Assembly (NCBI GenBank): GCA_016934825.1
Contig: JAFGSB010000143.1
Coordinates: forward strand, 1 to 51,022
Length of the DNA stretch: 51,022 nt
DNA from: Candidatus Zhuqueibacterota bacterium
Lineage (GTDB): Bacteria; Zhuqueibacterota; Zhuqueibacteria; Residuimicrobiales; Krinioviventaceae
Direction of reading: 5' to 3'
Below, in pieces: positions 1 through 51,022 of the stretch (position 1 is the stretch's first letter; each line of letters starts with the position of its first letter). Below the pieces are notes generated by a model. That model saw only the letters and a program-made list of their open reading frames with translations. It made no database searches and was not told where the DNA came from. The position numbers were made by a program, and so were the translations under genes.

Positions 1-197
1 AAATTCTCCCCTTATTTTTTCGACAACTCGAAAATAATTCTTGTAAATTATCAAAATTTTACTATAATAATATTGGAGAAAGGGAAAAAATTAATACTTC
101 TTTGATACATTTATTTAGATTAGTTATTAGAGATTATAAAATATTATGCAGGGGTATAAAAAATATAAAGCTCGATTCCACCATTTCGGGGCAATGA
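1..197 (+). CDS. Possible C-terminal end of an upstream gene (partial)
   Basis: Reading from base 3, one frame is open from the window edge to a TGA at 195-197, about 64 codons in very AT-rich DNA where stops should be frequent. The translation is mixed polar and hydrophobic, with stretches such as LIHLFRLVIRDYK, and has no low-complexity character. If real, the gene overlaps the start of brxA by about 50 bases, as brxA and brxB overlap each other. I recognise no family. A 7-bp inverted repeat (TTTTCGA, CAAC, TCGAAAA) lies at 17-34 inside it. It could be chance, and only the sequence upstream can decide. Confidence 0.25.
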   Translation, partial: ILPLFFRQLENNSCKLSKFYYNNIGEREKINTSLIHLFRLVIRDYKILCRGIKNIKLDSTISGQ

Positions 198-946
198 TTA
201 ATGAAAATCTTTTACTGATTCGGAATTACGATCCCAATATTCCGAAAAAAGAGTGGATTGATTTTATTGTACATAAAAACCTGTTGGGGAAACCTTCTCG
301 TAATTGGACAAAAGAATTAATAAATGGTGTATTCTTCCCACGTTATGTGAATGGAACGTATAAGGATGCCTGGCAGGACATCAAGTTATTTGATCACTAT
401 AATATTAATAGCAACATCATAAAATGTATTCTCTATTATCATACAGCATTAGCGGACGAATTCCTGTATGACTTTATTTCCCAGATTGTTTATGAAAAAT
501 ATTATTCTGGTCAAATTCATATTTCAAGTAATGATGGTTACCAATTCATTCAACAAACGCCTGATCATTTTTTCAACAATCCCTGGAGTGATTATCTTAA
601 AAGAAGACTTTCAAGGGGGATTATGGCCACTTTACGTGATTTCGGAATTTTGGTGGGCAAGGGAACAAAAAAAATCGGGAACTATTATATGCCCCTGGAA
701 GCCTTTGTTTATATTTCTTTTCTTATTAAACAAAAATTACAATCCGGTGAAAAATTATTAAAACACCCGGATTGGAATCTATTTTTATTGAATACAAAAT
801 TGGTCGAACGAATGTTCCTGGAAGCGCATCAGCATAAATATATAAATTACATGGCAGCTGGCGATATCATCAGAATAGAGTTCCCATATGAAAATGTAAA
901 GGATCTAATTCATGCAGTTTGTAAATCAACGATTAAAACAACTTGA
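146..946 (+). CDS. brxA: BrxA, BREX inner-membrane-protein-type family (DUF1819)
   Basis: This is the first gene of the BREX phage-exclusion operon. At 266 aa it is slightly longer than many BrxA proteins. The assignment rests on family resemblance (DUF1819-like, mostly helical, no transmembrane segment evident despite the family's historical name) and on its position directly before brxB and brxC. Characterised BrxA proteins are small helical DNA-binding proteins needed for host methylation and phage restriction. Its end overlaps the start of brxB by 35 bases, which implies translational coupling. No strong Shine-Dalgarno site precedes the ATG at 146, so the exact start is uncertain. The gene is AT-rich, like brxB and brxC and unlike pglX. 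Confidence 0.85.
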   Translation: MQGYKKYKARFHHFGAMINENLLLIRNYDPNIPKKEWIDFIVHKNLLGKPSRNWTKELINGVFFPRYVNGTYKDAWQDIKLFDHYNINSNIIKCILYYHTALADEFLYDFISQIVYEKYYSGQIHISSNDGYQFIQQTPDHFFNNPWSDYLKRRLSRGIMATLRDFGILVGKGTKKIGNYYMPLEAFVYISFLIKQKLQSGEKLLKHPDWNLFLLNTKLVERMFLEAHQHKYINYMAAGDIIRIEFPYENVKDLIHAVCKSTIKTT

Positions 947-1496
947 GGCGGATCTATTAGCACAACCAATGCGGATAAGTGTCTATCATGATTTGCCTTT
1001 TACTTTATTTCATTATCCACCTCAATTGGAATTTCAATTTCGCGAAGAGATTCATAGATTCGGCACAAGATTGGAAAATAAAAGTAAAAAAATTATCACA
1101 ATATCCTTGGCAGAATTATTATGGTACGCCGTCCTGGAAAATGATACTCTAAATAACATTACAGAAAATGAGAAAAAATTTGGTTTTAACCGTCAATCAG
1201 AAGTCATTCAAACATATTTATCACTTGAGGATTTTACACCACTTCCTCAAATGGTGTTAAAAAAGATAAAGAATGCAAAACCGGAATCTCATATTGTTTT
1301 TCTTGTCAGAGCGGGAGCAATGGCCCCCAATTTATACAGAATGAGTATATTATTGTCTGAACTACATGGGAAAACTATGGTCCCTATTGTTTTATTTTAT
1401 CCTGGTTTAAAAGAAGGAGAAGCACAATTACGATATATGGGTATGGAGGGCAGGGATGCGATTAGTCGCTCAAACTATCGTGTGAAAATTTATTAA
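912..1496 (+). CDS. brxB: BrxB, BREX protein (DUF1788)
   Basis: The product is a 194-aa protein of the DUF1788 (BrxB) family, the second core BREX gene. The family typically runs to about 200 aa and has no assigned enzymatic motif. In model BREX systems it is required for both methylation and restriction, probably as part of the assembly containing BrxC, PglZ and PglX. A run near residues 130-150 (HIVFLVRAGAMAPNLYR) resembles the conserved core in which the family predicts a nucleotide-binding-like fold. The start lies inside brxA, and 28 bases separate its stop from brxC, where a Shine-Dalgarno site (CGGGAGGA) precedes brxC. Family and context agree, so confidence is high. Confidence 0.85.
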   Translation: MQFVNQRLKQLEADLLAQPMRISVYHDLPFTLFHYPPQLEFQFREEIHRFGTRLENKSKKIITISLAELLWYAVLENDTLNNITENEKKFGFNRQSEVIQTYLSLEDFTPLPQMVLKKIKNAKPESHIVFLVRAGAMAPNLYRMSILLSELHGKTMVPIVLFYPGLKEGEAQLRYMGMEGRDAISRSNYRVKIY

Positions 1497-1524
1497 AATC
1501 ATATTATGATCCGGGAGGATTTTC

Positions 1525-4500
1525 ATGCAGAAAATCAAAGAATTATTTGCTCTTCCTGTTGATAGAAAAATAGAAGAAGTTATACAGGTAGATCAACATG
1601 ACGAAGAAATCGTAAAACAGGAAATTGAGGAATACGTTGTAACAGATTCTATAAAAAGTCATTTTATAACTGTATATGATAATATTGCTAAATATTTGAA
1701 TGCGCCGCATCGCGGTATTGGAATTTGGATTTCGGGATTCTTTGGTTCCGGTAAATCATCATTTGCTAAATTATTAGGATATACCCTTGAAAATCGATCT
1801 CTATTAGGGAAAAAAGCTTCTGAAAGGTTTCAGGAAAGTAACAGGGATGAAAAAATATCAAATTTTCTTACTAATATTAATTCCCGTTTCAAAATCCACT
1901 CGATAATATTTGATGTTTCAATGGACCGTGGCGTCAGAACAGCCAGTGATCGTATAACCGAAGTCATGTATAAAGTTCTATTGAGAGAATTGAATTATCC
2001 CACTGATTTTGATCTGGCGGAACTGGAAATGAGTCTTGAAGCAGATGGCGATTTGGAAAACTTTAAAAAGAATTATCAGAAAAAATATAACAAGGACTGG
2101 GAAAAAGGTAAAAAAATTGCCACCAATGCACTAAATGAAGCCAGTTTTATCCTCCATGAAATGAAACCCGATAAATACAGTACACCGAATTCATGGTTGT
2201 TAGCCCTTGGAAAAGGACGTGCTGATATTGATGCAAATCGGCTTGCTTATCTTACTTTTGAATTGATCTCCCGCCGTAAACCCGGGTATGGTATTGTTTA
2301 CATTATTGATGAAGTCGGTCAATATGTAGCCCGAAGTACGGACAAGATGCTTGACCTGCAGGCAGTGGTACAGGCACTCGGAAAGGAAAGCGAAAATCGT
2401 ATTAAAGCAAAGAAAACAACTGTCCCGGCATGGTTAATTGTAACTTCACAGGAAAAACTAAATGAAGTTGTTGACGCCCTGGATGCACGTCGCATTGAAC
2501 TGGCCCGATTGCAGGACCGTTTTTCAATTCCGATTGATTTAAAACAATCCGACATCCGTGAAGTAACAGCAAAAAGAGTCTTGCAAAAAAATAAAGACTC
2601 TGAAAAATTATTGGGTGAACTTTATGATAAATATGAAGGTCGAATTAAAACTTATTGTTCCCTTGAAAGAACACATCGAAGTATATCATTTTCAAAAGAA
2701 GATTTTATTCATTTATATCCTTATTTGCCCTATCAAGTTGAATTATCGATAGATATTGTTGCAGGATTGAGATTGAGACGCGGAGCACAGCGACATGTGG
2801 GTGGAAGTAACAGGACGATCATAAAACAAGCCCAGCAAATGTTGATTAACCCACAAACAAATCTGGCTAACAGACCAATTGGCGCCCTGGTCACGCTGGA
2901 TCAAATCTACGAACTATTGTTTCTGGGTAATTTACTGCCCAGTGAAGTGGTTTCAGAAATATCCGCAATTCCTGCAAGACTGCCGAATGATCCCATGGCT
3001 TTAAAAGTAACAAAAGCTATTGCGTTGCTGGAAGTTGTTCGTGATCTGCCAAGAACAGCACATAATATCGCTGCCGTTTTACATCCGGCCCTTGATGCCG
3101 AATCAACTGAAAAAGATGTTTTGGCCGCGTTAAAACAGCTTGAAGCTGCCCAATTTGTCCGGGAATCGGAACAGGGATACAAATTATTAACCGTGGCGGA
3201 AAAAAACTGGGATTCGGAAAGGCAAAGTAAAGCCCCCAAAGAAAGGCAAAAACACGATATTATTGAAGGAATTTTTAGAGACCAAATTTTTGTGGAACCC
3301 AGTTTTAAAGCACATCGATTTAAAAATTTAAAAACGTTTAATCTGCAAATTTTATTGAATGATAGAAAGATTAATGATGGTACTATCATCCTGGATTTCA
3401 AATATGGTGACAGCTTTAAAGATTTAACCGATTTAAAAGAAAATAGTAAAAAATTGTCCAGAACGGATGACCATAAAAACGATATATTCTGGTTGTTTAC
3501 TTTGAACGAACCGCTTCATACATCACTTGTTGAATATTATCGGTCCAAAACGATGGTGCAGGAATACAGCCGGATTCAATCTCAGGGTCAAATTACTACA
3601 GAGGAACTTGCCTGTATGGAAGATGAAAAACACCGGGAACAAAAATTGGCACAAAAGATAAAAGCTGATCTCATTAATGCAACTGAATCCGGGGTGATCA
3701 TTTTTCAGGGAATTGAAAAAGACGCCAGTCTGTTAGGGAACAATTTTTCAGACATTTTAAAATCATCCCTGAATCATTTCATCCCGCAAATTTATACCAA
3801 ACTTGAAATGGGAGCATGCAAGCTAACCGGCAAAGAAGTAGATGGGCTACTGAAATCCGCTAACTTGAATGCCCTGCCAACAATTTTTTATAACGCTCCG
3901 GAGGGTTTGGAACTTGTGACAAAGCAGGGTAACAAATTTTTGCCCAACACGAATGCTCCAATTGTTCAGGAAATCTTTATCTATTTAAAATCCCAATTTG
4001 ATTATGGCAACAAAATAACCGGCAAAATACTGGAGAATCATTTTGAAAATCCACCCTATGGATGGGATAGAGATTTATTGCGTTTAATATTGGCGTTGTT
4101 GTTCAGAGCCGGTTTATTGGAAATAAATTTTCAGGGGAAAAAATATAAAATATATTCGGAGCCTGCCTCATGGCCGGCCCTGATAAATAATGTCACATTC
4201 CGTTCTACAACTTTTTCTCCGCGCAAAACGATTGGGATACCTGAATTGACCGAAGCGGTCAAACATTATGAAGAAATTACCGGCTATGAAGTAGATGTCG
4301 ATGAAGTGAAAATTGCTGCTGCCTTTCAAAAACTGGCCCAAAATGATCTGGAAATTTTAAATACTGTAAAATATCATATCGATCATTATTTATTACCGGG
4401 CAAGGAAAGGATCGATCAAATTAAAGAGGATATACAAACAATACTCAACAGCTCGCCCGATGATTGTGTAACCCATCTGGCGGGACAGGGTCAAACATAC

Positions 4501-5163
4501 AAGGAGAACCATCTATTTGTTGATCACTTGGATAAGATATTAAAACCGGACACACTGCTTCTTTTTACAAATACAAAAAGTCTTTTAAATAATATTTGGC
4601 CGATTTTACGGGAACATGTCCCTGACACTGATCTGGAAGAAAAAGAACTGGCTTTGGAGAATTTACTCAAGACGGAACAATTGTATGAAAATATTCAATC
4701 CGTTAAAACCGATTGCAAAGCCATTTTTGATATATTTGTTAACCTGTTTAAAAAAGCCCATGAAGATAGAAACATTAAATATGATTCGGCGCTTGAAAAG
4801 ATAAAAGGGCATCCCGAGTTTGTCGGACTCCCGGAAGCCGAACAGGATAGTATTATTCAACTCTTTATAAAAAAATGTTGTGAAAAATTGAACATAAATT
4901 GGAGCGGTCAATGTGAAACATGCCATGCTTCCCTGCTCCAACTGGAATCGGATATTCTGGCCGTGGACGCTCTTGTAGGACAAGCGTTACAAAAAATCCA
5001 TAAATTCAAAGAGCCGGGTAAAGAAAAATATATCAACATTTCTGTGCGAAAATATTTAAACGGAGAATATCACTCAAAAGAAGATTTTGAGACAGCAATC
5101 AAACAACTTTCTGATGAGGTTTTGAAATATTTTCTGGAAGGTAAAAAAGTATTTATCGAATAG
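1525..5163 (+). CDS. brxC: BrxC, BREX AAA+ P-loop ATPase
   Basis: This large 1212-aa ATPase has the usual BrxC length. The Walker A motif GFFGSGKS is at residues 71-78, and a Walker B-like strand ending IIDEVGQYV lies near residues 257-266. The rest is long and mostly helical without transmembrane segments. BrxC is a core component of BREX, thought to act as an ATP-dependent remodeller or clamp that works with PglZ, BrxB and PglX in both methylation of host DNA and exclusion of phage DNA. A Shine-Dalgarno site (GGGAGGA) lies just upstream of the ATG. The stop is only 3 bases before pglZ, so the two are almost certainly translated in sequence from one mRNA. Confidence 0.93.
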   Translation: MQKIKELFALPVDRKIEEVIQVDQHDEEIVKQEIEEYVVTDSIKSHFITVYDNIAKYLNAPHRGIGIWISGFFGSGKSSFAKLLGYTLENRSLLGKKASERFQESNRDEKISNFLTNINSRFKIHSIIFDVSMDRGVRTASDRITEVMYKVLLRELNYPTDFDLAELEMSLEADGDLENFKKNYQKKYNKDWEKGKKIATNALNEASFILHEMKPDKYSTPNSWLLALGKGRADIDANRLAYLTFELISRRKPGYGIVYIIDEVGQYVARSTDKMLDLQAVVQALGKESENRIKAKKTTVPAWLIVTSQEKLNEVVDALDARRIELARLQDRFSIPIDLKQSDIREVTAKRVLQKNKDSEKLLGELYDKYEGRIKTYCSLERTHRSISFSKEDFIHLYPYLPYQVELSIDIVAGLRLRRGAQRHVGGSNRTIIKQAQQMLINPQTNLANRPIGALVTLDQIYELLFLGNLLPSEVVSEISAIPARLPNDPMALKVTKAIALLEVVRDLPRTAHNIAAVLHPALDAESTEKDVLAALKQLEAAQFVRESEQGYKLLTVAEKNWDSERQSKAPKERQKHDIIEGIFRDQIFVEPSFKAHRFKNLKTFNLQILLNDRKINDGTIILDFKYGDSFKDLTDLKENSKKLSRTDDHKNDIFWLFTLNEPLHTSLVEYYRSKTMVQEYSRIQSQGQITTEELACMEDEKHREQKLAQKIKADLINATESGVIIFQGIEKDASLLGNNFSDILKSSLNHFIPQIYTKLEMGACKLTGKEVDGLLKSANLNALPTIFYNAPEGLELVTKQGNKFLPNTNAPIVQEIFIYLKSQFDYGNKITGKILENHFENPPYGWDRDLLRLILALLFRAGLLEINFQGKKYKIYSEPASWPALINNVTFRSTTFSPRKTIGIPELTEAVKHYEEITGYEVDVDEVKIAAAFQKLAQNDLEILNTVKYHIDHYLLPGKERIDQIKEDIQTILNSSPDDCVTHLAGQGQTYKENHLFVDHLDKILKPDTLLLFTNTKSLLNNIWPILREHVPDTDLEEKELALENLLKTEQLYENIQSVKTDCKAIFDIFVNLFKKAHEDRNIKYDSALEKIKGHPEFVGLPEAEQDSIIQLFIKKCCEKLNINWSGQCETCHASLLQLESDILAVDALVGQALQKIHKFKEPGKEKYINISVRKYLNGEYHSKEDFETAIKQLSDEVLKYFLEGKKVFIE

Positions 5164-5166
5164 CTT

Positions 5167-7716
5167 ATGAAAAAAGTAAATGAATTTATATCAGCCTATC
5201 TACTTGATCATATTCGTGAATATGGCATTGTATTATGGTATGATCCGGAGCAATTATATACGGAAATGCTGAATGATCTGACTTTGCCGAATGTACCGGT
5301 TTTTATATACGAGGGCAGTTTCCTAAAACTACGTTATAACATTGAAACTTTACTGGCCGGTGAGAAAAAACCCAATATGCTGATATACATCAATTTGGCC
5401 AGAAACGAAACTGAATACGCCATGATCGAAGCGGAATCCGCGGGTTGTTATTTAATGCCCGGTCATCCGGAGCGGAAATTCAACACGCGGCTTGTCAACA
5501 TAGCCCGGCAAATGCTGGAACCGATTTTACCGGGACAAATAGACGATATTACTCAAAAAATTGAACAGGGCATTTATGATTTAAAGGATGTTAACCGCCT
5601 GGCTCAATCGGGCTATTCATCGGAACTGGGAACACTCAAACTTTTATACGATAAAAACGATCCGCTGGAAATACTGTACGAGTTTATTATTCATCCTGAA
5701 CGGGATGAAAAGCTGGCTGCAAAAAACGCCCTGAATGAGTTGAAAAAAGTTGCCGTGAATCACGGCGGGATGGTCCTGAAAAGTGAAACCGCTTCCGAGA
5801 TACGCGAAGAGTTGTTCCGGTTTTTACTGGTTAATGACTTTATCCTGTCCGGCCAGTTGCAAAAGGTTCCCGATATTCTGATAAACTTGTTTTGCGCCGG
5901 TTCCGAATCTGCCGTCACCAATATTTCAAAACTGGCCGAGATGCTCAGACAGCGAACACCCGGTTCACCAATTTACCAACAGACAGCTGAGAACCTTGAA
6001 CAAACTTATCATCTCGATGAACTGGATGTTCCGGTTGATGCACTGGTGAATGTCCATACATTCCCTTTTGTGGAAAAACGACTCCTGCACTACGCCTATG
6101 ATTTACTGCTTGATAATAGAATTGACGACCTGGAAAAACATTATCGGCAGAGGCATAATTCTTACTGGGGACAATTACTTCCTTTTATGGTACAGTGGGA
6201 ATGGTTAAGATCGGTTATTGAATTTCTTAAAATCACAGCAAAAATAAATAATGATTTAAAAGCTAAAAAATGGTCCCCGGAAAAACTGATTGAATACTAT
6301 ACCGGCGATGAATCCGCCTGGTATTTATTTGAGCAATATTTTCAGGAACTGGAAATCGGCTTTTTAAATTTTGACAGTGTGTATATGGAACTTCCTGACG
6401 TACTGGAAAAATGCCTCGCCAAAATACGAACAGAGTATTCGGAAGTGTTATTTTTACTTTCGATAACGTTTCAGGAAGGATTGGAACAGAACGACTTTGT
6501 CATCAATTCCATTCTGCCGCATACAAATGTTTTTAGTAACAAGGTCCACCCTTTTTTAAAAGAAAAAGTGGCTTTTATACAGGTGGATGCCCTTCGTTAT
6601 GATATGGCCGTAATCCTGCGTAATATGTTACAGGAACATCACGAAACCGAGCTGTTACCAATAGTCGCTCAATTACCAACCATCACGCCGGTGGGTATGG
6701 CAGCCTCATTACCGGCGGCGGAACAGCATATCGCATTGACCCGCGATACACAGGGTAGAACGGGTTTACAGATCAATAATACGGCGCTGTTTTCACGGGA
6801 GGACAGAAAAAACTATCTTTTACAGAGCATGGAAAAAGCCATTTTTTGGGATACCAAATTACAGGACATTCAATCACCCAGGAAACAGCTTCGCGAGCAG
6901 ATCGATAAAGCCGGTTTCATCTGGATCACGTCACAGGATATCGACGCACTGGGAGAAAATATCCAGCCCAATCTGGCGCGACCCATGATGCGGGAGCTGT
7001 TGAACGATCTTCGCCGCGGCGTGCAGCAGTTGTTCAAAATGGGCATACAGCGGGTTGTCATCACATCGGATCACGGATTTTTATTCGGCACGGAACTCGA
7101 TCCCGGCAATAAAGTTGACGCGCCCGGCGGCAATACCTGTCTGCTGCACCGGCGGGTCTGGATCGGACAGGGCGGCGCTTCTCATGATTCCTATATTCGC
7201 GTGAATGAAAATCAGCTCGGACTTTCGGGTGATCTGGAACTGGTTTTCCCGCGCGGTATTGCCTGTTTCAAAGCCCCGGGAGGGAATGACATATTTTTTC
7301 ATGGCGGCATATCATTACAGGAAATGGTCATTCCGGTGTTGAGTTTAACCAAACCGAAGCCGGTAACAACCACCGGAGATGCTATGTTCCGTGTGAGCAT
7401 GGAGAAAAAAGAGATCACCAACCGGTTTTTCACCCTCCAAATCCGCTATGAGACGGCGGACCTGTTTTTACCAGATACCCGCCGGGTGCATCTCGATATT
7501 GAATACGATAAGAAACCGGTCGGCCAGATCGTCACCGCTTCCTATGGTCTTGATCCGCGTTCCGGTGATATTTTACTTGAAAAAAATAAAGACAATTCGA
7601 TAGCCGTCATGCTCAACGAACCCATCCCTCCGACTCTGGACCTGATCCTGTCGGATACGGAAACCCTGGCGGTGTTGTCGAAAACCACAAAAATTCCAGT
7701 GAAATTGTTAATATAA
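5167..7716 (+). CDS. pglZ: PglZ, BREX alkaline-phosphatase-superfamily protein
   Basis: The product is an 849-aa PglZ-domain protein. Metal-binding signatures of the alkaline phosphatase superfamily are visible: VDALRYDM with Asp474, and ITSDHGFLF with Asp635 and His636. PglZ is the hallmark gene of BREX. Members have metal-dependent phosphodiesterase or nuclease activity in vitro and form part of the exclusion complex. Here pglZ lies directly after brxC, 3 bases from its stop, and before pglX. The common type I order is brxC-pglX-pglZ, so the two genes are swapped. Base composition rises from AT-rich to distinctly GC-richer through this gene. A gap of 13 bases separates it from pglX, with a GAAAG-type ribosome site. 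Confidence 0.92.
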   Translation: MKKVNEFISAYLLDHIREYGIVLWYDPEQLYTEMLNDLTLPNVPVFIYEGSFLKLRYNIETLLAGEKKPNMLIYINLARNETEYAMIEAESAGCYLMPGHPERKFNTRLVNIARQMLEPILPGQIDDITQKIEQGIYDLKDVNRLAQSGYSSELGTLKLLYDKNDPLEILYEFIIHPERDEKLAAKNALNELKKVAVNHGGMVLKSETASEIREELFRFLLVNDFILSGQLQKVPDILINLFCAGSESAVTNISKLAEMLRQRTPGSPIYQQTAENLEQTYHLDELDVPVDALVNVHTFPFVEKRLLHYAYDLLLDNRIDDLEKHYRQRHNSYWGQLLPFMVQWEWLRSVIEFLKITAKINNDLKAKKWSPEKLIEYYTGDESAWYLFEQYFQELEIGFLNFDSVYMELPDVLEKCLAKIRTEYSEVLFLLSITFQEGLEQNDFVINSILPHTNVFSNKVHPFLKEKVAFIQVDALRYDMAVILRNMLQEHHETELLPIVAQLPTITPVGMAASLPAAEQHIALTRDTQGRTGLQINNTALFSREDRKNYLLQSMEKAIFWDTKLQDIQSPRKQLREQIDKAGFIWITSQDIDALGENIQPNLARPMMRELLNDLRRGVQQLFKMGIQRVVITSDHGFLFGTELDPGNKVDAPGGNTCLLHRRVWIGQGGASHDSYIRVNENQLGLSGDLELVFPRGIACFKAPGGNDIFFHGGISLQEMVIPVLSLTKPKPVTTTGDAMFRVSMEKKEITNRFFTLQIRYETADLFLPDTRRVHLDIEYDKKPVGQIVTASYGLDPRSGDILLEKNKDNSIAVMLNEPIPPTLDLILSDTETLAVLSKTTKIPVKLLI

Positions 7717-7729
7717 AAAGAAAGCAATT

Positions 7730-10700
7730 ATGAAATCCGAGCTCAAATCGGCCGTTCGTACTACAGTGCAAAAGGCCCGGGAATTATTGTTACGTGAAGC
7801 GGCGGAACAACTGGAAAGCATCTACGGTTATCACCGGGACGGCAGCGGTGAAACCGTGGACAACCTGCCGGAAACCCAGAAAGATCCGGTAAAACAGAAA
7901 ACGTTATTACTGCTGATTCAATTTTTCAAGGAAGAAGAAAAATCCGGGTTGAACGCCGCGGATGCGGTGCAAAAACTGATCAGGGAAATCGCGTTTACCC
8001 ACCTCAACCGCCTGGTAGCGTTCAAAATGATGGAAGCCCGCAAAATCCTCCGCGGCACTGTAGATAAAGGCCCGGACTCTAACGGATTCAAGTTTTACCT
8101 GGCCGAACATGAAGACGATTTAAAACTATTCGAGACCGGCGGGACGGACACGGCATACCGGAATTTTTTGCTCTGGCAGTGCGGACAGATCGCGGAAAAG
8201 GATCATCTGGAGGTGCTGTTCGATCCGGGCAACCTGCCCTCAAAAATGTTTCCGCGGCCGACCACACTGAATAAGCTGCTGGAACTGCTGAACGCGGAAA
8301 ACCTGGAACCGGTATGGCAACAGGATGAAACCATCGGCTGGGTGTACCAGTACTTTATCGAGGAGGACAAGGACCGCGTATTTCACAAAATCTACAAACA
8401 AAAAAAGAAAATGGAACTGCGGGATATTCCCGCGGCCACGCAGATCTTTACCCCTCGCTGGATCGTGTTGTACCTAGTGGAAAATACGCTGGGCAGGATG
8501 TGGCTGCGCATGCACCCCGATTCCCGCCTGGCGGAGAAAATGCGCTATTATGTGCCCAATCACTATAATGATAAAGAACCCCTGCCGCTGAAACCGGTCA
8601 GGGAGATCACCCTGCTGGACCCGGCCTGCGGCACCATGCACTTTGGCCTGGCGGTGTTCGACCTGTTTTACGCAATGTACCGGGAAGAACTGGAGAACGC
8701 GGGTCACGACGGCTGGCCGACTGGAGAACAATCCGCGGTTTCCTCGGAACAGGAAATACCGGTCAAAATCATCGAAAACAATATTTACGGCATTGACATT
8801 GACCTGCGCGCCATCCAGCTCTCCGCTCTGACCCTGTATTTAAAAGTCAAATCCATGAATAAAGACGCAAAGATCAGCAGACTGAATCTCACCTATACCG
8901 ATATACCTCCCATTGCCGAAGATGAGATGGAAAATTTTATCGCTTCCCTCGAACTCAAACACCCCGTTGCCGGTGAATTGCTGGCGAAAATACTGCCGGA
9001 ACTGAACAAGGCCTATTACCTGGGCAGTTTGCTTAAAATTGAGGACGTAGTCCGGAGTTTTATTAAGGACAAAAAAACCGCGTTCAAAAAACAAATGCCG
9101 CAGCTGCCGGGTATGGATGCCGAAACCGAACCGGCTTCCTGGTATCAGGTCCATGACGAGATACTGAACGGTTTGCGAAAAATGGTCAGCAGCCGATCTA
9201 ACGGCAAAAGTTTAATTGCCGGCGAGGCCATTCAGGGTTTGGGTTTGATTGATGCTTTGATTCAAAAACATGATATTGTCGTTGCAAATCCACCATTCTC
9301 GGGCAGGCGTAATTGGGGAAATAATTATGCTAAAATATTAAAAACATACTATCCTTTAAATTCCTCAGATATGTATTCTGCTTTTATTGAAAGATTTAAA
9401 AATTTAGTAAAGCCTGAAGGACTTGTTGGATTTGTTACCAGCCATACATTCATGTTTACAAGCTCTTATGAAAATTTAAGGAAAATGCTCATAACCGAAA
9501 CTTCTCTTCAAACTATTCTTCATGTTGGGAATTTAAGTGAGTTTGATAGCGGGGGGCGAATTGAAGGAGCCCTGGCTTTTGTGGCGATGGCCTTTCAAAA
9601 TACATCAAGTAACAAAGATAAAAAGATCATTAACTTCAGACTGGTAGCAGATAAAGATTATTTAAAAATATCCAATTTTCAATCCGCCCTGGCCGACTGG
9701 CAAACCCATGGCGAAGCGGCTACGGACCGGCATGTGTTTGTCGTTCGCCAGGAAGATTTTAAAGCCATTCCCGGCTGGCCGTTGGTCTATTGGGTGAGTG
9801 AGGGGATAAGGAAAGTATTTTATGAAAATAAAATTATCTGGAATTATAATAAAAAAACTGGATTAGCAGAACCAAGATTAGGAATGGCTACTGGGGATAA
9901 TAATCGTTTTATAAGATATTGGTGGGAAATAATACTAAAAAAAATTCCAAAACAATCCATACATATTACACAAACATTTCAAAAAAATATGATATGGTAT
10001 CCATATATGAAAGGTGGAGATTATAACAAATGGTTTGGAAATCAAGATAATATTATAAAATGGTTAATGGATGGTATTGAATGTAAAAGCACTAAAAAGG
10101 GCGATAGAATAATATCTCATAATTATAATGGTGAATATAGTTTTAAGGAAGGTGCTACTTATTCCTTCCTTACCGTTAGCAATTTGAACGTTCGTTACCT
10201 GCCTCCAGGGTTTATTTTTGATGTGGCAGGATCATCCATTTTCCCCAAAGAGGGTAATCCCCTGTTCATTATTGCCTTATTAAATTCAAAAATATCTACC
10301 TTTCTTATTAAATTATTGAATCCAACCGTTAATTACCAGGTTGGCGATATTGCCCGGCTTCCCTATCCCGATACCGATAATTACCAGATATTAAAAGATA
10401 CCGTTGAACAAAAAACGCAAACCTGCATACACAGCAAACGCCGGCTGATCAACCTCTCCCCTGTTACCTGGGAATTTTCTCTGCCGGCGGACTGGGAAAA
10501 CGGCCTTCAGGAACAGGTCATACTGGATTTTAAACTGACCACGCTTGAAAACGACATCAGCGAAGCTTGTTATATCCTTTACGGCGTCAGTACCGAGGAC
10601 ATAACTCGGATCGAGGAAGATTTCGGCATTTTACCGGGCCGCCTGCCCGGAGCGGAAGCAGCCGAATTGAATACGGCGGTAAAAAAGATAAAAACATATT

Positions 10701-11890
10701 ATCTCGACAAACACATACCGGAAGAAGCCCTGAAATCCGGGACGGAACAAATAAGCGACGAAAAAGAAACCGAAAACGAAACCAAAAAAAGCCGCCGAAT
10801 GTCCCGGTACCTGAATTTCGAGGAGGTTTGTCTGGCTTCGGGGTACCACCCGGATACGGTTTATCAGGTCATCTCCGATAACCGCTGGCAGCGGCCGGAG
10901 GAGCGGTTCGAATTGGCGTACAACTGGCTGGAATACGCCATCGGTATTCTGATGGGCCGGTTCAGCCCCGGCATAAAAGGCGAACTCGGCAGCGCCGTGA
11001 TACACAAAAACGATTTTATCACCGGTTCGCTGACCATTACCGACGAGGAATTCGAAGAGATCAGCAAATACTTTCCGGTCAGCTATACAGAAGAGTCGGG
11101 CAAGCACGCGTTCAGCAAAGAACTCGAGCAGCAACTCTGCGCTTTGGCGGACCCGGACGGCATTATGGTCCTGGACGAGGGCCACAAGGATGATCTGCCC
11201 GCCAGGATCGATGATGTCCTGAGCATGATGCTGGGCGAAAAGCAGTCCCGCGAAGTGCTGGCCACTTTGATCGGCGAAGCTAAACCCGACCGGGAAAAGT
11301 TCCGCCGTTTTATGGAACGGGATTTTTTCAGCAAACACCATTTGAAAATGTACCGCAAAAGACCGATTTACTGGTTGCTGCAGACTGGCGGAAAAAATTA
11401 CGGCTTTTATATTTTTCACGAACGCTTCGACAAAGACACCCTGTACAAACTGCAGAGGAACTATATCGATCCCAAGCTCAAGCTGGTGGACATGCAGATA
11501 AAGGACAAAACCCGCAACCTGTTGAACCTCAGCGGCAGCGAACAGCGGGCGGCCAAACGGGAGATCGAGGACCTGCAGGACCTGTACCAGGAGATCCGGG
11601 AATTCACGGAAAAACTAACCGCCGTACTTAACAAGACCGATGAAAACGGCAGGGTTGTCGGTTACGATCCGGATATCAACGACGGTGTGATCATCAACAT
11701 GGCGCCGCTGCGGGAGTTGATCCCCTGGAACGAACCGGCAAAATACTGGCAGGAACTGGAACAGGGACAATACGACTGGGCGCGGCTTGCCATGCGCTAC
11801 TGGCCCGACCGCGTGACGGAGAAATGTAAAAAAGACAAATCGTTGGCCATCGCGCATGAAATTGAGGATATTTATCAGGGAGGAAAATAA
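7730..11890 (+). CDS. pglX: PglX, BREX site-specific N6-adenine DNA methyltransferase
   Basis: This 1386-aa methyltransferase marks host DNA as self. SAM-binding motif I is visible as DPACGT starting at Asp297, and the catalytic N6-adenine motif IV as NPPF at residues 520-523. The N-terminal 250 residues are helical. The region from about 700 to 830 fits the target-recognition part. The remaining C-terminus is charged and helical, rich in Glu and Lys around residues 1000-1030. Composition is uneven: the flanks are GC-rich, while about 9250-9620 and 9810-10180 are AT-rich (14 of 60 bases G+C in 10021-10080 against 34 of 60 in 11161-11220). This suggests replacement of the recognition segment by recombination. 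The gene ends 2 bases before the SIR2-like gene. Confidence 0.93.
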   Translation: MKSELKSAVRTTVQKARELLLREAAEQLESIYGYHRDGSGETVDNLPETQKDPVKQKTLLLLIQFFKEEEKSGLNAADAVQKLIREIAFTHLNRLVAFKMMEARKILRGTVDKGPDSNGFKFYLAEHEDDLKLFETGGTDTAYRNFLLWQCGQIAEKDHLEVLFDPGNLPSKMFPRPTTLNKLLELLNAENLEPVWQQDETIGWVYQYFIEEDKDRVFHKIYKQKKKMELRDIPAATQIFTPRWIVLYLVENTLGRMWLRMHPDSRLAEKMRYYVPNHYNDKEPLPLKPVREITLLDPACGTMHFGLAVFDLFYAMYREELENAGHDGWPTGEQSAVSSEQEIPVKIIENNIYGIDIDLRAIQLSALTLYLKVKSMNKDAKISRLNLTYTDIPPIAEDEMENFIASLELKHPVAGELLAKILPELNKAYYLGSLLKIEDVVRSFIKDKKTAFKKQMPQLPGMDAETEPASWYQVHDEILNGLRKMVSSRSNGKSLIAGEAIQGLGLIDALIQKHDIVVANPPFSGRRNWGNNYAKILKTYYPLNSSDMYSAFIERFKNLVKPEGLVGFVTSHTFMFTSSYENLRKMLITETSLQTILHVGNLSEFDSGGRIEGALAFVAMAFQNTSSNKDKKIINFRLVADKDYLKISNFQSALADWQTHGEAATDRHVFVVRQEDFKAIPGWPLVYWVSEGIRKVFYENKIIWNYNKKTGLAEPRLGMATGDNNRFIRYWWEIILKKIPKQSIHITQTFQKNMIWYPYMKGGDYNKWFGNQDNIIKWLMDGIECKSTKKGDRIISHNYNGEYSFKEGATYSFLTVSNLNVRYLPPGFIFDVAGSSIFPKEGNPLFIIALLNSKISTFLIKLLNPTVNYQVGDIARLPYPDTDNYQILKDTVEQKTQTCIHSKRRLINLSPVTWEFSLPADWENGLQEQVILDFKLTTLENDISEACYILYGVSTEDITRIEEDFGILPGRLPGAEAAELNTAVKKIKTYYLDKHIPEEALKSGTEQISDEKETENETKKSRRMSRYLNFEEVCLASGYHPDTVYQVISDNRWQRPEERFELAYNWLEYAIGILMGRFSPGIKGELGSAVIHKNDFITGSLTITDEEFEEISKYFPVSYTEESGKHAFSKELEQQLCALADPDGIMVLDEGHKDDLPARIDDVLSMMLGEKQSREVLATLIGEAKPDREKFRRFMERDFFSKHHLKMYRKRPIYWLLQTGGKNYGFYIFHERFDKDTLYKLQRNYIDPKLKLVDMQIKDKTRNLLNLSGSEQRAAKREIEDLQDLYQEIREFTEKLTAVLNKTDENGRVVGYDPDINDGVIINMAPLRELIPWNEPAKYWQELEQGQYDWARLAMRYWPDRVTEKCKKDKSLAIAHEIEDIYQGGK

Positions 11891-11892
11891 TA

Positions 11893-13035
11893 ATGGGAAA
11901 AACGGTTTACTTTTTAGGGGCGGGGTTTTCAGTACTATTTGGAGGTCCATTACAATCAAACATAATTAAAGAGATTATGGCAATAGAACAAAACGGAAAT
12001 GAACCGGAAGGCTTTGGACAATTTGCTGATGTAAAATGCCGGTTATTAAATTTTTTAGAGGTAGCTTTTCCAAAAATCAATGAGAATGATTATGAACATA
12101 TAAATATTGAGGATATATTTTCAATTCTTGATAGAGCCATATTAAACAAAGACTCATTTCATATTTATTCATTGGAGGATTTACTTGAAATCAGAACAGC
12201 ATTGATAAATTCAATTATTTTTATGTTTAAATATAAATTATATTATCATTTGGATAAACAATTACTAATGGATTTTCTTAATATACTTTTATCACAAAAC
12301 TCAAATTCAACAGTTTCCTTTATTACTACAAACTGGGAAATTATATTGGATAATGTTCTCTTTAAAATATTAATGAATAAAGAGAATCCATATTCCCTAA
12401 GTTATGGATTTGATACCGATTATTATGCTTATGAGGGAAATTCTCTAAAGTATTTTAAAAATAAAGATAAAATAATACATTTGTTAAAATTACATGGTTC
12501 CATGAATTGGCTCTATTGCCCGAATTGTAATAGAATATTTCACGATTTTGTGGAAAAAATTGCATCTCACGAACTCCAACATGAACAATATAATCCAAGA
12601 TGTAGATATTGTAAAGATATTTATAAACGTAAATATGATAGAGGTGATGTTGAAAATCCCTTTATGTTAAGATCATATTTGATTATGCCTACTATGTTAA
12701 AAGAATTAGATAATCTATATATTCAACAAATATGGCATCAGGCTAGTATCGAACTATCTCAAGCAGATGAACTGGTATTTATCGGCTATTCCTTTCCGCA
12801 GGCGGATTTTGAAATCCGCTATTTACTGGGCCGCTCAATACGGAAAGATTGTAAAATAAAGGTTGTGCTGTATAAAGATGATGAACCGAAAAATCATTGT
12901 ACAAATGATTATCATCTATTGCCGGAACACCGATACAAATACTTTTTTGGCTTAAATGACGATGCGTTTGATTATTCCGGGTTGGAGGGGTATGTGAAGA
13001 AGAATATGGAGATATCTAATTCGTCACAACAGTAA
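11893..13035 (+). CDS. SIR2-like (PF13289-type) NAD-binding defence protein
   Basis: The product is a 380-aa stand-alone SIR2-family protein. The NAD-binding loop GAGFS is at residues 9-13, followed by FITTNWE (TTN motif), the catalytic-type LHGS around residues 200-203, and FIGYSFPQADFE near the end. Two cysteine pairs, CPNC at 209-212 and CRYC at 237-240, look like the zinc ribbon of sirtuins. In anti-phage systems, SIR2-like proteins usually deplete NAD to abort infection. That role here is inference. The ATG is 2 bases after the pglX stop with GGAGG upstream, so it is cotranslated with BREX. No partner sensor or Argonaute is adjacent, so BREX itself or the protein alone may sense infection. 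The gene is AT-rich, unlike the 3' part of pglX. Confidence 0.82.
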   Translation: MGKTVYFLGAGFSVLFGGPLQSNIIKEIMAIEQNGNEPEGFGQFADVKCRLLNFLEVAFPKINENDYEHINIEDIFSILDRAILNKDSFHIYSLEDLLEIRTALINSIIFMFKYKLYYHLDKQLLMDFLNILLSQNSNSTVSFITTNWEIILDNVLFKILMNKENPYSLSYGFDTDYYAYEGNSLKYFKNKDKIIHLLKLHGSMNWLYCPNCNRIFHDFVEKIASHELQHEQYNPRCRYCKDIYKRKYDRGDVENPFMLRSYLIMPTMLKELDNLYIQQIWHQASIELSQADELVFIGYSFPQADFEIRYLLGRSIRKDCKIKVVLYKDDEPKNHCTNDYHLLPEHRYKYFFGLNDDAFDYSGLEGYVKKNMEISNSSQQ

Positions 13036-13055
13036 CTTGTCAAATGATAAAAGAT

Positions 13056-13111
13056 TTGCATTTTATATAAAATGATTCTATATTTCTGTCATTAGACCGT
13101 AATGACAGAAA
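13056..13111 (+). promoter_or_regulatory. abiE promoter with palindromic operator
   Basis: A -35-like TTGCAT at 13056-13061 and a -10-like TATATT at 13079-13084 are separated by exactly 17 bases. Overlapping the -10 and the expected start site is a perfect 11-bp inverted repeat: TTTCTGTCATT at 13083-13093 and AATGACAGAAA at 13101-13111, with a 7-base spacer. AbiEi antitoxins are known to bind inverted repeats in their own promoter and repress it, so this is the likely autoregulatory operator. It gives the toxin-antitoxin pair expression independent of the BREX transcript. Confidence 0.55.
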
Positions 13112-13122
13112 AAAAGAATTAT

Positions 13123-13725
13123 ATGAAAAAAATACTCGACATTTTTCAACAACAGGGTGGTTACGCCCGTATGAAGGACCTGAAAGCGGCGTCGGTGCAG
13201 CCCAGGGATATAAAACGCCTGCTTGAACAGGGGTATATAGAAAAAGTAAAACCCGGACTGTATAAACTGCCCAATCTACCGGAAATTGACGGTATTCCGC
13301 ATAGTTTTATCGACGTATGTAATGCCATACCCAAAGGAGTAATCTGTCTGCTTTCAGCGCTTTCTTATTACGATTTTACGACCTTTTCACCGGCCGAAAT
13401 ATATGTCGCACTCCCGAATTATGAAAAACCGTCACAAATCGAATATCCGCCAACCCGGATATTTTATTTTCGCGACATTAATTATAAAACAGGCATTAAT
13501 ACCATGGAAACATCTTATGGCAGTATTCGAATTTATAATCCGGAAAAAACTATTTGTGACATGTTTCGTCTGCGTAATTCTCTGGGGGAGGATGTGGCTC
13601 TTGAAGGACTGAAAAACTATCTGAAAACAAAACAGTCAAATATAAGCAGACTCCTGGAATATGCGCAAACAGGACGGATCAAAACTATTATAACACCCTA
13701 TATGAAAGCAATGATAACGGAATGA
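13123..13725 (+). CDS. abiEi: AbiEi-family type IV antitoxin / transcriptional repressor
   Basis: The product is a 200-aa antitoxin of the AbiEi family. An N-terminal winged-helix domain (residues 1-60, containing GGYARMKDLKAA and a GLYKLPN turn) is followed by the AbiEi C-terminal domain (PHSFIDVCNAIPKGVICLLSA onward). Antitoxins of this type do not bind the toxin but counteract it, and they repress their own operon. The frame is open from an ATG at 13102. I prefer the ATG at 13123 because the predicted transcription start (about 13091) and the palindrome would otherwise leave almost no leader, and because the family usually begins close to the helix-turn-helix. It overlaps abiEii by 4 bases (ATGA). 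Confidence 0.82.
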   Translation: MKKILDIFQQQGGYARMKDLKAASVQPRDIKRLLEQGYIEKVKPGLYKLPNLPEIDGIPHSFIDVCNAIPKGVICLLSALSYYDFTTFSPAEIYVALPNYEKPSQIEYPPTRIFYFRDINYKTGINTMETSYGSIRIYNPEKTICDMFRLRNSLGEDVALEGLKNYLKTKQSNISRLLEYAQTGRIKTIITPYMKAMITE

Positions 13726-14591
13726 ACAAAAGCGTCACAAAAACCAACCTGGGCGCATCTATCCGGGCCAGGTTATTGAATTATTCAAAAAACAATAAAC
13801 TTGACCATAATGCGGTTTTGTTACAATATTTTCAGGAAAGGTTTCTTTACCGGCTTTCAATATCACGTTACAGGAACCATTTTATACTAAAAGGTGCCTT
13901 GCTTGTTATTACATATAAAATTCCGCGAACAAGACCGACCAAAGATATTGATTTTTTAGGTGTCGATACTCCGAATGATAATGCAAAAATTAAATCAATT
14001 ATTACTGAAATATTAACTCAATCCTGTAATGACGGTGTTGAATTTGATGAAAAAAGTCTTGTATTGGAAAACATCGCTGAAGAGAATACCTACCACGGTA
14101 TTCGGGCCAAGTTTTTTGCTGGGATGGATACAATTAGAAAAAGAATACAAATTGATATCGGATTTGGTGATATAATTACTCCAACCGCAATGACACGATC
14201 TTTTCCTACACTTTTAGACATGCCTGTTCCTGAAATAATGGTTTATCCTCTTGAAACAGTTATTGCGGAAAAATATCATACCATCGTTAAATTCAGCTTC
14301 CCGAATAGCCGCATGAAGGATTTTTATGATATTTACTTTTTATTAAAACATACATCAATTCATAATAAAATAATAAAGAATGCGATAGAAAACACGTTTG
14401 CTAATAGAAATACATCTTTGGATGATCGCAAGGTGATCTATACGGATGAATTTAGACTATCCCCTGAGAGACAAAATCAATGGCGGGCTTTCTTGAATCG
14501 ATATAATTTAGAGAAAATACCCGAATTCCCTTACATTATAGAATTTTTTAAACAATTTTTTGAATCCATATTAAATTGGGAAAACAAATGA
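13722..14591 (+). CDS. abiEii: AbiEii/AbiGii-family nucleotidyltransferase toxin
   Basis: The product is a 289-aa toxin of the AbiEii (DUF1814) nucleotidyltransferase family. The family motifs are present: KGALLV near residue 57, the D-x-D metal site in RPTKDIDFLG near residues 78-86, the EKYHTIVKF motif near 185, and RMKDFYDIYFLL. Such toxins transfer nucleotides, in some members to tRNA acceptor ends, and halt growth during phage infection. The start overlaps the antitoxin stop as ATGA, the usual coupling in this operon. It sits between SIR2-like and brxL, so the pair is embedded inside the BREX locus. The function is family knowledge; the phage target here is unknown. Confidence 0.85.
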   Translation: MNKSVTKTNLGASIRARLLNYSKNNKLDHNAVLLQYFQERFLYRLSISRYRNHFILKGALLVITYKIPRTRPTKDIDFLGVDTPNDNAKIKSIITEILTQSCNDGVEFDEKSLVLENIAEENTYHGIRAKFFAGMDTIRKRIQIDIGFGDIITPTAMTRSFPTLLDMPVPEIMVYPLETVIAEKYHTIVKFSFPNSRMKDFYDIYFLLKHTSIHNKIIKNAIENTFANRNTSLDDRKVIYTDEFRLSPERQNQWRAFLNRYNLEKIPEFPYIIEFFKQFFESILNWENK

Positions 14592-14642
14592 TTAAAACAT
14601 TATTAACAAATATTATAATCAATTAAATATTGAGAGAAGATT

Positions 14643-16664
14643 ATGATCGATTTGGATAAAAAAGTCAATCAGGTATTTCCCGGCAAAGTGGTTCGTAAAG
14701 ATCTGGTGCGCAAGGTAAAGGTCGGCGCCAATGTACCGGTATATGTACTGGAATACCTGTTGGGAAAGTACTGCGCGACGGATGAGGAGTTGGCCATCCA
14801 ATCCGGTTTACAGATCGTGAATGATATAATATCCAAAAATGTGATCAATCCCGATGAATCCAACAAAGCCAAAGCCTGGGTCAAAGAGAACGGCGAATAC
14901 ACTTTTATTGACAAGGCCAAGGTCCGTCTGATCGCCAGCGAAGATAAATACTGGGCGGAACTGGTGAACTTTAATGACAACTTTATTCATATATCCAACA
15001 ATTTTATTCGTCAGTATGAACGTTTGCTGGAGGGCGGTGTATGGAGTGAAGTAAAACTACAATATATGTATGATGAGGAGCAAAAAGGGCGTAAAAGTCC
15101 TTTCTGGATAAAAGAGCTCAAGCCCATACAACTGGCCTCATTCGATTTTGCTGATTACAAACAGGGACGAACTCAATTTACAACAGAGGAATGGATCGAT
15201 GTATTAATTGCGTCAATCGGTTTGGAACCTTCGGTATTTGACGCAAGACAGAAACTGTTAATACTTGTACGGATGATACCCATGGTAGAGAATAATTTCA
15301 ATCTAATTGAATTGGGTCCCCGGGGAACAGGTAAATCGTTTGTCTATCGAGAAATATCGCCATTCTCCATTCTGATCAGCGGCGGGAAAACAACGGTTGC
15401 TAATTTATTTTATAACATGGCATCCAGACAGGTGGGTTTGGTCGGATACTGGGATGTCGTCGCATTTGATGAAGTTGGGGGAATGGACCTGCGTGAACGA
15501 GACGTTGTCGATATATTAAAAGATTATATGGAAGCCGGATCATTTAGCCGCGGAAAGGATGAAATCACGGCCAAGGCGGGAATGTGTTTTCTGGGTAATG
15601 TCAATCTACCCATAGAAGTATTGACCAAAACCAGTCATTTGTTCCAGCCGTTACCCGATAAAATGGTCGATCCCGCTTTAATTGACCGGTTCCATTTTTA
15701 TTTGCCGGGGTGGGAGTTCCCCAAAATGTCGAACGAGTTGTTCACAAACCGGTATGGATTTGTAGTAGATTATCTGGCTGAGGCGTTTCGGGAGGCGCGA
15801 AAACTAAATTTCACCGAAAAACTGGATCATTATTATTCATTGGGTGATCATTTAAATGCCCGTGACGCAAAGGCGGTCCGTAAAGCGGTGGCGGGGCTGG
15901 TGAAAATGATTCATCCTGATGGAAATGTCACCAAAGATGAAATACGTAATTATATCCAGATTGCTCTTGAGGGCCGACGTCGTGTTAAAGAGCAATTGAA
16001 AAAAATGCTGTCATTTGAATACGCCAAAACCAGTTTTTCATTTATTGACAACGAAACCCGTGAAGAAGCGTTTGTCGGAGTCCCCGAAGAAGGCGGACGT
16101 GATCTTATCATGCCGGATCCGTTGGCGCCGGGTAACGTGTATTCCATTATTGTGGATCCCGACGGCAAACCCGGCCTGTTCCGAATTGAAGTGGGAATTT
16201 CGGTGGGCACTGGAAAAATTCATCAATCCGGCGGAATGCAGAAACTGATGAAAGAATCATTACAAAGAGCTTTTGTATATTTGAAAAGCCGGAAGGTCGA
16301 GTACGGTATCGGCAAAGAAGTGGACAATACGGATTTTCATGTAGAGTGTGTGAACCTGCTCGGCACTAATCTGGATTCAGCTATTGGAGTAGCATTTTTT
16401 GTCGCCATGTATTCCGCCCTAAAAAAGAAATCCGTAAAAGCCGCCACGGTAATATTGGGAGATATGACCATTCAGGGAAATATAAAACCTTTAACATCTG
16501 TCCAGGAGCCCCTGCAGATTGGAATGGACAACGGCGCCCGAAAGGCATGTATTCCCATCGAAAACAAACGTCATTTTTTGGAGGTCCCGGCGGACATTGT
16601 TGAGCAGGTGGACCCGATCTTTTTTAGTGAGCCCATGGTCGCGGCTCAAAAGTGTTTGGAGTGA
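14643..16664 (+). CDS. brxL: BrxL, Lon-like AAA+ BREX effector
   Basis: The product is a 673-aa protein of the BrxL family, the terminal gene that defines type I BREX. A Walker A motif GPRGTGKS lies around residues 225-232, Walker B VVAFDEVGGMD follows, and the C-terminus has a Lon-protease-like fold. Ser579 (in LDSAIGVA) aligns with the Lon catalytic serine, but the position of the catalytic lysine, 42 residues on, is Gln621 (in SVQEPL). Proteolysis is therefore unlikely, in line with characterised BrxL proteins acting as AAA+ DNA-binding rings needed for restriction. GAGAGAAG upstream of the ATG is a plausible ribosome site. The 51-base gap after abiEii has no obvious terminator, so readthrough from the operon is possible. 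Confidence 0.92.
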   Translation: MIDLDKKVNQVFPGKVVRKDLVRKVKVGANVPVYVLEYLLGKYCATDEELAIQSGLQIVNDIISKNVINPDESNKAKAWVKENGEYTFIDKAKVRLIASEDKYWAELVNFNDNFIHISNNFIRQYERLLEGGVWSEVKLQYMYDEEQKGRKSPFWIKELKPIQLASFDFADYKQGRTQFTTEEWIDVLIASIGLEPSVFDARQKLLILVRMIPMVENNFNLIELGPRGTGKSFVYREISPFSILISGGKTTVANLFYNMASRQVGLVGYWDVVAFDEVGGMDLRERDVVDILKDYMEAGSFSRGKDEITAKAGMCFLGNVNLPIEVLTKTSHLFQPLPDKMVDPALIDRFHFYLPGWEFPKMSNELFTNRYGFVVDYLAEAFREARKLNFTEKLDHYYSLGDHLNARDAKAVRKAVAGLVKMIHPDGNVTKDEIRNYIQIALEGRRRVKEQLKKMLSFEYAKTSFSFIDNETREEAFVGVPEEGGRDLIMPDPLAPGNVYSIIVDPDGKPGLFRIEVGISVGTGKIHQSGGMQKLMKESLQRAFVYLKSRKVEYGIGKEVDNTDFHVECVNLLGTNLDSAIGVAFFVAMYSALKKKSVKAATVILGDMTIQGNIKPLTSVQEPLQIGMDNGARKACIPIENKRHFLEVPADIVEQVDPIFFSEPMVAAQKCLE

Positions 16665-16863
16665 GGATTATTAACATTTTATGATAAAATAATAGAAATG
16701 GGGATTATCGTTTAAATAGTTTTGATACACTGGTGGATTTGATTGAATCAGCGAAATCATAAGAAATGAAAATTTGTGAGTATTGGGGATTAAATATAAA
16801 TGAAACGGGGGATTATTTAAAAATTGAGTGTTATTTCTGAAGACTAAATTTTTTTAAGTTGTT
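16665..16863. repeat. Intergenic boundary with three copies of GGGGATTA
   Basis: Between brxL and the next gene the octamer GGGGATTA occurs three times in direct orientation, at 16700-16707, 16785-16792 and 16808-16815, in otherwise AT-rich DNA. The stretch marks the edge between the BREX locus and the AT-rich mobile-element genes. It might hold protein-binding sites or a remnant junction. No terminator, RNA gene or ORF of note is visible. Chance recurrence is possible. Confidence 0.2.
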
Positions 16864-17622
16864 ATGAAAGAACCAATAAACTTTTTTCAAGATTTTACAC
16901 CAAAGCTTTATAAACCAGATAGAATTCAAGGTTTTGGTATTATTCTAACTACATCTAGTTATTATGACGTAGGATTAATAACATCATGCACTCTATTAAC
17001 AATTTATGGGCAACCTGATGCAGAAAAACGTGCAAAAAATATAAAAGAATGGTTTAAAAATCATCCTGCAATTGAAGAAGAAAAAAAATATCTATTATTA
17101 TTAGGTTGTTCTACAATACTTGAACAGTACAAGTATCGGCCAGGAAGAATGCGGCTAATTATTGATGGAAAAAAAATAGATCCGTTTAATGACGAATTCA
17201 TAAAAAATAATAAATACTACTTTCCACTATCTCAGTTAGAAAAATTTTATAAAAATTTTAATAATTTTAACTTTCCAGAATTGGATAAATATAAAAGAAA
17301 GATAAAGACTATTATTAAGGAATATAAAACTGAATTTGGTTTCGCAGATAAAGAAAGATTAGTTGAAAAGGGTAAATGGTTTTTAGATGGACCTATTGGA
17401 AAAACAAAATTCAATAGTAGAGCAAAGCTCTATTTGAAAATATTAAGGGATGAATTAACCGATACTGAAGAGTGTAAAGTAAACCTAAAAAAACTAAAAA
17501 GAACAACAAATCTCAAACAAGCCTCAAAATTACTGCAAGAATTATTAGAATTATTTGGTGTTGAAATTTCGCTTGACTATTTACGTAAATTGAATGATAA
17601 AAAAACTTGCCTAGAAAATTAA
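16864..17622 (+). CDS. Hypothetical protein, 252 aa, AT-rich
   Basis: I do not recognise this 252-aa protein. It is soluble-looking, lysine-rich and without signal peptide or membrane segments. The N-terminal 110 residues look like a compact alpha/beta domain (FGIILTTSSYYDVGLITSC, then LLLLGCSTILEQY). The C-terminal half is helical and basic, and ends in a possible coiled coil (KQASKLLQELLELF). It stands alone 200 bases after brxL and before the XRE regulator. It could be a last defence accessory gene or the first gene of the satellite element. No strong ribosome site precedes the ATG at 16864, although AAGTTGTT is nearby. Confidence 0.6.
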   Translation: MKEPINFFQDFTPKLYKPDRIQGFGIILTTSSYYDVGLITSCTLLTIYGQPDAEKRAKNIKEWFKNHPAIEEEKKYLLLLGCSTILEQYKYRPGRMRLIIDGKKIDPFNDEFIKNNKYYFPLSQLEKFYKNFNNFNFPELDKYKRKIKTIIKEYKTEFGFADKERLVEKGKWFLDGPIGKTKFNSRAKLYLKILRDELTDTEECKVNLKKLKRTTNLKQASKLLQELLELFGVEISLDYLRKLNDKKTCLEN

Positions 17623-17743
17623 ACCCATTATCCTGCTATTAATCCTCAATAACTCCAAAAGCAATAACTATTATCTCATTTATTGACGTGGTTCTATAAT
17701 TTATTTTTTTTTGACAATAAGACCACCATAGATTTATTTGATA

Positions 17744-17759
17744 TTATTATTTATAATAA
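17744..17759. promoter_or_regulatory. Palindrome upstream of XRE regulator, possible operator
   Basis: TTATTAT at 17744-17750 and ATAATAA at 17753-17759 form a perfect 7-bp inverted repeat 26 bases before the regulator's ATG. A consensus TTGACA is at 17711-17716, and TATTTG 18 bases further on is a weak -10 candidate. Small XRE proteins commonly repress their own promoters, so this is a candidate operator, but AT-rich palindromes arise easily by chance. Confidence 0.3.
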
Positions 17760-17785
17760 AATGTCAAATAAAGGAGGTAAAATTC

Positions 17786-17986
17786 ATGAATATTCTTAAA
17801 ATGGCTAGATTGAATAAGGGATTTACTCAATGGGATATAGAAAAAATGACCGGGATATGGCAAAGTCAAATATCTTTATTTGAAAGAGGTATACGGTATC
17901 CCAACAAAAAACAACGCAAACAATTATCAAATTTATTACAGATCAAAGAAAGTGATTTTCTTGTAGAATGGAATAGTAAGAAATGA
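17786..17986 (+). CDS. XRE/Cro-type HTH regulator
   Basis: The product is a 66-aa single-domain helix-turn-helix protein. The first half has the XRE pattern: LKMARLNKGFTQWDIEKMTG for helices 1-2 and WQSQISLFERGIRYP for the recognition helix and following turn. The frame is open further upstream to 17738. The ATG at 17786 is chosen because a near-perfect Shine-Dalgarno site (AAGGAGGT, 17771-17778) stands 7 bases before it. It probably controls lysogeny-like genes of the element or its own expression. It precedes the putative element core genes, as in satellites and integrative elements. Its DNA target is unknown; a palindrome just upstream is a candidate. Confidence 0.78.
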   Translation: MNILKMARLNKGFTQWDIEKMTGIWQSQISLFERGIRYPNKKQRKQLSNLLQIKESDFLVEWNSKK

Positions 17987-18082
17987 CTTGTCTGAAGATT
18001 AATAGTATAAAACAGTACACTTTGTTCTGAATGCTTACAAATTAAATGTTAAAAATGGGGAAAGTAAAGAGAGATCACTTTT

Positions 18083-18673
18083 ATGAACCTGAGCAAGGAA
18101 GAAAAAAAGAATGAATTTATTAAACTCCGGGCCAAAGGAGAAAGTTACCTGGAAATTGCAAAAAAACTGAATGTAGCTAAATCAACACTTGCAAACTGGA
18201 ATCATGAATTTAAAGATGATATTGCAACCTTAAAAGCAATGGAATTGGAGAGTCTGCAAGATCAATTTTATCTATTGAAAGAGGGGCGCATATCAATCCT
18301 CGGAAATTATTTGTTACAAATTAAAAAAGAGTTAGATAACCGAAAGTTAAATACCATTTCTACGGATAAATTATTTGAATTATTTATAAAAACATTTCAG
18401 GAACTTAAAAAAGAATACATAGATGTAAAACCACTCACCAATCAAGAATCATTATTCATAAAGGGGGATAAAAATGGACCAAAATTGAACGAATTAGAGA
18501 TGATTTCTCAAGAATTAATGAAATTGTTATTGGAATTCAGGGCGGGTATTAAAAATGCATATCAGGTGAATAAAGAAATGAATATTCTCCTGAGTATATT
18601 GAAAGTAAAGCAATCTGAAGAAATTGAATTAAAATTAGATAATATAAAGTCAATATTAGAAAAGAGGAAATGA
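18083..18673 (+). CDS. HTH-domain protein of mobile element (terminase-small/transposase-type HTH)
   Basis: The product is a 196-aa protein with an N-terminal helix-turn-helix at about residues 6-40 (LRAKGESYLEIAKKLNVAKS, then TLANW). This type is found in small terminase subunits, transposases and replication-associated proteins of phages and satellites. The remaining 150 residues are long charged helices, probably a coiled coil or oligomerisation region. It overlaps the next gene by 4 bases (ATGA), so the two products are likely partners. It lies upstream of the primase-helicase, so roles in replication control or DNA packaging are both possible. The exact function cannot be fixed from sequence. 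Confidence 0.6.
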   Translation: MNLSKEEKKNEFIKLRAKGESYLEIAKKLNVAKSTLANWNHEFKDDIATLKAMELESLQDQFYLLKEGRISILGNYLLQIKKELDNRKLNTISTDKLFELFIKTFQELKKEYIDVKPLTNQESLFIKGDKNGPKLNELEMISQELMKLLLEFRAGIKNAYQVNKEMNILLSILKVKQSEEIELKLDNIKSILEKRK

Positions 18674-19419
18674 TGGTTCGTAAAAATGAGATTCAAAAAA
18701 TTATTAATCATAAAAATATATCAGTTGAAGATGCGTTTTCTCTTATTATCAAAGATCAGCTTGGAATAAATAATTCAACTCATTTAAGTGAAAATGAATT
18801 ATCCATTTTATCTAATAAGATTAATTCCAGTTCAAAACCTGAAAAGTGGCGTAGTTCCATTATGACTATTGTTTATTTTAAACAACAAATGACAATAGAG
18901 TATCAATCATTGGAAATATTATTTAGTAATTTTTCATTGATCATGATTGATTTATTAAACTTGAATATAAAGTTCAAAATTAAATTAACACCAGAGATAG
19001 TCAATATTTATGCAAATTCCTATTTAAACACACTTAATGAGTATAACTTGATATTATCTTCCTGTGGATCATGTAAGTCCTTTGAGCATTCCTTAATCAG
19101 ACTTGATAAAAAATTAAAGGAGATTTTAAAAAAATTCTATAGATATTTTTTCATTTTTCAAGCATTAGAAAAGCTTTTTAATTTTCCGCTTTATGAACTC
19201 GAGGAATTAGAACCTGAAATTCAGGACTATCTGTTTAGTTATAACTCTCTAATTAACCTATACAATAAACATCCAATGAATATTAATAATGAAGATATAC
19301 CTGCACTTTCATTGGAAAAAATCAAACCGTCTAAAAAAATAATAAACAAAATTAAAAATGAAATAAATATGATAGATATGTATCTGGGTATTGATAGGGC
19401 AATAAAAATAAAATGGTAA
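18670..19419 (+). CDS. Hypothetical protein coupled to the HTH gene
   Basis: This 249-aa protein belongs to no family I recognise. It is helical, rich in Leu, Ile, Asn and Lys, with no signal peptide or clear membrane span, though residues 95-125 and 155-175 are fairly hydrophobic. A short Cys pair occurs in SSCGSCKSFEH near residue 135. The ATG overlaps the preceding stop as ATGA, with an AGAGGAA ribosome site inside the upstream gene, so expression is coupled. Its position between the HTH protein and the primase-helicase suggests an element-specific function, possibly replication or host takeover. That is inference only. Confidence 0.6.
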   Translation: MMVRKNEIQKIINHKNISVEDAFSLIIKDQLGINNSTHLSENELSILSNKINSSSKPEKWRSSIMTIVYFKQQMTIEYQSLEILFSNFSLIMIDLLNLNIKFKIKLTPEIVNIYANSYLNTLNEYNLILSSCGSCKSFEHSLIRLDKKLKEILKKFYRYFFIFQALEKLFNFPLYELEELEPEIQDYLFSYNSLINLYNKHPMNINNEDIPALSLEKIKPSKKIINKIKNEINMIDMYLGIDRAIKIKW

Positions 19420-19469
19420 TTATGATATCTTGTCTGTTCTTTGAAAAGTTTATTTAGGACGTCAATAGT

Positions 19470-19585
19470 TCCCGTTTATAAAAGTCGATCCGTTTTCGAA
19501 TGTTAGAATAGAACCGTTCAATCTCAAAATCTAGTTATTGCACAACGACAATGCAAAATAACTTTTATCACATTAATAAACGGGA
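19470..19585. repeat. Long-spaced inverted repeat upstream of primase-helicase
   Basis: TCCCGTTTAT at 19470-19479 is repeated in reverse complement, ATAAACGGGA, at 19576-19585, with 96 bases between. Inside the interval a second imperfect pair occurs (GTTATTGCA and TGCAAAATAAC). The 254-base gap before the primase gene has no ORF. It may be a structured leader, a regulatory region or a replication cis-element. The perfect 10-bp match is the only direct evidence. Confidence 0.3.
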
Positions 19586-19673
19586 CATCATAAATTCCAA
19601 ATCTATGATATAATGTAAGCCGATTAGAAATACTCAACGGTAATTTAAGGTCTCCTAAAACAATATTAAAATT

Positions 19674-21815
19674 ATGTATAGACATTTTTATAAAAAATAC
19701 CTGAAAAAAACAAACATAAAAGGTAATAAATTAATAGCATGTTGCCCGCATCCCAAACATGAAGATAGAAATCCAAGCTTTAATGTAGAACTAACAACAG
19801 GGAAATTTCATTGTTTTGGTTGCGACTGGAAAGGTAATGCTTTTACTTTTGCTAAACAATTCCATATCTCTTATTCAATAATACCTGGCTATGATCCAAA
19901 TTATCGTTCAAAAAATAAACATACACTTCAAACTAAACCAGTAAAAGCCTATGATTATATTGATGAAAATGGGAATCTACTTTACCAAGTGTGTCGATAT
20001 TATCCAAAGAGATTTTGTCAACGTCAACTGGATGGTAACGGCGGATGGATTTATAATCTAAATGGAGTTAGAAGAGTATTATATAGGCTACCAGAAATAT
20101 TAAAGTCGCAGAAAGTAATAATCTGTGAAGGTGAAAAAGATGTTGATAATTTAGTTGCTCTTGGTTATGAAGCAACTACCTGTCCGGGGGGAGCTGGCAA
20201 GTGGAAAGATGAATACAATAATTATTTAAAAGATAAAGATGTTCTTATAATTCCTGATAATGATTCTACTGGTAAAAGACATGCTAAGGATGTTGCTCAA
20301 AAACTTAACGTAATTGCACTATCGGTAAAAATCATTCCACTTCCTGAATCATTGGGAACAAAAGGAGATGTAACTGATTTTTTAAATACCTACGGAAAGA
20401 ATATCCTGGAAAAAATATTTAATTCTAACCTTCCAGAAATTGTTTTGCGTTCCATAGATAGGCTAAACAAAGATATAAATACTTTACCAATTTCTGACCT
20501 TGGTAATGCTGAAGCTATTGCAATATTATATGGTAGCAAAATCCGCTATGTGCATGACGCAGAATATTGGTTAATATGGAATGGGAATAACTGGCAAAAG
20601 GATAAAGATAATGAAATTTCAAGAATTGCGATGGAGTGTATTCGAACACGCCAAGAAAAAGCGATGGAAATTGAAAATGAAAATGATCGCAACAAAATGT
20701 TAAGTTGGACTAAAGGCAGCGAATCTGATTATAAAATTAAATCTGCAATAAGACTCTTTAAAGACCTGGAAGAGGTTAAAACGACATCGGATCAATTCGA
20801 TATTGATCCATATTTTTTAGGATGTATGAATGGAATTTTGGATTTAAAAACGGGTAAATTAAGGGCAGGCCAACCTGAACAAATGATCAGTAAATCAACT
20901 AATATTTCATATGATCCTAATGCTAAATGCCAACGTTGGAAGCAATACCTGGAAGAAATATTTGAAAATAATTATAAGTTGATCAATTTTGTTAAACGAG
21001 CAATTGGATATTCTTTAACAGGTAATACTTCAGAACAATGCCTATTCATATTAATTGGTCCAGGAGAAAATGGGAAAAGTTTATTTCTGGAAATCTTGAG
21101 ATCCTTAACAGGAGAATATTGTATAAATACACCATTCCAAACATTTGAAAAAAAATCAAACAAAGGCAATCAAATACCAAACGATGTTGCCGAGTTAGTG
21201 GGAATGAGAATTGTAACATGCTCTGAAATTAATGAATATAGTCAGTTTGATGAAGGACGAATAAAGAGTTTAACCGGAGAAGATGTTATAACTGCAAGAA
21301 AACTCTACAAAGATTTTTTTTCATTTAAACCAACATTTGCAATTTGGTTTGCTTTGAATCATTTTCCAAGAGTTACAGATCATAGTCCTGGTTTTTGGCG
21401 AAGAATAAATAATATTCCATTCAACCGACAATTTACAGATGATGATCGTGATAGAAATTTAAAGAACAAATTAATAGTTGAGTTGTCTGGCATTTTAAAT
21501 TGGGCAATTGAAGGATGCCTTGAATGGCAAAAGGTAGGATTGATGGTTCCCGAAATTATAAAAACAGAAAACAGAAAATATCAAAAAGAGTCTGATACGT
21601 TATCTCTATTTTTTGAAGAATGTACACTTTGTGGTAAAGATAGAGAGATAGGGGCTCAAGACTTGTACGATTCCTATAGAGAATGGTGTAAAAAATATTC
21701 TATCAAGCCAATTTCAATTGTCGTGTTTGGTAAAAGGATAAGTAGTATGGGTATAACAAAAGTAAAAGAAACCTATAAACGTAATACTATTTATCAGGGA
21801 ATAAGTTTAAGCTGA
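19674..21815 (+). CDS. P4-alpha-like primase-helicase (CHC2 zinc finger, TOPRIM, SF3)
   Basis: This 713-aa replication protein has a CHC2-type zinc finger at residues 23-50 (CCPHPKHEDRNPSF, then FHCFGC). A TOPRIM primase domain follows at about 155-205 (VIICEGEKDVDN, LIIPDNDSTGK). The C-terminal half is a D5/SF3 helicase with Walker A GPGENGKS at 462-469. The domain order matches phage P4 alpha and related satellite or plasmid primase-helicases, which open the origin and prime synthesis. It is the main sign that this region is, or was, an autonomously replicating element. The frame is intact. There is no obvious Shine-Dalgarno site before the ATG at 19674. An iteron-like repeat lies 9 bases after its stop. 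Confidence 0.88.
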   Translation: MYRHFYKKYLKKTNIKGNKLIACCPHPKHEDRNPSFNVELTTGKFHCFGCDWKGNAFTFAKQFHISYSIIPGYDPNYRSKNKHTLQTKPVKAYDYIDENGNLLYQVCRYYPKRFCQRQLDGNGGWIYNLNGVRRVLYRLPEILKSQKVIICEGEKDVDNLVALGYEATTCPGGAGKWKDEYNNYLKDKDVLIIPDNDSTGKRHAKDVAQKLNVIALSVKIIPLPESLGTKGDVTDFLNTYGKNILEKIFNSNLPEIVLRSIDRLNKDINTLPISDLGNAEAIAILYGSKIRYVHDAEYWLIWNGNNWQKDKDNEISRIAMECIRTRQEKAMEIENENDRNKMLSWTKGSESDYKIKSAIRLFKDLEEVKTTSDQFDIDPYFLGCMNGILDLKTGKLRAGQPEQMISKSTNISYDPNAKCQRWKQYLEEIFENNYKLINFVKRAIGYSLTGNTSEQCLFILIGPGENGKSLFLEILRSLTGEYCINTPFQTFEKKSNKGNQIPNDVAELVGMRIVTCSEINEYSQFDEGRIKSLTGEDVITARKLYKDFFSFKPTFAIWFALNHFPRVTDHSPGFWRRINNIPFNRQFTDDDRDRNLKNKLIVELSGILNWAIEGCLEWQKVGLMVPEIIKTENRKYQKESDTLSLFFEECTLCGKDREIGAQDLYDSYREWCKKYSIKPISIVVFGKRISSMGITKVKETYKRNTIYQGISLS

Positions 21816-21823
21816 TTTTTTAA

Positions 21824-21916
21824 TCGAAATAGTCGAAACAGTTATAGAATAAATTGATAATAAAATGACATAACATGAATAATAAACTTTATGAAAAACT
21901 GTTTCGACTGTTTCGA
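21824..21916. repeat. Iteron-like tandem and inverted repeats (candidate origin)
   Basis: Just after the primase-helicase stop, 21824-21843 reads TCGAAATAG, TCGAAACAG, TT. At 21897-21916 the reverse complement appears as AA, CTGTTTCGA, CTGTTTCGA. The two 20-base arms match at 19 of 20 positions, and each holds two tandem 9-mers. The 53 bases between are AT-rich. Repeated oriented 9-mers flanking AT-rich DNA beside a P4-type replication gene fit a replication origin. An operator or arm-type recombinase site next to the excisionase gene is an alternative. Confidence 0.5.
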
Positions 21917-22097
21917 AATATCAAAAGGAATTAATAATCAAATATTTAAGCAAGATAATATTGATTGTAAAAAATTGAATTTAAATCACGCAACCTCAAC
22001 ACAAAGCAATAAAAAAAAACATAAAGTCAATAATTACAATACTAAATCACCGGATACAGTAGCCAGAGGCCAATAGTAAAAACATAGGGATATCAAC

Positions 22098-22283
22098 ATG
22101 TCAGTCATCGTCAATAAAAGATTACTGGATGCAAAAGAAGCATCAAATTATCTTTCTATAAGCCGGACCAAATTATATGAACTTCTCAAAAAGAAAGAGA
22201 TAAATAGCATAACAATTGACACCCGGCGGCTCTTTGATGTGGAAGATCTGGACACTTTTGTTAATCAATTAAAGTCTAATTGA
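22098..22283 (+). CDS. Excisionase-like MerR/HTH_17 small DNA-binding protein
   Basis: This 61-aa protein has the helix-turn-helix pattern of excisionase/HTH_17 proteins: LLDAKEASNYLSISRTKLYE for the first helices and recognition helix, then a beta wing (SITIDTRRLFDVEDLDTFV). Such proteins bend DNA beside attachment sites and set the direction of integrase reactions, or act as small regulators. It lies 92 bases upstream of the tyrosine recombinase on the same strand, the normal xis-int arrangement. Its start has a modest AGGGAT ribosome site. Excision activity is inferred from family and position. Confidence 0.75.
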   Translation: MSVIVNKRLLDAKEASNYLSISRTKLYELLKKKEINSITIDTRRLFDVEDLDTFVNQLKSN

Positions 22284-22375
22284 CATTTAAGACCAATAAA
22301 AAATGTTGGATTTTTTATTTAAAACCCTATATTTATACCGGACGTTTTGGCTTCTCTTGTTGAAAGGAGGAGCTT

Positions 22376-23434
22376 ATGTCGGTATATAAAAAATCCAGAA
22401 AGGACGGTTCAAGGGCCTGGTTTTATGACTTCTCCCATAATGGTGTACGATATCGGGGCGTCGCGGGGTCTACTAAAACACAGGCTTTAATTGTTCAAGA
22501 CAAAATTAGAGCTAAAGTCCTGAACGGTGAATATGACCTGAAAGACAAATACAATAATCAGAGATTTGAGGACTTTGCACAAAAATACTCGAGAAGAAAT
22601 TCTCACTTGAGAAGTTACAAAAGAATTAAAATATTCTTGAATAATTTAACAGCCTTTTTTTCTGGTAATGTTCTTTCAAATATTACGGCAAATGAAATCG
22701 AGGAATACAAGTCTAAAAGATTAGTGGATGGTGTTACCAAAACGACAGTTAATCGTGAATTGGAATGTTTAAGACGCATGTATAATTTGGCTGTAAAATG
22801 GGGTGACGCTAAAACGAATCCCGTTAATAATGTAGACTTTTTTAAGGAACCACCTGGCCGAACACGCTACCTTACTCTTGAAGACGCAAAATCATTACTT
22901 GATAATTGTAATGTTTTTCTTAAACCTGTTGTTTTTACTGCTTTGAATACAGGTATGCGTTTAAGTGAAATTTTGACACTCAGGTGGAACCAGGTTCACA
23001 TTCGATCAGTCATTGACCCTTATATCGAATTATCGGAAACAAAAAGTAATAAAAAAAGAAGTATTCCTCTCAATGATGATATGGTTGAATTGCTAAATCA
23101 ATTGTATCCGAATGATTCTGAATATGTCTTTTTAAATGTGACTGGTATGCCTTTCAAATCTGTTAAAATAAGTTTCCATACAGCACTGAAAAAGTCAGAG
23201 ATTCTGGACTTTCGATTTCATGATCTGAGACATACGTTTGCATCCCATTTTATTATGAACGGTGGTGATCTTTTAACCCTAAAGGAAATTTTGGGACACA
23301 GTTCATTAAAGATGGTAGCACGTTACACTCATTTGGCTCAAAAACACAAATTACGTCAGATAAATAATCTTGTTGGCAAATTCAAAAATGCCACCTATCT
23401 GCCACCTGAGAGAAAAATGAGTGAAAAAATTTAG
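22376..23434 (+). CDS. Tyrosine recombinase (phage-type integrase)
   Basis: This 352-aa tyrosine recombinase has an N-terminal arm-binding-like region (residues 1-60), a core-binding SAM-like domain (about 65-160) and a C-terminal catalytic domain. The catalytic residues are visible: Arg in NTGMRLSEIL (about 195), HDLRHTF (about 282-288), LGHSS (about 306) and the tyrosine nucleophile in ARYTHL (about 316). AAAGGAGG directly before the ATG gives strong translation. The stop is 36 bases before the 5' end of the tRNA-Sec gene, which suggests that gene is the chromosomal target. No copy of the tRNA end is seen elsewhere in the window, so the far attachment site must lie outside. Confidence 0.92.
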   Translation: MSVYKKSRKDGSRAWFYDFSHNGVRYRGVAGSTKTQALIVQDKIRAKVLNGEYDLKDKYNNQRFEDFAQKYSRRNSHLRSYKRIKIFLNNLTAFFSGNVLSNITANEIEEYKSKRLVDGVTKTTVNRELECLRRMYNLAVKWGDAKTNPVNNVDFFKEPPGRTRYLTLEDAKSLLDNCNVFLKPVVFTALNTGMRLSEILTLRWNQVHIRSVIDPYIELSETKSNKKRSIPLNDDMVELLNQLYPNDSEYVFLNVTGMPFKSVKISFHTALKKSEILDFRFHDLRHTFASHFIMNGGDLLTLKEILGHSSLKMVARYTHLAQKHKLRQINNLVGKFKNATYLPPERKMSEKI

Positions 23435-23470
23435 TAAAAAAATCAACCTAACCTATTGTTTTTATTATAC

Positions 23471-23566
23471 GGGAATGCATGGCGACCTGGTGGCGCCCGC
23501 GGGCTTCAAACCCGTATGTGAGGCGTGAATAACGTCTCGGGTGGGTTCGATTCCCACACATTCCCG
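23471..23566 (+). tRNA. selC: tRNA-Sec (UCA anticodon)
   Basis: The 96-base gene folds as a selenocysteine tRNA. The acceptor stem GGGAATG pairs with CATTCCC. The anticodon stem GCGGG/CCCGT encloses loop CTTCAAA with anticodon TCA. A long variable arm (GAGGCGT, ACGTCTC) follows, then a T arm with GTTCGATT. The 3' discriminator is G, and CCA is not encoded. The long variable arm and TCA anticodon exclude ordinary tRNAs. It decodes UGA with selenocysteine, so the organism should encode SelA, SelB and SelD elsewhere; none is in the window. The integrase ends 36 bases upstream and a terminator follows at once. Confidence 0.93.
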
Positions 23567-23570
23567 CTAT

Positions 23571-23601
23571 AAAAAAAGCCCTTGTTATTAGGGCTTTTTT
23601 T
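23571..23601 (+). terminator. Rho-independent terminator after tRNA-Sec
   Basis: A perfect 12-bp stem (A-run plus GCCCT, 7-base loop, AGGGC plus T-run) starts 4 bases after the tRNA. The flanking A and T runs make it work in either direction. It separates the island side from the - strand metabolic cluster. Confidence 0.9.
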
Positions 23602-23807
23602 ATTGATGATATATTAATAATTGTTTTAACGGGGATTGTTCAAATCCGAATTTACAAAGTCCAGCAGGCATTAAAATTAAATTATGTTCGTATTCTAAAA
23701 TGTAAAATCCTGTTCCCTTCCTAAGCAATTTTTTTCAATAAAATGCTAAATTTACATTCTAAACAAGATAAATTATCCCGAAATGAGCCGGTAAGATAAA
23801 TCACACA

Positions 23808-24563
23808 TTACATCAAGAATACCACATCAGCTAATTCATGTTTTAAAATATTCTTGTCGGGAAAAGCATGTCCCTTATGCTGCCGAAATCCTTCAGCATA
23901 ATGTGTGTTTATCTCTTCTCCTCTTTTCCTGGAAAAATCCTTCATAGTCCTGATATACTCATCGATACCGTGATGTTCCAACAACCAATCCCGCTGACTC
24001 TTGTGGCAATATAACATTTTCTCTTTCGTGTCTATTACATCGTTTATATCAATTATTATATTTGGATTTATTTCATTTCCAAATATATCTTTTCCCTCCA
24101 TGGGGTCCATATAATAAAGAAATGGAACTGACTCAAAAGGAGCGGCGCCGGGAGTTTTTATATTCACCATCCCGGCAGAAAAACAAGCAGTTTGAACCAG
24201 TTTACTGGTCATCTCGTGATCAACCATATAATCTGATGGGCTGTGTGTAAATACGATCGAAGGTTTTACTTTTCTGACCACTTGAATGGTTTTCAGCAAA
24301 GTTGGCTTGTCATACATAATAAAAACATCGTCACACTCCAAACAAAAATAACCGGCGGCAAGGATATCGGCAGAAATTTGCGCCTCCTGCAAACGGATAC
24401 TGCTGATTTCTTCTCTGCTTAACTTTGTAGAACCGCAATCGCCGGGCGTCATCGTTGCAATGATGATTTGCCAGCCTTTTACTCTGAGCAGGGCAAGCGT
24501 TCCGGCGCACATAAACTCCACATCATCCGGATGGGCTGCAATAGCTAACGCCGTTTTCTTCAT
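23808..24563 (-). CDS. PIG-L/LmbE-family N-deacetylase
   Basis: This 251-aa zinc-dependent deacetylase has the family signature AHPDDVE at residues 9-15, with His and two Asp as metal ligands and catalytic base, and a further ligand His in SDYMVDHEM near residue 115. The family removes N-acetyl groups from GlcNAc-containing lipids, thiols or free amino sugars. No signal peptide is visible, so it acts in the cytoplasm. It is the last gene of a - strand cluster with a symporter, a NagB-like deaminase, an aminotransferase and an oxidoreductase. A role in deacetylating an imported amino sugar before deamination fits, but is inference. AGGA precedes the ATG. Confidence 0.85.
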   Translation of the reverse strand: MKKTALAIAAHPDDVEFMCAGTLALLRVKGWQIIIATMTPGDCGSTKLSREEISSIRLQEAQISADILAAGYFCLECDDVFIMYDKPTLLKTIQVVRKVKPSIVFTHSPSDYMVDHEMTSKLVQTACFSAGMVNIKTPGAAPFESVPFLYYMDPMEGKDIFGNEINPNIIIDINDVIDTKEKMLYCHKSQRDWLLEHHGIDEYIRTMKDFSRKRGEEINTHYAEGFRQHKGHAFPDKNILKHELADVVFLM

Positions 24564-24595
24564 TGTCCTATAAATTTAATAAAACGTTGTTTATA

Positions 24596-24754
24596 TTATT
24601 TACTTTTGACAGAGTGCTGACGATCATCAAGCATTTTAAACATGTCTTTTAATTCCGAAATTGCTTTGTAAAGAATTTTTCCCGACATATAAGTAAATGA
24701 AACGGTCGAAAATAATACAACAGCAGCCCAGAAATATATCCACCCGGTCATCAT
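24596..24754 (-). CDS. Symporter small accessory membrane protein, 52 aa
   Basis: This is a 52-aa ORF whose ATG overlaps the stop of the SSS symporter (ATGA), which implies translational coupling. It begins MMTGWIYFWAAVVLFSTVSF, a single hydrophobic transmembrane helix, followed by an amphipathic charged tail (ISELKDMFKMLDDRQ). Single-span partner proteins encoded directly downstream of SSS symporters are known as symporter small accessory proteins and probably stabilise or regulate the transporter. The length, topology and position fit. Easily missed because of its size. Confidence 0.72.
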   Translation of the reverse strand: MMTGWIYFWAAVVLFSTVSFTYMSGKILYKAISELKDMFKMLDDRQHSVKSK

Positions 24755-26235
24755 GCGCTCACCTCATTTTTTTGGGGATTCAGTATATTTTGAATTAATG
24801 ATCCGGTTATCATGCCGATGAAAGCAAGCAAAAATCCGCCCCACCCCATTTGCGAGGCCCAGGTATTTTTAAATTCTTCCGACAAAACCAGATACAACAA
24901 CGGAGGCAGCGCGCCCAGGGTAAATGCCATGTAAGCGCCTGCAGTGCGGGCCTTTTTCCAGTAAAGTCCCAAAGCAATACTAACCAGCGTTCCGGGAAGA
25001 AACAACATCCCTGTCATATTTAAATAAAAGTACAGATATCCTTCCAGCTTGTGAAACAATGACCACCAGATGATGAAGATCATCATTGCGGCTACGGTAA
25101 TACGACTGATCAGTAATTGTTTTTTTGAATCCATATCTTTGCCGGTAAGATTCCTGATTAAGGTTCCGATAATATCCTGTGAGACCACAGAACTCCAGGA
25201 CAGAAGGTAACTGGCATAGGTGGACATGGACGCGGCTAAAAGTCCGGCGAAAATCAATCCCAAAAGACCCGACGGGATGATGTTTTTATCTTTTACCAGC
25301 AACGCCAGAGCATCAAGTCCGTTAACCGGTTCTTTTAAATAAGCAAAAGCCATGATACCCCAAAAAATGGGTAATATGGCGCGAGACAAAAACATAAGAC
25401 CGGACCAGCTGTATATTTTCATACCGGTTTTGGAATCCTTCGAAGAAAACAAGCGCATGGAAATGGCCTGCCAGGCAACCAAAATGGCCGTCCACAGTAA
25501 AATCTGCCAGATCAAAAATCCGATACCGAATTCCCCCTCGAACAAATTCGGAAAAAACGGATTGACTCCTTTCTCACCTAATTTGCTGACAACGGAATCC
25601 ACAATCGTGTTCCAACCAATAATATATACGCCATATACGGTTATAAAAACCATTCCAAAACTCAGCAGGGCATACTGCAAATAATTGGTCAGGATGATGG
25701 AAACCATTCCCCCGGCAAGTGTATATAGCAGAACCATAGTCAATAAAACGACCATGGTCAGTAATACATATCCCTCAGGGATGCCGGTTACCGTATTTAT
25801 AAACTTTGCCTCCACGCCGGGGAAGACCCCGAAATTCAAAATACCGCCTACCGCCATCAATATACCGGCATACAACCGGATTCCCTTACTGAATTTTTTG
25901 GAATAAAACTCCGGGATGGTCATGATCTTCATTTCCAGCAGCGGCTTGATTATGAAACCTGTTCTCCCCAGGAAAAAATAGACCAGCATAGGAGGAAAGG
26001 CGGCAATCAGACTGACAAGACCGGCTTTATAACCCAGTTCTGCATAATATATATAAGTGATCATACCAATCTCTGTACACATCATGGACAACAATCCCAA
26101 ATGAAAACCCATGGTACGATCGGCAACCAGATAATCACCAATACCACTAATATACTTTTTTACAATTGTTCCGGACCAGAAAATCAACAGAATATACAGA
26201 ACAACGATACCAATATCGATGGAATTAAAATTCAC
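24751..26235 (-). CDS. Sodium:solute symporter (SSS family)
   Basis: This 494-aa membrane protein has about 13 hydrophobic segments in the pattern of the SSS/SLC5 family. The first segment is followed by GTIVKKYISGIGDYLVADRT, a conserved loop. Later loops such as LAASMSTYASYLLSWSSVV carry the small-residue and Ser/Thr sodium-site signature. It probably imports a sugar, amino sugar or derivative with Na+. It starts with GTG at 26235, chosen because GGAGGTG stands just upstream. It is coupled to a 52-aa accessory protein. Among its neighbours are a deaminase and a deacetylase, which suggests an amino-sugar substrate, but the substrate cannot be read from sequence. Confidence 0.9.
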   Translation of the reverse strand: MNFNSIDIGIVVLYILLIFWSGTIVKKYISGIGDYLVADRTMGFHLGLLSMMCTEIGMITYIYYAELGYKAGLVSLIAAFPPMLVYFFLGRTGFIIKPLLEMKIMTIPEFYSKKFSKGIRLYAGILMAVGGILNFGVFPGVEAKFINTVTGIPEGYVLLTMVVLLTMVLLYTLAGGMVSIILTNYLQYALLSFGMVFITVYGVYIIGWNTIVDSVVSKLGEKGVNPFFPNLFEGEFGIGFLIWQILLWTAILVAWQAISMRLFSSKDSKTGMKIYSWSGLMFLSRAILPIFWGIMAFAYLKEPVNGLDALALLVKDKNIIPSGLLGLIFAGLLAASMSTYASYLLSWSSVVSQDIIGTLIRNLTGKDMDSKKQLLISRITVAAMMIFIIWWSLFHKLEGYLYFYLNMTGMLFLPGTLVSIALGLYWKKARTAGAYMAFTLGALPPLLYLVLSEEFKNTWASQMGWGGFLLAFIGMITGSLIQNILNPQKNEVSA

Positions 26236-26432
26236 GGCACCTCCATTGTTTTAAACAGGTTTCAATAATTCTTTCCAGAATAATATAAATAATCGATAAC
26301 TCAATCAGATAGAACGGTCATACGAACAGGCTTTCAACTGCTACGATAATGATATAAAATACAAATTTTTTTTAATGGGACAAAGATAAATTATTTCATA
26401 TTTGATAAAAAAATTAAAATTGTAAATATTAT

Positions 26433-27752
26433 CTATTTTTTCATTTCATTCACACTTTCGATCACAGCATCAGCCATATATTTCAATTGTTCATTAGTTA
26501 ACGGATAAAGAGGTAAATGAGTGAAAGTATGTAAAAAAGCTTTTTCGGCGTTCGGACAGCTCATTTGCATGGCTTTGGTATCGTAACCGAGTTGTTTTAA
26601 AAAAGTAAAACGATATAACGGGGCAAAATGTGGTATCTGCACAACACCTTTCTCCATCACTTTTTTCTTAAAATCCTGAATATCACCCTTAACTTTATCG
26701 GGATTCAATTGAAACAGATACAGATGATATGTTCCCTTAATATCTTCAGTATCCAATGGACAGGGAATAATGGCTTTCACATCTTTGAAACGTTCATTCA
26801 GATATTCGGCATTTTTTCTTCGGATATCAATAATCTCCGGGAGTCTATTCAACTGGCTTAGAAGGGCAACAGCCTGAATTTCAGTTGAAGAGTGGTTGCC
26901 GGCCGTTGTATAATGACCTCCCTCCCCTTTTAAGGCCACAACATCATAAAGCCATTTATCGATTGGATTAGCTATATCAAATCCACCAAACCGGCTTTTG
27001 AAGAATTCCTTACCATAATCGCTGTTTGTCACAACAACGCCACCCTCCCCAAGTGAATTGATATTCTTTACCTCATGAAAACTGAATGAACCGAAGTCAC
27101 CAATCGCGCCGATTGATTTACCTTTATAACGACCGCCAAAAGCGTGGGCGGCATCCTCAACAACCATAATATTGTGTTTTTTAGCCAGTTTCATTATAGC
27201 GTCCATATCACAGGGATACCCGCCGATGTGCACCGGGATAATGACTTTGGTTTTTTGGGTAATTTTCTTTTCCACATCCTTTGGGTCCATATTGAGTGTG
27301 ACAGGATCGACGTCGGCTATAACGACTTTGGCGCCAATTGTCAGGGGATAATTTATTGTGGAAAGAAAGGTGATGGCCGGCGCGATGACCTCATCACCCG
27401 GTTTCAGGCCGGAAAACTTGCAGCCGATCTCAAATCCGGCTGTCGCGTTCGTAATGAAACAGGCATATTTTACGCCGAGAAATTTGGCAACTTTTGCTTC
27501 AAGTTCTTTTACTTTATTTCCGAGAGACAGTTTGGTGGAATAATTACCCAGTTTCACCAGTTCAGTTAGTTGTTGTTTTATTTTATTCAATTGCGCCGAA
27601 TAAGCGGCTGAATCTTCACCGGCAGGTATAAGAAATTTTATAATTTCGGAAATATCATCCGTGTTCAAATTTTCTCCAACTGCAGCCCACGGCACCTTGG
27701 CTTCTCCCGTATCATAACGAAAATCTGATTTGGCTTTCTTTTCATTTCCCAT
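26433..27752 (-). CDS. DegT/DnrJ/EryC1/StrS-family PLP aminotransferase
   Basis: This 439-aa aminotransferase of the sugar-aminotransferase group has the PLP-site features VVEDAAHAFGGRYKG (the Asp that pairs with the pyridine nitrogen) and SFHEVKNINSLGEGG, which carries the Schiff-base lysine. An N-terminal extension of about 60 residues precedes the fold. Family members transaminate keto sugars to make or, in reverse, degrade amino sugars. In this catabolic-looking cluster it may work with the adjacent Gfo/Idh/MocA dehydrogenase, a frequent pairing. GGGAGGTT precedes the ATG. The substrate is unknown. A 3-amino-5-hydroxybenzoate-synthase-like role is another annotation seen for relatives and is less likely here. 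Confidence 0.88.
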   Translation of the reverse strand: MGNEKKAKSDFRYDTGEAKVPWAAVGENLNTDDISEIIKFLIPAGEDSAAYSAQLNKIKQQLTELVKLGNYSTKLSLGNKVKELEAKVAKFLGVKYACFITNATAGFEIGCKFSGLKPGDEVIAPAITFLSTINYPLTIGAKVVIADVDPVTLNMDPKDVEKKITQKTKVIIPVHIGGYPCDMDAIMKLAKKHNIMVVEDAAHAFGGRYKGKSIGAIGDFGSFSFHEVKNINSLGEGGVVVTNSDYGKEFFKSRFGGFDIANPIDKWLYDVVALKGEGGHYTTAGNHSSTEIQAVALLSQLNRLPEIIDIRRKNAEYLNERFKDVKAIIPCPLDTEDIKGTYHLYLFQLNPDKVKGDIQDFKKKVMEKGVVQIPHFAPLYRFTFLKQLGYDTKAMQMSCPNAEKAFLHTFTHLPLYPLTNEQLKYMADAVIESVNEMKK

Positions 27753-27794
27753 TGTTTAACCTCCCAAATAAACATTATATTGAATTTAATACTA

Positions 27795-28868
27795 TTATTT
27801 CCGGTTTATGGACATTATCTCACCGTTATGTTTAGCGGATTGATGCGCCAGGAGTACCAGTTCCAGATTATGCAATGCATCTGTACCACTCATTCGTTTG
27901 TTACTCGTTATGCTTTCTGCATGATTTTTTATAACTTCCTGATAGATATTATTAATATCTCCGACTGATACTTTTTCTACTTTATCAAAGTCATCAATCT
28001 CAAGGCGCAATTTTATCATTTCATCCTGATGGCCCGAAAACTGAAACAAAGTTCCATAGCTCCTTAAAGTTTTACGGTTGCCGTAAATTTCATAACCGAG
28101 ATTTGACAGGATACCCTGCGCCTCACCGCGCAGGTCGGAAAATGACACCCGTACACTGCCCTTTATATTTTTTTTCGTTTCAAATCGGATGAATGCGCCG
28201 TTTTCAACTTTCAGTTCGTTGACAATGGGAGTGTAAACGCAATTGATCGAAGTTATCGTGTCGTTAAGCAGAAACTCCCCCATATACAAGCAATGACTGG
28301 CAACATCGCCAATAGGTCCGCCGAGTTCATCCGGGTTCGAACATCGCCAGGTTTTCGCTTCATCCGGAGTGAAACCGTAAGGAAATTCCATGTGCAGCAC
28401 GATATCATTGATCTCGCCCAGTTCGTTAGAGCCAACCAGTTTTCTGGCTTTGATATTATAGACATTGTGAACCATCATATGATCAACCGCCAGACTAACA
28501 TTGAATTCGGCAGCCAGATCGAATAGTTTTTTCGCATCCTGTAAAGTGGTGGTAATCGGTTTCTCGATGATCAAATGTTTACCCGCCTTGATGAGCTTTT
28601 CGGAAATCGGATAATGTGACAAATTATTGGACGCGATAAAAACACCTGTGACGGCTTTATCAGAGCAAATTTCATCAACAGAATTATACCATTTTAAACC
28701 AAGTCCCTCCGCCACTTTACGCCGATGTGATGATAAATCCGTTACGCCTAATAATTGAACGTCTTTAAGCGGCTGAAAACGGTTTGTATCCAGGGCAAAT
28801 CCTTCCTTCGCGATCCTCTTCTCGGCAATACCCCCAAATCCGACAATAGCATACCCTAATTTACTCAT
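27795..28868 (-). CDS. Gfo/Idh/MocA-family NAD(P)-dependent oxidoreductase
   Basis: This 357-aa oxidoreductase has an N-terminal Rossmann fold beginning YAIVGFGGIAEKR, with the GxGxxA dinucleotide loop at residues 9-14. The family EKP motif is in LIIEKPITTT near residues 98-107, and the C-terminal alpha/beta dimerisation domain holds VASHCLYMGEF with the active-site-type His. Such enzymes oxidise or reduce sugars and inositols at one ring carbon. It lies 42 bases upstream of the aminotransferase on the same strand, so a dehydrogenase-transaminase pair on one sugar is likely. A CGGAG ribosome site precedes the ATG. Substrate unknown. Confidence 0.9.
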   Translation of the reverse strand: MSKLGYAIVGFGGIAEKRIAKEGFALDTNRFQPLKDVQLLGVTDLSSHRRKVAEGLGLKWYNSVDEICSDKAVTGVFIASNNLSHYPISEKLIKAGKHLIIEKPITTTLQDAKKLFDLAAEFNVSLAVDHMMVHNVYNIKARKLVGSNELGEINDIVLHMEFPYGFTPDEAKTWRCSNPDELGGPIGDVASHCLYMGEFLLNDTITSINCVYTPIVNELKVENGAFIRFETKKNIKGSVRVSFSDLRGEAQGILSNLGYEIYGNRKTLRSYGTLFQFSGHQDEMIKLRLEIDDFDKVEKVSVGDINNIYQEVIKNHAESITSNKRMSGTDALHNLELVLLAHQSAKHNGEIMSINRK

Positions 28869-28946
28869 TAACGACTCCGGTTGATTTTTTCTCGGTCAAA
28901 AAAATGCCCTTTAATACTAAAAGAACAAACAGTCTAAAGAATTATT

Positions 28947-29606
28947 TTAACGTTCGAATTCAATTATACCAAAATATCGTGGCATATGAAAATTCGGCGT
29001 TTTATTTTGAACAGGATTCCAGGCACCATAGTGTTCAAACTCTGTCTCATCACCACATTTATAAAAGTTACCAATGGCCGGTTCAGCCTCGAATGGCAAC
29101 TTGTAATAATTTTCAAATAATTTAACAGGAATTTTATAATACAATGTCCAATTGTCTGCGCCATATTGGCCGGAGACTGGTTTTTTAACCGAGGTAAAAA
29201 TTTCAAAATCCTGCAATTCTTCTTCGCTGTATACCTTTCTTTGATCGTCGTGACCTGTATTTCCAACTCCAACCAGCATGGCGCCAACCGCGTTTATTTC
29301 AAAATTAAAATAATCCTGCGATTTTTGGGGAAACGGATTGATAAAAAATTCAACACAACTGTCCTTATATACGGGATCTCCACATTTAGTGTATTGAATC
29401 CTTATGATCTTTTCAAACACGTTAAAAAAAACATAAATATAATTATCAGAATAAAATAATTTTGCATACACTTTCGGAGTATAGCCATTATTCATCCACA
29501 AATAATGTTTTATTTCAATGTGTTTTTTATTTTGCCAATGTTCCGGATCGGTAAATACAGAGACATCTTGATCTGACTTGAAAACTTTATATATGTTTTT
29601 ATTCAT
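28947..29606 (-). CDS. Family 9-like carbohydrate-binding domain protein
   Basis: This 219-aa protein consists of one beta-sandwich domain of the CBM9-like (DOMON-related) type, seen in YVFFNVFEKIIRIQYTKCGD, SCVEFFINPFPQKSQDYFNFEINA and FGIIEFER. There is no signal peptide, so it is predicted to be cytoplasmic, as many stand-alone members are. Family members are usually annotated as carbohydrate-binding family 9-like proteins of unknown biological role and often sit in sugar-utilisation operons, as here. Catalysis is not expected. It is AT-richer than its neighbours. Confidence 0.75.
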   Translation of the reverse strand: MNKNIYKVFKSDQDVSVFTDPEHWQNKKHIEIKHYLWMNNGYTPKVYAKLFYSDNYIYVFFNVFEKIIRIQYTKCGDPVYKDSCVEFFINPFPQKSQDYFNFEINAVGAMLVGVGNTGHDDQRKVYSEEELQDFEIFTSVKKPVSGQYGADNWTLYYKIPVKLFENYYKLPFEAEPAIGNFYKCGDETEFEHYGAWNPVQNKTPNFHMPRYFGIIEFER

Positions 29607-29688
29607 AATACAATTATTGGAATGCGGAAATTAAAACAAAATTTTATATTTATACATTAAAAACAAAAAATTACAGAAAAATCTTTAC

Positions 29689-30621
29689 CTAATGCATTTC
29701 AATCGTTACCTCTGAAAGCGCGGGACGATAATAATTAAATACAACATTGGGGTGATCAGCCAATAATGACATGGGAACGGCGCTGTCCGTAATTTTTTTG
29801 GATATCATGAAAGCGGTCAGGCGCATGCCAAAGGGATTATCATGAGTTCCCGCCTGCCATATTGACACTTTGCCGGATTTCCATGTCTCAACGGGCCCGA
29901 CTGTCAGCGCCTGAGTAGGAACACCGACAACATATCCACCGCCGGATGTGCGCGCGTTCTGCATGATCGTTACCGGATGCAGGTTCACAAGTCGGGTCGA
30001 CAGTGTTCGATATTCTCCGGGCGATGGCGGCTCATTGATATATTTTCCTTCCCGTTTGAACGGATCATTGAATGCCCAGTGTTTTACATCCCCCTGCCCG
30101 CCCTGCATAATCAGACAATAAAATTCGTCAAAGCTCCTGCTGTACTCTGCTAAAGTATCTGCTTTGGGAAAGTGGATGTTTTCTTCGGGCATTTTCAATT
30201 CCGGTTTCATCCGGTCAAAGCACAATTCCCTGTCCGTGCGGGCAAAGGACAATGCGTGGGTCTCGGGTACTTCCTTGTCATCAATACACCATTCATCCAT
30301 ACCCCAGAAATGGGCATTTTTCAGGGAAATATTTAATTCGTTGACAAGTTGAGCGACCAGGGGCAACTGCTCGGTAGGACCTATTGGTCCGCAAATACCG
30401 GCCGGTTTTGATGGCGTTGCTTGTTTCCAGGCGTTGATATATTCCATCGCTTCGGCGAGATAAAACGATTCCAGAGTATCATAAAAAACCACCTGAAATC
30501 CCGGTCTGGATAGATGTAGTACGTCTTTGGTGGTCAGGGTTGCTGCATCTTTTAATATTTTTTCATCGATTGTTGTATAATCCCACCACTGTTCCGCCAA
30601 AATACTTTTTTTTCTAACCAC
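29689..30621 (-). CDS. Glucosamine-6-phosphate deaminase-like (NagB superfamily) protein
   Basis: This protein of about 310 aa has the NagB/RpiA isomerase-type fold. Segments such as [20 protein letters not shown] and the family-typical acidic loop [11 protein letters not shown] match glucosamine-6-phosphate isomerase/deaminase-like proteins. The reaction would open and deaminate an amino sugar phosphate to a keto sugar and ammonia. The frame is open from a TTG at 30633. I chose GTG at 30621 because GGAGGG lies immediately upstream and the TTG overlaps that site. It is the promoter-proximal gene of the - strand cluster that ends with a deacetylase, consistent with amino-sugar catabolism. It is longer than NagB and may act on a different sugar. 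Confidence 0.78.
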
Positions 30622-31098
30622 TGTTCCCTCCAAAATAATTATACTTTGGGATATCCCTTTAATACCGGTAAGATTGTGATTTTAGTTGAGCTATTTATGT
30701 TCTTTGGTTATCTGTCCATACGCTGAAAAATACGACCGGGCCATTTCATTTTTGTTCCATGTGACCGCTTAATCAAAACAGGATATATTCTTTGCTAAAA
30801 AATACAAAAAAAATTCTTACTCATAGAAATAATTTGAGAAAGAAATTTAATTAAGGAGATAAACAGAAATATTACGATATAATAATAAATACAAGTCATC
30901 CTCAGCAGATGCAAGGACATATTTGACATTAAAGTACAGTTTTATATGGTAAATATTAGATAACAAACATTAACAGAACATTAAAATATAATTAATTTTT
31001 TTTAACTAAAAAATATATAAAGATATTTTCTATCAAAAAAATAATACAGGTGCCAACCATTCTTACTCATACGACATTGTTTGAAATATCTATCGGTT
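30622..31098. other. Intergenic region between two - strand units
   Basis: This 477-base AT-rich gap must hold the promoter of the deaminase-led cluster and the end of the GH26 transcript. No ORF of note and no RNA gene is visible. A hairpin (ATCGGTTTT paired with AAAACCGAT) at about 31091-31116 spans the GH26 stop codon. It lacks a good U-run, so it is a weak terminator candidate. Confidence 0.4.
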
Positions 31099-32196
31099 TT
31101 ATGGTGTAAAACCGATTTTTGTATATAAATCCGCATCGGCATGTAAAAAAGGTTTAATCTGCCGGAGCCAGTAATTGATCACACTGTACGGCGCGTTTTG
31201 AATCTGCGTATCGCCCCAGGTGCTCGATGGATTGTCCGCTTCCCAGTCCACATTGATATAAGTGAATGCTTTAACGGCATTGTTGGTGTTACACAGATCG
31301 AACACCTGTTCGAACCAATTGGTATTGGGAATGACCCAGTTTGAATCGCTGCTGCCGCTGGTTTTGATGGCGGCCGTTTCGGCAAGCATGACCGGCTTGT
31401 TGTGTGTCTCGGCAAAAGCAATGAGAAACTGCACGACCTCGTTGGTTTTCAGGTTTCCCCAGCCGATACCGAATATCGACATGGCTACCCAGTCGACATA
31501 ATCGTCGCCGGGATACCATAACTGCTGTGTAACCTCTGTGCCATCAGGTAATTTCGGATAATATTGCGGGAAATCTTCCCGGCCATAATAAGCGGCAACG
31601 CCCCAGGAGTGCCAGACATAGGCGACGTTATTGACATTCTGCGCGCGCATTTTATCGACAAAATATTTGTAAGCGACGATGTACTTATCCGGCGGATACG
31701 CGTTATGCCAGCCGTCGAATTCATAACCAAAGCGGATAAAAACAGGCTTTCCAAAGGTTTTACAGGCGTTTGCCAGGGCATTGATATTACGGTCATATTT
31801 ACCCATTAATATATTGTTCAGGTAATAGCCGGGATCTCCCCACTGCCGTTCACCTGTCCAGATCGCCAACTGCAATACCGTATTCGGATATTTATCCAGG
31901 AACGTCTTATATTTAGGCATGTCCCCCTGCACAGCGCCGTCCGACAAGCTTGTATAATAGGCAAATCCGGCCGGCACCGGTGAATTTTTCACTTTATTGA
32001 TATAGGCTTCCATATAGGTATTGTTTGCCTGGCCCAGAATGAACAGTTTTTCACCATCCGGAGGTTCGAATTTTGGTTCGCCTGTTTCGGGGATTGGTTG
32101 TTCTTTCGGAGGTTCTGTGACGTCGTTTTTACAGGAAAAGAATATCAGTAATAAATATAAGAAGGGAAATATAACTTTGCTGAGTTTGAATTTCAT
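31099..32196 (-). CDS. GH26-like endo-beta-mannanase lipoprotein
   Basis: This lipoprotein of about 365 aa has a signal peptide ending LLIFFSC, with the lipobox Cys near residue 22. A Pro/Glu-rich linker and then a (beta/alpha)8 domain follow. The acid/base Glu is in RFGYEFDGWHN (about residue 159) and the nucleophile Glu in VMLAETAA (about 273). Both fit clan GH-A family 26 enzymes, mostly beta-1,4-mannanases. It would act at the cell surface or periplasm on mannan or glucomannan. The frame is open from a GTG at 32208, but ATG at 32196 has GGAG 7 bases upstream and is preferred. It lies near the GPH transporter and GH130/GH94 phosphorylases, which would process the released oligosaccharides. 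Confidence 0.82.
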   Translation of the reverse strand: MKFKLSKVIFPFLYLLLIFFSCKNDVTEPPKEQPIPETGEPKFEPPDGEKLFILGQANNTYMEAYINKVKNSPVPAGFAYYTSLSDGAVQGDMPKYKTFLDKYPNTVLQLAIWTGERQWGDPGYYLNNILMGKYDRNINALANACKTFGKPVFIRFGYEFDGWHNAYPPDKYIVAYKYFVDKMRAQNVNNVAYVWHSWGVAAYYGREDFPQYYPKLPDGTEVTQQLWYPGDDYVDWVAMSIFGIGWGNLKTNEVVQFLIAFAETHNKPVMLAETAAIKTSGSSDSNWVIPNTNWFEQVFDLCNTNNAVKAFTYINVDWEADNPSSTWGDTQIQNAPYSVINYWLRQIKPFLHADADLYTKIGFTP

Positions 32197-32429
32197 GATT
32201 TGCTCCACTCGTATTTAATACCGGGAATTAACCATACAAAAAGGTAAATACATTTTAAAAAAAATGCAGCAGTTTTTTAAAATGGCCGAGTTATCAGTTA
32301 ATCATTTTTCGTAATGTAAAAACTATTTTTAACAATATGTACATTAAAATCTTTTTATTTGTTGGATTATTTTACCCTAATAATAAAAATTCCGACAGGT
32401 CAGCCTGATTATAAATAGATGTTATATTA

Positions 32430-32777
32430 TTAAGACTCTAATTCCAAAACAATCAAAATATTCTGTTTCACTTTGTGGACCAGATCAACAGGCAGTTTGC
32501 CGGTTTTTCTTAAAAGACGCTTGTTATCAATGGCCCTTATTTGATCTATCATTATGTCACAGTTCTCTTGCAAACCGGCAATCCCTTTTTTGATATGTAC
32601 CCGCAGGATATCTGATTCTATTTTAACATTTGTTGTTATCGGACATATAATTGTCGAAGGATGTTCTACCTTATTCAGCATGTCAGTTTGTAAAATAAGA
32701 ACGGGCCGGGTTTTACCCGGCTCGGTACCGATTTGCGGATTCAGGTCTGCAATCCAGATTTCAAATTGTTCAATCAT
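32430..32777 (-). CDS. PemK/MazF-family toxin endoribonuclease
   Basis: This 115-aa protein is of the PemK/MazF family. The N-terminal motif FEIWIADLNP, the loop GTEPGKTRPVLILQ, and IICPITTN match the SH3-like toxin fold of sequence-specific mRNA interferases. The frame is open to 32795, but the ATG at 32777 is preferred because it matches the family's N-terminus and overlaps the antitoxin's last codons by 8 bases, normal for such pairs. The C-terminus (KVKQNILIVLEL) is complete. It cleaves mRNA when the antitoxin is lost. The target sequence is unknown. Confidence 0.88.
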   Translation of the reverse strand: MIEQFEIWIADLNPQIGTEPGKTRPVLILQTDMLNKVEHPSTIICPITTNVKIESDILRVHIKKGIAGLQENCDIMIDQIRAIDNKRLLRKTGKLPVDLVHKVKQNILIVLELES

Positions 32778-33000
32778 CAATATCGAGGCTTTCAAAATCT
32801 TTTAATACGGTCATGGAATTATCTTTAACAAGTAAAGATTCTTTATGTAACTGCGTCTCTAAAATTTTTTTTCTTTGGAGCTTGTTATAATGGACCAGTG
32901 CCTCGTTAATATACCGGTTTCTCGGTTTTTTATAAATAGCGACAATTTTTTCCGTTTCAGCAAATATTAAATCATCAATTTTCAAAGAAATTGTTTTCAT
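32770..33000 (-). CDS. Antitoxin of MazF-like toxin (RHH-type)
   Basis: The product is a 76-aa antitoxin. The N-terminus KTISLKIDDLIFAETEKIV followed by NRYINEALVHYNKLQ has the strand-helix-helix pattern of ribbon-helix-helix DNA-binding domains. The C-terminal 30 residues are the likely flexible toxin-neutralising segment, ending DFESLDIDD. A GGAGAG ribosome site precedes the ATG, and its stop overlaps the toxin start. Together with the palindromic site just upstream it should repress its own operon. Confidence 0.82.
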   Translation of the reverse strand: MKTISLKIDDLIFAETEKIVAIYKKPRNRYINEALVHYNKLQRKKILETQLHKESLLVKDNSMTVLKDFESLDIDD

Positions 33001-33025
33001 ACTATACTCTCCATATATATTAATT

Positions 33026-33046
33026 GTATATACTTAAAATATATAC
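33026..33046. promoter_or_regulatory. Palindromic operator candidate for the toxin-antitoxin operon
   Basis: GTATATA at 33026-33032 and TATATAC at 33040-33046 form a perfect inverted repeat with a 7-base spacer, 25 bases before the antitoxin ATG. The octamer TATATACT also occurs twice in direct orientation. RHH antitoxins typically bind such repeats over the -10 region. No -35 is convincing. Confidence 0.4.
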
Positions 33047-33376
33047 TCTAAATACAAAAGTCAAGTTATTAATTTATCAAGATAATAATCTTTATTTCGG
33101 ATTTTCAATATTTATGAAATCAAGATATATTACCGTTCCGCTTATCGATATACGGATTCAGGAATCGCTTAATTTCCAGGAAAATATACGTCGCATCTGA
33201 AAGGTTTGATAACCTGTTTTGAATAAGCAGTAATTGTAAAAAAATGTAAAATTTACTGGAATTACATAATATAAAAAGTTATATTGAAATGTTTTTATCC
33301 CAACATACTGCATAACAAAACATCTTACTGCTTCATGTTTAAATTATTTTAAAAATATTAAATAAGGAGCACCCTC
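33047..33376. other. Divergent intergenic region before the transporter operon
   Basis: This 330-base gap separates the - strand toxin-antitoxin pair from the + strand sugar operon and must carry the operon's promoter. ATGTAA at about 33246 and TTACAT at about 33262 form a short dyad that could be a regulator site. No gene or RNA is visible. Confidence 0.35.
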
Positions 33377-34777
33377 ATGAGCACAGTAATCCAAAAATTA
33401 TCAATGAAGGAAAAAATCTCTTACGGTTTTGGTGATCTTGCTTCGGTACTTTACTGGCAAACCTTTATGTTATATTTTACCTTTTTTTACACAGATGTTT
33501 TTTTAATCCCGGCAGGTGCCGCGGCAACGATGTTTCTCATCAGCCGAATATGGGACGGAATAAATGATCCGGTGATGGGAATAATCGCCGACCGCACAAA
33601 AACCCGTTGGGGTAAGTTCCGGCCCTATATGCTGTGGCTCTGTGTGCCTTTTGCTGTTGTCGGTGTGTTTACCTTTACCGTTCCGGATTTGGGTTTAACG
33701 GGAAAGATGATCTGGGCCTATGTAACTTTTATCCTTATCATGATGTTATATACGGGAATCAATATACCATACACCGCCTTGCTGGGTGTGATCTCAGCTG
33801 ACTCTAATGAACGGACAACCGTTTCATCAGTGAAATTTCTTTTTGCGTTTTCGGCGGGAATAATTGTTTCTGCCACATTATTGCCCATGACCAAATGGCT
33901 CGGCGGTGGAAATGATGCCAGGGGCTGGCAATCGTCTTTTATCATTTACGGAATTGCCGCCGTCATTTTTTTCCTGATCGCCTTTAAGGGAACACGGGAA
34001 CGGGTTCAGCCCCCTAAAGACCAAAAATCATCAATTAAAAAAGATTTTTATGAATTGGTGACCAACGGTCCCTGGCTGATTTTGCTGGCTACAACAATTA
34101 CTTTTATCCTTTTTGTGGCCGTAAGAAGCAGTGTAACCGTCCACTATTTTAAATATGTCATTGGTGAGCTGAACCTTACTTTACCATTCCTGAAAAACAG
34201 AACTTATAATTTTGAAACCCTGACATCGGCTTTCAATACGGTCGGGCAGGTATCGTCGTTCATTGGTGTTCTGTTAGTCAGTTGGTTTGCGAAAAAGATC
34301 GGCAAAAAAAAGGCTTTCGTTGTAATTTTCATTATCGCCATAATTAGTACGGCTGCCTTTTATTTTCTGAGCGCCAAACAAATAGGATTGATCTTTTTCT
34401 TCCAGATAACAGGATCAATGACCGGCGGCCCGCTCAGTGTTTTACTCTGGGCCATGTATGCGGACACCGCCGATTATGCCGAATGGAAGCGCGGCCGCAG
34501 GGCAACGGGATTGATCTTTTCCGCTTCGACTATGTCGCAAAAATTCGGCTGGGCGTTCGGCGCATTTCTGGCTCTCACACTCATGTCACAAGTTGGATTT
34601 GAAGCAAATCAGGTGCAGACATCTGAAAGCCTGAAAGGTTTAATTTTGCTGTTCAGTCTTATACCGGCCGGACTCGGCATTATATCGGTTATACTATCAC
34701 TTTTATACCCCTTAACTGATAAACGCGTTGAACAAATCGGCGCCGATTTAACGGAGAGACGTAAAAAGGACGAATAA
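33377..34777 (+). CDS. GPH-family (MelB-like) sugar:cation symporter
   Basis: This 466-aa membrane protein of about 12 segments is in the glycoside-pentoside-hexuronide (MelB) group of the major facilitator superfamily. The early signature SRIWDGINDPVMGIIADRT and the following TRWGKFRPYMLW loop are typical, as is the later YADTADYAEWKRGRRATGLI. It imports oligosaccharides with Na+ or H+. An AAGGAGC ribosome site precedes the ATG. It heads an operon with GH130 and GH94 phosphorylases, so the likely cargo is mannosyl-glucose, mannobiose or cellobiose produced by the nearby GH26 enzyme. Direct substrate evidence is absent. Confidence 0.9.
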   Translation: MSTVIQKLSMKEKISYGFGDLASVLYWQTFMLYFTFFYTDVFLIPAGAAATMFLISRIWDGINDPVMGIIADRTKTRWGKFRPYMLWLCVPFAVVGVFTFTVPDLGLTGKMIWAYVTFILIMMLYTGINIPYTALLGVISADSNERTTVSSVKFLFAFSAGIIVSATLLPMTKWLGGGNDARGWQSSFIIYGIAAVIFFLIAFKGTRERVQPPKDQKSSIKKDFYELVTNGPWLILLATTITFILFVAVRSSVTVHYFKYVIGELNLTLPFLKNRTYNFETLTSAFNTVGQVSSFIGVLLVSWFAKKIGKKKAFVVIFIIAIISTAAFYFLSAKQIGLIFFFQITGSMTGGPLSVLLWAMYADTADYAEWKRGRRATGLIFSASTMSQKFGWAFGAFLALTLMSQVGFEANQVQTSESLKGLILLFSLIPAGLGIISVILSLLYPLTDKRVEQIGADLTERRKKDE

Positions 34778-34827
34778 TAAAGTCATTAAATTGATTTATT
34801 ATATATTCGCACACGAAAGGAACGACA

Positions 34828-35820
34828 TTGTCGAAAACAATTAAAGGTGATCCTTTACCCAACATTCCCTGGGAAGACAGACCGGAGGGTTGTACAGATG
34901 TCGTATGGAGATACAGCGGCAATCCGATCATCGGCTGGAACCCGATACCCAAAGCGGCCCGCATCTACAACAGCGCCGTGCTGTCTTATAACGGAGAATT
35001 TGTCGGCGTTTTCAGGGCCGACCAGAAAAACGGCCGCGCCACATTATTTTTCGGCAAAAGCAAAGACGCCCTGAAATGGGACATCGGGCCAGACCCGATC
35101 CAATGGGTGGATGAAAACGGCACTCCGGATCCGACAAGTTACGCGTATGACCCGCGCCTGCTCAGGATTGAGGATACATATTATGTCGTCTGGTGCGACG
35201 ATATGCACGGCGCGTCTATCGGACTGGGTAAAACCAGGGATTTTAAAACATTTATCCGGATGCCGAACCCCCTCATGCCATTCAACAGAAACGGTGTGCC
35301 GTTCCCGAGAAAAGTGAACGGCAAATACATGCTGCTGAGCCGGCCGAGCGACAGCGGCCATACGCCGTTCGGAGATATCTTTATCAGCGAAAGTCCGGAC
35401 CTCATCCACTGGGGCAGGCATCGTTTTGTTATGGGTAAAGGCGGATTGGGCTGGTGGCAGGGCGTGAAAATCGGCGCAGGACCGGTACCGATCGAGACTT
35501 TGGCAGGCTGGTTGTTGTTTTATCACGGCGTATCGACGACCTGCAACGGTTTTGTGTACAGTTTCGGCGCGGTTATACTGGATATCGATAATCCCGCCAA
35601 AGTGCTGTTCCGGACGCGGGATTATCTGCTGACTCCGGAAAAACCGTACGAAACAACCGGTTTTGTGCCGAATGTTGTTTTCCCCTGCGCCAATCTGTAT
35701 GACGCCGACACCGGACATATAGCCATATATTACGGCGCCGCAGATACTTATACGGCAGTTGCTTTCGCGCAGGTTGATGAATTGATTGATTATATTAAAA
35801 ATAATTCGGAAGAGTTTTAA
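34828..35820 (+). CDS. GH130 beta-1,4-mannosyl-glucose / mannooligosaccharide phosphorylase
   Basis: The product is a 330-aa five-bladed beta-propeller of family GH130. Family motifs are YAYDPRLLRIEDTYYVVW around residues 108-125, with the catalytic-type Asp, then RPSDSGHTPFGDIF near 172-185 and the GHG-like LLFYHGVSTT near 230. These enzymes phosphorolyse beta-mannosides to mannose 1-phosphate in the cytoplasm. Subfamily 1 (mannosylglucose) and subfamily 2 (mannooligosaccharide) are both possible. The start is a TTG at 34828 with AAAGGA upstream and no in-frame ATG nearby. It follows the GPH transporter by 50 bases and precedes GH94, as in glucomannan utilisation loci. Confidence 0.88.
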   Translation: MSKTIKGDPLPNIPWEDRPEGCTDVVWRYSGNPIIGWNPIPKAARIYNSAVLSYNGEFVGVFRADQKNGRATLFFGKSKDALKWDIGPDPIQWVDENGTPDPTSYAYDPRLLRIEDTYYVVWCDDMHGASIGLGKTRDFKTFIRMPNPLMPFNRNGVPFPRKVNGKYMLLSRPSDSGHTPFGDIFISESPDLIHWGRHRFVMGKGGLGWWQGVKIGAGPVPIETLAGWLLFYHGVSTTCNGFVYSFGAVILDIDNPAKVLFRTRDYLLTPEKPYETTGFVPNVVFPCANLYDADTGHIAIYYGAADTYTAVAFAQVDELIDYIKNNSEEF

Positions 35821-35860
35821 CACAATTCCGTAGAGTAACGTTTTATTGGAGAACTTTCAA

Positions 35861-38254
35861 ATGCAATTCGGTTATTTTGATGATGAAAATAAAGAGTATG
35901 TCATAGAACGTCCGGATACGCCGAAATCATGGAGCAATTACCTGGGCTCCACCGAGTACGGCGCGATCATCACCAACAACGCTGGCGGGTACAGCTTTTA
36001 CCGTTCAGCCGCGCAGGGACGTTTTATGCGCATGCGTTTCAACAGTATACCCATGGACCAGCCCGGCCGGTATTTCTATCTTTACGACCGGGACCGGAAA
36101 GATTACTGGTCGGCGTCATGGCAGCCAGTGGGGAAACCATTGGATAAATACAGGTCCGTCTGCCGTCATGGTACGGCTTATACGATCATCGAATCCGAAT
36201 ATGACAAGATCGGCACCGAATCCACCTATTTTGTGCCCCTGGACAGGTATTTCGAATGCTGGCTGCAAAAAGTAACCAACAAGGACAAAGTGAAAAGACG
36301 ATTAAGGATCTTCACCTTTGTCGAATACGCCAATAACTGGTATCTCTGGCAGGATTTTATCAATCTGCAATATACGCAGTTTATTTTAAAAATGAGCATC
36401 GTAAACAACATCATCGATCATGGAATCAATGTATTGCTTCCCGACGATAGCGGTGATTTCCAGCACCATGACGGCAACCGTCACACCTTTTTTGGTGTTA
36501 TCGGCGCAGACATAACCGGTTATGATACGGACCGGGACATATTTTTAGGCAATTATCGATCCTACAACAATCCTGAGGTTGTGGAAAACGGACAATGCAC
36601 CAACTCACTGGCGACCGGGGATAACGGCTGCGGTGTTTTGCAGACGGACATCGATCTTGAACCGGGCGAATTTAAGGAACTGGCCGTGTTTATGGGCATC
36701 GGCAAGGCCGCGGTGGAAGGCAAAAAAGTAATCAACGAATTCCAAAATATCGAAAAGGTGCACCGGGAATTCAACAGGGTAAAACAATACTGGCACTCGC
36801 GGCTGCAGGGAATGCATGTTAAAACTCCGGACGCGGAATTCAACAGCATGACCAATATGTGGAGTCCGTTCAACTGCCTAATGACCTACGCATGGTCGAG
36901 GGCGGCAAGTCTGGTCTACAGCGGGGAACGCGACGGCCTGGGTTACCGGGACACGGTGCAAGACCTGCTGGGCGTATTACATACCATACCCGAAGACGCC
37001 GGTAAACGCCTGGAATTAATGATAACCGGACAGGTTTCCACCGGCGGCGCCATGCCGGTGGTAAAACCGTTCGCGCACAATCCGGGTAAAGAAAATCCGC
37101 CGCAGGAACAAGAATACCGTTCCGATGATTGTATGTGGCTGTTTAATACGATCCCGGCATACGTAAAGGAAACGGGAGATACCGGATTTTATGATAAAGT
37201 CCTTCCCTATGCCGATAAAGGGAAAGACACCGTCCTCGGGCACATGAAACGCGCCATCGAATTTAACCTGCAGCGAAGCGGCGCCCATGGTCTGCCGTGC
37301 GGGCTTTACGCGGACTGGAACGACTGCCTTGAATTGGGACATAACGGCGAAACCGTGTTTGTCGCATTTCAGCTCAGATACGCCCTGAAAACTTTTATCG
37401 AAATCTGTGACATGCTGCGGCGTAACGATGATTCAAAATGGGCGCAGCAGCATTTACAGGCGCTGGACAAAAATCTGCAGGAACACGCCTGGGACGGCGA
37501 ATGGTTTGTTCGCGCATACCGTTATGACGGCATGAAATTCGGATCAAAGGACAATAATGAAGGCAGTATGTGGCTCAACCCGCAAAGCTGGTCCGTACTG
37601 AGCGGCCACGCCTCTCCTGAACAGGCGCAGAAAGTCATGAAAGTCGTCAACAAGAGACTGGCCACGGATTTCGGCATCATGATCGTCGACCCGCCTTACG
37701 CCAAAACAGACCACAAAGTGGTCAAGGCGCCGTTATTTAATCCGGGGATGAAAGAAAATGCATCGATATTCTCCCATACCCAGGGCTGGGCAGTCATTGC
37801 GGAAACCATGCTGGGGCACGGGGATTTGGCTTTTAAATATTACCGTACATTTATGCCGGCGGCTTACAACACAAAAGCGGAAATCCGCCAGATCGAGCCG
37901 TATGTCAACTGCCAGTTTACACACAGCAAGTACAGTCCCCGTTTCGGCGCATCTCGTCTGCCATGGCTCACCGGCGCAGCGGCGTGGTCTTATTACTCGG
38001 CAACGCAATACATCCTCGGCGTACAGCCCGATTATAACGGATTGAAAATCGATCCGTGTATTCCCTCCTCCTGGAAAGAATACCGGGTGACCAGAAAATT
38101 CAGAAACAAAAATCTTACAATTACCGTTAAAAATGATAACGGCGTTCAGAAAGGCGTGCAAAAAATTATATTGAACGACAGTGAAATTAAAGGGCAATTT
38201 ATTCATATCGACGATATGAAAGAAAATAATGATGTTATTGTTTTGATGGGTTAA
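35861..38254 (+). CDS. GH94 cellobiose-phosphorylase-like glycoside phosphorylase
   Basis: This protein of about 797 aa is a GH94 enzyme. The N-terminus MQFGYFDDENKEYVIERPDT and the SNYLGSTEYGAIITNNAGGY segment match cellobiose phosphorylases, and the (alpha/alpha)6 catalytic part includes YADWNDCLELG with the general-acid Asp. It converts a beta-glucoside such as cellobiose plus phosphate to glucose 1-phosphate and a sugar. The frame extends to a TTG at 35846, but the ATG at 35861 is preferred because GGAGAA lies 7 bases before it and the family begins at this residue. Other GH94 specificities (chitobiose, cellodextrin, laminaribiose) cannot be excluded. deoC follows directly. Confidence 0.9.
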   Translation: MQFGYFDDENKEYVIERPDTPKSWSNYLGSTEYGAIITNNAGGYSFYRSAAQGRFMRMRFNSIPMDQPGRYFYLYDRDRKDYWSASWQPVGKPLDKYRSVCRHGTAYTIIESEYDKIGTESTYFVPLDRYFECWLQKVTNKDKVKRRLRIFTFVEYANNWYLWQDFINLQYTQFILKMSIVNNIIDHGINVLLPDDSGDFQHHDGNRHTFFGVIGADITGYDTDRDIFLGNYRSYNNPEVVENGQCTNSLATGDNGCGVLQTDIDLEPGEFKELAVFMGIGKAAVEGKKVINEFQNIEKVHREFNRVKQYWHSRLQGMHVKTPDAEFNSMTNMWSPFNCLMTYAWSRAASLVYSGERDGLGYRDTVQDLLGVLHTIPEDAGKRLELMITGQVSTGGAMPVVKPFAHNPGKENPPQEQEYRSDDCMWLFNTIPAYVKETGDTGFYDKVLPYADKGKDTVLGHMKRAIEFNLQRSGAHGLPCGLYADWNDCLELGHNGETVFVAFQLRYALKTFIEICDMLRRNDDSKWAQQHLQALDKNLQEHAWDGEWFVRAYRYDGMKFGSKDNNEGSMWLNPQSWSVLSGHASPEQAQKVMKVVNKRLATDFGIMIVDPPYAKTDHKVVKAPLFNPGMKENASIFSHTQGWAVIAETMLGHGDLAFKYYRTFMPAAYNTKAEIRQIEPYVNCQFTHSKYSPRFGASRLPWLTGAAAWSYYSATQYILGVQPDYNGLKIDPCIPSSWKEYRVTRKFRNKNLTITVKNDNGVQKGVQKIILNDSEIKGQFIHIDDMKENNDVIVLMG

Positions 38255-38272
38255 ATGCGAAACGGAGAAATA

Positions 38273-38986
38273 ATGGATAAAGTAACCGAACTGGCAAAAA
38301 TGATCGATCATTCCATTCTGCATCCGACCTTTACGGATGCGGACCTGAAACGGGAATGTGAAATCGCGGTAAAATATAATGTGGCCTCGGTATGCGTCAA
38401 ACCCTATGCGGTCAAACAGGCGGCGGATTATATTAAAGGCTCCGATGTTTTAAACTGCTGTGTTATCGGGTTCCCGCACGGCAACTCGTCAACGGATGTC
38501 AAGGTTTTCGAAACCGATTTGGCTTGCAAAGACGGCGCTGTTGAAATCGATATGGTGGTGAATATCGGCAAGGTTTTGAGTGAGGACTGGGAGTATGTGA
38601 AAACGGATATCGGGCGCGTGCTGGATTCCTGCCACAAACACAATGCTATTCTGAAAGTTATATTTGAGAATGATTATCTGACGGATGACAAATACAAGAT
38701 CAAACTGTGCGAAATATGCAGTGAATTAGGGGTAGAATTCGTAAAAACATCAACGGGATATGGATTCGTTAAAGGTGATGACGGGAAATATGCATACAAA
38801 GGCGCGACAGACCACGACCTGAAATTGATGCGGAAACATTCTGCTCCGGGAGTTCAGGTCAAAGCGGCAGGCGGTGTACGCACGCTGGATGACCTTTTAC
38901 GGGTCAAAGCGCTGGGCGTTACCCGGGTCGGTGCGACCGCAACCATAGCCATTCTGGAAGAAGCGAAGAAGCGGTTTGGGAAGTGA
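38273..38986 (+). CDS. deoC: Deoxyribose-phosphate aldolase
   Basis: This aldolase of about 237 aa cleaves 2-deoxyribose 5-phosphate to glyceraldehyde 3-phosphate and acetaldehyde. The Schiff-base lysine is in EFVKTSTGYG, the proton-relay lysine in VQVKAAGGVRT, and the start MIDHSILHP is typical. The first ATG after GH94 is at 38255. I prefer 38273 because GGAGAA precedes it and the protein then starts like its relatives. Translation is probably coupled to GH94. Its last 205 bases recur as damaged copies at 41303-41523 and 44083-44181. An 80-base block (38843-38922) is identical to the first of these. Confidence 0.93.
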   Translation: MDKVTELAKMIDHSILHPTFTDADLKRECEIAVKYNVASVCVKPYAVKQAADYIKGSDVLNCCVIGFPHGNSSTDVKVFETDLACKDGAVEIDMVVNIGKVLSEDWEYVKTDIGRVLDSCHKHNAILKVIFENDYLTDDKYKIKLCEICSELGVEFVKTSTGYGFVKGDDGKYAYKGATDHDLKLMRKHSAPGVQVKAAGGVRTLDDLLRVKALGVTRVGATATIAILEEAKKRFGK

Positions 38987-39185
38987 TTTTTTATACAAGT
39001 ATAATGTCATTTATTAACGGCTGATAGCCGATTTTGGTATTTTAATGTGCGAACACAATCACCTTGCAAAAAAATTGTTTCATGGATTTTATGAGGAATT
39101 GTGATTTAATATTGTCTGTTATGTGTATTATATAACCGTTGTTAGCTGTAGTGAATATCAAGAACTAAAAAGGAGAAATATCAGC

Positions 39186-39656
39186 ATGAAAAAAGTATCA
39201 ATTCTCATACTGTGCTTCTTAATAATGAGTGTGCAATGGTCATTTGCATCACAGGAAGAAGCAACTTCTTCTACCACAAGTATCACGAATGCGGAACAAG
39301 AAATCATTAATCTCTCCAAAGAGAAGTGGCAGTGGATGTCAAACAAAAAAGTAGATATCCTTGACGATCTCTTCCATGAAAAGGCTGTGTTCGTCCATAT
39401 GGGAGGAAACATGACCAAAGAACATGAACTCAATGTCATCAAAAGCGGAGGAATTCACTACAAGAAAGCGGATATCCATGAAGTATCGGTGAATATCATT
39501 GGTACAACGGCCATCCTTTTAAACAGAATTACTCTGTTGGCCGTTGTTGGCGGCAATGAGGTCACCAATCCCTTCACAGTCACAGAAGTGTATGTGCAGC
39601 AAGATGGCAACTGGAAATTAGCGGCCATGTCTTTCACCAGGCTGCTCACACCGTAG
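39186..39656 (+). CDS. Exported NTF2-like (SnoaL/DUF4440-type) protein
   Basis: The product is a 156-aa protein with an N-terminal signal peptide (MKKVSILILCFLIMSVQWSFA, cleavage near residue 21) and one NTF2-like alpha+beta barrel domain (KEKWQWMSNKKVDILDDLF, later NPFTVTEVYVQQDGNWKLA). Such domains bind small ligands or act as isomerase-like enzymes. The role here is unknown. The frame extends upstream to 39123. ATG 39186 is chosen because AAAGGAGA precedes it and it starts the signal peptide. It stands alone 199 bases after deoC and before the PQQ-propeller gene. Confidence 0.8.
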   Translation: MKKVSILILCFLIMSVQWSFASQEEATSSTTSITNAEQEIINLSKEKWQWMSNKKVDILDDLFHEKAVFVHMGGNMTKEHELNVIKSGGIHYKKADIHEVSVNIIGTTAILLNRITLLAVVGGNEVTNPFTVTEVYVQQDGNWKLAAMSFTRLLTP

Positions 39657-39739
39657 CCACACTTATACATGACAACAATAAAGCATTAAACCAGATGAAA
39701 TCATAAAAAAGCTGAATTTAACTAAAAGAAGAAACCAAA

Positions 39740-41074
39740 ATGAAAAACAAACTGATTATTGTAAATACATTATTACTGGTGGCTTTTGCAACCCGCTTTT
39801 ATGCGCAGGACTGGCCACAGTTTCTCGGGCCCGAAAGAAACAGCACGTCGCCACAAAAAGGTATTCTGCGTACCTGGCCTGAAACCGGTCCTGAAGTTTT
39901 ATGGACTGCCGATATTGGTATCGGTTATGGAGGGCCTGTTGTAAAGGATGGTAAAGTTTATTTGCTCGACAGAGACGACAAGGTGGGAGATAACCTGCGG
40001 TGTTTCGAACTTTCTACCGGGAAAGAACTCTGGAATTTTGCCTATGATGCACCCGGAAAGGTCATGTTTCCCGGTTCACGAAGTGTTCCGGCAATTGACG
40101 GCAATTATATTTATTCCTGTGGCCCTTATGGCGACCTTTATTGCCTGAATATTAATACACAAAAACCGGTCTGGAATAAAAATGTATGGACTGATTTTGG
40201 CGGAGAGGAAATTCCGATCTGGGCTATTTCCCAGTGTCCGCTGGTTTATGGTGATTTGCTGATAATAGCCTCACAAGCCCCGGAAGCCGGTGTAGTTGCT
40301 TATAACAAAACCACGGGAGCCATTGTGTGGAAAACGCCCAATCTTGGTAACGAAACATATGTCAGCCCGGCAGTTGTAAAAATAGATGGGAAAGACAATA
40401 TTGTAATGGTTACTTCATCCACTAATCCTTTCGGACATCGGGAATTACCAAAGACTCCGGGGAATATTGTCGGAATTGAACCTCTTACAGGAAAAATTTT
40501 ATGGACCTATACAGGGTGGAGCTGTCATATTTCTGTACCAAGTGCGGTGGATGCCGGTAACAATAAAGTGCTTGTTGTAGGCGGATATGAACTCGGTGCG
40601 TTAATGATAGAGGTCAAAAAACAGCCTGATGGAAGCTACGTTCCAACAGAAGTATTCAGAACAGAAGAATTTGGCGATCATACAAAGCCACCTCTATTGC
40701 ATGAGGGCTATTTTTATGCCCAGTACGGAACCAATAACCGGCGTGATGGACTGGTGTGTATGAGCATGGACGGACAGATTATGTGGAAAACAAAACGCGA
40801 TCCCTATTTTAATAAAGGAAGCATGATTTTGGTTGACGGACTGATTTTAGCTACTGATGGAGCCAAAAATCTGTATTTGATTGAACCGGACACCTCAGGA
40901 TTTAAACCCCTGGCAAAAGCTGAGATATTGGGCTCAAAAAGTAGCAGCGACGAAAATTCCATTGCTGTAAGAATTGGTGGCTCCACTCAGAACTGGGCTC
41001 CAATTGCTCTAGCCGATGGCAGACTATTAATCCGCGATCAAAGCAGGTTAATGTGTGTGAAAGTTGCCCAATGA
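39740..41074 (+). CDS. Exported PQQ-like beta-propeller protein
   Basis: This 444-aa protein has a signal peptide (cleaved near ATRFYAQ, residue 22) and a repeat-built beta-propeller. Successive blades carry the typical ending motif, for example TGKELWNF, TGAIVWKT, TGKILWTY and DGQIMWKT. The start of the mature chain (DWPQFLGPERN) is common in propeller proteins of planctomycetes and related groups. No PQQ-dehydrogenase catalytic residues are evident, so a binding or scaffold role is more likely than alcohol oxidation. It is intact, on the + strand, and followed by a degraded deoC fragment. Confidence 0.85.
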   Translation: MKNKLIIVNTLLLVAFATRFYAQDWPQFLGPERNSTSPQKGILRTWPETGPEVLWTADIGIGYGGPVVKDGKVYLLDRDDKVGDNLRCFELSTGKELWNFAYDAPGKVMFPGSRSVPAIDGNYIYSCGPYGDLYCLNINTQKPVWNKNVWTDFGGEEIPIWAISQCPLVYGDLLIIASQAPEAGVVAYNKTTGAIVWKTPNLGNETYVSPAVVKIDGKDNIVMVTSSTNPFGHRELPKTPGNIVGIEPLTGKILWTYTGWSCHISVPSAVDAGNNKVLVVGGYELGALMIEVKKQPDGSYVPTEVFRTEEFGDHTKPPLLHEGYFYAQYGTNNRRDGLVCMSMDGQIMWKTKRDPYFNKGSMILVDGLILATDGAKNLYLIEPDTSGFKPLAKAEILGSKSSSDENSIAVRIGGSTQNWAPIALADGRLLIRDQSRLMCVKVAQ

Positions 41075-41302
41075 TTAGCATTTAAAAAACAATTTAAATG
41101 GGTATACAAAAACACAAACTTGATGATTTTTAATAGTGATTTCCTGGCAATACCTCAAGAAGCCCCTGAAAATATAAAGCAATACATGAGGTTGTCAGAT
41201 TATGTAAAAAAACAGGCAAATCTTAAAAATACAACGCTTTCGTAAATCTCGCTTGTATGGCTGCAGGCGCAAAAATTTTGGGTTGAGCCCATCCCCGACA
41301 CG
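41075..41302 (+). other. Gap with a short unassigned ORF remnant
   Basis: After the propeller gene a 40-codon frame runs from ATG 41123 to a TAA at 41243-41245 (starts MIFNSDFLAIPQEAPENIK). It has a natural composition but no clear ribosome site, and could be a decayed gene end. The rest shows nothing recognisable before the deoC fragment. Confidence 0.3.
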
Positions 41303-41523
41303 ATACAAAGGGTGCGGACAGTAAATATTCCTACCAGGGCGCAACGGATCACGATCTCGCACTGATGCGCAAGCACTCCGCTCCGGGAGTTCAGGTCAAA
41401 GCGGCAGGCGGTGTACGCACGCTGGATGACCTTTTACGGGTCAAAGCGCTGGGCGTTACACGGGTCGGCGCGATCGCAACCACAGCCATTTTGGAAGAAG
41501 CGAAGAAACGGTTTGGCAAATAA
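41303..41523 (+). pseudogene. deoC: deoC 3' fragment (pseudogene 1)
   Basis: This stretch encodes the last ~70 residues of a DeoC protein in one frame (SKYSYQGATDHDLALMRKHS, then APGVQVKAAGG and on to RFGK-stop). It lacks the N-terminal two thirds, including the Schiff-base lysine. Bases 41380-41459 are identical to 38843-38922 of intact deoC over 80 bases. Upstream of this block similarity drops sharply, and downstream it is high but imperfect. That uneven pattern suggests gene conversion or recombination between copies. There is no start codon or ribosome site for the fragment. Confidence 0.85.
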
Positions 41524-41565
41524 TTTATAATACAGGGGGATTTGATTTTACTGAGGACTGAGAGC

Positions 41566-41601
41566 TATCAGTTTTCAGTTGTTAGTTATCAGCTTTCAGT
41601 T
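41566..41601. repeat. Short direct repeat (15-mer twice)
   Basis: TATCAGTTTTCAGTT at 41566-41580 recurs as TATCAGCTTTCAGTT at 41587-41601 (14 of 15), followed by an ATCACAT-type duplication. This is low-complexity intergenic DNA between the deoC fragment and the radical SAM gene, and may mark past slippage. Confidence 0.45.
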
Positions 41602-41709
41602 ATCACATATCACATTACACAGCAGAAAAATTACTTGCTTTCCCCCGGGGATATTGTAAATTTTCAATAACAGGATTTATGTTATCATTAGAGTTAAGCA
41701 GGGAATAAT

Positions 41710-42963
41710 ATGTCAAAAGCTTCACGTGATTTTCAAATATTTGTCAAACCGACCGGACCGCTCTGCAACCTGGGCTGTCATTATTGTTATTACCTTGATA
41801 AGAAAAAATTATTTTCCGGGGACGAATCGCTTCGCATGCCCGATGATATACTGGAGAACTATATCTCTCAACACCTCCGGGCCTGTCCCGATCCGGAGGT
41901 TCTCTTTTCCTGGCACGGCGGGGAACCGACACTGTTGGGAGTTGATTATTTTCGCAAAATAGTCGCGTTACAGCAAAAACACAAGACTTTAAAACAACAT
42001 ATCATCAACGGAATGCAAACCAACGGCACTCTTCTAAATGAGGAATGGTGCCGCTTTCTCAAAGCGGAAAATTTTACCGTAGGCATCAGCATGGACGGTC
42101 CACCGGAGATGCATGACCTTTATCGCGTAACCCGCGAGAACAAACCCACCCACGAAAAGACGCTACGGGGATTGTCCCTGCTGCAAAAACACGGAATTGG
42201 CAATGAAATCCTGTGCGTGGTGAATGCCGATAATGTTCGGTATCCTGTAAAAGTATACCGATATTTTAAACAAATCGGGGCACAATTTCTCACTTTTCTG
42301 CCGCTGGTCGAACCGCAGCCGGGAACGGCAAGCGGGGTTACATCCCGTTCGGTTACACCGCAGGCGTGGGGCGATTTCCTCTGCGCGATTTTTGATGAAT
42401 GGCTGGAACGGGATATAGGCAAGATCAAGGTACAGATATTTGAAGAAGCGGTGCGGCCCGCATTCGGGCAGGAGCACACCCTCTGTATCTTTCGCCAAAC
42501 CTGCGGGGATGTGCCGGTCATTGAACATAACGGGGATTTCTATTCCTGTGATCATTATGTCGATGCTCAACATTGTCCCGGTAATATTCAAACAACGCCG
42601 CTTGTTGACCTGCTCGAAAGCCCGGCGCAGCGGGCCTTCGGGCTGGCGAAAATGACTTCTCTGCCCGGCTATTGCCGGGTATGCAGTGTAAGGGATATGT
42701 GCAACGGCGAATGCCCAAAAAACCGTTTTATAACAACACCGGACGGGGAACAGGGATTAAACTATCTGTGCGCCGGTTATAAAAAATTCTTTACCCACTG
42801 CCGCCCTTTCGTCAACCAAATCGCTGAACTATGGCAAAAACAAGCCGGGCATACTCTAAAACCTGCGGCCCCTGCCGTCAATATCGGACGCAACGATCCG
42901 TGTCCCTGTGGCAGCGGTAAAAAATATAAAAAATGCTGTATGAACCAGACCCCGCCGGATTAA
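41710..42963 (+). CDS. Anaerobic sulfatase-maturase-type radical SAM/SPASM protein with SEC-C tail
   Basis: The product is a 417-aa radical SAM enzyme. The CxxxCxxC cluster site is CNLGCHYC (Cys19, 23, 26). SPASM-type auxiliary cluster cysteines occur in RQTCGDVPVIEHNGDFYSC, then in CRVCSVRDMCNGEC. The C-terminus adds a SEC-C zinc motif (GRNDPCPCGSGKKYKKCC). The body matches anaerobic sulfatase-maturating enzymes, which oxidise a Cys or Ser of sulfatases to formylglycine. No sulfatase is in the window, so the partner lies elsewhere or the substrate is another peptide. GCAGGGAAT precedes the ATG. Confidence 0.88.
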   Translation: MSKASRDFQIFVKPTGPLCNLGCHYCYYLDKKKLFSGDESLRMPDDILENYISQHLRACPDPEVLFSWHGGEPTLLGVDYFRKIVALQQKHKTLKQHIINGMQTNGTLLNEEWCRFLKAENFTVGISMDGPPEMHDLYRVTRENKPTHEKTLRGLSLLQKHGIGNEILCVVNADNVRYPVKVYRYFKQIGAQFLTFLPLVEPQPGTASGVTSRSVTPQAWGDFLCAIFDEWLERDIGKIKVQIFEEAVRPAFGQEHTLCIFRQTCGDVPVIEHNGDFYSCDHYVDAQHCPGNIQTTPLVDLLESPAQRAFGLAKMTSLPGYCRVCSVRDMCNGECPKNRFITTPDGEQGLNYLCAGYKKFFTHCRPFVNQIAELWQKQAGHTLKPAAPAVNIGRNDPCPCGSGKKYKKCCMNQTPPD

Positions 42964-42993
42964 CTCTCCCAAACATCTGTATAAATAAAGATG

Positions 42994-43851
42994 TCAGCTT
43001 TTGAGCTTTTCCTTGAAAAAGGCGATAGTCCGCCCCCAGGCCAACTCTGCCGCTTCTTTGTTGTACCGGGAGGGATTGGTGTCATTGTTAAAGGCATGGT
43101 TTGCGCCTTCATACATGAATAACTGGTACTCGATTTTCGCTTCCTTCAGGGCTTTTTCGAACGCCGCAATACCCTGATTGATTCGCTCGTCATTCCCGGC
43201 ATAATGCAGCAACAGGGACGCTTTGATTTTTGGCACATCGGCGGCCTCCGGCTGGCGTCCATAATAGGGAACCGCTGCCAGCAGGTCCGGAGAATTAACC
43301 ACAACCTGGTTGGTCATGCCTCCACCCCAGCAAAAGCCGGTACAGCCAACCTTGCCCGTGGATAACGGGTTGGTTTGCAGGTATTTTACCGCCGCGACAA
43401 AGTTTTTCACGGTTTTTGTATAATCTATTTTCTGAAACAGTGCGCGGACTTGTTCCAAATCTTCCGGCGTGCCGCCATAGGGTGACAGTGCATCCGGGGC
43501 AACGGCAAGGAATCCTTCCAGCGCCATACGCCGGGTCACATCTTCAATGTGCGCGTTCAGTCCCCGGTTTTCGTGGATCACGATCACGCCGGGATATTTA
43601 CCTTCCCCTTTGGGTCTGGCCAGGTAGGCGCGCATCTCGCCGCCTTCGACCGGATAAGTTATGTGCTCCGTATGCAGCCGGGCATCATCCGCGGCGGTGA
43701 TCTGCGCATCGGCGTTGGGCAGTTCAGGCAACCGCAGCAGCACAACCGCGGCGGCGCCGCCGACCATCACTGTCAACCGGCTGAAAAATTCACGCCGGTC
43801 AAACATATCTCCAGTTTGATTATTGGGTGAATTATTAATTGTGGGATTCAT
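42994..43851 (-). CDS. Tat-exported dienelactone hydrolase-family protein
   Basis: The product is a 285-aa alpha/beta hydrolase. Near the N-terminus is a twin-arginine signal (DRREFFSRL followed by a hydrophobic AAAVVLL stretch), so it is exported folded. The dienelactone hydrolase triad is visible: Cys in GFCWGGG, Asp in AGNDERI and His in GANHAF; HENRG contains the conserved Glu. It hydrolyses an ester or lactone, substrate unknown. AAGGAGAA precedes the ATG at 43851. It converges with the radical SAM gene, leaving a 30-base gap. Confidence 0.9.
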   Translation of the reverse strand: MNPTINNSPNNQTGDMFDRREFFSRLTVMVGGAAAVVLLRLPELPNADAQITAADDARLHTEHITYPVEGGEMRAYLARPKGEGKYPGVIVIHENRGLNAHIEDVTRRMALEGFLAVAPDALSPYGGTPEDLEQVRALFQKIDYTKTVKNFVAAVKYLQTNPLSTGKVGCTGFCWGGGMTNQVVVNSPDLLAAVPYYGRQPEAADVPKIKASLLLHYAGNDERINQGIAAFEKALKEAKIEYQLFMYEGANHAFNNDTNPSRYNKEAAELAWGRTIAFFKEKLKS

Positions 43852-44082
43852 TATTGATTCTCCTTAAATCGAATTGATGTTCTTTGTTACTAAATCATAA
43901 CAAAAATGAAGGTGAATAGCAATATATATTTGTACGAATTCTTGTCCTGTTTTCAGTATTGGTTTTGTTTGTATGATAAAAAATTGATCACTGCCCCGAA
44001 AAATATACCGGCATGGATTTTTTCATACTGTCATTGGCAAGACTGGTACGATTGAAGAAAATGATAGAATTACTTTTCGTGC
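43852..44082. other. Intergenic region, promoter side of the Tat hydrolase
   Basis: This 231-base AT-rich gap lies between the - strand hydrolase and the second deoC remnant. It should contain the hydrolase promoter. No gene, terminator or repeat is evident. Confidence 0.35.
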
Positions 44083-44181
44083 TCACGCTGGTTGACCTGC
44101 TGCGGATTAAAGCGCTGGGTGTTATGCAAGTCGGCGCGACCGCAACAATAACCATTCCGGAAAAGGCGAAAAAATTTTACC
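44083..44181 (+). pseudogene. deoC: deoC 3' fragment (pseudogene 2, more decayed)
   Basis: About 33 codons here translate to TLVDLLRIKALGVMQVGATA and onward, aligning with TLDDLLRVKALGVTRVGATA of intact DeoC and continuing in frame to the KKFYR-like end. It is shorter and more diverged than the copy at 41303-41523. The surrounding 64-codon frame (44013-44207) has no DeoC similarity at its start and no ribosome site, so it is not a gene. Confidence 0.75.
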
Positions 44182-44255
44182 GGATAAAAAATACTGAACC
44201 GTTCTGACAGGCTATCGTGTCAGGACGGTTATGAACTAAATTCAATACCAAAGGC

Positions 44256-44765
44256 TTATTTTTTGCACAGACTCATAAAAACTTTTGGTTCTACTTTCGA
44301 TGTCGTCGCCAATAAACCTGCTTCAGATACGGATATCAGTTCCTTTTCCTTAAAATACTTTTTAGTCTGGAATCCGACTAAAGTAGATATTACTTGATCA
44401 CTCGAGTCAACCGCGATGGATTTGAATACACCGCTTCTGCTTTTAACAGGTAACTGTATTTGTAGTATTTGTTGTACATTCAGGCTCGCCATATCATCGG
44501 GGGTTAATTCTTCCCTGTGACATACGAGAAACTCTTCATTGTCATCAAAGAAAAATGTATACACCATAATCGTTTCGTTATCTCCGCCAAGCTGTTCTTG
44601 CTCGCTGCTGTTCACAAGTGTGATAAAGGTATTGCAGTTTATAAGTCCCATCTCATCATAACCGATTTCATAAAAACCCATTAATGCCGTTTGCTGTTCA
44701 TCATCTGTCCCATTACACGAAATGAGAAACAAACCCAAAACCAGAAAAACAAAACACTTTTTCAT
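44256..44765 (-). CDS. Hypothetical lipoprotein, 169 aa
   Basis: This small lipoprotein has a signal peptide with lipobox Cys near residue 19 (LGLFLISC). The mature part is Asp/Glu-rich at first (NGTDDEQQ) and then mixed alpha/beta, without a recognised domain. The frame extends to 44810, but ATG 44765 is preferred: GGAGGG lies just upstream and the protein then begins with the signal peptide. It probably sits in the inner or outer membrane leaflet. No neighbour indicates a function. Confidence 0.7.
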   Translation of the reverse strand: MKKCFVFLVLGLFLISCNGTDDEQQTALMGFYEIGYDEMGLINCNTFITLVNSSEQEQLGGDNETIMVYTFFFDDNEEFLVCHREELTPDDMASLNVQQILQIQLPVKSRSGVFKSIAVDSSDQVISTLVGFQTKKYFKEKELISVSEAGLLATTSKVEPKVFMSLCKK

Positions 44766-45063
44766 TTTACCCTCCATAAATAAATAAAACTTGTAACAGG
44801 TTAATATCAACTTTTTTTATTAAAGTTTTAATTATACCTTCAAATACTCATTTTCAAAATTGTTGATGTGAAGTAACGTTAAAAATCCGATTTTAAATTA
44901 TCCGGAATATCGTTTTCGTGGAAAACTATGTGAAAAACCCCGTAACCGCTTTGATTATCACTTGTAATATAAACAATTTTGTATCTTTTTTTATTCAATT
45001 TAAATAAAAACTTGAAAAATATTATCCCCGGGCGATATTTTTCACGACCCCGAATAGTATCAA
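44766..45063. other. Intergenic region without identified features
   Basis: 298 bases, AT-rich, upstream of the lipoprotein on the - strand and downstream of the DUF429 gene. It must contain the lipoprotein's promoter. No ORF, repeat or clear hairpin stands out. Confidence 0.3.
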
Positions 45064-45753
45064 TTATTCGGTTTTATCATCCAGCGGCCAGGTCAATATA
45101 GGATTGTTAAGCTCATGACTGATCTTACCGGGTAATACAATTGTCCCTGAACCGTCCCCACCGCCGACCTGTGACCCGCGGCCGTTAATGAATTCATATA
45201 CCGTGTACGCGGCGATGCAGGCATCCAGCATGTCTTTGGGGCCGCCAGCAAAATTGGCAAAATTTAAACCGACTTTACAACTCTTATCTTTATCAAGCAT
45301 TTTGTATGAGGCGCTTGGGAAAACTTCAAAAACATTTTTTACGCCAGCCAAGCTTTCGAAAATTCTGAAACCGAGCAACATCCATTGAGGGGCATCACGC
45401 AGTAACGGCGTCCATTGAGGATTGCCCAATCCAAGAGATTTGATCACAACTTCGCAATGCCGGCCGTATCCTTTATCAGAGGGTCTACTTTTCCGCCAGG
45501 TATTGTTTTTTTTATCCCAATAAAATTCCCTCGGCCGGGACAACGGCATCCTCGGCGCATCAATTCCAATAGCAGTATAATCCCCGGGGTATGTTTGAAT
45601 GAGGGAACGTAAATTATCACAAATTTTTTCAATCGTCCCTCCCCTTGCCCAGCCGGAATTTATGAATTCCGCCTGCCGGTTCAAGACCAACACAGCGCAT
45701 CCCCGGGAAATCTGTACATCGATGCCTATAAAATATTGAATCGCGTTCGACAT
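45064..45753 (-). CDS. DUF429-family protein (RNase H-like fold)
   Basis: This protein of about 229 aa has the DUF429 pattern: FIGIDVQISRGCAVLVLN at the start, AIGIDAPRMP further on, and a C-terminal DMLDACIAAYTVYEF segment. The acidic residues in these three places resemble RNase H-type actins and nucleases. A nuclease role is predicted for the family but not proven. The frame is open to a TTG at 45768 which overlaps the ferritin-like/VIT1 gene. ATG 45753 gives the family-typical N-terminus. The near-overlap means it is cotranscribed with that gene. Confidence 0.78.
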   Translation of the reverse strand: MSNAIQYFIGIDVQISRGCAVLVLNRQAEFINSGWARGGTIEKICDNLRSLIQTYPGDYTAIGIDAPRMPLSRPREFYWDKKNNTWRKSRPSDKGYGRHCEVVIKSLGLGNPQWTPLLRDAPQWMLLGFRIFESLAGVKNVFEVFPSASYKMLDKDKSCKVGLNFANFAGGPKDMLDACIAAYTVYEFINGRGSQVGGGDGSGTIVLPGKISHELNNPILTWPLDDKTE

Positions 45754-45757
45754 AAAA

Positions 45758-46630
45758 TTAAATGTCAATCCCCATAAACTGTCTGATCAGGAATCCGATT
45801 AAAAAACTGAACGCGGCAACGCCAAAACTGAGTCCCGCCATTTCCAGAAACCTCTTTCTGAACGGCACCTCGTCTACAACCGCGACATAATAATTAAAGA
45901 AAGCGATGATCAGCACGGCGACGAACATTGTGAGCGACAGGCAATAATAATAATTATGCAGAATCAGGTAAGGTAATATCAACAAACAGACCGTGAGGAT
46001 ATATGCCGTTCCCGTATAAACAGAAGCCTTAAACGGCTGCCGGTGCGTATCTTCCGTTTTTGTTGAAAGATACTCGGACGCCGCCATGGAAAGCGACGCG
46101 GCTATACCGGTGATCAACCCGGTCAATGCGATGAGCCGGGTATTCTGCAACGCAAGAGTTAAACCGGCCAGCGCCCCGGTCAATTCGACCAGCGCGTCAT
46201 TCAATCCCAGAACAATAGAACCGATATAATGCAGGCGTTCCTCATTTAACATGCCCAACAAGGCATCTTCGTGGTCGTTTTCTTCTTTTATGATCGTTTC
46301 CACTTCGGGAAGGCTCTGTAAAACATAATCATAATTCTCCTGTGCTTCCTCCTCCCCGCGTTCCATGAGTTTGATCCCGAAAGTAAAACCGAACAACCGG
46401 GATATTAAAATAAAGAAACCTATCTTGATTCGATTGGGTTTGATCTCTTCTCCGGTATATTCTTTCCATAAATGATAATGCCGGAATTCATCATTCGCGA
46501 TCTGTTTTAATATTTTTTGATTTTCTTCGCTATCGACTATTTTTGCCAGTTTTAAATAGATGTGATATTCGGTAATCTCGTTTTTCTGAAATACAAGTAT
46601 CTGTTTGCGTAATTTATGACTGATTTCCAT
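45758..46630 (-). CDS. Ferritin-like (rubrerythrin) domain fused to VIT1/CCC1-type iron transporter
   Basis: This 290-aa protein has an N-terminal ferritin-like four-helix domain. Its di-iron ligand pattern includes EITEYHIYLKLA and DEFRHYHLW, with a further Glu pair near EEAQENYDYV. A C-terminal VIT1/CCC1 domain carries about five membrane spans (IVLGLNDALVELTGALAGLT is its signature start). Such proteins export or sequester iron or manganese, using the ferritin-like domain to bind and oxidise the metal. Hydrophobic segments at residues 75-90 and 135-285 support membrane placement. A GGAAG site precedes the ATG. No iron-regulator site was recognised. Confidence 0.88.
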   Translation of the reverse strand: MEISHKLRKQILVFQKNEITEYHIYLKLAKIVDSEENQKILKQIANDEFRHYHLWKEYTGEEIKPNRIKIGFFILISRLFGFTFGIKLMERGEEEAQENYDYVLQSLPEVETIIKEENDHEDALLGMLNEERLHYIGSIVLGLNDALVELTGALAGLTLALQNTRLIALTGLITGIAASLSMAASEYLSTKTEDTHRQPFKASVYTGTAYILTVCLLILPYLILHNYYYCLSLTMFVAVLIIAFFNYYVAVVDEVPFRKRFLEMAGLSFGVAAFSFLIGFLIRQFMGIDI

Positions 46631-46769
46631 ATAACTAAATTTCCTTCCTGACTAAAGTCGGATCTTTTAATAACAAATTCTTTTAATATTATATGAAATT
46701 TAGTTGTTTATAATATCATTTACAAACCATAATTTCTTTTAAGCACCCCGTTAATCACGTAAAATAAAA

Positions 46770-46805
46770 AAAAGCGCATATAAAAATTCTTTTATACACG
46801 CTTTT
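46770..46805 (-). terminator. Rho-independent terminator of the exported glycine-rich protein gene
   Basis: On the - strand the transcript forms AAAAGCG/CGCTTTT with an inner TATAAAA/TTTTATA stem and ends in a long U-run. It lies 22 bases after the stop of the gene at 46827-47447. Confidence 0.85.
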
Positions 46806-46826
46806 GTTCAGGGGTATTATACTAAT

Positions 46827-47447
46827 TTAGAACTTGCCAAATCGAAATGTTAAATTAAAGGATGTATTGCTCAGATCAGAATTAGTTGTACCTGTGAGAC
46901 TTGCGCCGGTAACGTAACGATAACCCGCGCCCGCGCTAATCCTGAAAAAAGAGGTCACATTTAAGGTTACATTCAGTGCCGGTTCAATTACCCAGATTGC
47001 ATCATCTTCGATATTATAATTATTATGGTAACGATTGTCATAATCTTTACTATCATCATCCCAAATTGTATTCGATATACCGCCGCCGCCGAGGAGCACA
47101 TACATGGAATAATGCACAAGTTTGTTGGGTCTGCCGATATATTCAAGTTCCAGGCCGCCATAGCCGAATTCCAGATTCGCCTGAGTACCATGTTCATCGT
47201 AAACTCCCGGTACTTTAATATCATTAACAAGTCCGTAACCGCCGCCGCCTATAATGTACGAATGATTTATAATCCATCCGCCTCTGCCGCCCAACAGTAT
47301 ACTGTTAACGCCATTGACCTGGGAGAACTTGACAACAGGACCGCCAAAACCGCCATGGGACAAATCACCCGAAAACAGCGTCTCTTCAGCCGCGAATACC
47401 TGGGTCGAAAGAACTACGAAAATCATAATTAGAATCGCTTTTTTCAT
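46827..47447 (-). CDS. Exported glycine-rich protein, possible small outer-membrane beta-barrel
   Basis: The product is a 206-aa protein with a signal peptide (MKKAILIMIFVVLSTQVFAA, cleavage near residue 20). The mature chain alternates aromatic and small residues (GGFGGPVVKFSQV, LEFGYGGLELEYIG, ISAGAGYRYVTGA) and ends in an aromatic FRFGKF, the usual terminal strand of an outer-membrane barrel. No named family is recognised. The frame extends to 47459; ATG 47447 is preferred because GAGGTG lies just upstream. It ends in a strong terminator, so it is monocistronic. Confidence 0.75.
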   Translation of the reverse strand: MKKAILIMIFVVLSTQVFAAEETLFSGDLSHGGFGGPVVKFSQVNGVNSILLGGRGGWIINHSYIIGGGGYGLVNDIKVPGVYDEHGTQANLEFGYGGLELEYIGRPNKLVHYSMYVLLGGGGISNTIWDDDSKDYDNRYHNNYNIEDDAIWVIEPALNVTLNVTSFFRISAGAGYRYVTGASLTGTTNSDLSNTSFNLTFRFGKF

Positions 47448-47633
47448 TGTACACCTCAATTTGATATATGTTCAATTAGTGATTATTTTCAGGTCATATT
47501 ACGCACAGGTTCTGTAAAGGTTACAAAATATGAGTCAATCGTGTGACTTTAATCACAAAGGGGCGCAAAACGGGTGGAAAGAGTTGTTGATAAAAAAAAA
47601 CATTTTGGGGGAAGAGAATAATGTTGAAGAAAA

Positions 47634-47665
47634 AAAATCCGGCCAAAATAAAATGACCGGATTTT
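47634..47665 (-). terminator. Rho-independent terminator of pgk
   Basis: Read on the - strand, AAAATCCGG pairs with CCGGATTTT around a 14-base loop and is followed by a U-run. It starts 21 bases after the pgk stop. Confidence 0.85.
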
Positions 47666-47685
47666 CAAATTGAAAACATTAAGCC

Positions 47686-48912
47686 TTATTTATCGCTCAG
47701 GGCCGCAACGCCGGGCAGTAGTTTGCCCTCCATCAGTTCCAGGCTGGCGCCGCCGCCGGTGGAAATGTGTCCGAACTTGCTGCCGAAACCGGACTTTTTC
47801 GCCGCGCTCGCGGAATCGCCGCCGCCGACTACGGAAACGGCGCCGCTGTTGGCAATGGCCTCGGCAAGCGAATATGTGCCTTTATCGAATCCTTTGACTT
47901 CAAAAACGCCCATCGGCCCGTTCCAGACAATGGTTTTGGCATTTTTAACTTCATTCATGTACAGTTCTATCGTTTTGGGGCCGATATCCAGGCCCATCAT
48001 ATCGGCGGAAATCGCTTCGCCGTCCGTCGCCTGCGGCGTGACCTGAACATCTCCGGCCGGGAATTCAGCCGCGACAATATGATCAACCGGTAACAAAAGT
48101 TTGACATTCTTTTCTTTTGCTTTGGTTATGTAACCTTTGGCTTTATCGATAAAATCTTCTTCAACCCTGGATTTACCGACGGCAATTCCTTTGGCTTTTA
48201 AAAAGGTATAGGCCATGGCCCCGCCGATCATCAGGCTGTCGACCTGGTTCAGCAGGTTATCGATAACCAATATTTTATCGCTGACCTTGGCGCCGCCGAG
48301 AATCGCCAGCAGGGGTTTTTCCGGGTTGTCAAACACCTTGGCAAAGTATTCCAATTCTTTCTGCATCAGGTATCCGGCCGCACCCTGACCCAGTTTTTCC
48401 GGTACGCCGGACATGGAGGCATGCGGTCGGTGCGCGGTCCCGAACGCGTCGTCGACGTACAGATCGGCAAGTTTTGCCAGGCCGTCGATGAACCACTGCC
48501 GTTCTTCCCTGCTCATTTTCTGGCCGTCTTTTTTGCCCTCTTCCTCGGGATGGAAACGCAAATTTTCCAGCAAAAGTACATCGCCGTCCTGCATTTTTGC
48601 AACCAGCGCTTCAACTTCACTGCCGACACAATCCGGGGCAAAAACAACCGGTTTGTTCAACAATTTGCCGAGATGTTCGGCCACGGGGGCAAGGGAAAAT
48701 TCCGGCTTGACCTTGCCGTCCGGGCGGCCCAAATGCGACATTAATATGGCTTTACCGCCGTCGTTTATGACTTTTTTAATGGTGGGCAGGGCCGCGACGA
48801 TCCGTTTGTCATCCGCGACTTTTTTATCTTCCGTTAACGGCACGTTAAAATCCACACGTACCAGCACTCGTTTACCTTTTACATTGAGGTCTTCAATAGA
48901 TTTTTTATTCAT
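47686..48912 (-). CDS. pgk: Phosphoglycerate kinase
   Basis: This 408-aa glycolytic kinase transfers phosphate between 1,3-bisphosphoglycerate and ADP. Signatures present are VRVDFNVPL near residue 19, MSHLGRPDG near 58, the AILGGAKVSDK region near 205, WNGPMGVFE near 332 and the nucleotide-binding GGGDSAS near 363. Length and motifs are complete, so it is a functional housekeeping gene in the cytoplasm. CGGAG precedes the ATG. No gap or other glycolytic gene is adjacent, unlike many gap-pgk operons. A terminator follows. Confidence 0.97.
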   Translation of the reverse strand: MNKKSIEDLNVKGKRVLVRVDFNVPLTEDKKVADDKRIVAALPTIKKVINDGGKAILMSHLGRPDGKVKPEFSLAPVAEHLGKLLNKPVVFAPDCVGSEVEALVAKMQDGDVLLLENLRFHPEEEGKKDGQKMSREERQWFIDGLAKLADLYVDDAFGTAHRPHASMSGVPEKLGQGAAGYLMQKELEYFAKVFDNPEKPLLAILGGAKVSDKILVIDNLLNQVDSLMIGGAMAYTFLKAKGIAVGKSRVEEDFIDKAKGYITKAKEKNVKLLLPVDHIVAAEFPAGDVQVTPQATDGEAISADMMGLDIGPKTIELYMNEVKNAKTIVWNGPMGVFEVKGFDKGTYSLAEAIANSGAVSVVGGGDSASAAKKSGFGSKFGHISTGGGASLELMEGKLLPGVAALSDK

Positions 48913-49092
48913 TTTGACTCCGGGAGCTAATGTTTATAGTTAAAACAGATTATTTTTTTGTATTGGATAAATATAACTTTTATTCTGAAAAAAACAAATA
49001 AAAACAGATTTTCACAAATATTATTTGACCGCAATGATCTTTTTCTTGACTTTAAACAATGATTTGAATATATTTAAAGCCGTTTGTAACTG

Positions 49093-49179
49093 GCCGAGGT
49101 GGTGAAATTGGTAGACGCACTGGACTCAAAATCCAGCGTTCGCAAGAACATGCGGGTTCGATTCCCGCCCTCGGCACCA
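49093..49179 (+). tRNA. tRNA-Leu (CAA anticodon)
   Basis: This 87-base gene has acceptor stem GCCGAGG/CCTCGGC, anticodon stem CTGGA/TCCAG with loop CTCAAAA (anticodon CAA), and the long class II variable arm of leucine tRNAs. The T arm contains GTTCGATT, and the 3' ACCA is encoded. A terminator follows 15 bases later. Confidence 0.95.
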
Positions 49180-49194
49180 AAAATAACAAATAGT

Positions 49195-49219
49195 AAAGCC
49201 CACTTTTATGGTGGGCTTT
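49195..49219 (+). terminator. Rho-independent terminator after tRNA-Leu
   Basis: AAAGCCCAC pairs with GTGGGCTTT around a 7-base loop and is followed by T-residues. Confidence 0.88.
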
Positions 49220-49290
49220 TTTGTTTGTATATAGGACAAAATAGTGTATATTGGAGACAAAATGACGTAAAAAAAAGTCAGAATATCACA

Positions 49291-49995
49291 ATGAAAAAAA
49301 AATTAATTGTTTTTTTTATATTATTATGTTTCAGAATTTCATTTTCAACTACAATTATTGCTTATCAAAGAAACAATATCATTCACATTGGTGCTGATAG
49401 TAAGCATACGGTATGGAATTCTGGAAAAAATATTGACACATTTTCTAAAACTAAAATTCATATTATTAATAATTTTTGTTTTTTACTTCAAGGGAATTGG
49501 GCAGACAGTACTATTAATTTTGAAACTTTCATTACAGATCAATTGAAAGAAAATTCATTTGGTTTAACTGAGCATTTAAAAAAAATTATAGATTGGTATT
49601 ACTCAAATTTTAGTTCTTATTACAAGGTTATTAAATCTCAAAATAGTTATTACTATCAAAAAATATTTAAAGAAAAATTAGTCTGCAAAATTTTAATATG
49701 TGGAATTGAAAACAAGAACCCCCATTTATATTGTTTGAAATTTATAATTAATAATGATGGAATTTTAGATCACGATATAATGAATTTTTCAAATGAAAAA
49801 GCTTATATGTATTATTTAGGACAAACAGAAGCAATTGAACAATATTTACAGGAAAATAATTGGGAAACCGAAACAAATCCTATTGATTTAATTAATAATT
49901 TAATTAACCTTCAAATTCAAACAACTCCAGAATTCGTAAGAAAACCAATTAATATCATTAAGCTTGATAGCAAGGGATATGAATGGATTCAATAA
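49291..49995 (+). CDS. Predicted exported proteasome-like (HslV/Anbu-type) Ntn-hydrolase
   Basis: This 234-aa protein has a signal peptide (residues 1-19, KKLIVFFILLCFRISFS core). Directly after it comes TTIIAYQRNNIIHIGADSK, matching the start of proteasome beta/HslV/Anbu subunits (TTIV, then GGD or ASDS). If cleaved after SFS, the mature chain would begin with Thr1, the nucleophile of this class. Asp would fall at position 17 as in HslV, and Lys36 in TKIHI takes the place of Lys33. The export peptide would thus replace the usual propeptide. Substrate unknown. The frame extends upstream through tRNA-Leu, which is an artefact. The ATG has no clear ribosome site, but an ATG-ACG-TAA mini-ORF with GGAG lies 20 bases upstream. 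Confidence 0.6.
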   Translation: MKKKLIVFFILLCFRISFSTTIIAYQRNNIIHIGADSKHTVWNSGKNIDTFSKTKIHIINNFCFLLQGNWADSTINFETFITDQLKENSFGLTEHLKKIIDWYYSNFSSYYKVIKSQNSYYYQKIFKEKLVCKILICGIENKNPHLYCLKFIINNDGILDHDIMNFSNEKAYMYYLGQTEAIEQYLQENNWETETNPIDLINNLINLQIQTTPEFVRKPINIIKLDSKGYEWIQ

Positions 49996-50220
49996 TATTT
50001 AAGTTTTTATCATATAAAAAACTCCTGTACAGGGGATGTAACCGGGGTTTAAACAGAGTAGTTTACTGTATCGAAAGATAAAATACATATATATTTAACA
50101 ATATAAAAAAAGTAAGGGAAATATTTCAAATAAAATAGTTCAATTCCCACAGTTTATCCTTGTAAAACTTTCAAAAAGTTATTAATATAAAAAATACGAA
50201 TAAAACAAAAAGGGGCAAAC
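49996..50220. other. Intergenic region without identified features
   Basis: 225 bases of AT-rich DNA before the pentapeptide gene. No ORF, terminator or repeat is seen. AAAAAGGGG at about 50209-50217 serves as the ribosome site for the next gene. Confidence 0.3.
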
Positions 50221-51022
50221 ATGGCAAACCCAGAACACCTTGCAAAATTGAAAGAAGGTGTAAAAGCCTGGAATGAATGGAAAAAAACACAGAAAATTGA
50301 CTTTGTTGCGGATTTGAGCAAAGAATATCTCAGCGGGGCAAAACTCCATAAGGCCAATCTCAGATATGCTAATCTAAGTGAGACCGATCTAAGTGGGTCA
50401 GATCTATGTGGCTCCGCTCTTACTAGGGCTAAACTTAGTAAGACCAATTTAGGGGGATCCAATCTCACTAAAACCATATTCGTTCATACCGATCTTAGTG
50501 GGGCCAATCTCAGCAAGGCCAATCTCCGTATGGCTAATCTCATCAGCTCCGATCTCAGTGAGACCGATCTCAGTGAGGCCAATCTCATTGGGGCTAATCT
50601 CAAAGACGCTAATCTCGCTAATGCAAATCTTAGAAAGGCCGATCTAAGAGAGACCGATCTTCATGGAGTAAATCTCAATGGTGCAAGTCTCATAGGAGCA
50701 GATTTAACAACTGTGGATTTTGAGACTGTCATATTAAATAATACAAATTTTATTAATGCTAAATTGGATTTTACAATAATTTCGGATGCAGTAATTATCA
50801 AAGCCCTGTTAAAAGCTTGCCAATTTGATAGTTACTTTTTATTAAATAGTAAAATTGTAGAAAAATTAAATAGATTATTAATTGGAAATAAAGCTACAGC
50901 AAACAAAATCATTCGTGAGATCGAATTTGAGCCAATAAACTGTACCCAATATTGTAGACACACCAAAAAGTTCGTATATTTGCATAATAATGGAGGTGTG
51001 TCATGGTTACAAGACAACGAAG
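50221..51022 (+). CDS. Pentapeptide-repeat protein, truncated at window edge and probably interrupted by an IS
   Basis: The frame runs from ATG 50221 to the window end without a stop. A helical N-terminus (LKEGVKAWNEWKKTQ) is followed from about residue 38 to 165 by roughly 25 pentapeptide repeats of the A(N/D)Lxx type (GANLS, KANLR, SETDL). These fold as a right-handed quadrilateral beta-helix. The 15-base DNA repeats are also strikingly similar to each other. A helical C-terminal segment follows. From 50941 the DNA looks like an IS3-family left end, so the genuine coding sequence likely stops there (about 240 residues) and the gene is disrupted. Function unknown; some relatives mimic DNA. 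Confidence 0.75.
   Translation, partial: MANPEHLAKLKEGVKAWNEWKKTQKIDFVADLSKEYLSGAKLHKANLRYANLSETDLSGSDLCGSALTRAKLSKTNLGGSNLTKTIFVHTDLSGANLSKANLRMANLISSDLSETDLSEANLIGANLKDANLANANLRKADLRETDLHGVNLNGASLIGADLTTVDFETVILNNTNFINAKLDFTIISDAVIIKALLKACQFDSYFLLNSKIVEKLNRLLIGNKATANKIIREIEFEPINCTQYCRHTKKFVYLHNNGGVSWLQDNE
50941..51022 (+). mobile_element. Left end of an IS3-family (IS150-like) insertion sequence, partial
   Basis: From 50941 the sequence TGTACCCAATATTGTAGACA resembles the left terminal repeat of IS150-group elements. Some 40 bases on, a strong GGAGGTG (50992-50998) precedes ATG 51003, the start of a basic protein (MVTRQRR) typical of an IS3 orfA transposase subunit. The element continues beyond the window. 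It lies inside the pentapeptide gene. The right end and target duplication cannot be seen, so this rests on resemblance. Confidence 0.5.

Follow-up and report, generated by a model that had tools for sequence, protein, structure and literature searches.

The window, by which we mean the whole stretch of DNA that was analysed (51,022 nucleotides), is an entire contig, and near its end lies an open reading frame (49291-49995) whose product begins with an export-type signal followed by the residues of a proteasome-type active site. The product is probably a proteasome-like hydrolase of the extracytoplasmic space, independent of ATP and activated by signal peptidase, and its gene was probably acquired horizontally at a tRNA-Leu site. 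From several hundred genomes two relatives were obtained, an intact one from Bacteroidota (L077) and a decayed one (L040) from the same order as the genome of the window.

Open reading frame and export signal

The frame and translation of the 234-aa product were found to be correct on rechecking. In 1000 random 2-kb sequences of the same dinucleotide composition, the longest stop-free run was 161 codons, and therefore a frame of 234 codons is not a chance product of AT-rich DNA. The frame is preceded by a tRNA-Leu gene at a distance of 111 bases and followed after 225 bases by a pentapeptide-repeat gene, for which no link to the proteasome-like enzyme was shown. As a terminator stands between the tRNA and the frame, the latter would require its own promoter. 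No ATPase or operon partner was found adjoining the gene. The features, with the active-site residues counted from Thr20 as 1, are as follows.

49093..49179, + strand: tRNA-Leu (CAA), detected by ARAGORN
49195..49219, + strand: intrinsic terminator of the tRNA-Leu gene, a 10-bp stem and then a T-run in a terminator scan
49291..49995, + strand: predicted exported proteasome-like Ntn-hydrolase, 234 aa, assigned by Pfam, pairwise and profile comparisons
49291..49347, + strand: predicted Sec signal peptide MKKKLIVFFILLCFRISFS, from the hydrophobic window and the -3,-1 rule
49348..49992, + strand: mature enzyme of 215 aa, predicted to begin with TTIIAY, from the translation and a low-confidence secondary-structure order
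49348..49350, + strand: Thr1, proposed nucleophile, in the HslV Thr1 register of the profile alignment; Thr in L077, Ser in L040
49396..49398, + strand: Asp17, spacing exact in this protein, L077 and L040
49408..49410, + strand: Thr21, exact in this protein and L077; Gln in L040
49453..49455, + strand: Lys36, putative equivalent of Lys33, counted by hand with the Lys-(12-13 residues)-Gly spacing as anchor
49492..49494, + strand: Gly49, putative equivalent of the oxyanion-hole Gly47, by the same anchor
50221..51021, + strand: pentapeptide-repeat protein, truncated by the end of the contig (Pfam PF00805, E 1.8e-41)

The N-terminus reads as a Sec-type signal, MKKK-LIVFFILLCF-RISFS, and is directly followed by TTIIAYQRNNIIHIGADSKHT. 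It has a KKK n-region and a 9-residue core with a mean Kyte-Doolittle value of 3.63, and S17-F18-S19/T20, which is normally spaced from that core, obeys the -3,-1 rule; the call is rule-based and not made by SignalP. Arg15 falls in the c-region. A lipoprotein signal was considered and rejected, ILLC being without a small residue at -1. The initial annotation had proposed this export signal and a cleavage after SFS that leaves TTIIAY; both agree with our results, as the intact relative has a signal peptide too and the predicted site in this protein lies directly before Thr1. HslV exposes its Thr1 in the cytoplasm through removal of Met or of a short propeptide. Met is absent near residue 1 in this protein and in both relatives, and since none precedes Thr1 the Met-removal route is closed. 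From the sequences, export looks to be a general claim across the members, while the narrower claim that signal peptidase makes the nucleophile is plausible and fits this protein by position.

Relationship to the proteasome family

The 234-aa protein matched PF00227 (Pfam Proteasome) from residue 19 with 22.8 bits and an E value of 7.9e-5, passing the cut-off of 22.4 bits by only 0.4 bits, and this was the sole Pfam family reported up to an E value of 10. When a profile of the three members was compared with HslV and two sets of cytoplasmic homologues, the alignments started from Thr1, stayed in register and scored above 60 of 60 column shuffles. The best profile alignment (E 0.002) was that with cytoplasmic homologues of the same class (L036 and L037). 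The proteasome-type N-terminus that had been recognized earlier was thus borne out by the Pfam match and by the register of Thr1 with HslV, and on these comparisons the relationship is a statistical one and not one seen by eye alone. Weak sequence matches to XRCC4 in the PDB (E 0.09-0.6) were set aside as chance, being of another fold and not found with the relative L077.

Two AlphaFold models made without an alignment had pLDDT values of 37 and 38 and gave unusable coordinates; the first had the element order E6-H2-E5-H2-E2 (E, strand; H, helix), which at such pLDDT values fits that of a proteasome beta subunit. Fold searches with these models returned no significant structural match: proteasome beta chains took ranks 1 and 4 in one run of Foldseek and rank 3 in another, with E above 0.1 and TM of about 0.2, and were not counted as evidence, and a further look at the list gave no proteasome chain, which excludes nothing. 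The four-layer alpha-beta-beta-alpha Ntn fold is therefore predicted from the sequence.

Thr or Ser occupies position 1 in 3/3 members, and its becoming the mature N-terminus is a prediction. The expectation of Asp17 together with a lysine at the place of Lys33 was largely correct: Asp17 is exact and the lysine is present, at 36 rather than 33. The corresponding position is 37 in L077 and exactly 33 in L040, with the glycine 13-14 residues further on, and this equivalence was set by hand because MAFFT aligns the loop poorly. In the beta subunit of T. acidophilum, the glycine follows the lysine by 14 residues, as compared with 13 in this protein. The shift of the lysine can be read as a lengthening of the loop by three to four residues relative to proteasome K33...G47.

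The protein resembles HslV in having a Thr1-Thr2 start, Asp17, Thr21, a Lys33-type lysine and the glycine in the same order. It differs from HslV in the absence of the GDGQxT motif (GADSKHT here), in its 215 mature residues against about 173 and in its export signal. A separate, ordinary cytoplasmic HslV is encoded in the same genome, and the two have 4 of 21 residues identical in the first block. The order of the active site is also that of 20S beta subunits, with whose propeptides L077 shares Gly(-1)-Thr1, whereas the present protein has an export signal, no known alpha partner or ATPase, and very low sequence identity to them. Anbu has an MT[YF] start and a long C-terminal H5 helix; in contrast, the protein described here has the N-terminal export signal and lacks H5, ending right after the last predicted strand (compare the Anbu-type L083). 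Penicillin G acylase, gamma-glutamyltranspeptidase and the penicillin V acylases of Gram-negative bacteria are likewise exported Ntn enzymes, but they belong to other families of the clan, to which this protein has no Pfam match. In the penicillin V acylases of Gram-negative bacteria, the nucleophile is thought to be uncovered by removal of the signal peptide, a statement that our literature searches did not find.

Characterised proteasome relatives (20S, HslV, Anbu, BPH and connectase) are, to our knowledge, all treated as cytoplasmic. In open-licence full text, nothing relevant was found on exported or periplasmic proteasomes, and an earlier description elsewhere is possible; papers on a 'secreted proteasome' of Acidobacteria use the word, by their cited titles, for secreted proteases. 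The family survey by Fuchs, Alva and Lupas 2021 (PMC8665760) describes 22 new subfamilies, has a Group II of proteasome-like homologues (WPH, PMI, FC and others), and names Thr1/Ser1, Asp17, Lys33 and Gly47 as shared features. It confines propeptides to beta subunits and HslV and gives connectase as monomeric, so that a ring or split-ring assembly is not a family requirement, and its main text nowhere mentions signal peptides, export or periplasm (PMC8665760).

Relatives, distribution and foreign origin

The alignment of L077 (258 aa) to the present protein spans the full length (24% identity, 39.3 bits, BLASTP E 2e-8 for the pair), including the C-terminal INNLI-L-I...P--V--I-I and EW.Q. Its only Pfam match was PF00227 with 18.0 bits and E 0.0023, which is below the cut-off. 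Its phylum was inferred from two signs, SusC-type domains encoded in its reference genome and a neighbour that carries a type IX sorting domain. L077 carries its own signal peptide, with the best cleavage site between CFG and QTRQG, five residues ahead of TT. Its GC content of 0.52 matches that of the host (0.54), and therefore L077 was taken as an older resident. At L086, a glycosyltransferase-like gene (6264-7337) shares its final four bases with the intact relative (7334-8110), and because of this overlap the two may be co-transcribed.

L040 is interrupted by an in-frame stop, its N-terminus is shortened, and directly upstream of it lies a transposase gene. It keeps a hydrophobic remnant, SEA/STG, Ser1, Asp17, Lys33 and the glycine, and by the -3,-1 rule its predicted cleavage falls directly before Ser1. 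The earlier proposal that the signal peptide stands in for the propeptide thus agrees with this protein and L040 but not with L077, where QTRQG intervenes before TT. An invariant Thr right after the signal peptide was likewise only partly recovered, as the TT of L077 comes five residues on and L040 has Ser.

Members of this group were sporadic. Neither the 82 genomes of the phylum nor the 388 mixed genomes, searched with one protein and with profiles, yielded any relative but L040; a PF00227 search of 345 Bacteroidota gave one intact relative, L077; and 98 genomes of the order of L077 contained no further member. Phage and plasmid records gave no relative. Pattern scans of viral and genome contigs gave no confirmed relative, and as several queries held hand-written rows that widened the patterns, these scans do not show absence. 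The counts are lower bounds because detection is weak at this divergence. Among the candidates inspected, L034, L059, L060 and the plasmid match H3 were false relatives, and the weak PF00227 members of the mixed set (L036, L037, L038, L046, L049, L050, L051 and L054) were cytoplasmic or of other subfamilies. L036, L037 and L038 represent a second, cytoplasmic kind of proteasome homologue (MSI/MST start, no signal), which several genomes of the class carry in addition to HslV.

The composition of the frame is foreign to the window, with a GC content of 0.23 (0.17 at third positions) against 0.40. G001, a genome from the same genus, retains the order pgk-tRNA-Leu with 78% identity and has partial copies of the tRNA 3'-end behind the tRNA, and no copy of the proteasome-like gene was found there. 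Three of these partial copies stand directly behind the intact tRNA (L076, G001:C26:87418-87732) and a fourth was seen 22 kb away in the opposite orientation. The partial copies in G001 are debris of repeated integration at the site, and we read the proteasome-like gene as a recent import at tRNA-Leu, the right half of the site being off the contig.

Elsewhere on the contig, a BREX phage-defence operon occupies 146-16664, with BrxA (PF08849), a BrxC-type ATPase, PglZ and BrxL (PF13337), and with PglX-like methylase and AbiE-like genes in between that were assigned by reading. The end of a tyrosine integrase (22376-23567) is followed, at a distance of 37 bases, by a selenocysteine tRNA (TCA), at which an element is apparently anchored.

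Proposed maturation and alternative explanations

What follows on the cleavage, location, activity and substrate of the enzyme is our reading of these observations. The gene would have arrived by horizontal transfer at the tRNA-Leu site. The protein would be made with its Sec signal peptide and translocated unfolded, and signal peptidase I would cut after S17-F18-S19, freeing the amino group of Thr1 at the new N-terminus. On folding outside the inner membrane, Thr1 would become the nucleophile and Asp17, Lys36 and the Gly49 amide would complete a proteasome-type site. Since neither ATP nor an unfoldase is present outside the cytoplasm, the enzyme should act without ATP, and its substrates may be small or unfolded peptides, or amides.

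Export could also be combined with another way of baring Thr1, in which signal peptidase takes off the export signal only and the protein then cleaves itself. L077 suggests such self-cleavage, because after CFG/QTRQG its TT follows a glycine, and Gly(-1)-Thr1 is as in beta-subunit propeptides. In this protein and in L040, however, the -3,-1 site adjoins residue 1 and nothing remains to be removed, and we regard self-cleavage as unlikely here. A hydrophobic N-terminus that stays in the membrane as an uncleaved anchor would make the protein a tethered, inactive family member with a structural or binding role. The core is very hydrophobic, Arg15 precedes the cleavage site, and inactive members are known, proteasome alpha subunits being an example (PMC8665760). 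Yet the nucleophile, Asp17, Lys and Gly are kept at 24-28% identity and a good signal-peptidase site stands exactly before residue 1, which makes an anchor very unlikely.

The strong AT bias, the nearness of the contig end, the sporadic occurrence and the pseudogene state of L040 would agree with an import that is decaying or chimeric and has no function at present, or with a chance likeness of the N-terminal 50 residues to proteasomes. This we consider hardly probable, as the 234-codon frame is intact, all catalytic positions are kept and the relationship to an intact gene of another phylum (L077) is colinear over the full length.

Activation by signal peptidase I of an exported enzyme is the reading we prefer for this protein. 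That it belongs to a rare, horizontally spread, extracytoplasmic proteasome-like family, some members of which have a signal peptide in place of the propeptide and are activated by signal peptidase I, is a tentative extension to which we give slightly less than even weight. If the exported branch is real, the proteasome family would also work in another compartment and without ATP-driven unfolding. Activation by signal peptidase I would keep the enzyme inactive until it is outside the cytoplasm, and the catalytic threonine would be made by a general secretion enzyme instead of by self-cleavage or Met removal. Neither a partner ATPase nor a maturation factor of its own would then be needed, which would explain how a single gene could move between phyla.
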